NCBI GenBank assembly: GCA_037043015.1
Contig: CM073322.1
Coordinates: 22,844,364-22,908,363, forward strand
DNA: 64,000 bases
Origin: Bryum argenteum
Taxonomy: Eukaryota > Streptophyta > Bryopsida > Bryales > Bryaceae
Direction of reading: 5' to 3'
The notes under the pieces are model-generated. The model was not told the DNA's origin and made no database searches. It saw nothing but the letters and a program-made list of their open reading frames with translations. This document shows, piece after piece, positions 1 to 64,000 of the stretch. The translations under genes were made by a program, and so were the position numbers. The first letter of the stretch is position 1. The number at the start of each line of letters is the position of its first letter.

Positions 1-2868
1 CCTATCTTAACAGGCCATATTGAAGGAATAGGGGGTCTATCCTCGCTTTGAGAGAATGGCTCAATCCACTTGCGACGATGACCCTTCACACACCTGTCAA
101 TATCATCCGCACAAAAAAAGAACTGATCAATTTTTCTTGGCCCCTCTTGAGGGCGTTGCCATACTCCGGTGTAAGTTGGAGCTGCGGTCGCCTTCCCCTT
201 CTGAATAATTCGTGAGTCACATCTTTTTTTACTCTTTCGCATGATACCCCAACAAGCCTTGGCAGAATTCTCCCTCAAACGGGCAATGTGCCACAACCTT
301 TCGTCAACTTTAGTCTCCTGAACAGCGGTCACACGTTCAATACTAGGTCCAGCAAAAGTGGATGGAAATGTCGGTGGCTCCTCAACTTCATCCTCTTCAT
401 GGATAGTACTCAGATTTTCAGCCAAGGCTCGGGTAACCCTTCTCCCAATTCGGGGACGTGAGTAGCTCACGGTGTCGTCCGTGCGTTTCATCATCAGCTC
501 CAATCGGAACATCAGCCTTACGTTTCTTGGATCCGAACACCTCGGCCCCCTCAAGGTGGGCGTCTCGGGTACAAATCTTCTCAGCTCCTGGATAGTCAGA
601 CACTGCCTTTGTGAGGCTTGATGGATCGCCAGTTCGTGAAGCTTTATGGGCAAGACGCAAATGTGATTCTTGATGTTGGTCCACTACCACCCTTGCCACC
701 TCCGTTGAAGTCGTGGTAACCGACAACTTGGAGGAAAGCATGAACATAATCATCAACAGCTGCAACGTACAAGTCCCCACCCTTGTTGCCGGACGCTTGC
801 AACCATTTGTTATGGATAGATTCCGCAAGGTTACATGAAGGCATCTCCGCCAGCTCTTCTGCCGAATATTTATTTTCCTGTAATGTGCAAAGACATTTAA
901 CTTAGTAACAAAAAAACTTGGTCAAGATATCCAGAGTTGTTAGACTTTCATCACCAAAAGGCTGATCTAAAAATAGATTTTTTAAAAGTTTAAATATTTT
1001 AAAATGTTGTTACAGTAATCGTAAAAATAAATACTCTATGATAAAAAAGTAAATAAAATTTGCGGATTTCCATGACATAAACGCACGTGAACATAATTGT
1101 ATAGTGGATGCGGACTCACTAGTTCCATGAAGCCACCCCATTGTCTGTATCGGAAGTGCCAGAATGCCAGCCAGTGTTCAAGGTGACCTAATCCAACTTC
1201 CGAGGTGGCCTGCGCCGACGCCCACCACGCTCGGATCGCCCAGTATCTTGTCTCCGCCTCAGCCATGGTGCGTGCATCCTTGTATTGCTTACAAAGATGT
1301 CGATGTTGATCTTGCAGCTCGTGCACGATGTATTGTTTGGTGTGTTTCTCTAGGGATTACGTCCAATGGAAGTAGCAAGTTCGTTCGCGGCCTTCCATAG
1401 GGACTTTAGGGTCACCGGAGCCGTAAATGATCCGCACAAATGCGTTCGCTTGGCTTGCGACCGTCGGCCATGAACCCTTGAAATCTGCGGGCGCTTCCAC
1501 CCCCGTTCTCCCCCATGACGTGGTTTAGGTTCTTCCGAAGAAGACGATTTGAGCTTCTCCGTCTTCGACCGAAAATCACAAAGATGCAATAGTTAGAATG
1601 CGGCGATTTTTGAGTCATAAACGTGGCACGCCATGGTGGTCCGGTTCTTGACACGCTGACGTGGTCGAACATTAACCACGCGTGGGGCAGTCGCCTCGGA
1701 TCGCATATTTACGAAACAAGGTCAACACCGCCGGGGCCGACCTCGGACATCTTGAAAATGAAAACTTTGTCACCTTCATCTCCTTGGCCCGGAACTGGTT
1801 ACGTTGGATGTAAGCCCGATTCTTTGAGGCCTCGAGTTTGGTGATCCCATCGAGACACCGTATCTCAAGCAAGTGCTTAAAAGTGGTAATACGATTCCTG
1901 ACGCTGGGAGAGTTCAACTCTTTACATTGATCGAAGATAGGTTCTAGCTCCTGGAGGGTGAGCTTGGAGGTTACAGGGTCACCTTCTTCACGGAGAAGTA
2001 AGTTTCCGAGTAAGTCCTTGCTAGCCTCCATGACTATTTTGGACGTTGTAGCTTGTGGGTTACGTTCTACGTGCTCCTCTATTAACTCATCAATTATTTT
2101 ACGTGCACATCTGTAATCTCCGACTTTGACAGATGTTCGTGGGTACCGATATGCACACACGCCCGCTCTTGACTCTCATCTCCAAATATGTAGAATATTT
2201 TAGAAGGGCATACAGCAACACAAACGGGAGGTTCTTTGCAGATCTTACAGACTAGTGTTGAGGAAGGAGGAGGCGCGTGGCCGATCGGGAAGGGGTCCTT
2301 AGTAAAGCCCTCGAACTCCACCTCATTCACCTCCGCTCTCTGCGGTCGGCCGTAGTAAGTAGCCGCAATTCCCATTGTGGCATTGAAGATGACCAACACA
2401 ATTAGAGTAGCGGAAAGACAAACCGAGGTTGTTACTAATGTTAGTAGTCATTGTCCTGGTCCACACATGACCGTCGTATCTTTTGTCCATCCCTTCCATA
2501 GATTTGGCTACCTTGACAAAGATGGTTGGTACAACGGGAGGGAGAACATAGAGGACATCACCGTTGAAAGTGGGAGGCAGGAAAGAGACGTTGTGAGTAC
2601 GAATGGAATGGAAATCTATTTTTTTGAGGATAGTTTTGTTGCGAGACATACTACCAAGTCTACGAAGAGAGGAAAGAATGTTTTTGGTTTTTACGACTTT
2701 GGACGGGAAGAGAGAACGGGGGTGGTTCTGCGATCGCGTTGAACTGCACGAGGGGGTGGATGCGGTTCGATGATAGTCGACGGATCGCATGGACGCTTTT
2801 CTTTCATCGTCGGATGAATCGAAATATCGATTCGGACTTGAGTCCGGGTTCGACCTTGACACGAGCAA
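1..2868 (-). pseudogene. decayed DDE transposase-like gene, copy A (MULE-type suspected), runs off left edge
   Basis: Read on the minus strand, conserved blocks follow in order. A Cys/His cluster with GHLQCHNGNC lies near 2400, then CKICKEPPVCVAVC near 2240. ERACVHIGTHEH is followed, after a frameshift, by VKVGDYR near 2130. DELIEEHVERNPQA, CHVYDS (putative first catalytic Asp, near 1620), GFMADG (second Asp, near 1470) and FWHFRYRQWGGFMEL (near 1140) come next. A consensus gtgagt donor follows, then after an acceptor at about 887 SCNLAESIHNKWLQ. An open C-terminal frame continues past base 1. The blocks occupy different frames, with breaks near 2345, 2128, 1700, 1540 and 480, so the copy is dead. 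Copy B at 20.76-21.86 kb shares the same blocks. Assignment to MULE rests on the Asp-containing blocks and general resemblance, not on a search. It is divergent from the small ORF at 3781. Confidence 0.72.
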
Positions 2869-3780
2869 GAATCGAACAATCGGGAGATGGTAGAAGAACT
2901 ACGAGGAGTGAGGAGGACGGTGGAGGCGTTCATGACAGATTACATCATCGTGCCGAATCGATCGATCTTGTCCGGTCGTAGCTTATATATTCTACAATTC
3001 TTGTCTAGGTCGACCGGTTCGACAAGCACAGTAGTCTTGGACAAGATTAGTGTTTGGATCCATGACATGTTTCTCTAACCAAAGAGATGACTCATCAAAA
3101 CCGAAACGAATTGCTAGCCAAGACGGAGTGACTTGACCACTCCGTCCACCCCCGGAGGAATGCGGATGGGAGGACTTAAGTCTTCGGACCTAATGGCAAT
3201 GACGTCCGCGGGGAGGTAAGGGAGTAGAGGATGCCATGATAGACGTAGGGGAAGAAGACAACATCAACAAGTGTGCGGAGAAAGAGAGTCTCAGTGCGTT
3301 TCGGATGTTCAAATATGAGACGTTGGTGTATTTGTGTTTGCGTGCGTATTGAATACATATCAAACGTTATTTCTTATAATAAAAAGTCCAGATATCGGAT
3401 ACTCTTAATCGTGAGCATGATGATTTTAAAGCACTTTACTTAAAATACTTAAATAATATGAATCGAAAAACGCATTAAGTACAAACGATTAAAAATATTG
3501 GATTCCACGATTAAAAAGTATGGGTAGACGGTAAAGTGGCGGCGGCGATCATTGTCGAGGTTTAGTTGGATAATAGATGCGGTCGGGTTAGCTTATTTTG
3601 AATTGTCGACACCATGATGGCGGGAATTAGGGAATACGCGTTGGGCGATTAGGGTATCGTAGCCGCATGGAGCAACTTATATAATGGAGTTGAGAATTAG
3701 GGTTCGACAACTTCATATGCATAGAGAAGTTTTGGACTCGGTATGTGAGACGAGTGATAAGTTATCTCATTGCAGGCAGC
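2869..3780. other. spacer between divergent ORFs of copy A
   Basis: No convincing gene. It separates the 5' end of the transposase-like pseudogene from the start of the accessory ORF and is the natural place for a shared bidirectional promoter. It becomes AT-rich after 3360. An acceptor-like TTGCAG lies just before the ATG at 3781, so a 5' untranslated exon may sit here. Confidence 0.4.
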
Positions 3781-4515
3781 ATGGATGAAATCGCTAGCGG
3801 TAGTGATAGAAGAAAGGAAATAGGTCAGAGAAAGAAGAAGCGGAGGGGTGGTACGAAGTTCACTAACTCTAAAGCACAGAGGCGTAGTGCTATGCGGAAG
3901 CGTGATGAAAGAAGCTCAAGCGGCGATGATCGGGAGCCAGACGGGTACGATTTACTGATCGACGATGATGTGCTACCGCCATTCAGGCGGACTATCAAGA
4001 TGCGCTCGCTCAACCTCGACAGTGTTCCAGAGAGTGTGGGGACGGACGAAGGTGAAGAAGAGGAGGACGATGGGCGTAGCAGGCAGTTCAAGACGTCTAC
4101 TGATACTCTTTGCGTGGATGGGCATGACGATGGAGGTGTGGAATCTACGCATGAGGTACTAAAGTTTTCTATGATACAATTATGTAAATATTTGTAAAGG
4201 TCAACATATTCCTAAATACATATATGGATTAATTACAAAATGGGTTGTCTTCAGGATCGTGTAGGATTGGAAGAGGTAGACGATGGATCAGGAGATGAAG
4301 TAGCATCTTTTGAAGAGAAGAGAGTCACTCAAATCGGTGAGGGAGCTGAAGCCACTTGTCAGCAGGGGACACAGTATGAGGTAGCGGATGGTTTTGAGAC
4401 AAGCGTCGAAGAAGTAGAGGAGGTACATGATAAACCTTACTTCTTGGTTTACTGGGAGGACGTAGGGCTGGTTAAGTATACAGTCAACGAGAGTTCTTTC
4501 TTCAGTATGACGTAG
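3781..4515 (+). CDS. small basic/acidic accessory ORF of transposon copy A
   Basis: Two exons, 3781-4155 (ends CATGAG|gtacta) and 4255-4515 (after TCTTCAG), join in phase to 211 residues. The N-terminal part is strongly basic (QRKKKRRGG then KAQRRSAMRKRD), which looks like a nuclear localisation signal. It is followed by SLNLDSVPESV and a run of Glu/Asp; the second exon is also acidic and ends near KPYFLVYWEDVG. The paralogue at 20099-20557 shares MxxI, the KKKR-GG-KF block, a second basic block and the NLxSV block, and also lies divergent to a transposase copy. This makes it a component of the same element, in the way mudrB accompanies mudrA in MuDR, although those two are convergent. Function unknown; DNA binding or help to the transposase is inference. 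The frame appears unbroken. Confidence 0.6.
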
Positions 4516-4848
4516 TTCCGAATTTTGACATGATATAGATACTTGATATATAAGGACATAGGACTGAGTAATATATGTCGTAGACTGCAAATAATACGTA
4601 ACAAGCGTAATTCAAATTCACATAACTTGCGTATTCAAATGTATGAGAGATGGATGCAAATATTAGGACTTTCTGGAAAAATATTAACGAGTGTCATGAT
4701 CTCTTGGTGTCATACATTTTATTCATATTTATATTAAGTGTACAACCTAAGTGCGGTAATAAAAAATACAGTACATTGTGTTTATGAATTCATTGGAGAC
4801 ATAGTGTTGTACTAGAAAATTTAACAGTAGGTATTGTCCCAAGGTTAT

Positions 4849-5202
4849 CCGCCCCATGTCCGTCCCCATCGTATCCGCCCGATGTCCGTCTTGATGGTAT
4901 ACGCCCGATGTCCGTCTTGGTGGTATCCGCCCATTGACCATCCCCATGATATCCGCACGATGATCGTCCCCATGTTATCTGCCTGATGTCTGCCCTATGG
5001 TATCCGCCCGACGTCCGTCCACATGGTATCCGCCACATGTCCTTCCGAATATATACGCCGATGCGGGTCCCCATCGTATTCGAACGATGTCCGTCCCCAT
5101 GGTAACCGCCCGATGTCGGATCTTCCATGGTATCCGCCCGATGTCCGCTATTCGATGGTACCCGCCCGATGTCCAGTAGGCCATGGTACCCGCCCGAACA
5201 TC
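4849..5202. repeat. 26-bp minisatellite, about 14 degenerate copies
   Basis: Successive units resemble CCGCCCGATGTCCGTC followed by CCCATGGTAT. Spacing is mostly 25-28 bp and substitutions accumulate toward both ends. The unit length is not a multiple of three, so the open frames across it are not protein evidence. Confidence 0.9.
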
Positions 5203-5654
5203 ATGCTTCCCGCCGAGCAGGCCACGCCAGGCTCCGATGATTCCTGCGAGGTCCCTGTTCGCAGTCCGCAGACTTCTCCGCGGCAAAAAGCTTTGGCGTA
5301 GCTATGGCGTCCTCGTGTCCCCATACATCGCCGCCATTGCTAGAACCTTGCATTAAATTGTTCCAGCCGATTCGGTTGGGTAGGCGAAGATAACAGCTCG
5401 GCAGGATTATATTTCTAGAAAGTGTCAGGTAGTTGAGAAAAAGCCTTGGAGGAGAAATTGTCCCACTCATAATAGAATCCACTTTTGTCGAGAGAGGTAG
5501 CTATATTTAACAATAGCAATTGAGTGGACGTCATCAATCACGATAAGAACAATAAACGTTCGTGGCCTCTCTTTCCTTCCTCGGGTGAGGGTGTTTCATC
5601 AATTTCCATTAGGGTTGGAGGAAGGAGGTGCGATGAGCGTAGTGCGAGAGAGGA

Positions 5655-5867
5655 ATGGCGCGAATGCGTGAACAAGATGAAGTAACGAATCGGCTAGAAG
5701 AAGAGCACGTCGAGTTGGATCTGGAAAATGTGAGTACGCAATCGTCGTGAGTCCACTTGTTCGCGGAGTTTTACACGGAGTATTACGGATCACATAGTTG
5801 TCCATCAAAACGAGATGCAATCAAAACGCTGGCCGAATTGGAAGCTTTCTACTTCAACCGCTTGAAG
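5655..5867 (+). pseudogene. exon-like coding segment upstream of ParB-methyltransferase-like copy C
   Basis: The frame starts MARMREQDEVTNRLEEEH, meets one in-frame TGA near 5748, then continues VHLFAEFYTEYYG and ends LAELEAFYFNRLK exactly at a strong donor (AAG|gtgagt at 5868). The only sizeable plus-strand coding signal downstream is copy C at 8387, so this may be its first exon, with the 422-bp array lying in the intron. Splice phase with the 8387 acceptor is not clean, so the link is inference. A similar LAELE block occurs at the end of an exon-like ORF (19268-19513, minus) upstream of copy D. Confidence 0.35.
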
Positions 5868-5939
5868 GTGAGTATGGAAATCTAGAATCCTTGAAATTGG
5901 GTCATTGCCGCTTGACTTCGAGCTTAGAAGTCTTTCTTT

Positions 5940-8095
5940 GGTGCATTGGACCTTTTTGCATGAATCGGTTTGCTCCAGGATGATGATCGAGCCGGGTAGC
6001 GAGCTTAGATGGTCGGATGTGAAATGAGTGGGAGGGGTGCATGAATTGAATGTTATGTGAGAGTGCCCTCGATGTTTTTCGGGCGAAGTCAAGCTCTGTT
6101 CTTGCCAATGGTTGATTGAATTTGAGCCCTCGAGGCGCTTGTTGGCACGATGGCACGCCCGGAGAGCACGTCTCGGTGAGCTGGCTTGACTTGAGCCTCT
6201 CGGGATGCGGCATGTGGAACCAAGGCCGAGCCCTTGAATCCTCTCGATTATGCTTGCTCGGACTTGAGCCTTGGGGAAGCGATGTTGGCACGAAGGGGCC
6301 TGCGTGAGCTTGCTTGGTCCCAGTGATGGCTTTTGCGGGAAGTGGAGCCGCCAATCCGCGACCTTTCGTCCACGCAAGGTCCGGGGAGGCTAGCTCGTTT
6401 GTGATTTTCGTTATTGTTTTTGGCACTTTTGTGAAGTTTGTGCAAAGACCTTTGACGGGGGGTTGGTCGTTTTGGTCAAGAGCCCCGTGTTGTTCTTCTC
6501 GGGCAAAGTCAAGCCCTGTTGTTGAGATTGGTTGATGGAATTCGAGCCCCGGGGCAAGAAAATTGCTGGCACGATGGCACGCCCAGACCACGTCGCAAAG
6601 AGAGCTGGCTTGACTTGAGCCCCGGGATGCAAATGATGTGGAACCGAGGCGAGCCCTTGAATCCTCTCGCTTATGCTTGCTCGGACTTGAGCCCCCGGGG
6701 AAGCGGATGTTGGCACGAAGGGGCCTGCTCGTGAGCTTGCTTGGTCCTCGGTGATGGCTTTTGCGGGAAGTGGAGCGCGCCGCCCGCCCTTTCGTCCACG
6801 CAAGGCCGGGGAGGCTAGCTCGTTTGTGATTTTCGTTATTGTTTTTGGCACTTTTGTGAAGTTTGTGCAAAGACCTTTGACGGGGGGTTGGTCGTTTTGG
6901 TCAAGAGCCCCCGTGTTGTTCTTCTCGGGCAAAGTCAAGCCCCGTTGTTGAGATTGGTTGATGGAATTCGAGCCCCTGGCAAAGAAATGCTGGCACGATG
7001 GCACGCCCGATGACCACGTCGCAAAGAGAGCCTGGCTTGACTTGAGCCCCCCGGATGCGGCATGTGGAACCGAGGCAGAGCCCTTGAATCCTCTCGATTA
7101 TGCTTGCTCGGACTTGAGCCCCGGGAAGCGATGTTGGCACGAAGGGGCCTGGCGTGAGCTTGCTTGGTCCTCGTGATGGCTTTTGCGGGAAGTGGAGCGC
7201 CGCCGCCGACCTTTCGTCCACGCAAGGTCGGGAGGCTAGCTCGTTTGTGATTTTCGATCCTGTTTTTGGCACTTTTGTGAAGTTTGTGCAAAGACCTTTG
7301 ACGGGGGTTGGTCGTTTTGGTCAAGAGCCCCGTGTTGTTCTTCTCGGGCAAAGTCAAGCCCCTTTGTTGAGATTGGTTGATGGAATTCGAGCCCCCGGGG
7401 CAAGAAATTGGCACGATGGCACGCCCAGACCACGTCGCAAAGAGAGCCGGCTTGACTTGAGCCCCCGGATGCGGCATGTGGAACCGAGGCGAGCCCTTGA
7501 ATCCTCTCGATTATGCTTGCTCGGACTTGAGCCCCGGGGAAGCAGATGTTGGCACGAAGGGGCCTGCTTTGTGAGCTTGCTTGGTCCTCGTGATGGCTTT
7601 TGCGGGAAGTGGAGCGCCGCCGCCACCTTTCGTCCACGCAAGGTCGGGGAGGCTAGCTCGTTTGTGATTTTCGTTATTGTTTTTGGCACTTTTGTGAAGT
7701 TTGTGCAAAGACCTTTGACGGGGGGGTTGGTCGTTTTGGGTGAAGAGCCCCGTGTTGTTCTTCTCGGGCAAAGTCAAGCCCCGTTGTTGAGATTGGTTGA
7801 TGGAATTCGAGCCCCCGGGCAAAGAATTTGGCACGATGGCACGCCCAGTACCACGTCTCAAAGAGAGCCGGCTTGACTTGAGCCTCTCGGGATGCGAAGA
7901 TGTGGAACCAAGGCGAGCCCTTGAATCCTCTCGATTATGCTTGCTCGGACTTGAGCCCCTGGGAAGCGTTGGTTGGCACGAAGGGCCCCGTGAGCTTGCT
8001 TGGTCCTCAGTGATGGCTTTTGCGGGGAAGTGGAGCCACGCCCGCCCCTCTCGTCCACGCAAGGTCGGGAGGCTACCTCGTTTGTGATTTTCAAT
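5940..8095. repeat. tandem array, about five units of ~422 bp
   Basis: The anchor CCCTTGAATCCTCTCG starts at 6231, 6654, 7081, 7494 and 7918, giving periods of 423, 427, 413 and 424 bp. Other anchors, such as GGCACTTTTGTGAAG and TTGGCACGATGGCACGCCC, recur in step. Most unit-to-unit differences are length changes in C or G runs (for example GAGCCCCGGGGCAAG against GAGCCCCTGGCAAAG). Long open frames on both strands shift between units, so the array is almost certainly non-coding. It is GC-rich compared with its flanks and stops about 290 bp before copy C. Confidence 0.93.
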
Positions 8096-8386
8096 CTTTC
8101 AACATTTTCTTTTACTTGATTGAAAGTTAGTGAATTTCGGCTAAGTTGAGGCCTCGATCTTGGTTTTCTTTGTGGAAGTAGTGCTTTGTTTTTGGTTTTG
8201 GAGTTGAAGTGGAGTGTTGTTCTTGGTTTGCTTGGGTCAAGTGTAGCCATCATTTAATTTTTCTAGTTTGAAATTTCATACTCATTGTTCCATTACATAT
8301 GACTATTTGGTATATGAAAGTTAATGTTCAATATTGGTGTTCGCCATCGGGAAATTACTTACCTTTGATTTTTTGAGGTTTTGCAG

Positions 8387-11300
8387 ATCCGTTGAAGCGG
8401 CAGAAAGTTCATCGTGAGGAGGATTCGATCTTTGAGAGCGATTTGTCAACTTTGAGAGATCATGTCATGTCATGGTCGTAGTAGAGTCTCGTCGTTTAGT
8501 GATACCTTTGTCTTCTCATTCCAAAACTTCTTCCGGCCTCCCCGTCCGTCTCACTTCACGTGTTGACGTTGATCGGGTTGCACGAGCGGTTAACATGCAA
8601 ATTAACCAAAATGAGGCCAAAGCTAGACGTACTCACGCAAATGCATTAGCAAGAGTTATCCCAAGACGCTCTCCCCGTCTTGCCGCAAAATTGCGCTCAA
8701 CTCAATTGTATTGTCTGATGATTTGATGACTTTATCATGAACTTAATTATAAAGTCGTTGTGTTTCTTATATCTTATCGCTTTGTTAACTTCACACATTC
8801 TTATTTTTTTTCGTGTTGTGTTGTACTTGGTTTCTATAATGCCAGATGAACATAGCTCAAGTCCATACCGATGAAGATGACAATACCACCCCGCCTCTTC
8901 TTCCTTCTGCACGACCTCTCTCGTGCGTTAGAGATGAACACGATCGTGAATCTCTCCCAAATGATGGTAACCTTTGCAGTGGAGTCCCGGAAGATTGTCC
9001 TTCCGAAATTCACCGTCATCCTCAAGCGTTGCAAGAACATGATGGACTGGACACTATTTCCGAAGATGAAGACACTCCGTTGCCTGGGAGTGTCAATGTT
9101 GGAATCGTCCATATGCCAACTCATCTTCAAGACAAAGATCCCGATTGGAGTGCAAATGAAATGAGAATGATTCACAAAAGTGACTCCATTGCGATCATTA
9201 ACAGGTTTCGATTCAAACCTGTTAAAAAGTCTCGCATGCTATCCTAAGGTTCGTCCTATTTCGGAACAAGACGTGAGGAAGTTGGAGAATGAGTTCAACA
9301 AAGGCTATCGGGAGGGCGATCGGGTGATGTACGTTTCTCCCTTCGATAGGAAAGGGAGAGAGAAGCTGGTTGCTGACGAAGATGCAGTGTGGACAAATCC
9401 TCCGTGGAAAGTCGCAAAATGAAGAGTTCGAGACGATCTTTGAGTCCGATCCCGATCTTCAACACCAGAGTGGCAAGTATTATTATGTGTACGAAGGTAA
9501 CCACCGGGTTACCGCTGATGCGCGTCATATTGAAAGGTACCACAAGATGGATCCTTCTTGGTACATATCAGTTGACTGCATCGTTCTCGATGCTCGTGGA
9601 GAAAGCAATCTCCTCCTAGACGCCATGAACGACATAAATTGGTAAGTACTTGTCACATTCATTCTAATTATGTTCTTGTATATTCAACTATGATATATCT
9701 GATATCTGATATCGATGTGTAGGTCTACGGAACATGACCATGTTGAAGACGGTCTGTGTGCAAAATTACAACGCATGAGAAAATTTGGAAAACTGAAACT
9801 TGAGGACTTCAAGGACCTTATCTCCCCGGAGGATTACAGAATTTGCAAGAACGCCAAAGCTAAAAAAGAAACTTGGTATCCGGTTACACTTGACGTTTTC
9901 GTCAAATTCTTGTATGCGGTAGGTTTATGTTTATGTGCTATATCGTTATAATTTGCTTTCGATTTTTTGCACCTTTTAACTACGTTATAAATTATTTACA
10001 GAGGAGGTTAGCGAAAGCATCCGACGAGGCTGAAGCATCTTACTACGCCACTGTTCCGAAGGATAAACAAACAGGGCCGGGAGTTTGGAGTGCCATGGAC
10101 AACGCCATCAAATCAGAAATTAAGTCCATTCGTGGCAAAAATTTCGACAAAATGGTCGCTGTCGCCAACAACAAACTTGGGAAAGTATTCCCAAAAGAGG
10201 TATTTTTCGCATTCTACTCAAATTCAATATAAGCCTAATCGTCTTTTTGACCTTTATCACATTCAAACTTTGTCAATCTCCTTCATGCGCAGATATACTC
10301 TCATTACAGCAATAACCACAAACCGGATATGACAATTGATCGCTTGCAAATGGTAGCCACCACGAACGTGCACTTCGATTACAAGGAAAGTGGCCGCAAT
10401 GGTGGAACTCATCCTCCGAAGCTCGTCGATCCGTTCACTTTCCGGAGGACCGCCAATGAAAGATAAATCATTGCTTGCTTTCCTCCATCGCGCATCACTT
10501 TGGGCACAGTAACTTAAATGTATTTTCCGTGTTTTCTATTTTATCGGCTTTACAATATTTTAATTTCTAACGAAAATTCTTCTTTTCCAAATAGAGCAAT
10601 CCCTTTCAACCGAATTGCGTAAACTAGCGAAAGATGACAATCTCAACATTCAATGGAATGATTCCGTCTTAAAACCATCCGAGTACGTTGAGAAGTGGAG
10701 GTTGCTTTTATGGGAGAAGGCATTTGGGAACTACCTTTCTCTTAATGCTAGCCCAAGGTTCATTAAAGGCTCCGATCTTCAAAGGATTGGTGGTGGCAAA
10801 GTTACAATAAAACGTCTTTTATTCCGGTATGTATATCTATTATGTTTTCAATGTAACATAATTTTTGTTTATCATTCAATTTCGTCATTCTAATTTCTTC
10901 CCTTGAATGTAGGTACTTGAAACAAGAGCTTCTTGCGAAAGGAGCACTAGCTTCTTGGTCCATTCCCGTCGAGTTCGATGACGTCTCAGTCGCCAACGAT
11001 CCCTCCACCTTCTTCTCCAGTGACCAACAGAGGCGGTTTACCACAACACACCATCGATCGTGGTTGGTTCCTTGAGTGCCGCGATAACTTCGTTCATAAG
11101 GAGGAGAAGCATCTTATTCGAAACCTCGGTACAAGCGCTGCTGCACCGCACCTATGGAGATAGACAACGATGACGACGACGAGGACCTCTCCATTTTGCC
11201 ACCCACTGCCCTTCTTCTCTTCACCTCCTTCGCTCAACCGCTCAAACGTCGGGCCAACAAAAACGACGCAACGCCGTAGCGAAGCTTCCTGTAGTAGATC

Positions 11301-13087
11301 TTCAAGAAGAATCCGAAGAAATTCCTCCCCGCAATGTACATCCAAGGTCCGTAAGAAGTTGATTTTGACTCGGGCATCGATGGTGCGACCAACAATGCAC
11401 GTAGACGCGGTCGACAATTGACTCGGCTTTTCTGCAGCGCTCTTACAAATACAGGTCTCCTCCTCAATCATCACACACCGATCACAACTCCGGAAAGAAG
11501 TTCGCTTCACTCCCATTTCTTGAACCGAAGCATGTTCTTTGAGTGTTTGTCGTCTGAGATTACAATTTCTCTTCCAATGTACTTGGAAAAAGGGGACATC
11601 GGAGCTTCGCTCAAAAGGCGACTCATGAAACCAAGGATTGGGACACACAAGTCATGGACATCATCAACCACATCGAAAGGTATTGTGTCTTAATTCTTTT
11701 CTTACATTTTTTATTTCTTAAATTTTGATGGGAACAGATCGCTTACAACATGTGTCATTTTCTCGTGATTTCCAAAGATTGAAAAGACAGAAGTACCCAT
11801 GCAAGGAGATGGGTACGAAACATCCCGGCATTGATCTCCTCTACGCAGACGTTCCCGAGAACTTACCCGTACCTGACGTGTCGCCCGCCGAAATCCCGTC
11901 ATGGAACAAGCGTGAGAAAAGCTACTTCGAGAGTGTGTTCTTTTTTGCTTTCTACAACTTGACAGACGAGGGTGCGATACTTGTTATGCATCCCAAGGAC
12001 CGTCGAGTCGAGAAAGCTCTGGATGCCGAGTCGAAGGCTTTCGATTTCCGAATGGTGCGAGATTGGTGGGGATATAATCCCATGCCAATGGCCTCAACAA
12101 ACCCACACGTGAAAACGGTATGGTCTTTATTATTCTGCATTAAAATCATCGTCTATGATTATTTACAACGTTTCTTTAAATCTCTCTCATCTATTGAATT
12201 TTGCAGACACACAACTTCCACATTAAAGTTTTTGTTCGGAAGTCATTTGCCACGAGATTCTCCATAAGACAAGTTGCGAAAGAGTACGCAGGTGTGCCTA
12301 TTCTTCCCGACGAGGAAGACCATGTTTTCAATTTTGCGAGCAATGACTCCATTCGTAAGAAGGAAGATGGTACTCCGTGGCGTGGCTCGCGATGAGAGAA
12401 GGATCCCTCCTTCATCCAAAGTGTTTTATAGATTCTCTCACATTTGAGCGGGGAATCGTCTTTGACTGAGCCCTAGTAATCTTGGTTAGTTGTTGCTAAT
12501 ACCAACTCTCATTCAATTTATTCATCTTCGTAGTTCGATGTTGGTTCTTTGGTATGTAGGTGCTTCCGTGATTGCTCACGCGATCAAACCGTCATCTCAT
12601 TCTTTGTTGAAGGCGATGAAGAGATATTTGACGGACTTTTATCGGCATACGTCGATGGTACCGCTTTTGAGGAAGAAAGCGGTGATTCCGGTCCAAGATA
12701 TGACTACGATGAAGGACACATCTCAACCGCTTTTGAAGAAGCAACGCCCAACATTTTGTGCGTATTTATCTCTTACTTTCCTCCCCTTCTATTGTCACCT
12801 TCAATTGGTTGAAATTTATTGGTATTGACTTTTCTCGTACTTTTAGGATCGCAGTTCGAACCGACGTTTGATTGGCAACGGAAGTCTCTACATGTGATCC
12901 TCCGCAAACTTTCACCCTTCCATCTTATGCGGAGCGGATAGCTCAAGAATTTGTGGTCGCCTTCTTCTCCGTCTTATCGGACAAGAGTAGACGCCAACGC
13001 TTTAGCTCAAGAGTGCTTGCGTTTATAGACGATGAGGCTGATCAGTGTGACCAACACTTTAGTGGTCGTTCACCATCAGCTTCCTAG
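8387..13087 (+). pseudogene. ParB-like plus permuted DNA-methyltransferase-like multi-exon gene, copy C
   Basis: An acceptor at 8386 opens a head exon that ends in IPRRSPRLAA. From 8846 a long acidic exon leads into YPKVRPISEQDVRKLENEF, then VYEGNHRVTA (GNHR at 9496-9507), SVDCIVLD and STEHDHVED. This order resembles the ParB/sulfiredoxin fold. Exons then follow to 10466 and 10600-11163. A Rossmann-like block IDLLYADVPE (11830-11859), FFFAFYNLTDEG, AILVMHPKD occupies the place of methyltransferase motif IV, where DPPY or DPPW is expected. Near 12556-12640 GASVIAHAI and, in another frame, FFVEGDEEIF resemble motif I and its follower. Motif IV before motif I is the order of permuted beta-type DNA methyltransferases. 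Frameshifts near 9240 and 9418, others near 12600, and the altered catalytic motif mark it as inactive. Domain names are inference from motifs. Confidence 0.6.
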
Positions 13088-13920
13088 GTGATTTTATTTT
13101 CTTAGTTTTGGTTTGGACCATGTAGGGTCATATATTTATAGTTGACCTACGGCATTGGTCATACGTGTGGTTTTGCTATACCTTTTTATATATATATATA
13201 TATGACGTTTACCTATTACTTATCAACGTTTTACAGTTTCTTAATTCATGTAAATGTTAAACTTTTAAACTCGATGCCAACTAAAAGTTTCTAAACATTT
13301 CTTTATTTCCAGTTTGAATTTTTTGAAACTTGCCAATGATGGTAGGGGTTCTAGTCTAGTATTTGTATAGCTCAGGATAGCTGCAGCACGACGCAATGCA
13401 ACGCTCAAACGAGGCCGAGGAGAATCGAACTCGGACCACTACAATGCCACGTGAAATCATGAATGTCTTTCTGTTCACCTTTCAAGGAGACATGGAAGGA
13501 CGACCCGTAGTTATAATTTTCAGATTATATAAACTGAATCATCTGCATATAATTCTAACATGTGAAAGAGGAAATTGATGACGTCAGCCCTAATTAGTCT
13601 CTAAATCCTAAAACAATAAATAAAACTTATTGATTACCGAAATGGCTATCTCAACTTTTGGTTTATATTTTGTATTTGATTTAAATTGAATTGGTTACAC
13701 ATGATGATGCGAGCCCATAATTTAATTGACTTTCATTTAAATTTGCAAATGTGGATTAATTATGTAATATTGTAGGACCCCATTACCATATATCGAAATG
13801 GATACAGTACCCTATGTCCACGGTTTTGGGTACTTTTATGCCTAAAAATAACCATTTCAAAATTTTAAAACCACCTATTCCATGGTAATAGGGCCATTAA
13901 CTTTTAAAATTTTTATTTCT
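13088..13920. other. AT-rich spacer between convergent copies C and D
   Basis: No gene. It contains a short TA run near 13187-13202. Near 13425 the minus strand reads GAGTTCGATTCTC, a tRNA T-arm or SINE B-box look-alike without a properly spaced A box. Confidence 0.4.
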
Positions 13921-13976
13921 TACCGCTCGAACTTTACCGCTCACCGCTCACCGCTCACCGCTCAACGCTCACACCC
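13921..13976. repeat. 7-bp microsatellite (CACCGCT)n at truncation point of copy D
   Basis: Four to six near-perfect copies of CACCGCT occur with single-base variants. The homology of copy D to copy C ends directly at this run, right after the GNHR motif, so the repeat marks the breakpoint of the truncation. Confidence 0.85.
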
Positions 13977-15286
13977 GTGGTTTCCCCCCAAACGATGATT
14001 CCCTTCATAGACAAAAAACATTTTGCCTTGAAATTGATGGAGGTGGACGTCACGAAACAGGTCGTCCTCGAATCGTCTATTTTCATTCACCCAATGTTCA
14101 TCCCAAGTGCTGACAATCTCCGGGGAAACAAGAAGATCCCGACTATCCTCGTCATATAACGAGACGTACGTGACGCGATCACCCTCCCTATAACCTCAGG
14201 CAAACTCGTTTTGAAGCCTCTGCACGTCGGCTTCAAGAACAGGTCTAACCTTCGGGTAAGATTGAAGGCGACATAAAGGAATTCGAAACCGGGACTTATC
14301 TTCTGGTTTGTTGAGAATCCCTTTGATGGCCTTAACGGAGTCCGTCGTGGTGCAAACTCGAATCTCGTGCTCCCTAAACTTCATATCCTTATCCTTGAGA
14401 TGTGAAGGATGTTTAGCGGTCTCATCATCATCGGAATCCTCGGAAAGAGATGACGGGCCCTCCATTTGTTGCTCTCTCCGGTGAAGCAAGCCCAAGGGCG
14501 TGCGTTGCGTGCACAATAGCAAGATGCTCACTAGGAAGCACTGCTTGGGCCCCTTCATCCGGAGCAAGCGCTGGCCCGTCCCCATTCTCAATGTCACTTA
14601 CGTGATGGCGCGGGGGGATGTCTTGTCCAGTGGATGGTGTCGGGACGTTCGGCAAACTGCGATCCTCTTCCATGGGTTGGGTCTCCGGAATACTCAAGGG
14701 AGTATGCTCGCCATTCTCATTATCGTCATCGCCATCTCTTGGCTGGATAAATGAAAGGGTAAAACACTAAATTAAACATATGCAAACAACAAAATAATGT
14801 CAATAGATATATATCAGTAAAATATGATGATTAGTAAACTATCATCCATGGATAATACAAAATATAAATCATTGTATTGTCAAAGACAATACAATGTGGA
14901 GAGTCAAATCATGAATCAAGTTAAGTAAAAGTTGCTAGCCTAGGAGACCGTCTAGGGGCTAAACGGGCCGCATCTCGAGCTTCTAGTCTCTTCTCACGTG
15001 TATAACGTCGCCATTCTCTCATATATAGAGCATGAGCCTCCTTGTCAACAATATTGGATGATACAACATTGGAACCGGGAAAAGAATCCCCATTAGAGGG
15101 CTCAGCCATGGGGACGATCATGGCAGGTAAACCTAAGACAACGGTACGGTCTCCAATCCAATTTTGAACACCGTGACTCATTCCATCAAAATCACTACTA
15201 TCAGTGTCAGACTCAATGACATGCTCCATGCTATCCGCAGAGAACTCCTGCACACAAAAAAAATATAGCGGTTTAGTCACAATCAT
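13977..15286 (-). pseudogene. truncated ParB-methyltransferase-like gene, copy D
   Basis: A minus-strand exon begins after an acceptor near 15250 (TGTGCAG|GAGTTC), reads SMEHVIESDTDSSDFDGM and ends LAPRRSPRLATFT. A second exon from about 14742 reads PRDGDDDNENGEHTPLSIP, then after a frameshift near 14465 SLSEDSDDDETAKHP, HLKDKD and SYPKVRPVLEADVQRLQNEF. There a stop codon interrupts the frame, which resumes GYREGDRVTYVS and ends at FFVYEGNHR (GNHR at 13992-14003). Block order and many residues match copy C, including RRSPRLA, YPKVRP, NEF/GYREGDRV and YEGNHR. The rest of the ParB-like domain and the whole methyltransferase-like part are missing. Copy D converges with copy C and is bounded by the CACCGCT run. 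The agreement between two decayed copies is what makes the family real. Confidence 0.66.
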
Positions 15287-15969
15287 GAGTGCACATTGGC
15301 AAAAAATAATAAGGCACAGAACAAATTAAACATGTTTAGACTGAAACGAAAAGAGATGGTTGAATTTCGAGCTCAAGAATGAAGAGTAACATATCTACTA
15401 AACTTTTCTCTTAGGACTCAAAGATTGAAACACTACCGGAACCTTTACAGACAAGGGAACATTCAAAACCACTATAGAAACATTGTAAGTGTAGTTGAGC
15501 TCAAGAAAAACCTGATTTTACCCACTTGTCCAAACATGCCAGCTACCCAAACAAACAAGCATCAAATATCATAATGGAGCTTCAATTAAGAGTTTGAGGT
15601 TCCTTCTTTGACAATTTGAAATGCACATTATTTGAACCATAAACCGTTTAGCAAACCCCCTTCCATACAAGCCTATGATATTTAATTTCAATTATTTCAA
15701 TCGATTTTCCACATTTACAAATTCTTAATCTAACTAGTTTAGCCCCTAAAATTTTCTTGATGCAAAACAATCTAACACACAATATTTGACCTTCTTCTAC
15801 TTTAGGCTTAAAAAATCCCAATCTAAGAATTATTTAGAAGATTTAACCGTAGGATCTCAAATTGAACTAGACATTCTACTCACATCTCAAATATGAACCG
15901 TTGATTTTTCTTCAGTTGTGAGATTATAATGATCAAAGTTGGCGGAAATTTTCTCATGTATACACCTAC
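15287..15969. other. AT-rich stretch upstream of copy D
   Basis: No coding signal recognised. It probably belongs to an intron or promoter of copy D, since a pyrimidine-rich tract and acceptor for the 15250 exon lie at its lower end on the minus strand. Confidence 0.35.
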
Positions 15970-17794
15970 CCTCGTATACGAGGATACCTACCGCAAATGA
16001 AGTGATGCCCAATTCCAAAGCCCATTTATTTAAAATGATTATCAACATTCACAAACTTTTGATCTAACTGGTTTAGATTCCATCTCACCCTCGTATACGA
16101 GGATACCTACCACAAGTGGAGAGTGCTTAAGCCCAATGCCCATGCCCAAAGTGTAATCAAAAGAATAGACAAAAATATGATCAACAACCGAATTCTTTAC
16201 CCAACCTCGTACACGAGGCACCCATCAAAACTCTATTTGCTATCCTTCTTCGTAAACGTATTATAATCAAAATCGGTTCAGTAGAGAAACATTTTAATGC
16301 CTACCTTACCTCGTAAACGAGGAAACAACCTGAATTCACTAAAAACTACAATAATTTGCAAGAATGGTCAATTTAATCATAATGAACTAAAAGAATTATC
16401 TAAACTTAGAAGATTATAGATTTTGAGAGCATTATGAAGACAACATAGTAGCAAATATGACTCCCATTACTACAACCTCGTATACGAGGTCACACTGGTT
16501 GAACCACCCTACTTCAGCTCTCATGTGTACTTGACCAATCCTTGGTTTGACCACTCTAATGTCTGCGTGACAAGATCAAAGAGATGAACAGCATCACGAA
16601 TACCAGTACCCGATTCCCTTGAAATCCTCATATCGTCAGCATGAATGGATCAGACAAGCAGAGTCATATGTGTGGGCATCCTCGTACACGAGGGAGCCCC
16701 ACAGCGCAGCAACCATTTGATCACACACTCATACCCGAGGACACCCCTTCACTCGGTTTACCACAAAATATCATGATCAGATGAGAAGATGAAAACGAAG
16801 ATGAAAAGATGAACAATATCACCTCCCATTTCTGCTGACCCTGCCATCATGTCATGAAGACGAGTAGACGATGTCCTGCATCGAACACTCCCTCGTGTAC
16901 GAGGGTACAGGTACAAGTTCACAAATCCAGGGTTTTTTTTTAATAACCACCAAAATCACAATTTGGAGGGGAACTTAAAACACGATGATCATCACAAAAT
17001 CACGAAGAACTTGAACACGATGATCATCAGGAAGAACCGCTTGACCACCCTCGTACACGAGGGAGCCCTTAACTTGGTTTTTTTCCACACAGCAGCAGAA
17101 CGATGATCAAGTTGATCACAGTGATCAGATCACGATCACGATGATCTTGGCCACAATTGCGATGATCAGTCAACCCTTCAGAGATGCTGACCACTCATCT
17201 GAACAGTCTCCAAGCCTCCCTTGTACACGCGGATACAAGTAGGAATTTCAGAACCCAGGTTTAGATCAGACACGAGGTTAAGATCGAACCCACCCTCGCA
17301 CACGAGGGCACCCCTCATTTGCTTTTCCACACGAACAATTTCATCAGGTTGATCACGAAGAACTACTTGATCAAGAAAAACACGATCACTGACCGTTACG
17401 ACTGGCACTGCCCCGAAGCCACTAAGTCCAGTACTGGTGCTTCTCGAGAACACCCTCGTACACGAGGGAGCCATTGATGGTGGTTTTTCTACACAGCAGT
17501 AGGGATGAAAACCCATCCTCGTGCACAAGGGCACCCCCGCACTCGCTCACAAACCGCTAAGAAGAGAACCGGTTTGAAGGTTCAGACATCGTTCATAAGG
17601 CGATCATCGATCAGGTTGACCATGAAGAACGCTGTGTCCACCCTCGAACACGAGGAAGCTCCTGAATCTACCACACAGCAGCAGCATGAATAACAAGTTC
17701 ATCACCTTCATCACGAGAATGAGGATCCCTTACTGCTGGATCTACATGATCAGGCTCGGCTCAAAAAACTCGGCTACCATCCTCGTACACGAGG
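15970..17794. repeat. array of at least 15 copies of a 14-bp palindrome, CCTCGTAYACGAGG
   Basis: Perfect CCTCGTATACGAGG occurs at 15970-15983, 16089-16102 and 16476-16489. CCTCGTACACGAGG occurs at 16205, 16680, 17049, 17454 and 17781. Variants start at 16309 (CGTAAACG), 16727 (ACTCATACCCGAGG), 16891 (CGTGTACG), 17219, 17294 (CGCACACG), 17517 and 17642. Both half-sites CCTCG and CGAGG are kept in most copies while the central bases vary. Spacing is irregular, from about 38 to 204 bp, with many near 160, and the spacers are rich in GATCA words. One frame reads LVHEG or LVYEG, but stops and frame changes between copies argue against coding. Confidence 0.9.
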
Positions 17795-19267
17795 GAGCCT
17801 TCAGATTTCCACACATCAGCAGCATGACAAATAAGTTGATCACGAATACGCTGGAAGCCCAAACACCCAGAGTTAGCACTGTCAAGTGCAGAGAGAAGGT
17901 CAGCGAGCTCTTGCTACAATCAAACATACCTTTAGCCAAGAAAATATCGCACGAGCACCAGGTGATGAAATTTGATTCTCATGCAAGTCAAGTACCTGTT
18001 AGTCCAATAGAGCATGTTAGAATTGGACCTGGATGGAAAAAAGCTTCATGTACGATTAGTGAACTAATACTCACCTCGATTACTTTGTGAGTCTCGATTA
18101 CTCGACAAGAGTGGTGACTTGTGAGTCGGTGATCCGGCGATCTGCTAAATGCGATCGCTTGAGGTATTTCGGCAAAGAGCTCCATAGAAATGCTTGCGAA
18201 CAAATGGTGGTCCCTCGTAACGATCTTCGACTTCAATGGGCTCAAGTCAATGTCGGCAGAGCTTCGAAGTCGGAAGTTCTGAAAAAGTTATTGTGTGCCT
18301 TACCATTCCCGACCACTGAACTCGAGGCGCGTGGCTCCCAAAAAGGCGTGCAATTACCTCGAACCATTGAATCAAATGTTAATGTAGATTCCAACCATGC
18401 CATAATTTAATTGAATGGATATTGATCAATGTCCAAATATGAGATACTCCTCATTGAAGCATCGGAATGGTAAGTCACCATTAAGTATGCGAATTCCTAT
18501 CATACCATAAACTTCGTAAAAACAAAGAATACGATTATTGATTGAAGCAAAAACAGAGACGGAGATCACCTTGAAGGAGTAACTCCCTCGGTGAGCTCTC
18601 TTCAAGTCTTTGCAACGACCTCCTGGGCGAGTGACAAATGAATACCATTCCCTCGTGCATCCAAAAGCTTCAATGTTCGTGATCGTACAAGATGGAGAGC
18701 AAAAAGACGTTGAGAATCTACGAACCGCAAGAGTTCTTCGTAATAATTGTCACTGCACCCCAAAAGCATAGGAATCAAGGAAAGATATGAGTGGCAACAG
18801 ATTAGTCGGATATAGCAGCAACGTGAAAATATATGACGTACTTGACAGCTGAGAGACGTGTAGCAATGGCTGAAAATATTTGATACAGCTGGCCGGCTGG
18901 CCCATGCCTCCATGTCAGTAAGAGCACTAGATCACAATGATCGGACCTCACTGCAGACCCTGAGTTTGAGTTGATCATGATCAAGATCACCCTAGCACAC
19001 TCGAAGAACTGTCTATGACAACAGAGACGTGTAGACGATTTGACTACCTCATTTACTTACAGAGCGACAATGAAGGCGTGAACAAGATCGATCACACAGC
19101 CACGACGAGTGGACTAAGAACAGAGACCGAGCACTAGGTCAACACACACTCTGAACCAATCATAAGAACAATATCATATTAAAGAATCACAACAACCAGA
19201 ATCACGAGCAACCAAGCTGATCATCAGAGTGAGAAAATTTTTAAAATGAAGAAAAATTTGGAACTGA
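17795..19267. other. unassigned stretch with unrecognised open frames
   Basis: Plus-strand frames at 17686-18090 and 18087-18410 and a minus-strand frame at 18602-18760 (LLRFVDSQRLFALHLVRS) are open and have near-coding composition. I do not recognise them and see no repeat copy elsewhere in the window. They could be exons of copy D's gene or random frames. Confidence 0.3.
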
Positions 19268-19513
19268 TCATTTTACCTCTTCTTCTATGACTGTCTCGGT
19301 CTCCAATTCGGCGAGGAAACTCCGTCTTGTTCCTTCACTCCAAATTGGCAGAGTTTTCCCACAATTTCTAAGATGCCCCCAAAACGAATCTTGGGACTGG
19401 AAGCTCACCACGTCGACGTCTGCATCCTCCCTTCCGCGCTCCAACATCGTGACCTCCCCTCCAACGCGGGTTTGATCTCCAGCCTGAATCTCTCCTCCAA
19501 TCGGCCCAGCCAT
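19268..19513 (-). CDS. hypothetical 81-residue exon-like ORF, possible first exon of copy D gene
   Basis: It starts MAGPIGGEIQAGDQTRV and ends RSFLAELETETVIEEEVK. Just before the stop there is a good donor, GAAGAG|gtaaaatg, so the stop may be intronic. On the minus strand the next convincing acceptor opens copy D at 15250. If these are joined, the palindrome array lies inside a roughly 4-kb intron. No family recognised. Confidence 0.3.
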   Translation of the reverse strand: MAGPIGGEIQAGDQTRVGGEVTMLERGREDADVDVVSFQSQDSFWGHLRNCGKTLPIWSEGTRRSFLAELETETVIEEEVK

Positions 19514-20098
19514 TACTGTGAGGATAACTTGGAAGGAAGAAAACACTACAACTTCTCTCTTCGCACAACAAAAGAGAGAACAAACATTGCAAGATTTCAA
19601 TCTTATCACTAAGATCCATGATTGATTCCTCAAGATTGCTAATCTAAACCCTCTTCCTATTATAGGGTATCCAATCTTAAAATCGCGCACTCATTTCTCC
19701 TCTATTTTTGCTCACTGACGAACTCGCTGTAAAGAGCCAATATAGCCATAATGCACTAGTTCCCAATCTTAGACTCAAATCTAGATCTAGGGTTTTATTT
19801 GGGAGCCTCCAGCGATGGAGCAGAGCAAAGGAAGATGAGAGAGGGATAGAGCTTGGCACAACGGCAGAAGGGACAGAGCTCGGCACATGCTGGAGTCCAG
19901 AGCTCGGAACGTGCTGGAGGGAGCGAGCTCGGCCACTAGTAGCGGTACCCCCGTGGCTCGATACTCGGTACCCTTACTACTGGCCCTCCCTTGTTGCTCG
20001 ATACCCGACATCTATGCCTGGTACCCGGAACCCATTACACGGTGCCTCTAACAGCTCCCAAAAAAAAATACTACAATATTCATAAACAATATGTTCGA
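19514..20098. other. spacer, no gene recognised
   Basis: A GAGCTCGG word recurs at 19848-19930, and GGTACCC-type words occur around 19950-20040. Nothing else is recognisable, and it ends at the accessory ORF of copy B. Confidence 0.3.
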
Positions 20099-20557
20099 TT
20101 AAGATTTATTAACTATACTATGTTCACTCTGTGTCAAAGCATCACGTGTGTTGGAAATTACCAAATCATCCGAATCAACTCCTTGCTCTTCATCGTCATT
20201 CTCGGCGTGGTGAGAATCAGTCTGGGAAGTGCAATACTTTGGTGCAGTAGAGAAGACCTCATCTATAGTTTTCTCGCAATTCTGCTCTACTTTATCATAC
20301 TCATCGACCTCTGAAACACTCTCTAAGTTAGTGGCTCGTCTAATACCCCTCAGTTGGAATGGGGTTGGCTCCGCATTCCCTACAAGATCGCGCACCTCTC
20401 TTGTTCCATCGCATTCGGATTGAGACATCGACTCTTTCCTCCTCAACGCCATCCGCCTGCGTTGTTTAGAACCACTAAACTTCAAACCTCCTCTCTTCTT
20501 CTTCCGTTTCTATTGAATGTCTGCACTACTCTCTGGTATTTCAACTATGTCCTTCAT
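20099..20557 (-). pseudogene. accessory ORF of transposon copy B, with nonsense codon
   Basis: It starts MKDIVEIPESSADIQ, meets an in-frame TAG (20512-20510), then continues KRKKKRGGLKFSGSKQRRR, a second basic block ALRRKES, and NLESVSEVDEYDK before an acidic tail. It aligns with the first exon of the plus-strand ORF at 3781: MxxI start, KKKR-GG-KF, basic block and NLxSV in the same order. As in copy A, it lies divergent to the transposase-like gene. The stop falls within a conserved region, so this copy is probably dead. Function unknown; the basic clusters suggest nuclear localisation or DNA binding. Confidence 0.6.
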
Positions 20558-20757
20558 GTAGTCTCTAGAACTCAGAACACCACACCGGAAAACAAGAGTA
20601 TAGCTCTAGATGTGCACTACTTCAGCTCTCAAGGACAAATGATTTTGAATCCATGCTCCACTCTAACTATATACCTTACCCTAGGAACTCAGATTCAATT
20701 TCAAAATATAATAAAATAGATATGAAGCCCGCGCATACTATTGTCTTTTACTATTAT

Positions 20758-21861
20758 ATTTTTGGTGATGAAAACCAAGAGCGTGCGTGCGTTCATATCG
20801 GCAATCACGACCACCCTGTCAAGGTTGGGGACTACAGAGGTACACGGAGCAAGATTGACGAGTTGATTGAAGAACATGTCGAACGCAATCCACAGGCTCC
20901 TGTTTCTAAGATTGTTATGGAGGCCAACAGAGACCTTCTAGGAAACTACCTTTTACGTCAAGAGGACGAGCCTCATACCCACCTATCTTTGAAACAACTA
21001 GAGCATGTGTTCGATAGTTGTAAAGACCTAAACTCTCCAAGTATTAGAAACCGTGTCTACACGTTCAGGTATCTAATGCGCTATGGAGTCATGGACGGTA
21101 TTACCAAACTCAGAGGGCTCAGTAATTGGGCCTTTGTTCAGAGTAACATGTTTCCAGGGCAAGGAGACGACTTGGACAAAGTCTTCATTTTCAAGATGTC
21201 AGAAGTTGGCCCTGCTAGTGGAGTGGACCTGGTCCGGCGGATGCAACCTGGTGGTGATCTAGAGCATGCTTGGATGATGTTTGATCACGTCAAACGTGTT
21301 ATCCACTGGACGACCATGGCGTGCCACGTGTACCACTCCAGTTACCAACGAGTACTTACAATTGCTTGTTGTGATTTTATGTCCGAGGATAGAGAAGCTC
21401 AGATTGTTTTTTGGAAGAATCTGAACCATGTGATGTCAAGAAATGGGGTCCCTAAGCCTCAGTTTTAAGGTTTCATGGCTGATAGTGCACAAGCCAATTG
21501 GAATGCGGTCCGGATCATATACGGTTCTGGCAACCCTACCGTGCCCATGGAAGGACAAGAGGATACGTGCTTCTTCCATTGGTCTCAGTCGCTTGAGAAA
21601 CACACCAAGCAGTACATTTGCCATGAACTACAAGACCAACACAAGTATTTGTGTTTTCAATATAAAAATGCCTCGTCCATGGAAGAGGCTGAGACACGCT
21701 ATTCGGGAATCAAAGCATGGTGGACGTCTTCACGCGCTGCTTCCGAGGATGGAGTGAGACATTTGGGGTTTTGGCTCGCATTCTGGCATTTTCGATATCG
21801 CCAATGGGGGGGGTTTATGGAGCTAGATTGGGTACTAACGTATATTGGGAGAAATCAGTAA
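20758..21861 (+). pseudogene. DDE transposase-like gene, copy B, nearly open frame
   Basis: One frame reads FGDENQERACVHIGNHDHPV, KVGDYRG, DELIEEHVERNPQA, KIVMEANRDLLG, FVFKM-like IFKMSEVGP, DLVRRMQPGGDLEHAW, MMFDHVKRV, CHVYHSSYQRV, IACCDFMSED, VFWKNLNHVM, a TAA codon at 21466-21468, then in the same frame GFMADSAQANWNAVRI and FWHFRYRQWGGFMEL. Compared with copy A, the N-terminal Cys-rich part is deleted, the putative first catalytic Asp in CHVYDS is His, and the donor after GFMEL (gtgagt in A) is changed to GATTGG. It is one stop codon away from an open frame but lacks both ends. It also lacks the SCNLAESIHNKW exon of copy A. The length of the intact protein is not known from this window. 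Confidence 0.7.
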
Positions 21862-21870
21862 TCATCAAAT

Positions 21871-22299
21871 ATGGCGGCACGTAGGAATTATTGTATTCCT
21901 CACTCAGCAAAGACTGCGAGACGGACAGTCCCCCATTTAGGAACGGAACACCAAATCCATGGTGGCAGCAAGACAGTTACTGTGGAGCAGACACTCAAGC
22001 GAGCGAGTGGAGATGTGGACTTTGTACCAGAGCATGGATTTGAAGGCGATGACCTTATTCCAAAAATCCCTAATGTCATAGTCGCTGAGGAAGTGTGGCC
22101 CAAGATCCGCGGAGGTAATTATGCGAGTCAGGTACAGAACATGTTGAAGATGAGATTAGTGTCTAAGTTTTGGTGCGCCTTCATTGATAATACGGAGCTC
22201 ATGGACCGCCATCAAATGTCTAAGTATAACGCGGTTGGTCCATGGAGATATAAATATGCTTCAGGCAGGTTTCAGATTTTTGCACGATTGTTGGAGTAG
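21871..22299 (+). CDS. hypothetical protein, weak F-box-like C-terminal part
   Basis: An open frame of 142 residues starts MAARRNYCIPHSAKTARR just after copy B breaks off. Residues about 75-115 read VIVAEEVWPKIR, then MLKMRLVSKFWCAFID. The pattern Leu-Arg-Leu-Val-Ser-Lys-x-Trp is typical of the second half of F-box motifs. The N-terminal half is unrecognised. It could be a captured host fragment or a further exon of the element. Codon use looks coding, but no second copy is present for comparison. Confidence 0.35.
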   Translation: MAARRNYCIPHSAKTARRTVPHLGTEHQIHGGSKTVTVEQTLKRASGDVDFVPEHGFEGDDLIPKIPNVIVAEEVWPKIRGGNYASQVQNMLKMRLVSKFWCAFIDNTELMDRHQMSKYNAVGPWRYKYASGRFQIFARLLE

Positions 22300-23389
22300 T
22301 ATAGATTGCTGTCTTGCAACCTACAAATGTTTTAGTCTACTCAATGCCATTCGTGTAGTATGTTGGAGGCTTTTGCAACTAGCTACAGGCCTTGTTCAGA
22401 CAAGGCTCGTTCTAAGGAACGGCCGAAAAAATGAGTCCGGATTCATACAGGGTTCATCCCAGGAAGAATTTCGGTTTCATACCAGAACTGCTGGTATCGG
22501 CCATAGTTTTCAGCATGCCATTTCTTTGTAATACTATCTGATATTGATATGCAGTTTGTTACAATGTATATAGATTCTGGGGATTTCTAAGAGTGAGCGA
22601 GGTTCACACAACATCTTTTTCCACATATGTGATTTCGCAGGTTTTTCGGAGATAACCTTATCGTACTGGTATTTACTATGTAGAGTAATTTATACGGCTT
22701 GCAATGGTACGAACACCATATCAGATAATCGAACATTCTAGGCAAAATATGGCATCCGGTTAAAAATAAATTTTCCGGTGTTGTCAAGTAAATCTATACT
22801 CACTATACGTATGAATGAAGATGACGGAATGTACTAGACTTGGGTAGGGAATTAACTCACCGTTATCAATTTTTACGGAACTGATTGGCAAACGTCATTC
22901 ATATCATGGATCCCTTATTCCAGTTTGTAACATTTACCGGGGAAACTTACCTAGCAGATTTTATCCATTAACATATAAATCCACAACTAAGAATACTAAA
23001 ACCCTGAAATTTCGCATACTTTCTAAACGTGTTTCCTAATAATATCCCCACATATGTATCTAAATCGAAGAAAACAAATTCCCTACCCAATTATATAATT
23101 TACCTCTACCGGCTACTACCCCATCATCCAGTAATACTACTAACTTACTTTGGCAACTACATATAACGTGAGATTACATTTTATTCGGATTGTTGTCAGA
23201 AGTCCGGCTGATAAGTAATACGAAATGAGTAAACCGGATGAGTAGGAATTTACATTGCTCTGAGAACTCTATAATTGCACCAGCTCACTCTGCACCCCTT
23301 TCCCCCACTGAACACGTGTAATTACAGTTCTGTTAAAGGATGATCACATACAGTTGAAAAGCAGCGCAGTAAGGGAAAACCGTCGGAGG
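22300..23389. other. intergenic, no gene recognised
   Basis: AT-rich with no long frames and no recognisable repeats apart from the element end that begins near 23390. Confidence 0.35.
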
Positions 23390-23561
23390 GAACGTCGCGT
23401 TCCCAGGAAACTGAGCTGTTCTCCACGAACGTAGTGGTAACGTAGCGCCGGACTGCTGGTTTTCGACATTTCCGTAAACGTAGCCCGGATCATCCGTAAC
23501 GTAGCGAAATTTAGAAACGTAGCTGAAAAAACGTAGCTACTGAGGCAGCATTCTTGTAGTG
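23390..23561. mobile_element. right end of a CACTA-type element
   Basis: It ends CATTCTTGTAGTG (23549-23561), the reverse complement of CACTACAAGAATG. Inside the end, six copies of ACGTAG lie within about 110 bp. Such subterminal motif arrays are typical of CACTA (En/Spm) elements. No matching left end was found to its left, so this end may be solitary. Confidence 0.55.
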
Positions 23562-23854
23562 TAGCATTCTACAGCGATAATTCACAAAAGGATAGGTGGC
23601 AAATTTAAACTTTAAATTATGACAATCAGTAGCTAGCATGTTTTGAATTTGTGCATCGACTTTGAGTCTGCACTGGGCCAGGGACAAACTCACGCATTGA
23701 GCGTGCAAGAAGGTTCACGGCTACAATTCTTTTCTTCCATTGGAAATAGGTAGATGATCGCCTTAAGTTTGACTTTCTGAAAAAGTGTCACGGGCAGACT
23801 GAGTGTTCGCAATGATATTTTGCTGCATAAAAACTAAAAGGGCTGAAAGGGGAA

Positions 23855-24001
23855 ACCCGAAAGAAACCTGTCAGAGGAATACTTCGTCAAAGGTGATGAT
23901 GCAAAACGTAATCTAGACGCAGACCCGAAAGAAACCTGTCACATCGGAATACTTCGTCAAAGTGAAGAATGTGATGATGCAAAACGTAATCTAGACGCAG
24001 A
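23855..24001. repeat. tandem duplication, two units of 68 and about 79 bp
   Basis: Both units start ACCCGAAAGAAACCTGTCA and end AACGTAATCTAGACGCAG. The second carries small insertions around CATCGG and GTGAAGAAT. Confidence 0.9.
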
Positions 24002-25680
24002 ATCCAGGAAGTCGTATGATGATGTGCAACTTTAAAAGAAATGCTTGCACGTGTTGGCATTCACACCTGGACCAGGCACCTCGTGTGACCCTGAGAGCTC
24101 CAGATGCTCCGCTCCAGTCACAACCCAAAACTCGTTGTCCCGTACTACATCACGGCCTACAAAGTCATAGTTTCTCTTTCAGAGCGTTGTAACAAAAGAG
24201 CAGCTTCCTCAGAGACAGACGACCGTGTTTGCTTGCATTGATTTGCTCGATTCTAGACCAGCTTTTCCACATTTCCATCAGCTTGCTTTTGGAAATGAAA
24301 CTTTTCAACTTTCTCAGCGTGCTGGCCCACTCTAGAAATCATGTTGCTACGCTATGCTAGTTCAGGAGACGGTAAACCTGAAAACACATGGCGAGCCCTA
24401 GTCTGAGGCTCACAAAGGACCTGAACCTCTCATACATGGTAAAAAACTCTCTTTTGCATGTGAATATTGCATAGAAGTCTTAACTTGCGAGGCATTCTCG
24501 ATGTAAGAAAGTCCGACATCTGTCCTTAATGGCTGGCAGCCCTTCCTTAAATTGAGGAACCATGAAAAATTTGCTGATATAGAATACAGTGCAAATAATT
24601 CTAGATTCACATTTCCACTGCGCTGACAAACTATCGCTTCTGAACTCTATAATACGCAGACCAGTTTTGAATGGCAAGAACTCCAAGCTACGCTAACATA
24701 CCAGATTCAGAATATTCAGCCTCAAGAGACACTCAAGAGCTTGAGACTTCAGAATCTTTTGGAGGCAGGCAAGGTCGCCATTTTTCGAAGGTAGTCATTT
24801 CTCCGAACGACCATTTACCTGGATAATGTTTTTCATGTGGAATTGATTGGTCTTTTGCTTACATGTTTACTTTTAGTACGAAGGAAAAGAAAAAAATTCA
24901 TATTAGAGCCAGCCACAATTGTTAAGAATCCCTTAAACCATATCCTCACGGATGTGAAAATTCAGAGAGCTCAAGAGGTGCTACAAATTCGTCCTAAAGA
25001 ACCTGATATTTTCAGCTCAGAACTTGGTCATTCACTCTAGAATGGTTAAGATTCTGGAAAATTCCATGCTATGAAGGTGGAACAGTTGAAGTTGGGGAAG
25101 AATCCCCGCAAGCCCCTCTAACGTATACCTTTCTGCGTTAATTAAAATTATTTGCCATTTCAAGACAATCAGACAGTACAATGTTCCAACTCTCTCAAGA
25201 TAGTTGAAAAGCCCGGTGTATTCATCAATAGAAGTGAGAAGCTGTTAAAAAAATAGTCGAAAAATATGTCAGAAGAATCGAGCAGATTACTGAAACAGGT
25301 AACCAGGAGTTGACAGTTTGTGTTTATTTCTTACCGCAATTGCAGATCATCTCAACACCAAGGGCAATTCGCTCTATACATCAATAACCTAGTCAACCAG
25401 AAATTTCACATAGTTAACACTACAGCATTTCGCTAGCCTACTCTTAAGCAGACTGTAGACATCCGAACTTTAGCACTTGTGGCAAGAATAAGATATGTTC
25501 ATCGAAAAAGGAGAGGACATGCAAAGCCAAACATAGAACACCTCTGTCACTTGCATTTATGATCACTCAGATAGGTTGGGGATTTCATTGCACATGCATC
25601 AAACAGAGACCAATTTCTGAGTGCAGCAGGACTAAGGTAAGGAATGCTCACAATGCACAAAAATTGGTTGACGTAATTCG
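24002..25680. other. intergenic, downstream of PMEI-domain gene
   Basis: Searched by eye on the minus strand for the pectinesterase catalytic domain that normally follows a pro-region. No long frame and no recognisable pectinesterase block is present. Confidence 0.4.
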
Positions 25681-26724
25681 CTACTGTGACGCAGCTTTCA
25701 GAGCAAGAAGCCCTCGTCGTCCAACGGCCATGTCTAGTTCTGAGCCTGTGGATTTTGTGAGCAAGTGCCGACGATGATGGTCAGGCTCTGGTGTAGTAAG
25801 ATGATTGACGAATGTGAGAGCAATGCTCAACATTGTGTCAACACTCTTAGCCTGTGCTCCAGTAATCTGATCGCTGCCGGGAAATGGACCTACTTCATCT
25901 ATTCCTTCTTGGCAAGTGTCTTGGTTAGTCATGGCAGCGCTCATGAAAGTTTTCACATCTGCTCCAGAAGTGCCCGGGTTGTGGTCGTCCATGCCAGCAA
26001 CGAGCGACAAAGAAGTTTTCACATCATCGAGAGCATCAGCAAATACCTCAACACATTGTTCAAGTGCAGCGTTTCCTTGCGATCTCTTCTTCATGGCCTG
26101 GGCACGCATGTAGGACACGTTTAACACATGTTCTGCCGCTTCCATAGCCGTCTCAGTCAACTGCTGAAGGTTCAGAGCCTTGTTAGAGTTTGGATAGCTC
26201 CGGAACATGTTGAGGCATACGGCACGTTCTCTAAGAAGAACAACAACGACAGCATATCAACACAAACAGGCAAGATTGAAAAAATTCGCCGATTTAAACC
26301 CTAGGAAACAAAGATTCCAAGAAAGTGTGCGTGCACGACAGCAGCTTGCACTGTAAAGGTGAAACAAAAAAGCGCGGTGAGAAAAATTTCAAATCACATA
26401 CACTGTCTTGTCGCAGATAGTTTCATAAGGAGCTTGATCGGAAGCTGCTAGTGTAGCGCGGTCAATAGCAGAGACTGGAGATGGATGAGGAGCCGGTCTG
26501 CCATGGCCAGTGACCTCGGGAGCTGGTGCGAAGCTCTGTAGCTCCTCGTTGTTGTTCGAGACCTCAATGTCGTAAACACTGACAATGGCCGCGATGGCGA
26601 TGAGGACGACGCAAGCGCTCACGGCGTAACATTGCCTCCTGGACACATGCAAGATTGCTGCCGAAATTCCTCGCGCCGAATCCTGTAATAGCCCTGCCTC
26701 GCTCGAGTCCTCTACTCTCAACAT
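25681..26724 (-). CDS. membrane-anchored PMEI-domain protein (pectin methylesterase pro-region without catalytic domain)
   Basis: Exon 1 is 26724-26402 (donor GT|gtatgtg) and exon 2 is 26230-25681 (acceptor TTCTTAG). They join through a shared Val codon to give 290 residues. The start MLRVEDSSEAG was chosen because a membrane segment (CYAVSACVVLIAIAAIVSVY) follows at a normal distance. An upstream in-frame ATG at 26829 is possible. The PMEI domain begins ICDKTVERAVCLNMF, with further Cys in ALEQCVEVF and DTCQEGIDEV, giving the usual conserved cysteines. The C-terminus has HHRRHLLTK and GRRGLLALK, which resemble the RRLL processing sites between pro-region and catalytic domain of type I pectin methylesterases, but the frame stops there. 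It would act in the Golgi or cell wall as an inhibitor or orphan pro-region. It may instead be a truncated methylesterase gene. Confidence 0.72.
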
Positions 26725-27346
26725 CTTTACCAAACCTGCAGCTATTTTAGCCTCTTCTTCAAAAAGCACAGTAGCATTTGAATTCTGCGAAAGCAACGCA
26801 AAAGAAAACATGCAGGAAGGAAGCAACACCAGCTATCGAAACTCTGACAGATCTTCATCACCGACATGCATAATCAGCAATTACTGGCTTCGACAATGGC
26901 CTACTTCTGACCACGAGAATTGGAGCCTTGTTGCATTTACTGTGGTAGCTACAGCATTTCTCTCATGACGTTCTCATGGTCGGAAGTCCGTAACATTCTA
27001 AAATACATGGCCTTGCTTAAGACGATCGTGCCGTATCTCCCAATTTCAGCTCCTTGTCGTGGAAGAGTTGTTTGAAAAAGCTAGCCTAAACCAATAAGCG
27101 ACATGAATTTTTCTTGATAAAGATTGTGTTCTAAAATGTTCATTGGAATTACATATGCAATATGACATAAAAGAATTATGTCCGAAATGACATAGAATTA
27201 TGTTGCTCTCAACATAAGTATTTATATAATGACAAATATTTGTGTAATTTCGCATGATGCAAGAGTATGAAATCATAAGGCTAGTGCAAAAATTTCAAAA
27301 GAGGTAGACATTGGCAGCTCATGAAGGGTTTCTTTCTGTAGACTAA
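26725..27346. other. upstream region of PMEI-domain gene
   Basis: No gene recognised; it holds the presumed promoter of the minus-strand gene. No clear TATA box could be fixed. Confidence 0.3.
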
Positions 27347-27565
27347 CACTACAAGAATGTTACGCTACGAACTACGTTCCAAAAGCTACGTTTGATACTT
27401 TAGCCGTCTTCTGGCTGAACTTGCTACATTTTGGACGAGCACGAGGTTCTAAGATAAGCCGCTACGTTATCTCTCCGCTTGGTACAGTGCGTACTACATT
27501 AAGTTTGGAACGGGAAGTTCTCAAACATGATATCGCCATGATCTTGGTGGGGCATCTTCAACGGG

Positions 27566-27836
27566 AATCCCTGTATTTCACTGCTACGAGCGTTTTTCGG
27601 AACCCCATCAGCCAATAGAATTTTTTCTTCAAAATTTGTGAAATTCTCCATTTGGATCCCCCGATGGCCGTTTTTGATAATTTTGAACTCAAATTTGAGG
27701 TCTGCGACCCCAAATTACCCTTGGAAGTCTACTACTTGGCAATTAATGCCTATACATAAAAAAATTAAGGGGCAATTTACCCATCCCCCTCCTTGGGCTC
27801 CGAAAAACGCTCGTAGCACTAAAATACAGTGATCCC
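27566..27836. mobile_element. MULE-type MITE, copy 1 (271 bp)
   Basis: The ends are inverted copies sharing TGCTACGAGCGTTTTTCGG, with the left end at 27579-27600 and the right end at 27799-27820. A perfect 9-bp direct repeat, TTCAACGGG, flanks the element at 27557-27565 and 27837-27845, the duplication length of Mutator-like elements. A diverged second copy is at 62516-62776, with matching interior words such as CAGCCAATRG and GATAATTTTGAA. Confidence 0.82.
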
Positions 27837-27845
27837 TTCAACGGG

Positions 27846-29509
27846 TGTAAAATATGACCCGATTGTGGTTTTTACTATATCTAAGCTTTACGTACTGGAT
27901 AAATCGGAGGATGGATTGTACGGAAGGCAAGTTTAGTAATCAGAAAATAAATAAACTCACCCACAGTAAAACATTCAAATCGACCATTTCTATGCAATAT
28001 TACCGTCAAACAACAATTGTCAATAGTGTGACACGGTTTTTTCTATTGCCAAGGCAAAATAAAAGTTGAGCTTAAGAATTAAAATGTTGGCATAGTAATT
28101 AAAAACCAAATTTGCGTAGTGAATTCCGGAACCACGAGGTGAAAAAGATGTGAAAAGTCAAAATTCATATTGCACGTAAATTTATATGTAATCCTGAGTA
28201 AGTTTTTCCTTACCGCAGCGTAGAGTCGTGACGAAGGGATGAATTTTTAGGTTGCTCATATAGTCTACGACATATAGAGAGCGCAAAAATCAATGAACAT
28301 TTTTGATAAGAACGTAAATACAGACTTATTGATTTAACTTTTGGACACATAAATTAAAAGAGCAACCGCATACACAAAGTCTGAGAGCAAAACAAACAAC
28401 CAAATTAATGAGCTCCCACAACAGACCCGCTTACATGAAGGTGGTGGGCGCATGATGACCTAAAGCAGACATAATTAGGTGACGTAAATAGAATGTACTT
28501 ATAACACTAATGAGTTTCACCCGTACATTAACTCGTCGTGGTCATCATTAGTAATAATAGCATTGAATAATCATCACATGGCTCGTATTGGTCAAAAAAG
28601 ATATAAGTGGGTTGTACATGACGTGGCCTCATCATGAACCTCAGAAATTGGTCACTTTTTTCTATCCACCTTTGAAGTTAATAGGAAATGCGCACTTAAA
28701 ATATTGATTTGTCGTACTTGTCCAGTATCAAGATCAAGTTCAATTAAAATCAACAAAACAACTCCTAGTTCATGTAGCAAATCTCCATTGAGTTAAGATA
28801 TATATATATATATATATGATCTAGCAAGACACCAGTGTACTCAAAACATATAGTTTTGTACTTGGATAAAACCAATTTGCACTATACGATACTAAAATGA
28901 GTATGTTCTAAATATTAATTGTGGTATTAATATGGCAATGTTGGATTGCATGTAAGATTATTGTTATAACTCTTGCAAAAATAGCAATTGAATGTAGACA
29001 TTTTATTACGTCCCAAGGTAAGAGTTTGTTCGAGAGAATATTGTACCTTGCCTTTGTGTAGACCGTTTCGTTTGTTATCACCTCACCTGCCTTGAGTCCT
29101 TTGCATTGTAGGAAGCAAGCTCCGTCCGCCAACTACGCATAGTTTTTTTTTCCTCAATCTATGGTGTGTATTTCATGTGCAGATTTCTTACCTTAGAGCT
29201 CATTGCATCGTGAATACTGAAGCCCATTTTGTTCTTGAGAGGTTGTTCATTTTGTGAGAGGGACTGAAGGCTAGGACAAGCTTCAGTTAAGAATGAGAGC
29301 TTTGAAGAAAGTTGTTCAATATGTTTTGAGTAATATTAGTAACAGATTTCTGCCAAGGGAGTGAAGTAGAGTTGTGAAGTTAGTACCTTGAGTGATACTT
29401 TTTGTCGTTGTTACTACTGCTACTTAGGGTAGTAGTGAAGCGGAAAGGCGGACACGCTTAGAGAGAATTTAGTAGCGGGGTTCAAGGTTCGAGAGTTTAG
29501 TCAATTGCA
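27846..29509. other. AT-rich interior of the candidate CACTA element
   Basis: No gene recognised. A TA microsatellite lies at about 28799-28818. Confidence 0.35.
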
Positions 29510-29616
29510 ATGCCGAGTAATAGTCAGAGAGCCGTCGGTTCTGAGCCATCGAGTAGACCAAAAGATAAAGGGGAAACTAAGGTGGCTTGTGATAATACCG
29601 TTGTACTGCTCATCAA
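29510..29616 (+). other. exon-like segment, unidentified
   Basis: An ATG frame reads MPSNSQRAVGSEPSSRP, then KDKGETKVACDNTVVLLI, and reaches a near-consensus donor ATCAA|gtaagt. It vaguely resembles the start of Myb/SANT-like transposon-associated proteins, but no following exon was found. A second open frame lies at 29663-29947. Function unknown. Confidence 0.25.
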
Positions 29617-30697
29617 GTAAGTAGACAACTTCTGTTGTGGGGAGGCTCCAAGGCTTCTGACTTTGTTGAGCCAGGACTGTGGTAAGAAGGACGACGAAGA
29701 AGAGAAGAAAGCATGGAGGGGAGAAACGCGTCTAACGCGATCGAGTGCAGGACACGATGAGGAGACAATCACGATGTACCTTCAGTCCGGAGATACGGTG
29801 ACCGACTTATCAAACACAAGGTGGTGGTATTTGAAAGTAACCAAGGGAGCACACTCCAACATTTCTGGAGAAACCAGTCGTCCTCAGTCAGAGTCTATAT
29901 TTGACGCATTATTATTATGGTCCAAATGGAGAAAATCTTTGTTATAATATGCAACATGGTCCCATCGTCCTACATTGATTAGTGCTGCTGAACATCAAAC
30001 ACAGATACTATCATTGTTCTAAGGCCTGAACAAAATAGAAAGTAGGTCGAATGGCAACATGAGGATTGTACTCCTGTAAAATAGGAAACGCATTTGGTCA
30101 ATTAATGTAGAAACTTTCGATTAAAAAATTCAAATACCGCATGTGGCACTTCAGTATTTGTCAGAGATTATATTGTATTTGCATGTATGTGAGTTTCAAT
30201 GTTACATGTGTTACTTATTATTGCATTAGCCTTTGGTAAACTATACTATTAAAAGTAAATGACCGAGGTAATAAATAAAAACTAAACTCACTGTAGTCTT
30301 TACTGAAAGTAAATATGAATGCGGTTGTCAGGAGGTAAAACCCAAAAATAGAGATAACATGTTAGGTCACTTTTATCTGTGGTAAGATTGAATTTTACGG
30401 CAATGTGAATTACCGAAAACCACCCCGTAACTTGTGCGATATTGTAGTAAGTGTAGATCAATATTCACTTGGTGGGCCCTCAATATTATTGAGTTCTCGA
30501 GGGAACGCGGTGATCAAGGGAACTTAACATTCCTAATTTGGACTTCGTACATAGCTCCACCTACACCCCAATGTAGCTAAATTTTTAATTACGTTTGGCT
30601 AAAACTATTACTACGATATATGGACGGCGACAACGTTAGTATACAGTGTAAATAGCTACGTTTTTGGCGTAGCTAGTAGTGATGGATTCTAGTAGTG

Positions 30698-31179
30698 TGA
30701 TGTCCAAAAGCTCTTGTACCAAATAATATTTAATACTTTTGTATGTCGGATTGCAGACCTAGCAGTACTTGGTTAAAAGGGAAGTATGGAAACCATTTTT
30801 TCAAGTACCTTGCTACATGACTGTGTGTAAATTGAATCCGGCCTATTCTGCTTGAGAAGCCTCTAAAGCTAGTGGCGTTGAAGCCATAATTCAACACTGT
30901 CCGATTCACAATTGTAGAGCCTGCACCTGGTTAGGTCACCTATACAACCATCAATCGTAGTATCATTGACTTTTAGTTTTAGTGTCCTTCAACAGACACC
31001 TACATGTTATCAAATTATCACAACACACAACAATGACAAAGTTATGATGTGATCCGATAAGAAATTGGACATATTTCACGATTATAAAGTGAAGCTTCCT
31101 AGACATGTCTTGCAAGAAGGAGCCAAACAACCTTCTAGAGAAGCACACCTTGTTGTGCATGGAGCGAAACCCATTGGTA
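30698..31179. other. intergenic, no gene recognised
   Basis: Only short frames without coding character. Confidence 0.3.
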
Positions 31180-32205
31180 TCCAGAAGCTACTAATTCTCT
31201 GAAAGAGAAGGTGGAGATTTTCTATGTGAACTTGGAGAGCAATGCGTACACCCTCACCGCAAGCATGCGAAGTGAAATGGTGCAAGTTTTTTCATGGAGA
31301 TGGACATCATGTCTAGAGCTTTTACAGGCTCATGGTTGGATGTTTGATTGTCATCTTATTTTCCTCTGCTACTGGCTACTTGATAACATACATATATGGA
31401 ACGCAGTCTTTGGAGTGGTTTGCGGATAACAAGCCAAAGAACATCTAGGAAAACACTCCAAGAACATCCCATTTGTACCATAAAAATTTTGTTGAGTCAT
31501 TGTTGGTGAGCTATGACTTAGAGCGTTTCTGATGATATTTTTTTAGGCAGATACATTGACCGTGAATAGGTGAATAAGAATGAGGTGAAAGGTTGGAGAT
31601 TATAAATAACTTTTGGTTTTAAAGAGGAAGGACTTTTGGTTTCAATGAGGAAAGAGTTTTGGTTTCAAATACGCAAATAAGAAGAAATTTTATTTCAAAG
31701 AGACAGACAAGGAGGAGAGAACTAGAAGTCTTTGTGTGTATTGGGGAGAAAATAAATTGGAGACTTTTCCTTTCAAAAACTATAATAAGGCCACGATGGT
31801 TTTAAGATGGATTCCGAGACAAAGAGAGGTGTGCGTTGCTTTTAGGAAGAGTTTTATTTTTATTTTCGAGATGTTTTGAAGAGGTTTTTTGGAGTTATGT
31901 AATTAAAGCTTTGAATATGGATTTCTATTTCTTTCAGTGATAAGACGGTGAGTAGAAAAAGGGGTGGTTGGCAGCTTCCTTGTAGAGAAGCTGCAACCTC
32001 GCACCTTCACCACAACTAGTACTTTTCATTTAAATATTTTTCATTGTTACATTTAGCAACAGTCAAGGTGCCAGCAATTTCCTCATGCGACTCTTACTTA
32101 CTTGACAACGTAGTTTCCTCAGTTTGGCTTTGTTTCATTGCCAAGGCTTTTTGACATAGGTTACGAGCCAGTTACAATTACACTTTCCAAAGCGTTGAAA
32201 TAATA
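31180..32205 (+). repeat. dispersed repeat, copy 1 (inverted relative to 41.1-41.5 kb)
   Basis: Stretches around 31290-31420 and 32120-32205 match the reverse complement of 41095-41510. Shared words include GGCTTTGTTTCATTGCCAAG, TTGATTGTCATCTTATTTTCCTC-like sequence and the end words AAAGCGTTGAAA. Copy 1 has about 700 bp of extra AT-rich sequence between the two matching parts, including short TTTTGGTTTCAA repeats at 31610-31670. Class of element unknown. Confidence 0.6.
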
Positions 32206-32547
32206 AATAAAACCTTCGAATAAAACCTCATTTTGAAACAAACCTCTCAAGCTAGAGTTTCCAACAAAAGATCACTAATCAAATATCTTACATATTCTTA
32301 TACAGTTTTCCAGACAGGTGAACATGATAGAAGAGCTACGAAAAGATCTCAGTCACAGACTGAAAGCTCATGTACAAATTCATAATTCCTGAAAAGCAGG
32401 TGATTGCTTACCGGCACACGACAAAGTGTACTGTACATCCAAGAGAATGATCTTGCGGAATGAGAGCCATGTGATTGTCGTTCCTAGAAAGAAAGAAAAT
32501 AAAACAAGCAGCAGGCAGCACATTCTTCTAGTAGCTCATAAAAACAA
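32206..32547. other. spacer and 3' flank of dioxygenase gene
   Basis: No gene recognised. Confidence 0.3.
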
Positions 32548-32572
32548 TTACATTACACTGTGCCCATTGACT

Positions 32573-34445
32573 TCACCAGCGAACACCGTGAGGTAGAGCG
32601 GCTTTGATCGTGCGCGCTTCGGACCGACCTGGGCTGCCTTTCTCTGGGAGCTCCGGTGCCGGTCGCACCACCACTTTGGGATTGGGCGCCATCCCCATTG
32701 CAATTGAAATCCGGTCCGTGTCTTTGTTCACCACTGCCCGGTGCGACACCGCTTGGCATCTCCCATTCGATGCAACCTGCCCACCCCAACCAAGCAACTC
32801 AGTTGATAAAAGCAATAATCTCGGTTATGTAAACTATAATACCAGTAGTGGGAGAATTGTGGTATTTCCACTAGGATATCCTAACCATGCTTGGTGGAGT
32901 AAGACGAAGAACATTGGTGGAGAGCCTCGTGAAAATACCCACTTTTTCACTAGTGAAAATTCAGGTAAGATCTTTGTGATTGTCTATAGAGCTCTGTTCA
33001 ACTAGTATTCATCATGGCTCACACTCAACACAAATTATTGTTTACTAACTGCACTATCTTTGAGTAGTTTGAACCTCACAAATTCTAATTTGTTTGGTTC
33101 CCAGTGGTTTAATCAATTTAAACCTGATGATGCAACTATGAACTACTAAGTACTAGCACTTGATTTGTATCAGCTCGCATTAGTAGAAGATCGAGTTTTA
33201 TGATCAGTACAAAATTACTTAAACAGTCATAGATAATCACAAAACACGGTTTTTCTAGTGTTGGGATTCACCATTGTAGAATGACCCCGGATCCGTTACT
33301 TTCAGTATAATGGAAAGATCTAATGAAGCGATATTCGAGAGAAATGGCAATGGGTGGTACCTGAAGCTGGTCGCCGACGAAGACGACAACGGCATCGGGT
33401 TCAGGGTCGACGGTGACCCAGTTGTCGCCATTCTTAACCTGAAGACCTCGAGTCTGATCTTCTAGAAGCGCAGTGAACACCACAGGGTCTGTATGATTAT
33501 GCAATCCTAATACAAGCTCAGGTTGCGGGCATGGCGGGTAGTAATTCACACGCAGCGTTTGCTCGGGCTCGCCGAACAAGTCACGGAAGTAGGTAGGCGC
33601 CAACCGATGCTCCACCGACACCACGTCCAGCAGCCTCTCCAGCACCTTTGTCGTCTCTTTAGTGTATGCCAACATCGCCGCTCTTCATGAACAATAAGGG
33701 AACATAATAAATTCGCTGAACCAGCCAGGGTAGGGTGGGTTTGATTGCACACAATGATGTAACGAGACGTACTTGTAACCGGCAGGTTTGGTAGGCCAGG
33801 ACTCCATGTTCTTGTGGAACATGATATCGCCCCAGTCCAGCACTTCGTCCTTTGTCTCCACGGATTGGATGCCGTAGCAGGACGAAGCGTGCTTTTGCTT
33901 CTCCTTGGCTGGCATCGCGAAAAACTCCCGGGCGGCTCGGAGCGCGTCATCGAGCGTTGATTGCGGTATGTCGTGGTTCACGATCTGCACAGACAGAACA
34001 GACTGACTCTGTCACCGACTGAGGACTTGATTGATTAATTGACTGGGTAAAGTGCGTGGTGAGGAGTTAGCATGCATGCCTGAAAACAGCCCCAGTGACG
34101 GCAGGCACTAGAAATGGCCGCCATGGTGAATTGTCGCCGGTAGTCGTGTAAACCTTCCAGGTCGATCATCGGGATGGGCTCCAAGCTCATAGTGGTATGC
34201 GGCGTGAAACTGATGAGCTCCGACTCCGTTCGAATGAACCGCGCTGGCACTTTCGACATTCCATTTCCAACGAGTGTTTGTACACTCGTATCGCCGCTCT
34301 CACCTTGTTCCCGTCCCGGCGACATAGCTACTTCCTCTCCGATCGATTCTGCCGCCCTCACATCTTCCACAGAATTCTTCTGCGTCGCACTTGCCATAAC
34401 GCCATTGCAACCGCTCATCGCCGACGCTACAGCTCCCACTTCCAC
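32573..34445 (-). CDS. 2-oxoglutarate/Fe(II)-dependent dioxygenase (DOXC class)
   Basis: Four exons: 34445-34080, 33984-33773, 33682-33361 and 32776-32573, in phase, 367 residues. Exon 2 starts IVNHDIPQ, the usual N-terminal DIOX_N signature. Exon 3 has RVNYYPPCPQPELVLGLHNH, TDPVVFT (the HxD iron ligands) and GDQLQ. Exon 4 has VSHRAVVN with the distal iron His, and RIS for the 2-oxoglutarate carboxylate. The first intron appears to be GC-AG (TTTTCAG|gcatgc) because the exon boundary WGCFQ|IVNHD is exact there. After PELPEKGSPGRSEARTIKAA the frame runs to an early stop. The +1 frame continues YLTVFAGEVNGHSVM to 32548, which resembles a normal C-terminus, so a one- or two-base frameshift is likely. 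Substrate unknown; the family acts on hormones and specialised metabolites in the cytosol. Confidence 0.85.
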
Positions 34446-35008
34446 AATCCAAAAGTGGAACCGTCAGCTTGCCTATCACACTCGTACAATTAGCGCCGAT
34501 GAAGAGATTGTGCCATAATCGTGCGCACTGCAAAGAGAGCTCTAGATCATTCAATCGAATTGCTAAGAACTGGAACCAGCAGTGCTACAAGCACTAACGA
34601 CCCTGATCTAGAATCAACTCCCAGATTCAAAAGGAAAAACGTCGACAAGAAGAGGGAATGAGCACTTTCAAAGGAGATGAATTCCGAACCTTCAGACGTG
34701 GAAAGCACAAAAGTCCCCTACAGGAAAAGAGTGACTGCTTCGGAGAGAACCCGATTGGCCACGACCCACTCTAAAGCAAAAAGATCGGCGTCAGATGGTG
34801 GCGGTAGCGGCCGGCCGCGGCCGTTTGGGCCCCTCGAATCACCAGGTCACCCGCAACGTGGCGGCACCAGGGGGGCCAAAGGACACGTGGTGTGCTGCAG
34901 GGCACTGTTCCCGCCTTTCGAGGACGAAGCTTCTACTTTAGCGCGCGCTGGATTTGAAGGGTGGGTCCCCCCAAGAGTTGCTTTCCAAAAAGATCTAAAC
35001 TCCGGGTC
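34446..35008. other. promoter region of dioxygenase gene
   Basis: It is strongly GC-rich from 34795 to 34960, unlike its surroundings, and holds a G-box. No gene is recognised here; the plus-strand open frame 34677-35018 probably follows from the GC-richness. Confidence 0.4.
34882..34890. promoter_or_regulatory. G-box / ABRE-like element GACACGTGG
   Basis: The CACGTG core (34884-34889) lies about 440 bp upstream of the dioxygenase start codon within a GC-rich island. GACACGTGG is the classic bZIP/bHLH site. Regulation by abscisic acid or light is inference from the motif only. Confidence 0.4.
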
Positions 35009-35234
35009 ATTTGGATGAAAAAGAAATAATAGATGATAAAGCGGCACCTGTCACGGGATGATAAATTACACCGCTGGATATTTTGGATGATAAAGAAACG
35101 CTAGATGGAGTTATCGCCTTGTAAAGGAAGTGATAGTGATGAAAAAGCCCACTGATATTTTGGATGATAAAGGAACGCTCGCTGGAGTTATCGGCTTGTA
35201 ATGTAAGCGATAGTGATGAAAAAGCCCACTGATA
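35009..35234. repeat. tandem repeat, about 77 bp, three units
   Basis: Units start TTTTGGATGATAAAG at 35081 and 35158, with a degenerate copy from 35009. The sequence GATAGTGATGAAAAAGCCC recurs exactly in the last two units. GGATGATAA words recur throughout. Confidence 0.9.
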
Positions 35235-35734
35235 TTTTGGATGAAATCGTATACTATGGATGATAAAAATACCAGAATCTGGGACACTTTCTCTTCAATT
35301 AATCCTGTAATCATCCGGACTCAGACCTTTTAGCTATCTACTGTACTTGCTCCAATTGGGGGTCTCCAAGTGCAAGTTTAGCATCAAGGTAAGTTATTTT
35401 CATGCCAAACTTTCTATTGGGGCTCAAGTACAGAACATATATTTGTTGTGAAAATTCAGGAATACAAAAAATTGCAAGGGAAGTATTTGTCAAGGTCAAT
35501 ACAAGTTTTGTCATATTGTGTAAAAGTTGAACTTTTCTGATGCTGGCAGATTGAATGTCTGTATTATTCGTACACATTGTATTTTTGGGTTCAGTAAAGC
35601 TAACTTACTCAAGAAAGTCCTTTCATAGAATGTTGTATGTTGTACCTTAACGTCTTTAATGTCAAAAACAACATTTTGGATTAAGGGTAGATATTTTGAA
35701 CAGCTATGACTTTTTTGTTAGGAGTCTATTTTTT

Positions 35735-36060
35735 AAAGAAATTACTTGCATTGAGTTTCGAATCAAGTTTACTTTGTGTGGTGAAAATTGTTAGCTCTGA
35801 AAATGAAGTATGAGTTAATGGTATGCATTTCAGTGAAGGGAGCTTTTATTTTGGGTTTTCAAATATGGGACATGTTGTACCATTGGTAGAGAATTATGAG
35901 AGATCAAAAAAAGTGTTTCATGAATGCTTTATATGATCATGATCTTGATGTGGAATCCCAACAACTTTCTAGTTGTTTAATTAAATTTTCATTGAATATA
36001 AACATCTCTAGATTTATCATCTTTTTTTTTTCTTCTTTTTTTTGTCTTTTTTCTTTTTTT
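35735..36060 (+). repeat. fragment of the ~1-kb TA-flanked inverted-repeat element family
   Basis: GTTTCGAATCAAGTTTACTT, ATGGTATGCATTTCAGTGAA and ATGATCATGATCTTGA line up with the reverse complement of the complete element at 37391-38366. No element ends were found for this copy. Confidence 0.55.
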
Positions 36061-37178
36061 GGTAAAATTCATTTATTTATATGCTTTTGTTGCTTCACTA
36101 TATCCTAAAAATATTGCCTCATAAGAATGAGGATCTAATTTTCTTCTTTGTTCGTTTCAAATCATAAGATGAGCACCACAATCAAAGATGATAAGGTGTG
36201 ATAAATTTAGTTTCTTGTTGAACCATAACATATATGGTGTTTTGTGTACTAGTATTGTGTTTGTTAGACTTTTATTTTGGAGATAATTTGTCGTTTGTAA
36301 GCTTCCCCCAAAGAGAGCTTCTCTCTGGTACTTTTGCATAAAATATCATTGATAATATATTGCTCCTACTAATGTTCTATTTTAGTATTAACTACACCAT
36401 TTTATTGTGGTGTATAAGGTGTTGTGAATTAATGTTTTTTGCTACATTCTTGGCAAAAGGAGTTGAATTCGTTTGAAGGGTATTAACCTCAACGGTTGGG
36501 TCTTAAATTTTAGTATTATTAATTAATGATTATTTTTCTACAAAATTCTTATAGAATTTGAACCTCAATAATGCATTGATTTTTTTTAATACATAAATCC
36601 AACTACATCGAGAATAATATCATCTATTAATGTAATAAATTACAAGTAACCTCCATGTGTTGATACTTGGACAAGTCCGCCAATATTTGATTGTGCTAGT
36701 TGTAATTATTCTGCATTTTGATTAGATTTTGGTTTTGGAAAGTTTGGTTTATGTTTTTCTTCGAACAACTTTGTCACAACGTAAGTTGTTTTTCATCCTA
36801 AAGTAAAAATTTCCTTTGAGAATTTTGAATTTGCTCTTATATTTTTTTACTTAATATGGTCAAGTCCTAAATGTTACAAATTTGTTGTATTTTATGATGA
36901 AATAGTTGAATTGGTTAAATTGTGACATATGATAGTCTCACTATATTCATATAAGTCTGGAGTTGATTTGCGTATAGCAATTGGATCTCCAAATTTTATT
37001 CGAATAAGTTTATACTCATTCTATCATAAACTCATCACTTGTAGACTAGTTGGTTCAAACAAAGTCGTTACTAAGTCATCACTATTTTACCAATTAGTAA
37101 AATAGTGATTGTTGGTTGTAATAGTGCAATCACAATAGGAACGATTTGTTTAATGAGACATTTTGGTTCCCAAATCGG

Positions 37179-37234
<56 letters not shown>

Positions 37235-37390
37235 GAAAGAGTCCGAATTAGATGAGAAAAGAGAGGTGAATTTGCAAGCAAGGGATAGTTACATGAGTAA
37301 GCAGAAGGTATAGAAAGGGAGAAGACGATGGACTCTACACCCATTTGCAAGAGTTTCAGTGTGGTTCCAATCTTTTAGTTGATTGTGCTA
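36061..37390. other. AT-rich stretch with a poly-A microsatellite
   Basis: No gene. At 37180-37240 there is a run of about 35 A followed by several AAAAG units, which may be the tail of an old retroposed copy or a simple repeat. It lies just outside the TA-flanked element. Confidence 0.5.
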
Positions 37391-38366
37391 ACCCCTAAAC
37401 GCCCGAGCCTATTTTTAACTGAATAGCACATTTCCATAAAAATCGTCATAGATGAAAATCAAGAGAAGCTATTAAGATCTCAACCGTACAAACTTGTAAT
37501 AGACTTATCGAAGATCATGTGGACCAAAACTTGAGTCATGAGGCCTTATAGATCGGGAGATCATAACATATTAATATCAAAAACAAACTGCAAAATTTCA
37601 TCATTTTCACTTTGAGGTGGAAATGCTACCAATATACCTATTGCAATGAAAAAATCACCAACTAGAAAGGTGTTCACCTTCATCTTAATAAGTCCTTTAC
37701 CCAACAAAAATTCATCAAATAAATTTCTTGGCTCAAATAAAAACCATGCAATGGTAAAAACAACTGAACATTTTACAAAGGAAAAATAGTCCAAAACTAG
37801 ACACTTTGCATTCAATTTCATGCCTTATCTTCAAAACATCTTCGATCTTGTTAAGGTTTATACCACTTAGACTAGACTCTAATTGGAGGCCATCCCAAAA
37901 AATTAAGTTGAAATCCAACGGTGGATGAGGGAGATATAGCTCCTCAAATATCATCCATTTTCTCACTTTTTTTGTTGACAAAACATCATTGCAAATCCGA
38001 TAGCAAAATCATTTGGATAAAAAAAATTCTCACTACAAAGTTGTTAAGAATCACCTCAAGATCATGACCATGAAAAAAAAAATCATGAAAACCTATTTTT
38101 AATTTCACATAATTGGCTTGCAATGGTAATACATGCCCCATGCTTGGAATCCCAAAAACAAGAGTTGTCTTCACTAAAGTGCATTCCACTAATTCATACT
38201 TTGTTGTATGGGCTTGAAAATTTTACAACACAAACAAGACTTGATTTGGAACTCAATCCAAGTGATTTCATCCAAAACAGACCTCGGATGAAGAAGATAT
38301 GGCTCTTCAAAGTTTCTGGATGTACATCCAAAATGTCGTTTTTTGACATCGTGGGCGTTTAAGGGT
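37391..38366 (-). mobile_element. non-autonomous inverted-repeat element with TA target site, about 976 bp
   Basis: The left end ACCCCTAAACGCCCGAG faces a right end whose reverse complement reads ACCCTTAAACGCCCACG. TA flanks both sides (37389-37390 and 38367-38368), as for Tc1/mariner-type insertion. The interior has no transposase. Reverse-complemented, it matches segments at 35735, 60500-61400 and 63222-64000, and its ends match the shorter element at 42988. Confidence 0.72.
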
Positions 38367-38665
38367 TAAGTGTTGAGATTTTGAAGTAAATAGAAATTTG
38401 AAATTGCCTAATTGTGTGTATGTGTTGATGAATGAGTTGTGTGTGTTTATATATGTTTTGACTTGTACGAAATGGAAAATAATGTGAAAATAGAATATTT
38501 TCATGGTTTATGAGAGGAGAGATCACATCAAAAGAGAAACAATTATCACAGAAATTGCAAAAAAAGAAAATAGAAGCTATCTGGAGAAAGAAACGAACTG
38601 GAAATAAAAGATGGGATATACACAAATAAGACTAAACCTAGAACAAATAGCATGGTGTGCGGTTG

Positions 38666-38746
38666 TAGCCCAATTGGTGAAATATGATAAAATAATTAAT
38701 CGCTAAATAAACCAAGCGGAATATGAAAGATTCAAGTTCGACTATA
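38666..38746 (+). other. possible tRNA-derived SINE head
   Basis: TAGCCCAATTGG (38666-38677) resembles a pol III A box, and AGTTCGACTAT (about 38734-38746) resembles a B box. The spacing is longer than in a tRNA, and no tail or second copy was found. Confidence 0.25.
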
Positions 38747-38879
38747 ATAGAGGAAATTGTAAAATCGAAAAAGAGATATCCAAATAAAAATCCCTTGTGA
38801 ACTTTATCCTAGTAGGGAGTAGTATGAGTGGAGCGTAAATAAAATCATAACTAAGGAAAAATGAGTCAAAATTTGAAAA

Positions 38880-40500
38880 GGGGTAATAATTTACTTTCAG
38901 AAATTACCTAGTTTGTAAAGTGTGTTGATCATTTTGACTCAAACTCAATTTTGACCTCAAAATCATGCCGTGATCTCCTTAGAATGAATCTGAATATGCT
39001 AAAGATACTTGATTAACTTGAGAGATTACAAGAATATCCCTATACCACTTGCAGTGTCTAATTGTTTTACAAGAAACAAGTTCTTTGAAAGACTAGGGAT
39101 GTGTAAAACATCAAGTGTCGTATTCATTTTTCTTTGTTATTCTAATGTTAACATCACCGTATCCTTCTATGCTATATGATATGGAATTATCACCCAAGTA
39201 AACAAATTGGTGATCTTTGCTATTTGTATAATCTAAAAAACCTTCTCATTTGTCACACATATGTTGTGTTGCACCCGAATCAATGTACCAAGTAGAATTT
39301 ACATTGTGTTTAGTCGATAAAGCAAAAACATATACTTTGTTATTGTTCATTGTGATATTAGTTTGATTCCTATTGTATTTTCTTAGTAGCTTTTTTTAGT
39401 CCTAAAATCCTCTACGTGATGTCCTAATCTCTTCAATACAAACACTGCAATAAAAGTGGAGTTTGTTTCTTCTGAAAAGGTTTGAAATTATTAATCTCAT
39501 ATTTTGTATGTGAAGTTTTGTCAAATCCTTCTATATAAATTGGTCTTCTTCTTTCGTTAAAAGATATTTTTTCAGCATAAAGGGTTGTTGAATTTTTAGG
39601 ATTAAAATCAATATTTCTAGTAAAGATCTCTTTTTGTATAAGGTCATTACCAAATTTTGTAAATTAAGTCTCGGTTGCTTATGTAGGGAACCTATAAAAG
39701 TTTGGTAACTTAGAGGAAGACTTCTCATAAGTATAATACACCCTCATCCTCAGGTACAATTGAACATGTTGTTGATAATTGTTCTAAGTGAGCTCTGAAG
39801 TTGTGAATATGTTTCAGAATGCTTGTATTTTCTCTCATTCGGAAATTAAATCATCTATATCTTAGGTGCAATTTGGTGAATATGTCGTGGGATTCAATAA
39901 TCTACCTAATTTTACACAAGCAAGACGTAATATTCTACAAGATTGGATTTGGGAAACTATAGAATTATCGATGATTGTTAAGGCTTAAGAATCTTGATCC
40001 TCCCAATGATTTATACTGCCTACTCCTATGTTAGGCAAGGGAGGAGGTCATGATTCAATTTGAGCAGGTGTTACTGCCACTGGTAAGGGTTGAGTGCCGC
40101 TTCCAATAGGCATAGTTTTGCAACCTTGAATATTAATGCTAATCTATGTTTCATAAATTAGAATAAGAGCCATCAAATTTTAATACATGTCTTATATCTA
40201 TTTTATGTGTTGCCATTTATTTGAAATAGATATACAATTATCTTTTTAATAAATTCTTAAGAACGCTCTCAAAACAATTACATCCATGAAATTGAAACAT
40301 TGTATATCACACATTTGTTGAACGTGATCTTTAGCAACTGGAAGTAAATGATTAACAAGCTCAAATTCCAAGTTTGTGTTTCTTTCATGTTCAACTAATT
40401 CTTTAGTTTTATATTCCTTTTTAAGAATATTTATTAGTGATTGATACATTGTGTCAATCAATTCTACTTTTGAAGAAAATGACGCTTTTATATCTTTCAT
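38880..40500 (-). mobile_element. Ty1/copia retrotransposon relic, gag and start of protease
   Basis: On the minus strand, MRSLPLSYQTFIGSL (near 39728) is typical of copia gag (UBN2 type). Further down, TWYIDSGATQHMC (39255-39290) carries the DSGAT motif of the copia aspartic protease, followed by YLGDNSISYSIEGYGDV. A helical frame at 40246-40500 precedes these. Stops interrupt the frame, for example directly after HMCDK. No integrase, reverse transcriptase or long terminal repeats were seen, so only the 5' part survives. Confidence 0.75.
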
Positions 40501-41094
40501 ATATCTTGTTGGCTTGGAGACTAAGCATCAAAGCATCTCAAAGAAAGAGAAACATATCTAGAAACCAAAACTTAAGACAACAATTTCTCACTTTTGCACA
40601 AGACATAATGTACACTTAAATTAACATAATAACACATAAACAAGTGAAAACTTTTCTATAATTACTAATAAGAAACCAAAGTACAAACGCAAAATACAAA
40701 GGGAGCTAAAAAGGTACTTGAAGAACAAAATGAAAAGAATTGCACAAAAAACAATGCTCACATAAACAATATACATTGATACAAAGCCAAAGGCAAACAT
40801 GGAATACAAAAGGATTTGAAGGAGGGAGAGCGTTGCAACTAAAACAATGTCTTAGTAAGAGCTATGAATTATATACTAATGCATTGTTTTATGGGGACAA
40901 TTTATCTATTTAATATATTATGATTGAAACCACCTCAACAGGCTCACAGAGATCAACTCCACAATATCAAAACCATGAGGTGTAATATTGAACCAATATA
41001 TACAAGAGGCCACTAGCTTGAAAAGATGATATGATCAAAATAAGGTATACTATGTAATGTGTCAAGCGAGAAAAATATGTGCAAGGTGTGAAGC
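40501..41094. other. AT-rich spacer
   Basis: No gene recognised. Confidence 0.3.
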
Positions 41095-41515
41095 TTCTCC
41101 TTTCAACGCTTTGAAAAGTCTGATTGTAAGTGGCTTCTAACTTGTTTTAAAAGCCTTGGCAATGAAACAAAGCCAAACAAAAAAACTACATATTTGTCTG
41201 AAGAAAATTGTCGAAAACGCTCTTGATCACAACTAGTCAACAATCACTCAACGAAGAATGTATGGTATAAACAGATTAAAACACTGATTGGTTTCACATA
41301 GCACTTGCAAATGGGTAGTTTTGAGATTGTTTTTGTAGATTTCTTAGAGCTTCTTATCCTCAAACCACTTCCACGTTTGTGTTCAATGTTGTATGTTAAC
41401 AAGTGGCTAATAGATGAGGAAAACAAGATGACATTCAAGCATCTAGCTACGAGTATAACTACGTTGTGGGCATGATGTCTATGTCCATGAAGAAGCGGTT
41501 GTACCATCTAACTTT
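41095..41515 (-). repeat. dispersed repeat, copy 2 (inverted relative to 31.2-32.2 kb)
   Basis: The reverse complement carries CATGGACATAGACATCATG, TTGAATGTCATCTTG, CCACTTGTTAACATAC and GGCTTTGTTTCATTGCCAAG in the same order as copy 1. The short open frame 41244-41507 lies in it but shows no known family. Confidence 0.6.
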
Positions 41516-42987
41516 GGCATTCTTGTCGTCAAAATGTATGCATTGCTTTCGAGGTTCACCTTGAGAATCTCTTTTATCTCTTTCATAGGATTGGTTGTTC
41601 ATAAGATACTAATTGCGATATAAGAAGTCACTACTAGAAGAAAAGGGGGTTCACAATGATTTTCTATGTTGCTTTCTTGGAAATATTACGCAAGTTTAGG
41701 AACATTTTGGTACTTACTTATTGATGAATGTCGTTTCAGCACTGTAGGACTTATGCTGACAAGATTCCAATGGTGGAGTAAGCTAGCCCATGAGTGCCAA
41801 CGCTGGAGTAAGCTAGCCCATAAGTTGCAGTGCAGGCTAGTTACTAGTAGGTAATCATGAGAGAAGCACTAGCTCATGGCGAGTACATTGTCCCAGCTGT
41901 GAGCGGCTCCCTGTCTCCCACTAAGAGCTGAGAGTGAGAGTATGTGCGTCCAATGTAGTAGCATGCAGGAGTGTATGTCAGGTGTGTGTCTGAGAGCTTA
42001 TGTATGCTCTGTACCTAGGGTTTGGTACAATGTTGTAACTAAGCATGTTTATGGCATGATATGTTCTGATTGCTTGAATGTTACTTTGTTTAAACAACAT
42101 TTGAGAAAAAAACATCGTAAACCACCCTAAGATGTAGTAATAAGCTTTGCTCCGTACTCACAAGGTGTGCGTCTACGGAAGTGCCGCTTGGCTCCGGCTG
42201 ACAAAACATGCTTAGGCAGGGAAAACTCAAGACTCCTTTGGGTGTTTAGAAGTTAAAGTAAAATAAAAGAGAGGAAATCAAATCTCTTTGATTATGATAA
42301 AGTTCCCTAAATTACACACAAACTGTCACTCGTTGCGTCTCCAATGAAAAGCTAATAATTCTTACTTCTTAATGTAATTCTTAGTATAATTCTTAATATT
42401 ATAATATATTTAAGGCATGAAACCTTTTAAAAACTAGCATCAATCATGAAAGGGTAAAATTAATCTTTTGTGGTTGAAGATTACCAACAAGTCGAACGTT
42501 GTAAACAAAAGTGATGGAAGACACTTGTCTTTTGTGTTTGTATATACGATTCGTTTACAATACATCATATAATACTATACCATATGTTGCGGTACTATAT
42601 GACAAATTGTATGTTATAACCATATATATATATATATATATAAATAAATTGTTTGTAGGAGACCCCATACGACGAAATGTATAAATCAACAATATACCAT
42701 GATGTACAACAAATTGTATATTGAATTATATGTGCAACGTATACATAAAAAATGTATTGAAACCATATTGTACAATTATATTATTTGACCCGTACATATG
42801 ATTGACCAATTACGCATGTTGAAAGGTCAAGCAGTGAGCCCTTCAAATAGATTGTCACAAACATAATGATTAAGATAAATTCTTTGCTACACAACAAGAC
42901 ATTTTTTCTAAAACTAAAAACATCACATTTCCTCAGAAGAAAAGAGATTAATTTTTTAGGGCTTAACAGTTATTCTTTCACATGTTA
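41516..42987. other. intergenic with short repeats
   Basis: GGAGTAAGCTAGCCCAT is repeated at about 41775 and 41804. A TA microsatellite lies at about 42622-42643. No gene recognised. Confidence 0.35.
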
Positions 42988-43351
42988 ACCCTTAAACGCC
43001 CATGGGGTCTAAAACGGGCAGCCCAAAATTGGATCACAACATCTTTTGGACTGAGGCATCATGAATAGTGCACTTTTTGAACTTGGGCATCATGAATGGA
43101 CCAATCCATGATGAGCTTGCAACCTCCTACAAGGTTATGTACAACCCCAACCTACCTACCACAATCCTTTCAAACCATAAAATCATAAATACAAATTGTG
43201 ATTTGAATTGCAAAATTTCACTTTTTGAATGCATCATAAGACGGTGACTAGTTTGACATCAAAATATAAGTGAAAAGTTGATTACAGTGAGAGCTACAGA
43301 GAAGATTCTGTTGGAATCAAGCCCCTCGGGCTTGCTTGGGCGTTTAAGGGT
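42988..43351. mobile_element. MITE with ACCCTTAAACGCCCA ends, 364 bp
   Basis: Perfect inverted ends: ACCCTTAAACGCCCA at the left and TGGGCGTTTAAGGGT at the right, flanked by TA on both sides (42986-42987, 43352-43353). The same ends bound the longer element at 37391-38366, but the interior differs, so this is a deletion derivative or sister family. Confidence 0.82.
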
Positions 43352-44038
43352 TAATTTCGATGAATATACCACCAATTACATGAAAGAACATAGATAAACT
43401 AGTAAAATTGAAAAAGAACTTACAAAATCATAGTCATGTCGGACCTCTCTTGGAGAAGATGAAGGCTCATGGCCGTCGATGGAGCGAGAACATCGACGAT
43501 GTGACGCGCACATTCATCCGATATAAATTTCATCCACTCATCTCTGTTCATGTGCTGCATGTCCGTTGTTTTGCGTTGTCGCCACGCTCGTTTCAAAATC
43601 CTTTGAGTCTCCAGAACACCAAACGAAAACCAATCACCGCCATCGCCAGCCTTGAATCACACTTCGGCTGCTTACTGCCTTATCGTAGCTTAATACTCAC
43701 GCGCATGTGTTACCTTAACAATCTCCTACTGCTGTCAGTGAATGGGAACAAGTGAGAAAGGGCCACCTCATCACCTTTTCCTTACACGCAAGTGCGTGGA
43801 GAGGTTTGGGATAATCAATCTTCGTGTCTCTCGCTGATCTAGAGCTTTTCTCCCTGAAAAAAATGGTCGGGATTTTGAGAATGTAAGCTGAATTTAGTTT
43901 CTGGCGGATTTAGGGTTTATCAAGTGCAGCGATTTTTGATTTGTACGCGATAGATTGGCTCGCGCTCTGATAAGGAACCATGGTGTTAATACATGTACTT
44001 TGATAGGAGGTATTTTAGGCTCGGGGCATGATTAGGAA
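43352..44038. other. upstream region of the guanylate-binding-like gene
   Basis: No gene recognised; presumed promoter and 5' untranslated region. The open frame 43408-43755 shows no family features. Confidence 0.35.
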
Positions 44039-47000
44039 ATGGCCGCCATGAAGAACGTGCTCTTGTACCTGGTGTTTCTTATTGCTCTTCGTCATGGTGT
44101 CTGTGGTTCACCGATATCCGATGTGTTGGACGAGACAGCCAGTTATGGCGGGCTCGGAGTGGAGCCAGATTTCGATCATGTTAGTACTGAGCCCCGGGTG
44201 ACGTTTCCTGAAGACGACGGCCGGACGATGCAATTGCTGAAGCCTGGAGCGAATCATGATCAGCTGGAGCTTAATCAGATGGTGCTTGAGCGATTGGCTG
44301 CCATTGAGGAGCCCATTTCCTTCGTCCCTGTCGTTGGACCTTACCACGGGTACGTTTTCGTCATTTCCGAGTGATAGCGCCTCACTTTTATTTTCTTATT
44401 CGTTTTATCTCTTCATTCACAAGTGGTGGAAATTGGAGCAATACAATGAGTATCACATTCTGAATCGGCCTTCTGTATCTGAGATTGGAATTTGGAAACT
44501 TCACCAATCAATTTGGCGAGGCTGCCTCTCTGCATAGTTGATAGTGATTAGGGTGCATGAGAGAATCATTCATTGAATTTTTTCGTTAAGTATCGTTTAT
44601 TTTGTATTTCTTCGCACGTTCTATTGCGTGTCTCCGTGCTCCGTACTGATTTGTTTTGGTCGGTGATGATGTGCATGAAATCCAACAGTGGGAAATCCTT
44701 TCTGCTTAACGTGCTGCTCAACTCCACTCAGGGTTTCGCAGTAGGTGCTGTACCAGATCCTGAGACACGGGGAATATGGATAAGAGTGGTGCCCAAGGAG
44801 AAGATGACTGGTGTAGACGGTTCACGAATTGTGTTGATGGATACGGAAGGCTTTTATGGTGAGGGTGCTACTCGATCATACGATGCCCGCATCTTCGCCA
44901 TTGCGACTCTCGTGAGCTCTCACTTGATCTACAATACGCTCCGTACCATCGGTGAGTAGGCAATTTCTCTTCGTAGGATTAGGGTTAAGCCTACAGCATG
45001 ATCGATCTTGAAATGATTATATTGACATCGCATTTTGGTATGCGTACCTAATGCCTTTGAAACTGTTTCTTGAACTCCGTCACTTCTATGTTTGCAGGAG
45101 ACGCACAATCCGTGAGTGCTTTGGCTGATTTAGCTAAACAAGCACAAGTGTTTAACCTCCAAAATTGGCTGCATTCTGCTGAGGCTTCATCTGGTTCGTA
45201 GACCTCTCTCTTTGATTCTATATTTCCCGTGATTTGTTGTGGTGAGGTGGGACCGCATGCATCATCAGAAGCTGTTGAATTCTACATGTTAGTTTCGACT
45301 TTTTGTTGTCCCCTGTTCGGACGCTGACAATCACTGACGAGCATTAGTTTCTCTTACAGATCAGCAGCAATTTGCTTCACCATCCAACATGGATCCGTTT
45401 CTCCTCCTCAAGACACTTGACTTTCCTCCACTTACTTGGGTGGTCCAAGGGTTTGACATGGAGGTTTCTGCACAGAGCCCCATGGAACATTTACAGAGAT
45501 ATCTGGAGGCTCATGCCCACAGTGGTGACCGAACCATAGATACCCTGTTCACTCAGGGAATCACCTGCCAAACTATGCGGACTCCAACAGATTTGAATAA
45601 GCTTCGAGAGGAGGTACTGTTTCCTGCTTTCATGCTTGTTTTGTACCATTCATCATACCTTAAATTATTCGTTTGTGATCTTATGATCGTGGTTGCGTTA
45701 AATGTCCAATCTGATTTACGTTGAATGTCCAGTCTGATTTACGTTAAATGTCGAAATTTGGTTCACAATCTTGTTAGAAGTTCACTTAAGTTGCAGGTAT
45801 TCTAGTGGATAGTTTCAAATGGTTGTTTCGTTATAAGCAAGATCTATGTATTCACGAACTAATGTCCTGCAAGACTGTGATACAGAATGACATTTTCTAA
45901 CGGATACTACCGTTGCTTGTGGTACGACTCTTTAGGTGGGAGGCGATGGTTTAGCGGCTCACACAGAACTCTATTCATACCTGCATCCAAATTATCTAGC
46001 AGACGCTGAGCGTTTGCGAAAGGTTGTATTTGGAAAGCTCAAGGCCAAAGGTGGTTTCAATGGGAAGACTTTAGTCGGCGTATTGCCCTTACTTGTGCAC
46101 TATGTCAACGAAGACTTTCCCCTGAATGCAGAACGGAAATTGCGAGATGTTTTAACAGAGATTGTGATTGATGGGGCTTTTTCTGGTGGAGCCCAGTATT
46201 TCCAAATGGCCATGCAGAATCCGACGTTGCCATCTGGAGCGAGAGGAAAAGCAGGAGATGCTGCTCTAGCAAAGCTTGAGCGCAATGAATCTCTAAATAT
46301 GCTGGTCTCAACTGCTTTCACGGATAAGGAGCTCGAAGAAATAATGAATGCTGCAGGTAATACGGGGGTGGTAGTGAGTCTGTGCTTAGATGATTGTGCA
46401 TTCTTAGGAAACTTCTCACTTTCAGTGTGTAGTAGGATAGCAGAAGTACCTACTAATGCAAAGATGGGGTTACCCATCTGTAGCAGTGACTTACTGAGGT
46501 GCCTTGGTGATTATATCCAATTTCTCAATATGGGAGATGCATTCACCATGATTCGAAGATCAGGTCTGATTTATCTTCTAGCAGTTAACTTTCAAGTTCC
46601 AAGGGCATCTTCTTAACGAGACTTATCTACTTTGTGTTTGCAGAGAAGAAAGCTGTTGAGTATTGTAAACAGCGTTGTGTAGGAGTTCCTCAAGCACGAA
46701 TTGGTCCAACGTGCATTGCACAACTTGGTGCGAAAGTCGGTCGAATGAAGCCGAAATACAGGTCCAGTTTCTCATCTCAGCCAAGTTATACCCTCGCTGT
46801 CGCGAGGGGCCAATAAATGTTCCAGAATACTTCAATTACGTTCAGGTTCAGCTAATTGTCACCTTGGATGCTCCTTATCTCGTTTGTAGGACTAAAACAT
46901 TGATCATCGTATGCAGAGAGGAGAACGAACGTCGTGTGAAACAAGTTCTCGTGGAGCTAGGGGAGGATCTGCGGTTATCGGCCGAGAGAGAAGTCGAAGA

Positions 47001-48856
47001 GCTCCAGCTGCCGATGCGTGATGCTGATATACAACGTCTCTGCAAGCAATCCCAAACGAGGGCTCTTCAAGGGTCGGTTAACAGCTCTACTGCTTAGTTA
47101 TCTTTATGTGTATCAAAGTTCTATTTGTTACAGAATCGTTGTTACTTGAAAGCATATAATACAGCAGCATATTCTCTTCAATTGCACTGATATTCGTCTT
47201 GGAAAATGTGAATTGTGACAGGTATGAGTCATTAGTAGGTCCTCATCGTGGGAGCAACTTGTACAACGAAGCGCGCTCACAGTTTATGTCCGCTATCCAG
47301 ATTAAGTGTGACAAGGTCTCGTTAATCAATTCTGAGAAAATCACCACTCTATTGAGCAATGCTAAACAAGCCTATCAGGAAGCATATGGAAGCACTATTC
47401 AGACTGGAGTTTTGGGAGCTGATGGAGCTCAGAGTGATGGTCAACAGAATGACGATAAGAAACAGGATGAGGCTCCCATATCTCCCAAGAGACTTCTTGA
47501 CATTCACAAGGCGGGCATTAAGGCCGGACAGGAGGCCTTTGAAAACTTTGTCAAGGCTGCAGGGCTGCCATGGGTGGGCCCAGGGGATGACCGATATGAC
47601 TTCCAGATGTATACAACTTTGCAATATTCTAAGAAGCAGTACGAGAAGCTTCGGGTATGTGTTCATTTCTCAGGTCTTGTAGTACGCTGCTTTAATCCTA
47701 GTGTGCCTTTCGTTACTTCGTCTTTTGATCTTTGAACCGATTCTAAAGTTTGTCCGTTGTGAATATGCAGGATGAGAATGAGAAAGTAATTCTGGCTTAT
47801 GTTGCAATGCGGGCTGCGAAATTGGCTCTGCTATACAAGGAAGCAGTAGCTAATATCACTCCTTTTCCGGACAACGATGAAGTTCTTTCCGCGAAGGTTA
47901 GTACGTTCGATCTCTAATCCCATAAAGAGTGGTACTCAAGCAACGACACCAGGTTGAATATAATGTAGAACTGGTATAGCAGACTGTCGTAGTGAAACTT
48001 TTCTACGAAGTCAGACTATGTTTTAGTTCCTGTGTTGACTAGCTCGGTGGTGACCTGTTGAATTGCAGGCTGATGAACTGGCGAAGAAGACTTTAGAGGA
48101 GTTCGCCACCACATTGAAGGATTACACATCAGCTAATGGAGTGGACGAGAAAAGGAAGGAACTCAACGCTCAAATTCAGGAAACGCATGCCCGACTTCTC
48201 AACAAGAATACCGCGTTGATGGCCGCATTTTGTTACGATCCCCTTCAGGAAGCCTATCGGGAGCTTCGTATGCAGGTAAATAGCCCCTCCTTATATCTCT
48301 ATGTGGTTTTAGTAAGTGGTAGTCTTCATCGTGACTGCTCCTGATACTTTGCACCGTATTGCAGGAATGTGAGATGAATTACCAGAACATGTGGCTGACC
48401 CGGACGTGGTGGTCTCGAAAATGCCTGTGGCCCGGACCTCGTTATACTTTCGGCTTCAAGTACGCTGCTTTCAAAACTGCACAGAAGCACCTGGACAGGG
48501 CACAAGCTGAGCCTCGCAAGGGAAGCAATGAGGTTGGTGTGGTTCTTAGCCAAGCAACTCGGACCAAGGTGATTCAATCTTGGGTTGAACACGACTTGGC
48601 ACGCTTCTCCACCATAGTATTCTTTAACTTCAGTCTGTTGAGTGCCATTGTCGTGATTCTCCTCACCAGTGTGTCGTGGCTATTTGGACGATTGGGCTTG
48701 AGTAGTAGGGACGACAGCAAGGATGATCAGACATCCGGTAGCTCCCCTTTGGAACGCTCCCCGTACAAAAAGGACCCCTCCCCATTCAGAAAAAAGGAGG
48801 GCGCTGGCGCATTTGTTCCGAGGGGATCACCCAATTACTACCATCTAGATTCTTGA
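44039..48856 (+). CDS. guanylate-binding-protein-like large GTPase, membrane anchored
   Basis: Eleven exons join without a frame break to 958 residues: 44039-44349, 44689-44951, 45098-45193, 45360-45613, 45936-46356, 46644-46761, 46917-47072, 47222-47654, 47771-47896, 48069-48275 and 48365-48856. Residues 1-23 (MAAMKNVLLYLVFLIALRHGVCG) look like a signal peptide. The P-loop GPYHGGKS is formed across the first intron. It is followed by GAVPDPETRGIW, DTEGFYGEGATRSYDAR (switch and Walker B-like) and an (R/T)D-type region. A helical GBP C-terminal domain follows. Near the end, TIVFFNFSLLSAIVVILLTS is a membrane span, then a basic-acidic tail. This matches plant GBPL proteins of the secretory or ER membrane. 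GTP hydrolysis and membrane remodelling are family knowledge; the specific role is unknown. It looks like an intact host gene. Confidence 0.92.
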
Positions 48857-49547
48857 TTTCCCTCGTGCCGCTAGTTCCTTGTTCATGCAGGCACGCAAAG
48901 TTTTGTCCTTCCAGCCTTAGATAACATCATCTGCATTAGTGTACAGCTCTTCGTGGTAACTTAGTTGGGGAGCTTTCTTGTCTCAAGTGCAGTGTACCAT
49001 TTTAGCGAAGTTGTTTTCACAGGGAGAAGATAGTGATCGAACTCACGCAGTTCAAGAGTTTTTAGTTCGGCTCGTATACACTGAATTTGCTAGAAATGTG
49101 CTGTTGGGCACGGACTCGACAGTTGCTCAACGACTGTGTCAGGCTTCGAAATTCGGATGACTTCAGATTGTGGCAGTAATTTAGATTGTAGGTGGAATGT
49201 TCCTGTTAGAACTCACAACCAGTTATTTTAAATTGAGGCACATGCTTATTGCCCTTAACTTGAATCTTCAATTGCAGTGTTATGCTCTTACACCTTTTGT
49301 AATGCAGATGTTAGTTGCATTTCCACGTCAACATAGTCGTGTATGTCACCAGTATTTACCCTCTTCAACAAGCAGATCTTTCCTGTAACAGCGGCAAGAC
49401 AATGACCATTTTATCGTGGGTCCAGTTCTCAACCTGCCCAAAGTGAACGTCCTTTTGATGCTACGACTACTATCACCAGATGAGATGCGACGATAAGTAT
49501 TACCAAGTGAGCACACACCATGTGCTAGCTTTAGATACCCATTTACC
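48857..49547. other. 3' flank of the guanylate-binding-like gene
   Basis: Presumed 3' untranslated region and spacer; no gene recognised. Confidence 0.4.
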
Positions 49548-49680
49548 GCCGGGTGTCTCATATCTATACTTGGGCAATATCCGCCTGACCATCGAGTATC
49601 TCTAATTTTATACTTGGTTAATATCCGCCTGACTACCGGGTGTCTCTTATCTATACTTGGTTAATATCCGCCTGACAATG
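49548..49680. repeat. 44-bp tandem repeat, three units
   Basis: ATATCCGCCTGAC recurs at 44-bp steps (about 49579, 49623 and 49667), with CCGGGTGTCTC and TATACTTGGTTA in step. Confidence 0.9.
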
Positions 49681-50460
49681 GTGAAACCCCATCGCGTCAC
49701 ATTGGAGTTTGAGGTGAGCACATCACAAGAATGTGCCGCGTGTTCCAACTGTTCAACTTCGAACGCCCTTCAGAACCTCCACCATTAAGGTACAGGCACC
49801 TATAACGGAGAACTTAAGCATTTGAGCATGGAGTGGCTGTGATTATGAAGGAGCAGTTATTTCTCCTTTGTAGGGAAATAAGGTCCATGAAGAATGGAAA
49901 TTTTTAATTTTTTTTTCAAGGAAATCTGAAATTACTACAAATTTTTGAGTCAAAAAGTAGCCCAGACACACAACCGCCATATAGCTTCACCCATTTCGGA
50001 TAGGAATAAAAGCAGTGAAGGAAAATCCATTGCTGAGAAACCATAACAGACATCATGCAAATGGACCATGGAGAGAACCTAAAACGGACAAGTCTGGACC
50101 ACAAAGCTAACTTAGAAGCCCCCAATTCTAGCCATAGCCATATTTCCGTATTTGGTAATTAGCAATTTCCGTATTTGAGTGCACCAGTTTCGGCTACCTC
50201 CCCTCCACTATGAGATCATGCACCGCACTCTTGACGGATAAAATTATCTCTTTTTGGTTCAACCATGCGCGGCAAAGAGAAAACCTACTTACCCGGTCAT
50301 GGGGGTGCTAACTGGTATGGGTGTCTGTACCTTAGTCCTCAGAGTGCAAGAATATTCTTGTGCTGTCAAGTTTTGATAGGTATTTCTGCCTAAAAAATTG
50401 CACATGTACAGTTATTTCTGTAAAAAATAATCAGGTTGTTTCAAAAATGTTAGAAGTACA
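49681..50460. other. intergenic, no gene recognised
   Basis: Short frames only. Confidence 0.3.
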
Positions 50461-50630
50461 AAGAAAAGCATATGTATGTGAGTATTTTCTGACCACAAGT
50501 ACCCATACTCGTACTTTGATAACCATGAAACTCACATGTCCAATACAAAAGTGTTGAAAGTCCGAAGAAAAGCATATGTATGTGAAAAATTCTTGACACA
50601 AGTACCCATACTTGTACTGTGATAGTGTGC
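50461..50630. repeat. tandem duplication of about 104 bp
   Basis: AAGAAAAGCATATGTATGTG starts at 50461 and 50565. ACAAGTACCCATACT follows in both units. Confidence 0.88.
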
Positions 50631-50644
50631 ATCACCCCGACATG

Positions 50645-50700
50645 GAAGAATGAAACCCACGACCTCCTCACCGCGAGCCATGAGCCCTAACCACCAAGCC
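50645..50700 (-). other. possible tRNA-derived SINE head
   Basis: On the minus strand, CTTGGTGGTTAGGGCTCATGG resembles an A box and GGGTTTCATTCTTCC a degenerate B box, with tRNA-like spacing. It lies at the edge of the 104-bp duplication. No second copy in the window. Confidence 0.3.
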
Positions 50701-53104
50701 CATGTTTGTGATTGCAAAGTAGTAAAAAATGCTACAAATATTTTTAGTGAGTATCACGCAATGCAGCTCAGAGTAAGTTTCTGAGCCAAAACAGCAACCC
50801 AGTTTCTCGTCATTTTACACTAATCTGATGCAGGAAAGTAACGATATTGCTAGGAAACAACCGACATAAAGGCAACCAAAGCATGCCTTGCTGCATAAGT
50901 ATGAGAAGGGCTTCGGCCAGGGGCATTGGGACGCATGTGTTTGCTGGGTATCATGCATTTGGTATCCCTTCCTTTGTTAGTGGCCATGGAAACAAACTTG
51001 CTGCAACATGAACCCAAGTGGTTGACAATGCTTAGAACAGTGCTTAATTTGAGCACCGGCATTCCAGGGGCTTGACAGTAGAATGTGTGACCACCATCTT
51101 TCCACACAAGTAGGCATTTTTCATGGTCCAAACTTTATGTGGCAGCATCTATTGGGCATGTATTCAGGAAACGGGTGTGCTAGCTAGTCACTTCCTTATT
51201 TGGCCTGGAGCTCCTGTGTATCCAGGCTCTTGTCATGGAACTTTCCCAGTTTATTGAATATGTGTTTTTATTATTTCATGAATTTATATTATCAGAAATG
51301 TCATTTGATTTCTTTGTTCATGAAAGCTACAGCAGTAAGTATTTATTTAAAGCAGAATGTCAAATACTTAGTGTGGGACAACCTAAATTCACTATTTAGC
51401 AGATAAATAGTTACCTGATTGATCAGGGTATCAGATTCATTTGACCTTTTCTTGTTGACATTGTCCGCATGACACAAGACATAGGTCAAGTAATGTACAA
51501 AGTATTGTAGATTTGTAAGATTAAGAGCCTCTCCCCATGCTCTAACCGAGCCGCTTTAATTTGAGGGTGAGGATGGTTTCCATACGATTTGGAGACATTG
51601 ATGTATAAAAATAAAAGCGGTTTAATTTTTAATTTTTAGTGGAACCTCTATTTGCCAACAAGGCTAGATGAACCCTCTTGATAAGAGCATGGCCGCTTAT
51701 TATTTAACTAAAAACAACAAGGAACTCGCAACTATTGCGGGGGTGCCTTCACGAAGGAGTGCCATTGTTTAGGCATAGAACGCAATATGGCTTCCGTGCA
51801 CACTCAAAATTCCTTTGTGGTCTGCTGTCTTGACGTGCACAAAATACTTCTCGCAATCCTCTACAAGCATCGGTTATCGCTTTTCTCATGTTGGGATACA
51901 AAGCTTAATGGAAGTTGTGGAGAGGAAAGTTGAGCGAGAATGCTCTGGAACACACTTGGTTGGGTGGAAACTCGTGGGAACGATCAGACGTGCATGGATA
52001 TAGGTGGGACTCTTGGTAAATTTTGGGCGCACAATCTTAGAAAGAACTATGAAAACTCCGTATTTGGCGTTGATTTTCTCGCCAAGAGTAGCCATGCCCT
52101 ATTATGGGTCACCCTCTTTCTTAAGTTAGGAGGATTCTTCCCTCATTTTAGTGACTAGGTACCTTCTTTGTCCTCCATTCTTTGTGGAGCTCACATTAAT
52201 TGTTTTTCCCACGTTTAGCTAAATTGAGTGAAGGAGTTTGAAGGTGCCGTTCACACATGAGGGGTACATTCCTACACATTCCCCCATTCCCACACACGGC
52301 TGAAACTGACTTGTAAGAAACTTCGAAGCAGCTGCACATGAATGGAGCTTACGAAATGAATTGTAGCAACCAATTTCGGAGTCATGAGATTTAGTTGCTG
52401 AAAATAAAACATTCCAACCGACAAGGCCCCGAATTCAGGCACAATAAATCTGTCGTTGGGTCAAACCCATTCGTAGCACCAAAGTAAGCGCATCCCAGAT
52501 ATCCTGAGCCTGGCATCTGTACCGTTCTCGTGAACACCCGGCTATGGAGACCTGTCTGTCTTGAGTAGCTTCCCCTACGTTCCTCCTCAGCAATTCCCAG
52601 GCTACAAAATTGCGCTCTCATTCGAGGTGACGACCATTGCATCAAGCGAGCAGGAAATCAGAGTATCCTTTGTGTTGATCGAGTAGGTCGTCGATGCTGT
52701 CAATGATATCTTCATGATTTTCTCATTGCCACTTTGCCATTCTTGTTTGACGAATAATGGTGGACTGGAGAAAATGAGATGAGGTGAGCCTCACATGATC
52801 ACAAGTATCTGGCATGGTATGTAACTGATCAGAGGATTATGTGTAATAATCAGAGCATGGGGCTTTGCGACTCACATGTATTCTACATACCAGATTCTAG
52901 CATGATTCTTGTGCAAGTAGTCGACTTCTTGGTATCCTGACCGTGAATCTGGATTGGATAGATTGAAAGTGAAAGGGTGCACGATATTGAAAGATTTCAG
53001 AGTCAAAAGCCTTCGAAGGAGTCCTGGAACAGAAATATCGGGCTGCTCATACATTTTCTAAGTTAAGCGAGGCATCATTCATCAGCCCATTTCATTTTGT
53101 GAGT
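50701..53104. other. intergenic, upstream of aminotransferase
   Basis: No gene recognised. Near 51530-51700, GAGCCTCTCCCCATGCTC and, inverted, AAGAGCATGG may be the ends of a degraded MITE. Confidence 0.3.
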
Positions 53105-56100
53105 ATGGTATCGGAAAAGGCATTTCCCGAAAATGGATCAGTCGAGCTTTCTCCACCGGTCGTCAATGGGGCGCCACCGAAAACGGAGGTTCACCCCAAG
53201 GCCATCATGCATCTCGTGCAGTTGATCATTCTTGGTAGAATGTACTGACAAAGTTGAAGGTGCAGGGAGGAGAATGGAATGTGCAAGCATGTCGTGCAGC
53301 GATAGAGAGCTCCAATCCAATCCGTGAGCTTCTGGAGTCTTTACACATCGTACCGTCGACGAAGAAAGCGACTATCTCATTAGCACAAGGAGATCCGACT
53401 GCTTTCGGCCACATGACAGTGCCGGATGCCGCAGTGGAGGCTATGGTGGCAGTTACCAAAAGTTCACTGCACAACGGCTACACACACTCCGCCGGATCCC
53501 CCGAATGCCGCAAGTAAGCAAGCTAGGTCCGTCCACCATCGAATCAGCACCATGCAACTCCTGGTGCTAAAGTATGAATTCTGTTGCAGGGCGGTGGCTG
53601 ATTACCATTCAAAAGCGCTCCCTGTGAAGCTGACGGCGGACGACGTAGGGATTACAGTCGGATGCTCGCAAGCAATTCAGTTGTGCATTGCGGCGTTCGC
53701 CACTCCAGGAGCGAATATGCTCCTTCCTCGACCAGGGTTTCCGATCTACGAGACATTTTGCAAGTATTACGGTGTGGGGTGCCGGTTCTATGACCTGCTT
53801 CCGGAACGTAACTGGGAGGTCGACTTGGACCAAGTCCTGGCTCTTGCTGATAGCCACACTGTGGCTTGGATCATTTGCAATCCGAGCAATCCATGTGGGT
53901 CTGTGTGGAAGTACCAGCATCTGATCAAGGTAGCAGCAGCAGTGATCAGCTTGATCGATTCTAGCTAGCTAGCTATCCATCAGTGCATCGATGTGAGCAG
54001 TTTCGATTCAATGGACTGGTTTGTGCAGGTTGCAAATGCTGCGGAGAGATTGAAGGTGCCGATCATTTCTGATGAAATCTATGCGAGTATGGTGTTTGGG
54101 GCGACAGAGTTCACTCCGATGGCGGCATTGTCGATGAAGGTGCCGGTGTTGACAGTGGGCGGAATCTCCAAGCGTTGGCTTGCTCCTGGTTGGCGACTCG
54201 GCTGGATCCTTATTGCTGATCCTAAAGGAATTCTTACCAGAGGCAGAGTGAGTGTCTTCGCCGACCCTTTCGTCGATAATCTCAATTCACTTTTTAAAAA
54301 AAATGGAGAATTCCGTAAAATTGGCACTTTTGGTGGTTAGAATTTGGGTCTCGAAAAAAAAAAAAAAAGTGATAACAAAAAGAAGAAATGCAGAAGAAAT
54401 GCAGGGGCTTTGTAATGGCATTGGAGGTGTTATTTTGGAAACATAACTAGATTTGCCTCTAGAATGACACATTCGGACAAAGTGGTTGTTTTGGTATGTT
54501 GAAACGGCTCTTGCAGTATTGCTTGTTTAACAAATATGCCTTCAAGATTCTTTTGAGTTGGCTTCTGGAAGTATTGGTGGAAGAGAACATTTAGAACATC
54601 AAGATTGTCTATTGTCTATGTTGGCTCATAGGTGTATCAACATAAATCTTATTTGTAGGTTGATCGAACTTAGTGTGTAGCTGAATGTATCCTAGGAGAT
54701 TCTTCAAGTACGACATAGGGTAAATCTTCATGTTGCATGATATCAACCTTTAACGAATCTTTAAAACTTAAATGATTTGAGATTTACATGAGGTTTGGCT
54801 ATAGTCGAGTTTACAACAATCAGATTGATTGAAATTTGTCAATTGTACTTTTGTGATGTACAATTTGTTAATTTAAAACCTTGTGTCGTGATAGTTTCAA
54901 GTTTTTCTTATGAAAATTGCTATTATGAATGGGTGATGTTGACTACATTTATTTTTACTCCTCAAAATGTAAATGGTTTGGTACTTCAGATTGTGGAGGC
55001 ACTTACAAGACTCATGCAAATGACAATTGGAACCTCAACACTCTCTCAGGTAAGATGTTTCAAGATATCTGATTATTGCTTTATAAGTAGATTTTATTAA
55101 ACTAGGCAAATGGATGTATATAAAGCAGTACACATAGCTTTTACATTCATTCTTGTGGATTTAGGTTTGTTCTATATTTATGATACGAGAAAATGACTAT
55201 TTTCACACTAAATGACTGAAAGATTTTAACCTTTTATTTAGGCTGCGTTGCCAAGGATGCTATTGAACACCCCTTCACCTTTCTTCGAGAATACCTTGAA
55301 GTCATTGAAAGTTGGGTCTCAAATATGTCTTGAGTATGTTCAACGCATTCCCGGCCTATATTGTCCTACAAAGCCACAAGGGGCTATGTATATCATGGTA
55401 TGGATCACTCTCTCAAAATCACATTCTCTTTTGAAGAGTTTAACTAGATATTGCTATACTATTCAAATGTGCTTGTAATAATATATGAATTGTAATGAGT
55501 ATACCGTATTGTCCTATAGGTCAGGATTGATTCCGCCAAATTTAGAGACATCAAAAATGATGTGCAATTTGCATCGATGTTGGTGGAAGAAGAAGCTGTC
55601 GTTGTACTTCCAGGTGATTATAACCTCAGTTTCAAAATACCTTTAAACTATACATATAACGTACCTGTGAACAAAGTACAATTTGTACAAACTAAATAAA
55701 GTTTCTCAAAGAAGTTAAAATATTGATGAGATTATTTGGTGTTTAGATGACTTGCTAAATTCAACATATACTCCAATTGGTTTGAAGCATGTTTATATTT
55801 GTGATCTGAAAACCTTTTTTTCTCTAGCCAAGAAGAGAGTGAAACCATTTTAATTAGATCATATTTTGCTCTTGAAATCTAAGATAAAGGACAATAGGTT
55901 GTCAATTTCACTTGTGAGTTTTAGGAATATGTACCTCATGCTAATTTAGCTTCTTATTTTATGGTGTGTAGGTACCGCTTTTGGTTCTCCAAATTGGTTG
56001 AGGATTGCATTTGCCACTCCATTACCATTGCTTAAAGAGGCATGGGAGCGTATCCATTATTTTTGCATACGACACCTTACAACCATTCCATGCATGAGCT

Positions 56101-56105
56101 TTTGA
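53105..56105 (+). CDS. tyrosine aminotransferase (PLP-dependent class I/II)
   Basis: Eight exons: 53105-53188, 53266-53513, 53590-53929, 54029-54247, 54990-55049, 55242-55397, 55520-55613 and 55972-56105, giving 444 residues, close to the usual 420-450. The first donor (ACGGAG|gttcac) is inferred; it keeps the phase and joins PPKTE to GGEWNVQA. Motifs in order: SLAQGDPTAFGH, GYTHSAGSPECRKAVADY, LLPRPGFPIYETF, CNPSNPCG (substrate/PLP Asn), SDEIYA, SKRWLAPGWRLGW with the PLP lysine, and GSPNWLRIAFATP with the carboxylate-binding Arg. The enzyme converts tyrosine to 4-hydroxyphenylpyruvate, feeding tocopherol, plastoquinone and phenolic synthesis. Close relatives act on nicotianamine or other amino acids, so the substrate is inference. 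Introns are AT-rich and one (54248-54989) is about 740 bp. No defect seen. Confidence 0.92.
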
Positions 56106-57765
56106 GCTTTGTTCCATGGTTGATTTGTTTAGTGGAGAGACTCAATCACTATAGATTTTCATTATTCTGGTTTAAGCATTAGTACCAAATTTTCTCTTTG
56201 TAAATAAAATCATAGACGTGAAGGACAAAAAAATGTTTTGAGTATTAATTTGGCAAATTGCAACAACATTGAACACCATTTGATTATCAAATAAAACCCC
56301 ATCTTTACATTCTCAACATGAGATATGTCACATTCACCTATTTCTAGAGTTCCCTACAGAAAAACTGTTTTTAATTTCAAATAATTTAACCAGAATCACT
56401 ATATGATTCTCTCATTTAATTCAACCTATTTTATGAAACCACACAATTTTGTAGTTTTATCAAGTTAAACTAAACCATACAATTTTGTGGTTTTATCAAG
56501 TTAAACTATTTGATTGTGTAGAAAACTAGTCAAATATGGCATAGATGTAGGATATTGAAAATCTCTTCATTAATTTTTCTCCTTGAATTTTCTAATGCTT
56601 ACAAACATCATTAGCTAAAATTGTATGTACCGCAAGAAAACTACCCACATTGACCCATCTTCACATATCTCTACTTTATTGCATGTTATAATCTTACCAA
56701 ACAAGGTAGACCTTCCTAGCATCACATCTCCCAACTTTGATTTCCTTGATAAATTATGCATACAAATTGCACTTCAAAACTTTGCTCAATCATAAAAAGT
56801 GTCTTAATTAGGTACATGAACCTCGACACAAAGGTGCGAATGACCAAAACCAAATTTACCACAACCTATCTTGCAATCCATCTCCAATTACAACAAAAAC
56901 GCCAAAATATAAAATGTGCTATCAAAGGTATTACAAAGTCCACAGATGAGCCATAAATGATGTGGTAGTGCAGACATAGTCTACAAAATACTCCCGAATG
57001 ATTTTCATAAGCCTGCAAAACACCGGTGCTCCCATAAAACTTCTTCTCAAGGATAGTCTTAGAACCACAATGCCTAGTATTCTGTGTAACAGAAGTGGTT
57101 TGTAAACTGCAATCACTTGATGGCAGAGTATCAAATTCTACAACTCCTTTTTAAAAGAAGGCGATTCATGTCATGACCAAAGTTTCGACGCAATCATGGA
57201 GCTCCAGTGAGCAGAACGTGCAAGCTCTATCTGAACATAGCTTCCCCACTCTCCGTTTAGTCATATCTTTTCAGTTTCAAGAGCACATTAAGAAAAGGTT
57301 AAAAGGTTGATAACCTTGACTGTATCTTCGCTTCTCCTGCAAACAGCGTGAATCTTATGAATCGCCACTTAACATGCCCCATTCAGTGTCCACATTCTTC
57401 CTTCGAATGGTATTCTTCATCATCCTCGATCGATGGCCCTTCATCAACTCCGGCACCGCTCGGAAAAATAAGCATAAGGCTCCTTCTTGGCCGATCAGAC
57501 TTGGTGCGTTTCCAGAATAAGTCAGAAAGCTTCAGTAGAAGCGAACGAAAAGGGCACTGACACCATCGTCTTTACCGGGCGATCGAGATCTCAGTAGCCG
57601 GTTTTTTTTTACATATCCTTCATACCATATCTAGGTAGGAATCACCTGATAGATGGATATAAGTTTCATCCAATTTCCCCCGGCAAAATAGAGGATATAG
57701 AGTGACTTTTCTGAAGATGCATATGATGTTCGAATTGCAGTGATGCATCCTTTATGTATATGTAC
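56106..57765. other. spacer between convergent aminotransferase and GT61 genes
   Basis: It contains the 3' flanks of both genes. A minus-strand frame at 57371-57560 (reading DLFWKRTKSDRPRRS, ending EDDEEYHSKEECGH) has coding-like composition and follows an acceptor-like GTGTCAG. It could be a remnant exon or an alternative 3' exon of the GT61 gene, but the splice phase does not fit. Confidence 0.35.
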
Positions 57766-59166
57766 TTACCATCCAAGCTGAGCTCGTAATGAGGATCGCT
57801 GCTTCTGCACAACGCGAAGAAGCGCCTCCAGCTGCTGCAGGTCGATCACCAGGGGCTGCCGACGAGCGAAGTTCTTGCACCACATCATGCGGAAGCAAGC
57901 ATCCCAGCCGAAGAGGGAGAGGAGCCGAAACGACAAGCTGTCATCTGGTCTAGCGCCCAGCAACGGGTACACATCAATCCCTGCAGCATGTGTGAAGTTC
58001 CGGAACGCATCCGTGTGGTACAGATACGGGAAAACCTCCACTACAACTGCCCCGGGCCTTGCGAACAAGAAATTCACGTTCTGTGATCCGTGCGGGACCA
58101 GAAACAAATCATCCTCTGCCACAGCCCGCACTTGCTCGCAGAAGCTGCCAATTCCACCCGAGCGATGCTCCACGGGTACCATCAACGTCCGTTCCATCAC
58201 TTTCCCCGCGTCCAGTTTGTTGGAAAGCTTGCGTGACCCCGAGCTTCGGTCCAAAACTATCGCTCGACTTATCGGCCATGACGCATTTTTAGCTTCGATG
58301 TTGCAGTAACCCAAGACCTGCCCACAAACACAGCTCAGTACTCAAGAATCTCAAAACATGCCCCCAAATGGTAGAGTTCATTATAGCAGTACCTGAGATC
58401 GCAACCAGGAGTTTGTGGCAACATCAGGTACATACTTCACATGGGTCGGACCAGAGAAGAGCACGGCGTCTTTGAAGCAGAAAGAGTCGTCTTTGTGAAT
58501 AGGGAGGGTGTGGTAGCGAACGGGGAGATCAAGCGCAGTTAACAAACCCTTGCCCCACACTGAGATATCGTTCGGTGAAGCAAACCATTGCAGATTGGCA
58601 CTTTTATTAAGAAACTGCTTGAGCAGATAAGCAGGAACGAGCTTCTCGGCTTCGTGGTGAGGGTTAGGTTTTCCTGCAGGAAGAAAGCGTTGATCGAGCA
58701 CGAGGCTAAAGCCTTGCACCCAATGCCAACCCACGTTGCAATTGGAGTCTCGCTCAACCGGAACAGTGAGCTTCTCCCCGAAGAAGCGCATGAAATTTGG
58801 AACAGCCGGTGAGTTCTGCTCGTGACAGAGCCGGATTTTGTCAGAGGCGAAGCATATGTTTTGAACTCGAGGAAAGCACTCCGAATTGCACTCTCCTGTG
58901 CAGTAGAGTTGCGAAGTGAGGGAGGGGGTTGTGGAGCAAGCGTGAGGAGTGATGGGATCCGGAGAGTAGGAACGCGGAAGCGATTCCGGTGAGAGAAGGA
59001 AGACGATGGTGATTATGAGCAGGAAAGCCAGACACGCTCTCACTAGAAGTCGAATGCTTACACGCGGCACAGAATTCGGCCGCAGCCTTGCCATCCATGT
59101 ACACAAAGCGCCCTCCACCCTGCCCTTGCCCCGCTTACGTCTCCTGCTCCACCCCGAGGGAAGCAT
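57766..59166 (-). CDS. GT61-family (DUF563) glycosyltransferase, type II membrane protein
   Basis: Exon 1 is 59166-58393 (CTCAG|gtactg) and exon 2 is 58317-57766, phase 0, 441 residues. A start at the internal Met (MARLRPNS, 59091) is also possible. Residues about 40-62 (LLVRACLAFLLIITIVFLL) form an N-terminal membrane anchor after basic residues, giving Golgi type II topology. Downstream are CTGECNSECFPRVQNICF, GWHWVQGF and HTLPIHKDDSFCF. The C-terminal GT61 core is present: FCEQVRAVAEDDLFLVPHGS, then QNVNFLFARPGAVVVEVFPY. The family adds xylose or arabinose to N-glycans or xylan in the Golgi, and also includes EOGT-like enzymes. Exact activity is unknown. The stop TGGTAA overlaps a perfect donor GATG|gtaagt, so a longer spliced isoform cannot be excluded. 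Confidence 0.88.
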
Positions 59167-60100
59167 TTGGTCACATGCCCAGCCTTAAACTCGACTACAA
59201 TCACGACTTAATCTTCACCCCCACATTCACAAACGTGATCACCTTCCTCATGCCCAGCCTGAACTCGATCAAAACCTAATTGGCACCACCTTTCTTCACA
59301 AGAGAACCTTCCACAGTCTATCACACTGGTTGCCTGTTCAGACTCTGCATCGCACAAATGCCTTAAACCCTATACTCCACCTCGAAGTCGATCAATATCC
59401 AACATACGATCTGCAAACACCATGAACTTGCGAGACGAGACTCTAGATGAGGTCAAGTCCTCTTAAACCCTAAACCTTCGACATCCCTAGTCCTCGAGAT
59501 TGTTGCATCGAATAGACTGTTTCAGAAAATCGAAATTTACAAGGAGAGTGGAAATTGGACAGGACGAAGAGGACGAGGGGGCGCGAGGCTCTACAGTATA
59601 CTACGATTCAGGGTTTCTGGTACAGTAGTGCGAGTAACTAACCTGCGGATTCCGACATCATTGCTCACTGTTATCTTTGAATCTGATTAGTATCTCGAGA
59701 AGAATAGGGGTCGCCTGCACGACGTTGGCGACTAGCCACGATCCATCGGTGCAACTTAGAATTGAAATTTGAGTGTGCAACCAAAGGCCTGTTCGGTAGA
59801 CTGGAGAGCCCTCAATTACATGACAAGAAAACCCATAAACTGAATGCAGTTTAGCCATCGCCAGCCCTGATAAAATTCCACTGAATATCTTACCACCAAA
59901 GGTGCGAGTATGCAATCAAAAGCATGTTAGACAGGATCTGGCGAAGAATCTCGAAAGCTTTCTCTACGGACTAGAATTTGTCCTCTCTCCCATTCTGCGT
60001 TAGGGAGATTGCATTAATGCATGGTTCCTCCAAAGGCCGGAGCTTGAGGAGTTTCATTCATCACAATGTTACATGGACAACTCTGCAGTTCCAAACCATG
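59167..60100. other. upstream region of GT61 gene
   Basis: Presumed promoter and 5' region; several AAACCCTA-type words (telo-box-like) occur at 59357-59475. No gene recognised. Confidence 0.35.
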
Positions 60101-61400
60101 CTTAAACCCTAATGTCGCCAAAAAGCCTCAAAACAACCCTCGGTCATTGCAAGGTGCAATTTTCTAACTTTTGAGAAATTTTTGAGTATGTATTCATAGG
60201 ATCTTGTACCTAACTTGTACATGTATGTGTGGATGAAATCTTGAATTCAAATTCCTCATCAATTGTGAGATCATAATGTTCAAAGTTGAAAAAGAGTTTT
60301 TTTCCCTAGTTGTAAAATGGGTTTGAAGTGTTTCGTAAGTCAAACAAACCAATTTTTGGAGTAAATGTGAATTGAGGCTCTTCAAATCCTTGTTCCTAAT
60401 CGATTTACGATTACGTCTATATTATTTTTACCTTTATTGGACTTATGTCACCTATAGAAATTATGCTTGATTATTTACATGGAGGTATGTTGAAATGCAA
60501 ATATAAAGGTTGGTCTTTGACGAAAAATAAGGCATGTGAAAAATTCTTGGATTGGAAATCCAAACGGTGAGATCATGCTTGGGTACCTCTTCTACATGTA
60601 CAAAAAAACAAAAGTTGAAAAAAAGTATGATCTCAAATTTTGGTGAATTTTTGAAGTTTTTGCAATCTAATTGATTTTGGGCAGATTTGGAGAATAAATG
60701 AGCATATTTCACAGTTTAGGCAAACGTCTCAAACTTTGTGTGGTAAGGATTGTAGGCCTTCAAATTAAAGTTTGAATAGATGGCATGCATTTTAGTGAGG
60801 GTGGCTCTTGTTTCTAGTTTCAAATGTAGGACATGTTTTACTAGTGCAAGCCAATTATGTGAAATTCAGTCTAGTGTTTCATAATTTTTTTGTGCATAAG
60901 TATGATTGTAAGATGAAACCCAACAACTTTGTAGTTGGAAGAATTTTGTTTTGAATGGTTCTGGTATTGAATTTGCAATGATGTTTCTATCTTGGTTCAT
61001 AAACTATTAATATATAATTTATGGTTTTTTAAAAATAAGTTTCTCATTCATCCACAGTTGGATTTCAATTTTGTTTGTTAGTTGGATTTCAGTTTGAACT
61101 TGGTTTTTGTAATAGAAACCTACTCCATTTCTGTGCAAGGGGCCTCGTTTTGGACATTTTTTCCTTTGTGAACTTTCGGGAAATTTTCATCATTGAGAGG
61201 CTATTATTTGCGCCAAGATTTTTTTCTTTTTTCTTTTTATTTATTTATTATAGGTAACTATTATTGAGATGAAAGTAAACATCTTCATGGTTGGTGATTC
61301 CTTCATTGCAAGAAGTTTGTTGGTAGCATTTTCACTTGGAAGTGAAAATGTTGAGGCCTCATTAATCAAATATGAGCCACATGATGCATAATATGTCTAC
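60101..61400 (+). mobile_element. diverged copy of the TA-flanked ACCCTTAAACGCCC element family
   Basis: Words such as GGCATGCATTTTAGTGA, CAAGCCAATTATGTGAAATT, CAACAACTTTGTAGT, GGTTGGTGATTCCTTCATTGCAA and TTGGTAGCATTTTCACTT follow the same order as the reverse complement of 37391-38366. A degenerate left end (AAACCCTAATGTCGCC) may be at about 60101; the right end was not fixed. Confidence 0.58.
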
Positions 61401-62404
61401 GTACAATGGGGATCCTAATAACTTACTGATCTAACGTTATTTTTCATTTATGACACATTTATCGAGATTGTGTTTCTTTTGCTAAAAATGAGTCAAACCA
61501 TTTAGAAGATAATTGTAGAAGGGTTGGGGACATGCATGGTTGGAAAGACTTGAGAATGCTAAACAATAACATATAAAACATTTGTATCCAACGGTAAACG
61601 CATGCATTCAAGTGTAGGTAAATTTTGCTCATAAGATTTTCAAATAAAACCAAATCTTAATATTTTGACATGGTTATAGTGTCCACCTTGAGAGGAGTTA
61701 CTAGTCCTACGCCCTTGAGCATATCATCAAAGCATTTTATTCACGCAAATCCCACAAGGGTCTGGAGTTTTTTTGTTTTTTGTTTTTTTTTTTCAATTTT
61801 TAATATTTGACAAATCTTGAAAAGAAATTCACATAAAACCATTTGAAAAAGAAAGAAAGGGGCCAGTAGCAAATTCACTAAATCTATACCCTTCAACAAG
61901 GCTACCCGGCAAAAGAGCAAAAGCTGTTTATGGCTTTTTGGGGATCTTTAGGCTTATGTTGACAAGGGGCTTGTATTCTAATGCAAGCAAGCCAATGGGG
62001 ATTGATTAGTTTCATACTCTGGTACCACAGTTGGAAGTTGTTGCAATCACACTTTTCGGTCCCACGCCCAACAACCACCAGTCCACCCTTTCCTTATCAT
62101 ATTTGAAAGCACACTCTTGTTCAAAACATTCTTTAAAAGTCTCTCTTTAAATGTTGCCCCTCCACTCTTTCTTCACTAAAATATCCACAACAGTATAACC
62201 TTTTCCTCGTTTGTGTCAAGAAAAGAAAAGAAAGAAAAAAAAAAAAATTAAAAACATATCCTTGGCAGTCACAAAGGTTGTGCTGGCCTATGATACCATG
62301 CATGTGTAAAGGACCAGGGATATAATAAAATGCATTTCCTCCCCTTTATCTAGAAACTGTATATACACATGAACAATGGACTTTATGCCACAATGTGAAC
62401 CTAA
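61401..62404. other. AT-rich intergenic
   Basis: No gene; T-rich and A-rich simple runs occur near 61770 and 62225. Confidence 0.35.
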
Positions 62405-62976
62405 GAACATCCGCACCCATACTCGCTATGGACAAGCGCAATAAGTGGATGAGAAATGCTAAGGGCCCTTTCAGAAATGCCTCTTGGCTCTTTACTTTGG
62501 CGCGTCAGGAAATGGGGCACCCTTATTTGAGTGCTTCTAGTGTTTCTTGGAGGCCCACCAGCCAATGGGATTTTTCCTGCACGATCCTTGGAATTTCGGA
62601 TTTGGACCCCCAGCTGATAATTTTGAATTTAGAAATGGGTCCCCGCGGCCCCAAAATTACTCTACTAGTTTAACCTTTGGCATTTTAAGCCTAAACATAA
62701 AAAATCACGGGGCTCTTTACGCCTTCCCCTCCCTTGCCCCCGAGAAACACTCGTAGCACTGATTTACAGTGATCCCAAGAAATGGCCCAGCTCCAGATCT
62801 AAGTTTATACGACTAAATCTCTCATTCTACTTGCGATTGGTGTATTGACCTATTTCACATGCACTTTTGGTGCTTGAGGGGCCTACAAGGGTGGGGGAGT
62901 GTGATTTCAAGGGCTCTTCAAATATGGATGAACATTTTTAACGAGTCACCTTTAGCGAGTATGGGTGGAGATGCTC
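62405..62976. mobile_element. PIF/Harbinger (Tourist-like) MITE, 572 bp, with nested insertion
   Basis: The left end GAACATCCGCACCCATACTC pairs with the right end GAGTATGGGTGGAGATGCTC over about 24 bp with three mismatches. It is flanked by TAA on both sides (62402-62404, 62977-62979), the 3-bp target duplication of PIF/Harbinger elements. The MULE-type MITE at 62516-62776 lies inside it, so this element is the older insertion. Confidence 0.8.
62516..62776. mobile_element. MULE-type MITE, copy 2 (261 bp), nested
   Basis: Interior and ends match the element at 27566-27836 (ACTCGTAGCACTGATTTACA near the right end, CAGCCAATGG and GATAATTTTGAA inside). The 9-bp flanks are AGGAAATGG and AAGAAATGG, one mismatch. 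The left end is more diverged than the right. Confidence 0.75.
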
Positions 62977-63221
62977 TAACATATGACTGGAATTGATGGT
63001 AGATTGGTCCATAGCTGTTGTTTCCTTGCTAAAATATCACTCAAGCACTCTGAGGCATCTTTTTCATGTGGAATTATAGCTCAGCCCAATCTTTACGACT
63101 GTTGTAGATTTTCTTCCGATGTATATGTGCAAACGATTTCCTTGCTTACACTCTCACATGCATACCTAAGTGAAGAATATCTAATTATGCACGATTTAAT
63201 TACACAATGTAGTCAATGAAC

Positions 63222-64000
63222 CTTAATCCCTATACGTCTACAATGTTGTTTCTCTAAATTTGGGATGAAGGGCATAAATTCTAAAGAGCCATAACTCCTT
63301 CTGATCGGAACGAAATTACTTGGGTTGGGTCCCAAATCAAGTCTACTTTGTGTGGTTAACTTTGCAGACCCGTACACCACAATATGAATTAGTGGCATGT
63401 ATTTTAGTGAAAGCAGGTTTTGGTTTTGCGTTTTCAAACATTTGGGTTTCCAAAAAAGCCAAAGTTTTGACCTCACTTCAAAAGTCTCCCTAAGATCATA
63501 GCGTAATAAAACAAGAAGCAGACCCTTGATAATGTCACCTGAAAATCCATTGTAAAGAGTATATTACGTTTTATCCCTGGTGGGAAAGAACTAGAGATTC
63601 GACTCTCTTTGTTTTCATGGGCCCGTTTGGTGAGCTCATGCTTGGCTAATTAAGTTACTGACAAGGATCATATTTTATCATTGCAAGTCAATTGTGTGCA
63701 ACCAAAATTAGTTTTTGATCATAAACATGATTTTAAGATGAAATCTCAAAACTTTTCAGTTGAAAGATTTTTGATCCAAATGCTTTTGGTAGTAGATTTG
63801 CAATGATGATTTTAGGACACACTAAAACAGTCACTTTAGTGATGAAACAAAGATAAATCGTTTCAATTGAGATCAAAGGACTTGGTGTTGGGTTAGTGAC
63901 GAAAAAAGCTTCCGTGATTGTGCGGTGAAGCAAACATTGCAGCATGATGGAGGGTCTTTGATGCTATGGAGTTGTATGACAACAAGAGGTGGAGGTGATT
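63222..64000 (+). mobile_element. copy of the TA-flanked element family, truncated by the window end
   Basis: It starts TTAATCCCTATACGTCTACA, a diverged form of the TTAACCCTTAAACGCCCACG end, and continues GGGATGAAGGGCATAA, GGTCCCAAATCAAGTCTACT and AATTAGTGGCATGTATTTTA in the same order as the element at 37391-38366. Confidence 0.58.

Follow-up and report, generated by a model that had tools for sequence, protein, structure and literature searches.

Positions 8387 to 13087 of the window (the whole 64,000-nucleotide stretch of Bryum argenteum DNA that was analyzed) are the plus-strand gene of one broken copy of a large and very abundant DNA transposon. The data established the ends of the element, its target site duplications (TSDs), a divergent transposase gene, a high copy number, purifying selection, permuted amino-methyltransferase ancestry of the encoded protein and an altered motif IV. 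The interpretation that we favor, with modest confidence, is that of a two-gene Mutator-like DNA transposon whose accessory protein would be a DNA-binding pseudo-methyltransferase aiding its own element.

Ends, genes and nesting of the element

The transposon, element C, occupies positions 1 to 13987 and is 15.0 kb in all, its left end lying outside the window, about 1,024 bases before position 1 (G000:C2:22843340). It is delimited by terminal inverted repeats (TIRs) and a 10-bp TSD. The right TIR, with GAGCGGT iterons, was located at 13936 to 13987 on the minus strand, and the TSD (CCAAACGATG), which is present at both ends of the element, follows at 13988 to 13997. This TSD falls within the GNHR-LAAW codons of copy D of the gene, the 5' part of which lies on the minus strand at 13998 to 15325 and the 3' part upstream of the window, in locus L071. 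Copy D, which the original prediction had used as independent support for the N-terminal half, is real and represents the host element into which copy C was inserted. A search for the inverted repeats of element D itself, comparing the first 3,300 bases of L071 with window positions 22001 to 27500, did not find them. From its position and orientation, we infer that the transposase of another element copy (B), at 20569 to 22296 on the plus strand, is the partner of gene D.

The same ends recur elsewhere. Seven elements were examined, and a perfect 10-bp TSD was observed in all six for which both TIRs were found; for the seventh (C7), the TIR on the gene side was not found. The TIRs are based on GAGCGGT iterons and have a core that is common to both ends. 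A genome-wide search allowing up to three mismatches located the TIR motif at 831 places, compared to 0 for a reversed control, and 38 of 100 listed TIR places sit 1.8 to 2.2 kb past a methyltransferase exon in the correct orientation. The presence of TIRs together with a 10-bp TSD led to the rejection of an LTR or DIRS element.

A second element matched the window at 1273 to 4704, 5384 to 5887 and 8365 to 11135. Between the two divergent genes of element C, at 6079 to 8092, lies a noncoding tandem array of approximately 420 bp repeated 4.8 times. When the two elements were compared, a different array was found at the same place in the second, the genes being 85 to 87% identical and the longest match between the arrays being 36 nucleotides. 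According to passages of PMC10398659, the target repeats of VANC are likewise divergent between relatives that have similar genes.

The transposase gene of element C (1 to 2898, minus strand) is decayed and runs on upstream of the window. In two better copies (L082 and L083), a zinc-finger-like part, a DDE-like core and a C-terminal SWIM-like part were seen by eye. The SWIM model PF04434 gave an E value of 0.27, below the cut-off, in one copy at the expected C-terminal place, where a CxC...CxH pattern was also seen by eye. Transposase and accessory genes were divergent neighbors in 47 of 52 pairs, while random placing gave 8.15 neighbors in any orientation. The mobile-element setting that had been suggested for the gene is thereby borne out by TIRs, TSD and a divergent transposase gene. 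Of the features by which Mutator-like elements (MULEs) are recognized, TIRs and a TSD of 10 bp, inside the range of 8 to 11 bp, were observed. The Pfam MULE models were not matched by four open reading frames from two transposase copies, and when lists were compared by eye, none of 52 genome places matching PF10551 coincided with the 150 transposase places listed. An hhalign comparison of the transposase with three MULE copies of the same genome, made with profiles almost without depth, remained within the null.

The accessory gene and its two halves

The accessory gene has approximately 10 exons, the borders of which were read by eye from GT-AG ends and from open frames in other copies. All lie on the plus strand. 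Exon A (8387 to 8706, approximate borders) has splice-like ends and is open in other copies. Exon B (8847 to 9642), whose frame is broken in the window copy, carries YPKVRPI and YEGNHR in the ParB/sulfiredoxin-like part. Exons C to G (9724 to 9918, 10002 to 10199, 10293 to about 10500, 10594 to 10827 and 10914 to about 11682) encode the middle of the protein, exon G including a low-complexity stretch of acidic and basic residues. Exon H (11779 to 12117) encodes DLLYADVPE at the motif IV position together with the subsequent strands. Exons I and J, with their intervening intron (12207 to 12760), cover the motif I position and are garbled in the window copy; better copies have VFDWSPSTGASVIACARSNRHLIAVEADEEIF. 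The last exon, for the C-terminal tail, spans 12850 (approximate start) to 13087 and is open in L011, L022 and L030. The window copy is broken by frame changes at about 9240, at about 9419 and in several later exons.

All strings quoted in the original prediction were located and belong to one gene: YPKVRPISEQDVRKLENEF from 9240, YEGNHR and SVDCIVLD in 9418 to 9642, DLLYADVPE in exon H, GASVIAHAI from 12559 and VEGDEEIF near 12610. In place of the garbled GASVIAHAI...VEGDEEIF, better copies read GIVFDWSPSTG joined to ASVIACARSNRHLIAVEADEEIF.

The proposal of a multi-copy gene family was confirmed by the same genome, in which first-look searches with two exons gave 946 and 936 candidates; when the best 150 of each were scored, all 150 were significant in both cases. 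The dN/dS ratios across the seven measured exons ranged from 0.034 to 0.157, far below 1 and indicative of strong purifying selection, with values of 0.063 for exon I (the start of motif I) and 0.106 for exon H (motif IV). Because of this selection and the copy number, a chance reading of open frames was rejected.

The C-terminal half was compared to beta-class methyltransferases with hhalign. Scores of 75 to 76 were obtained, the null maxima being 24.8 and 19.6 (76 versus 19.6), over an alignment of 219 columns that includes the motif I strand and the acidic loop. The nonpermuted control PrmA, as a single sequence, scored 15.9. YhdJ alone, without its relatives, scored only 25.3, which counts against our best explanation. 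The Pfam model N6_N4_Mtase (PF01555) was matched over the cut-off (5.2e-7) by one of four proteins, a partial D copy joined at a splice junction chosen in this analysis; it stayed below the cut-off in the remaining three and in both matching proteins of another set, one of which is this D piece again, with one letter wrong at the junction (5.9e-5). A match to phrog_3008, a DNA methyltransferase, was also found (4.2e-5). Together, hhalign, PF01555 and phrog_3008 uphold the permuted ancestry that had been proposed and support assignment of this half to a permuted beta-class methyltransferase-like domain, with motif IV before motif I.

The catalytic motif itself is altered. DPPY, DPPW or DPPF was kept in none of 44 readable copies (40 plus 4, sampled from one genome; one further copy, L071, is without the motif IV stretch and outside the 44). 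Most read D-V/A/I-P-E: the first residue is Asp in 43 (Asn in one), the second is Val, Ala or Ile, the third is Pro in 43, and the fourth, normally aromatic, is Glu in 42, Lys in one and Gln in one. The pattern [DNSG]P[PI][YFW] is present in 41 of 49 beta-class reference proteins. Motif IV was absent from the region of L222, a D-type copy, supposed to hold it. In motif I, Asp and Gly are retained by most copies.

For the N-terminal half, the ParB part of the originally claimed fusion, the data are no more than suggestive of a ParB/sulfiredoxin domain. Of the 25 loci whose exon B reading extends over the G-x-x-R signature, 24 have YEGNHR and one has YEGNHH (31 loci, 6 of them not covered, after exclusion of 8 fetched by a GNHR-containing pattern). 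The exon B part of other copies matched phrog_1033 with E values of 0.014 and 0.0018, and the D-subfamily copy gave no such match. A ParB match was absent from the Pfam and NCBIfam profile searches, and hhalign comparisons with two ParB sets were within the null, GNHR being aligned with DGFHR without significance; YbdM-type ParB proteins gave no support.

Relation to known elements and proteins

The element resembles MULE/MuDR transposons, as described in portions of PMC6446971, in its TIRs, a TSD within 8 to 11 bp, a weak SWIM-like motif after the core and an additional open reading frame. It differs in that the transposase is unrecognized by the Pfam MULE models and in that the extra reading frame is a divergent ParB-like/permuted-methyltransferase-like gene. 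The extra motifs and reading frames tabulated for MULEs in those portions include PMD, SET, FAR1 and unknown ones, and in the main text of PMC6446971 the words methyltransferase and moss each occur 0 times. With VANDAL elements, as presented in parts of PMC10398659 and PMC5735166, it shares a MULE-like body, an extra gene and a noncoding array that varies between relatives whose genes are alike. VANC is an anti-silencing protein, to which the accessory protein may be likened by the layout of the element.

Like the bacterial and phage beta-class methyltransferases of the YhdJ/PF01555 type, the protein has motif IV followed by motif I, the motif I strand and the acidic loop; unlike them, it is without P-P-aromatic in motif IV, has a ParB-like N-terminal part and a long middle, and is encoded by an intron-containing transposon gene. 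DIRS1-like retrotransposons carry a methyltransferase domain. In sections of PMC12730594, TET/JBP genes are carried by fungal DNA transposons and SET genes by HarbingerS and MuDR families of Phytophthora. All are mobile elements with an enzyme-derived modifier domain, as here, but of another enzyme family or transposon type, and the catalytic motif is altered in the present case. A transposon-borne ParB/methyltransferase gene was not described in literature titles and the starts of abstracts, MULEs of mosses included.

When six peptides from exons of the window copy were searched against profiles, the single match was at chance level. PDB sequence searches returned only unrelated proteins at E values of 0.2 or worse for two domain alignments and nothing for one transposase. 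Relatives were not found in IMG/VR or GTDB species genomes with two peptide patterns each, by which distant relatives are missed; therefore, these scans pointed to no donor, viral or prokaryotic. A viral insertion was disfavored by the TIR, TSD and transposase.

Possible roles of the accessory protein

Given the altered catalytic motif, the accessory protein is probably a DNA-binding or anti-silencing helper rather than a working enzyme. It would act in trans on repeats of the element itself (the tandem array between the genes, the GAGCGGT iterons of the TIRs or both), where it may counteract host silencing or help assemble the transposition complex. In other MULEs, VANC and mudrB are thought to counter silencing or assist the transposition complex, and the proposed role would be parallel to theirs.

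It is unlikely that the protein is an active DNA methyltransferase (N6-adenine or N4-cytosine) in which motif IV is unusual. Its ParB-like part would target the repeats, and element DNA would be self-marked against silencing or at strand transfer. The beta-class fold and motif order are consistent with such an enzyme, as is the selection on exons I (0.063) and H (0.106), and catalysis may persist because most copies retain the Asp and Pro of motif IV (43 of 44 each) as well as Asp and Gly in motif I. Against it stand the Val, Ala or Ile at the second position, the Glu (42), Lys (1) or Gln (1) at the fourth and the 41 of 49 references that retain the usual pattern. The DNA-modifying function originally predicted is accordingly doubtful, the search for intact DPPW or DPPY having yielded 0 of 44. 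In a fuller version, the protein would be a ParB-methyltransferase fusion of prokaryotic origin that retains catalysis by an unconventional route and modifies or marks the repeats of its own element. This would amount to transposon-borne self-marking in a plant-type genome and is judged quite unlikely.

A structural component of the transposition machinery, that is, a DNA-binding transposase cofactor without a silencing effect, is unlikely but would agree with retention of the gene in the sampled subfamilies and with the iterons as possible binding sites. It recalls mudrB, which has been suggested to act in integration. Nothing specific argues against such a cofactor, and by sequence alone it is inseparable from an anti-silencing protein. 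Very unlikely is a passive cargo of host origin, either a gene family or captured gene fragments, carried in the manner of Pack-MULEs. The multi-exon structure fits this origin, as does the proneness of MULEs to acquire host gene fragments noted in portions of PMC6446971, but in many elements, belonging to several subfamilies, the gene is accompanied by TIRs and transposase and occupies a similar place, and the dN/dS values between copies lie far below 1.

The element extends the accessory genes of DNA transposons by a new type, encoding a permuted amino-methyltransferase-like protein under strong selection in hundreds of copies. If the protein is VANC-like, transposon anti-silencing would have arisen on more than one occasion, starting from different proteins; if it is an enzyme that modifies DNA, non-5mC marks would have a transposon-borne source.

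Termini, nesting and gene content of the element

Evidence for mobility came from the ends of element C, the 15.0-kb unit that contains the accessory gene. A comparison of the upstream sequence (L071) with the window revealed inverted ends sharing the core GTGTGAGCGTTGAGCGGTGAGCGG, and the element was found to run from G000:C2:22843340 (contig C2 of the same genome) to window position 13987, with terminal inverted repeats (TIRs) and a target site duplication (TSD). The 10-bp repeat CCAAACGATG adjoins both termini and sits within the GNHR-LAAW codons of copy D, a related element on the minus strand whose 5' part starts at 13998, the 3' part being found in the sequence preceding the window. Because this repeat falls inside copy D codons at both ends of element C, and parts of copy D flank it, element C was deduced to have inserted into copy D. 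The original prediction of a second gene copy was therefore correct, the copy being split by element C.

Both TIRs were present in six of the seven elements examined, each with a perfect 10-bp duplication at its termini; the gene-side TIR of the seventh was looked for and not found. In these six the TSD lay 17 bases from the TIR core on both sides, except for one element with 17 and 16, and the terminal sequence was GGACGTTGCTACC at the transposase end and approximately GGGGAAACCACC at the gene end. Allowing up to 3 mismatches, a genome-wide scan placed the core at 831 positions, compared to 0 for the reversed control. Among 100 listed TIR places, 38 were correctly oriented with respect to a methyltransferase exon and lay 1.8 to 2.2 kb past it (compared against exon places on contigs C1 to C3 and 13 further places), and 19 convergent neighbouring pairs spanned 10.8 to 31 kb. 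The element is a transposon, and the mobile setting originally proposed is borne out by these data.

Decayed transposase ORFs occupy window positions 1-2898 on the minus strand and continue upstream; in many copies elsewhere the frames are open over ~740-800 codons. By eye, the protein has a D...D...CxxH...E core, along with a zinc-finger-like part and, at the C-terminus, CxC...CxH, and Pfam gave only a subthreshold SWIM match (E 0.27) at this last place. An accessory-gene exon was within 20 kb of 52 of the 150 listed transposase places, divergent as in the window for 47, while 200 random placings gave a mean of 8.15 such neighbours and a maximum of 16. The true overlap is probably larger, since each list holds the best 150 of 936-960 candidates.

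Elsewhere in the window, a partial aminotransferase class I/II gene (53417-53965, plus strand; PF00155, E 2.9e-20) is probably an ordinary host gene. Two 77-bp units, 91% alike, lie in tandem at 35077-35230. Inverted repeats pair 37981-38149 with 60818-60986 and 37980-38080 with 63712-63812 (101-169 nt, 72-73% complementary, 23-26 kb apart), possibly from one repeat family.

The methyltransferase-like half of the accessory gene

The accessory gene (8387-13087, plus strand) has ~10 exons with GT-AG introns, the borders being read by eye, and its translation contains the peptide strings quoted in the original prediction. The window copy is broken, with frame shifts in exon B near 9240 and 9419 and frame changes in later exons, and copies were sought throughout the 258.8-Mb genome (25 contigs). 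The introns and the genome size are in keeping with the plant origin given in the original prediction. One of these, L011 (G000:C3:20427129), is an internally deleted element in which the sequence following exon A runs straight into the last part of exon G, ahead of exon H.

Six copies, spliced across exons H, I and J, were compared with a profile of E. coli YhdJ and 49 IMG/VR relatives, giving 219 aligned columns at a probability of 97% (E 1.1e-10, score 75.3); 28 script-extracted copies gave E 8.7e-11 and a score of 76.1. Column-shuffled nulls reached at most 24.8 (100 shuffles) and 19.6 (60 shuffles), and PrmA, a nonpermuted methyltransferase used as a single sequence, scored 15.9. The score depends on reference depth, as YhdJ without relatives reached 25.3. 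DLIYADVP aligned onto DLIFADPPY and GIVFDWSPSTGASVIACARSNRHLIAVEADEEIF onto the motif I strand, placing motif IV before motif I, the permuted order that had been predicted. PF01555 matched a partial copy of the D-type subfamily above its cut-off of 26.7 bits (5.2e-7, 30.3 bits) with a splice junction inferred from L071; with one wrong junction letter this piece fell below the cut-off (5.9e-5). Three other proteins were also below it (0.00092, 0.015 and 0.054), and a further copy gave 0.0084, together with 4.2e-5 for phrog_3008 (DNA methyltransferase). On these alignments, the accessory gene is methyltransferase-derived.

The check that the original prediction set for its enzyme reading, copies with intact DPPW or DPPY, went against it, as the tetrapeptide was kept in none of the 44 readable copies sampled from this genome. 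Among 41 copies with exon H only L071 lacked this stretch, the others having DVPE (28), DAPE (8), DIPE (3) or DVLQ (1), and four further subfamily copies had NAPE, DAPE, DAPK and DVPE. The aromatic position was thus Glu in 42 of 44, with Lys and Gln once each. Since the defining catalytic motif is missing, the gene was not classed as a DNA methyltransferase. Another natural variation of motif IV, TDPVWP, occurs in the IMG/VR phage-type beta-class methyltransferase-like sequences L131 and L133.

Nei-Gojobori dN/dS between copies (mean dS 0.51-0.95) was 0.149 for exon B (14 copies), 0.034 for C (18), 0.062 for D (18), 0.083 for E (19), 0.157 for F (32), 0.106 for H (37) and 0.063 for I (30), these being best matches per search and so biased towards conserved copies. 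The calculation covered these seven exons. Copies entered it only if they were distinct, free of stops and gaps and aligned to common ends, and pairs only at dS >0.02. The protein was evidently required during the spread of the copies. Taken with the change in motif IV, these low ratios favour a role under selection that differs from ordinary amino-methyl transfer, although unusual catalysis is possible.

The ParB-like half

The predicted ParB half was upheld in its motif, its domain assignment being suggestive only. YEGNHR was kept in 24 of the 25 loci where the site could be read (YEGNHH in the other), and phrog_1033 (ParB-like) matched this stretch at E 0.014 and 0.0018, though not in the D-type copy. 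Pfam and NCBIfam searches of the accessory protein gave no ParB domain, and in profile comparisons with two ParB sets GNHR fell on DGFHR at scores of 14.7 and 13.7, inside null maxima of 25.7 and 25.0. The N-terminal half is putatively ParB-like, on the strength of its motif.

Relation to MULEs and proposed role

The terminal repeats and 10-bp TSD resemble those of MULEs, for which PMC6446971 gives TSDs of 8-11 bp, whereas the transposase matched no MULE profile. Since the ends and TSD fit and the transposase lacks such a match, the element is taken to behave like a MULE and is probably a member of that group. A literature search, with most subscription papers and all preprints outside its scope, found no report of a methyltransferase-like accessory gene in a transposon.

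Between the divergent genes lies a tandem array (6079-8092, 420 bp x 4.8) that is also present at several other loci. The element at C3:19.4 Mb has an array at the equivalent position, with periods of 170 and 339 bp and copies ~510 bp apart; in a comparison of these two elements, no match between the arrays was longer than 36 nt (best E 0.005), against 85-87% identity for the flanking genes. Such differing noncoding arrays beside similar genes resemble the Arabidopsis VANDAL MULEs, whose VANC anti-silencing proteins bind fast-diverging noncoding tandem repeats according to PMC10398659. By analogy, mainly from this likeness and the iteron-built TIRs, the accessory protein would act in a VANC-like manner on the element's own repeats.
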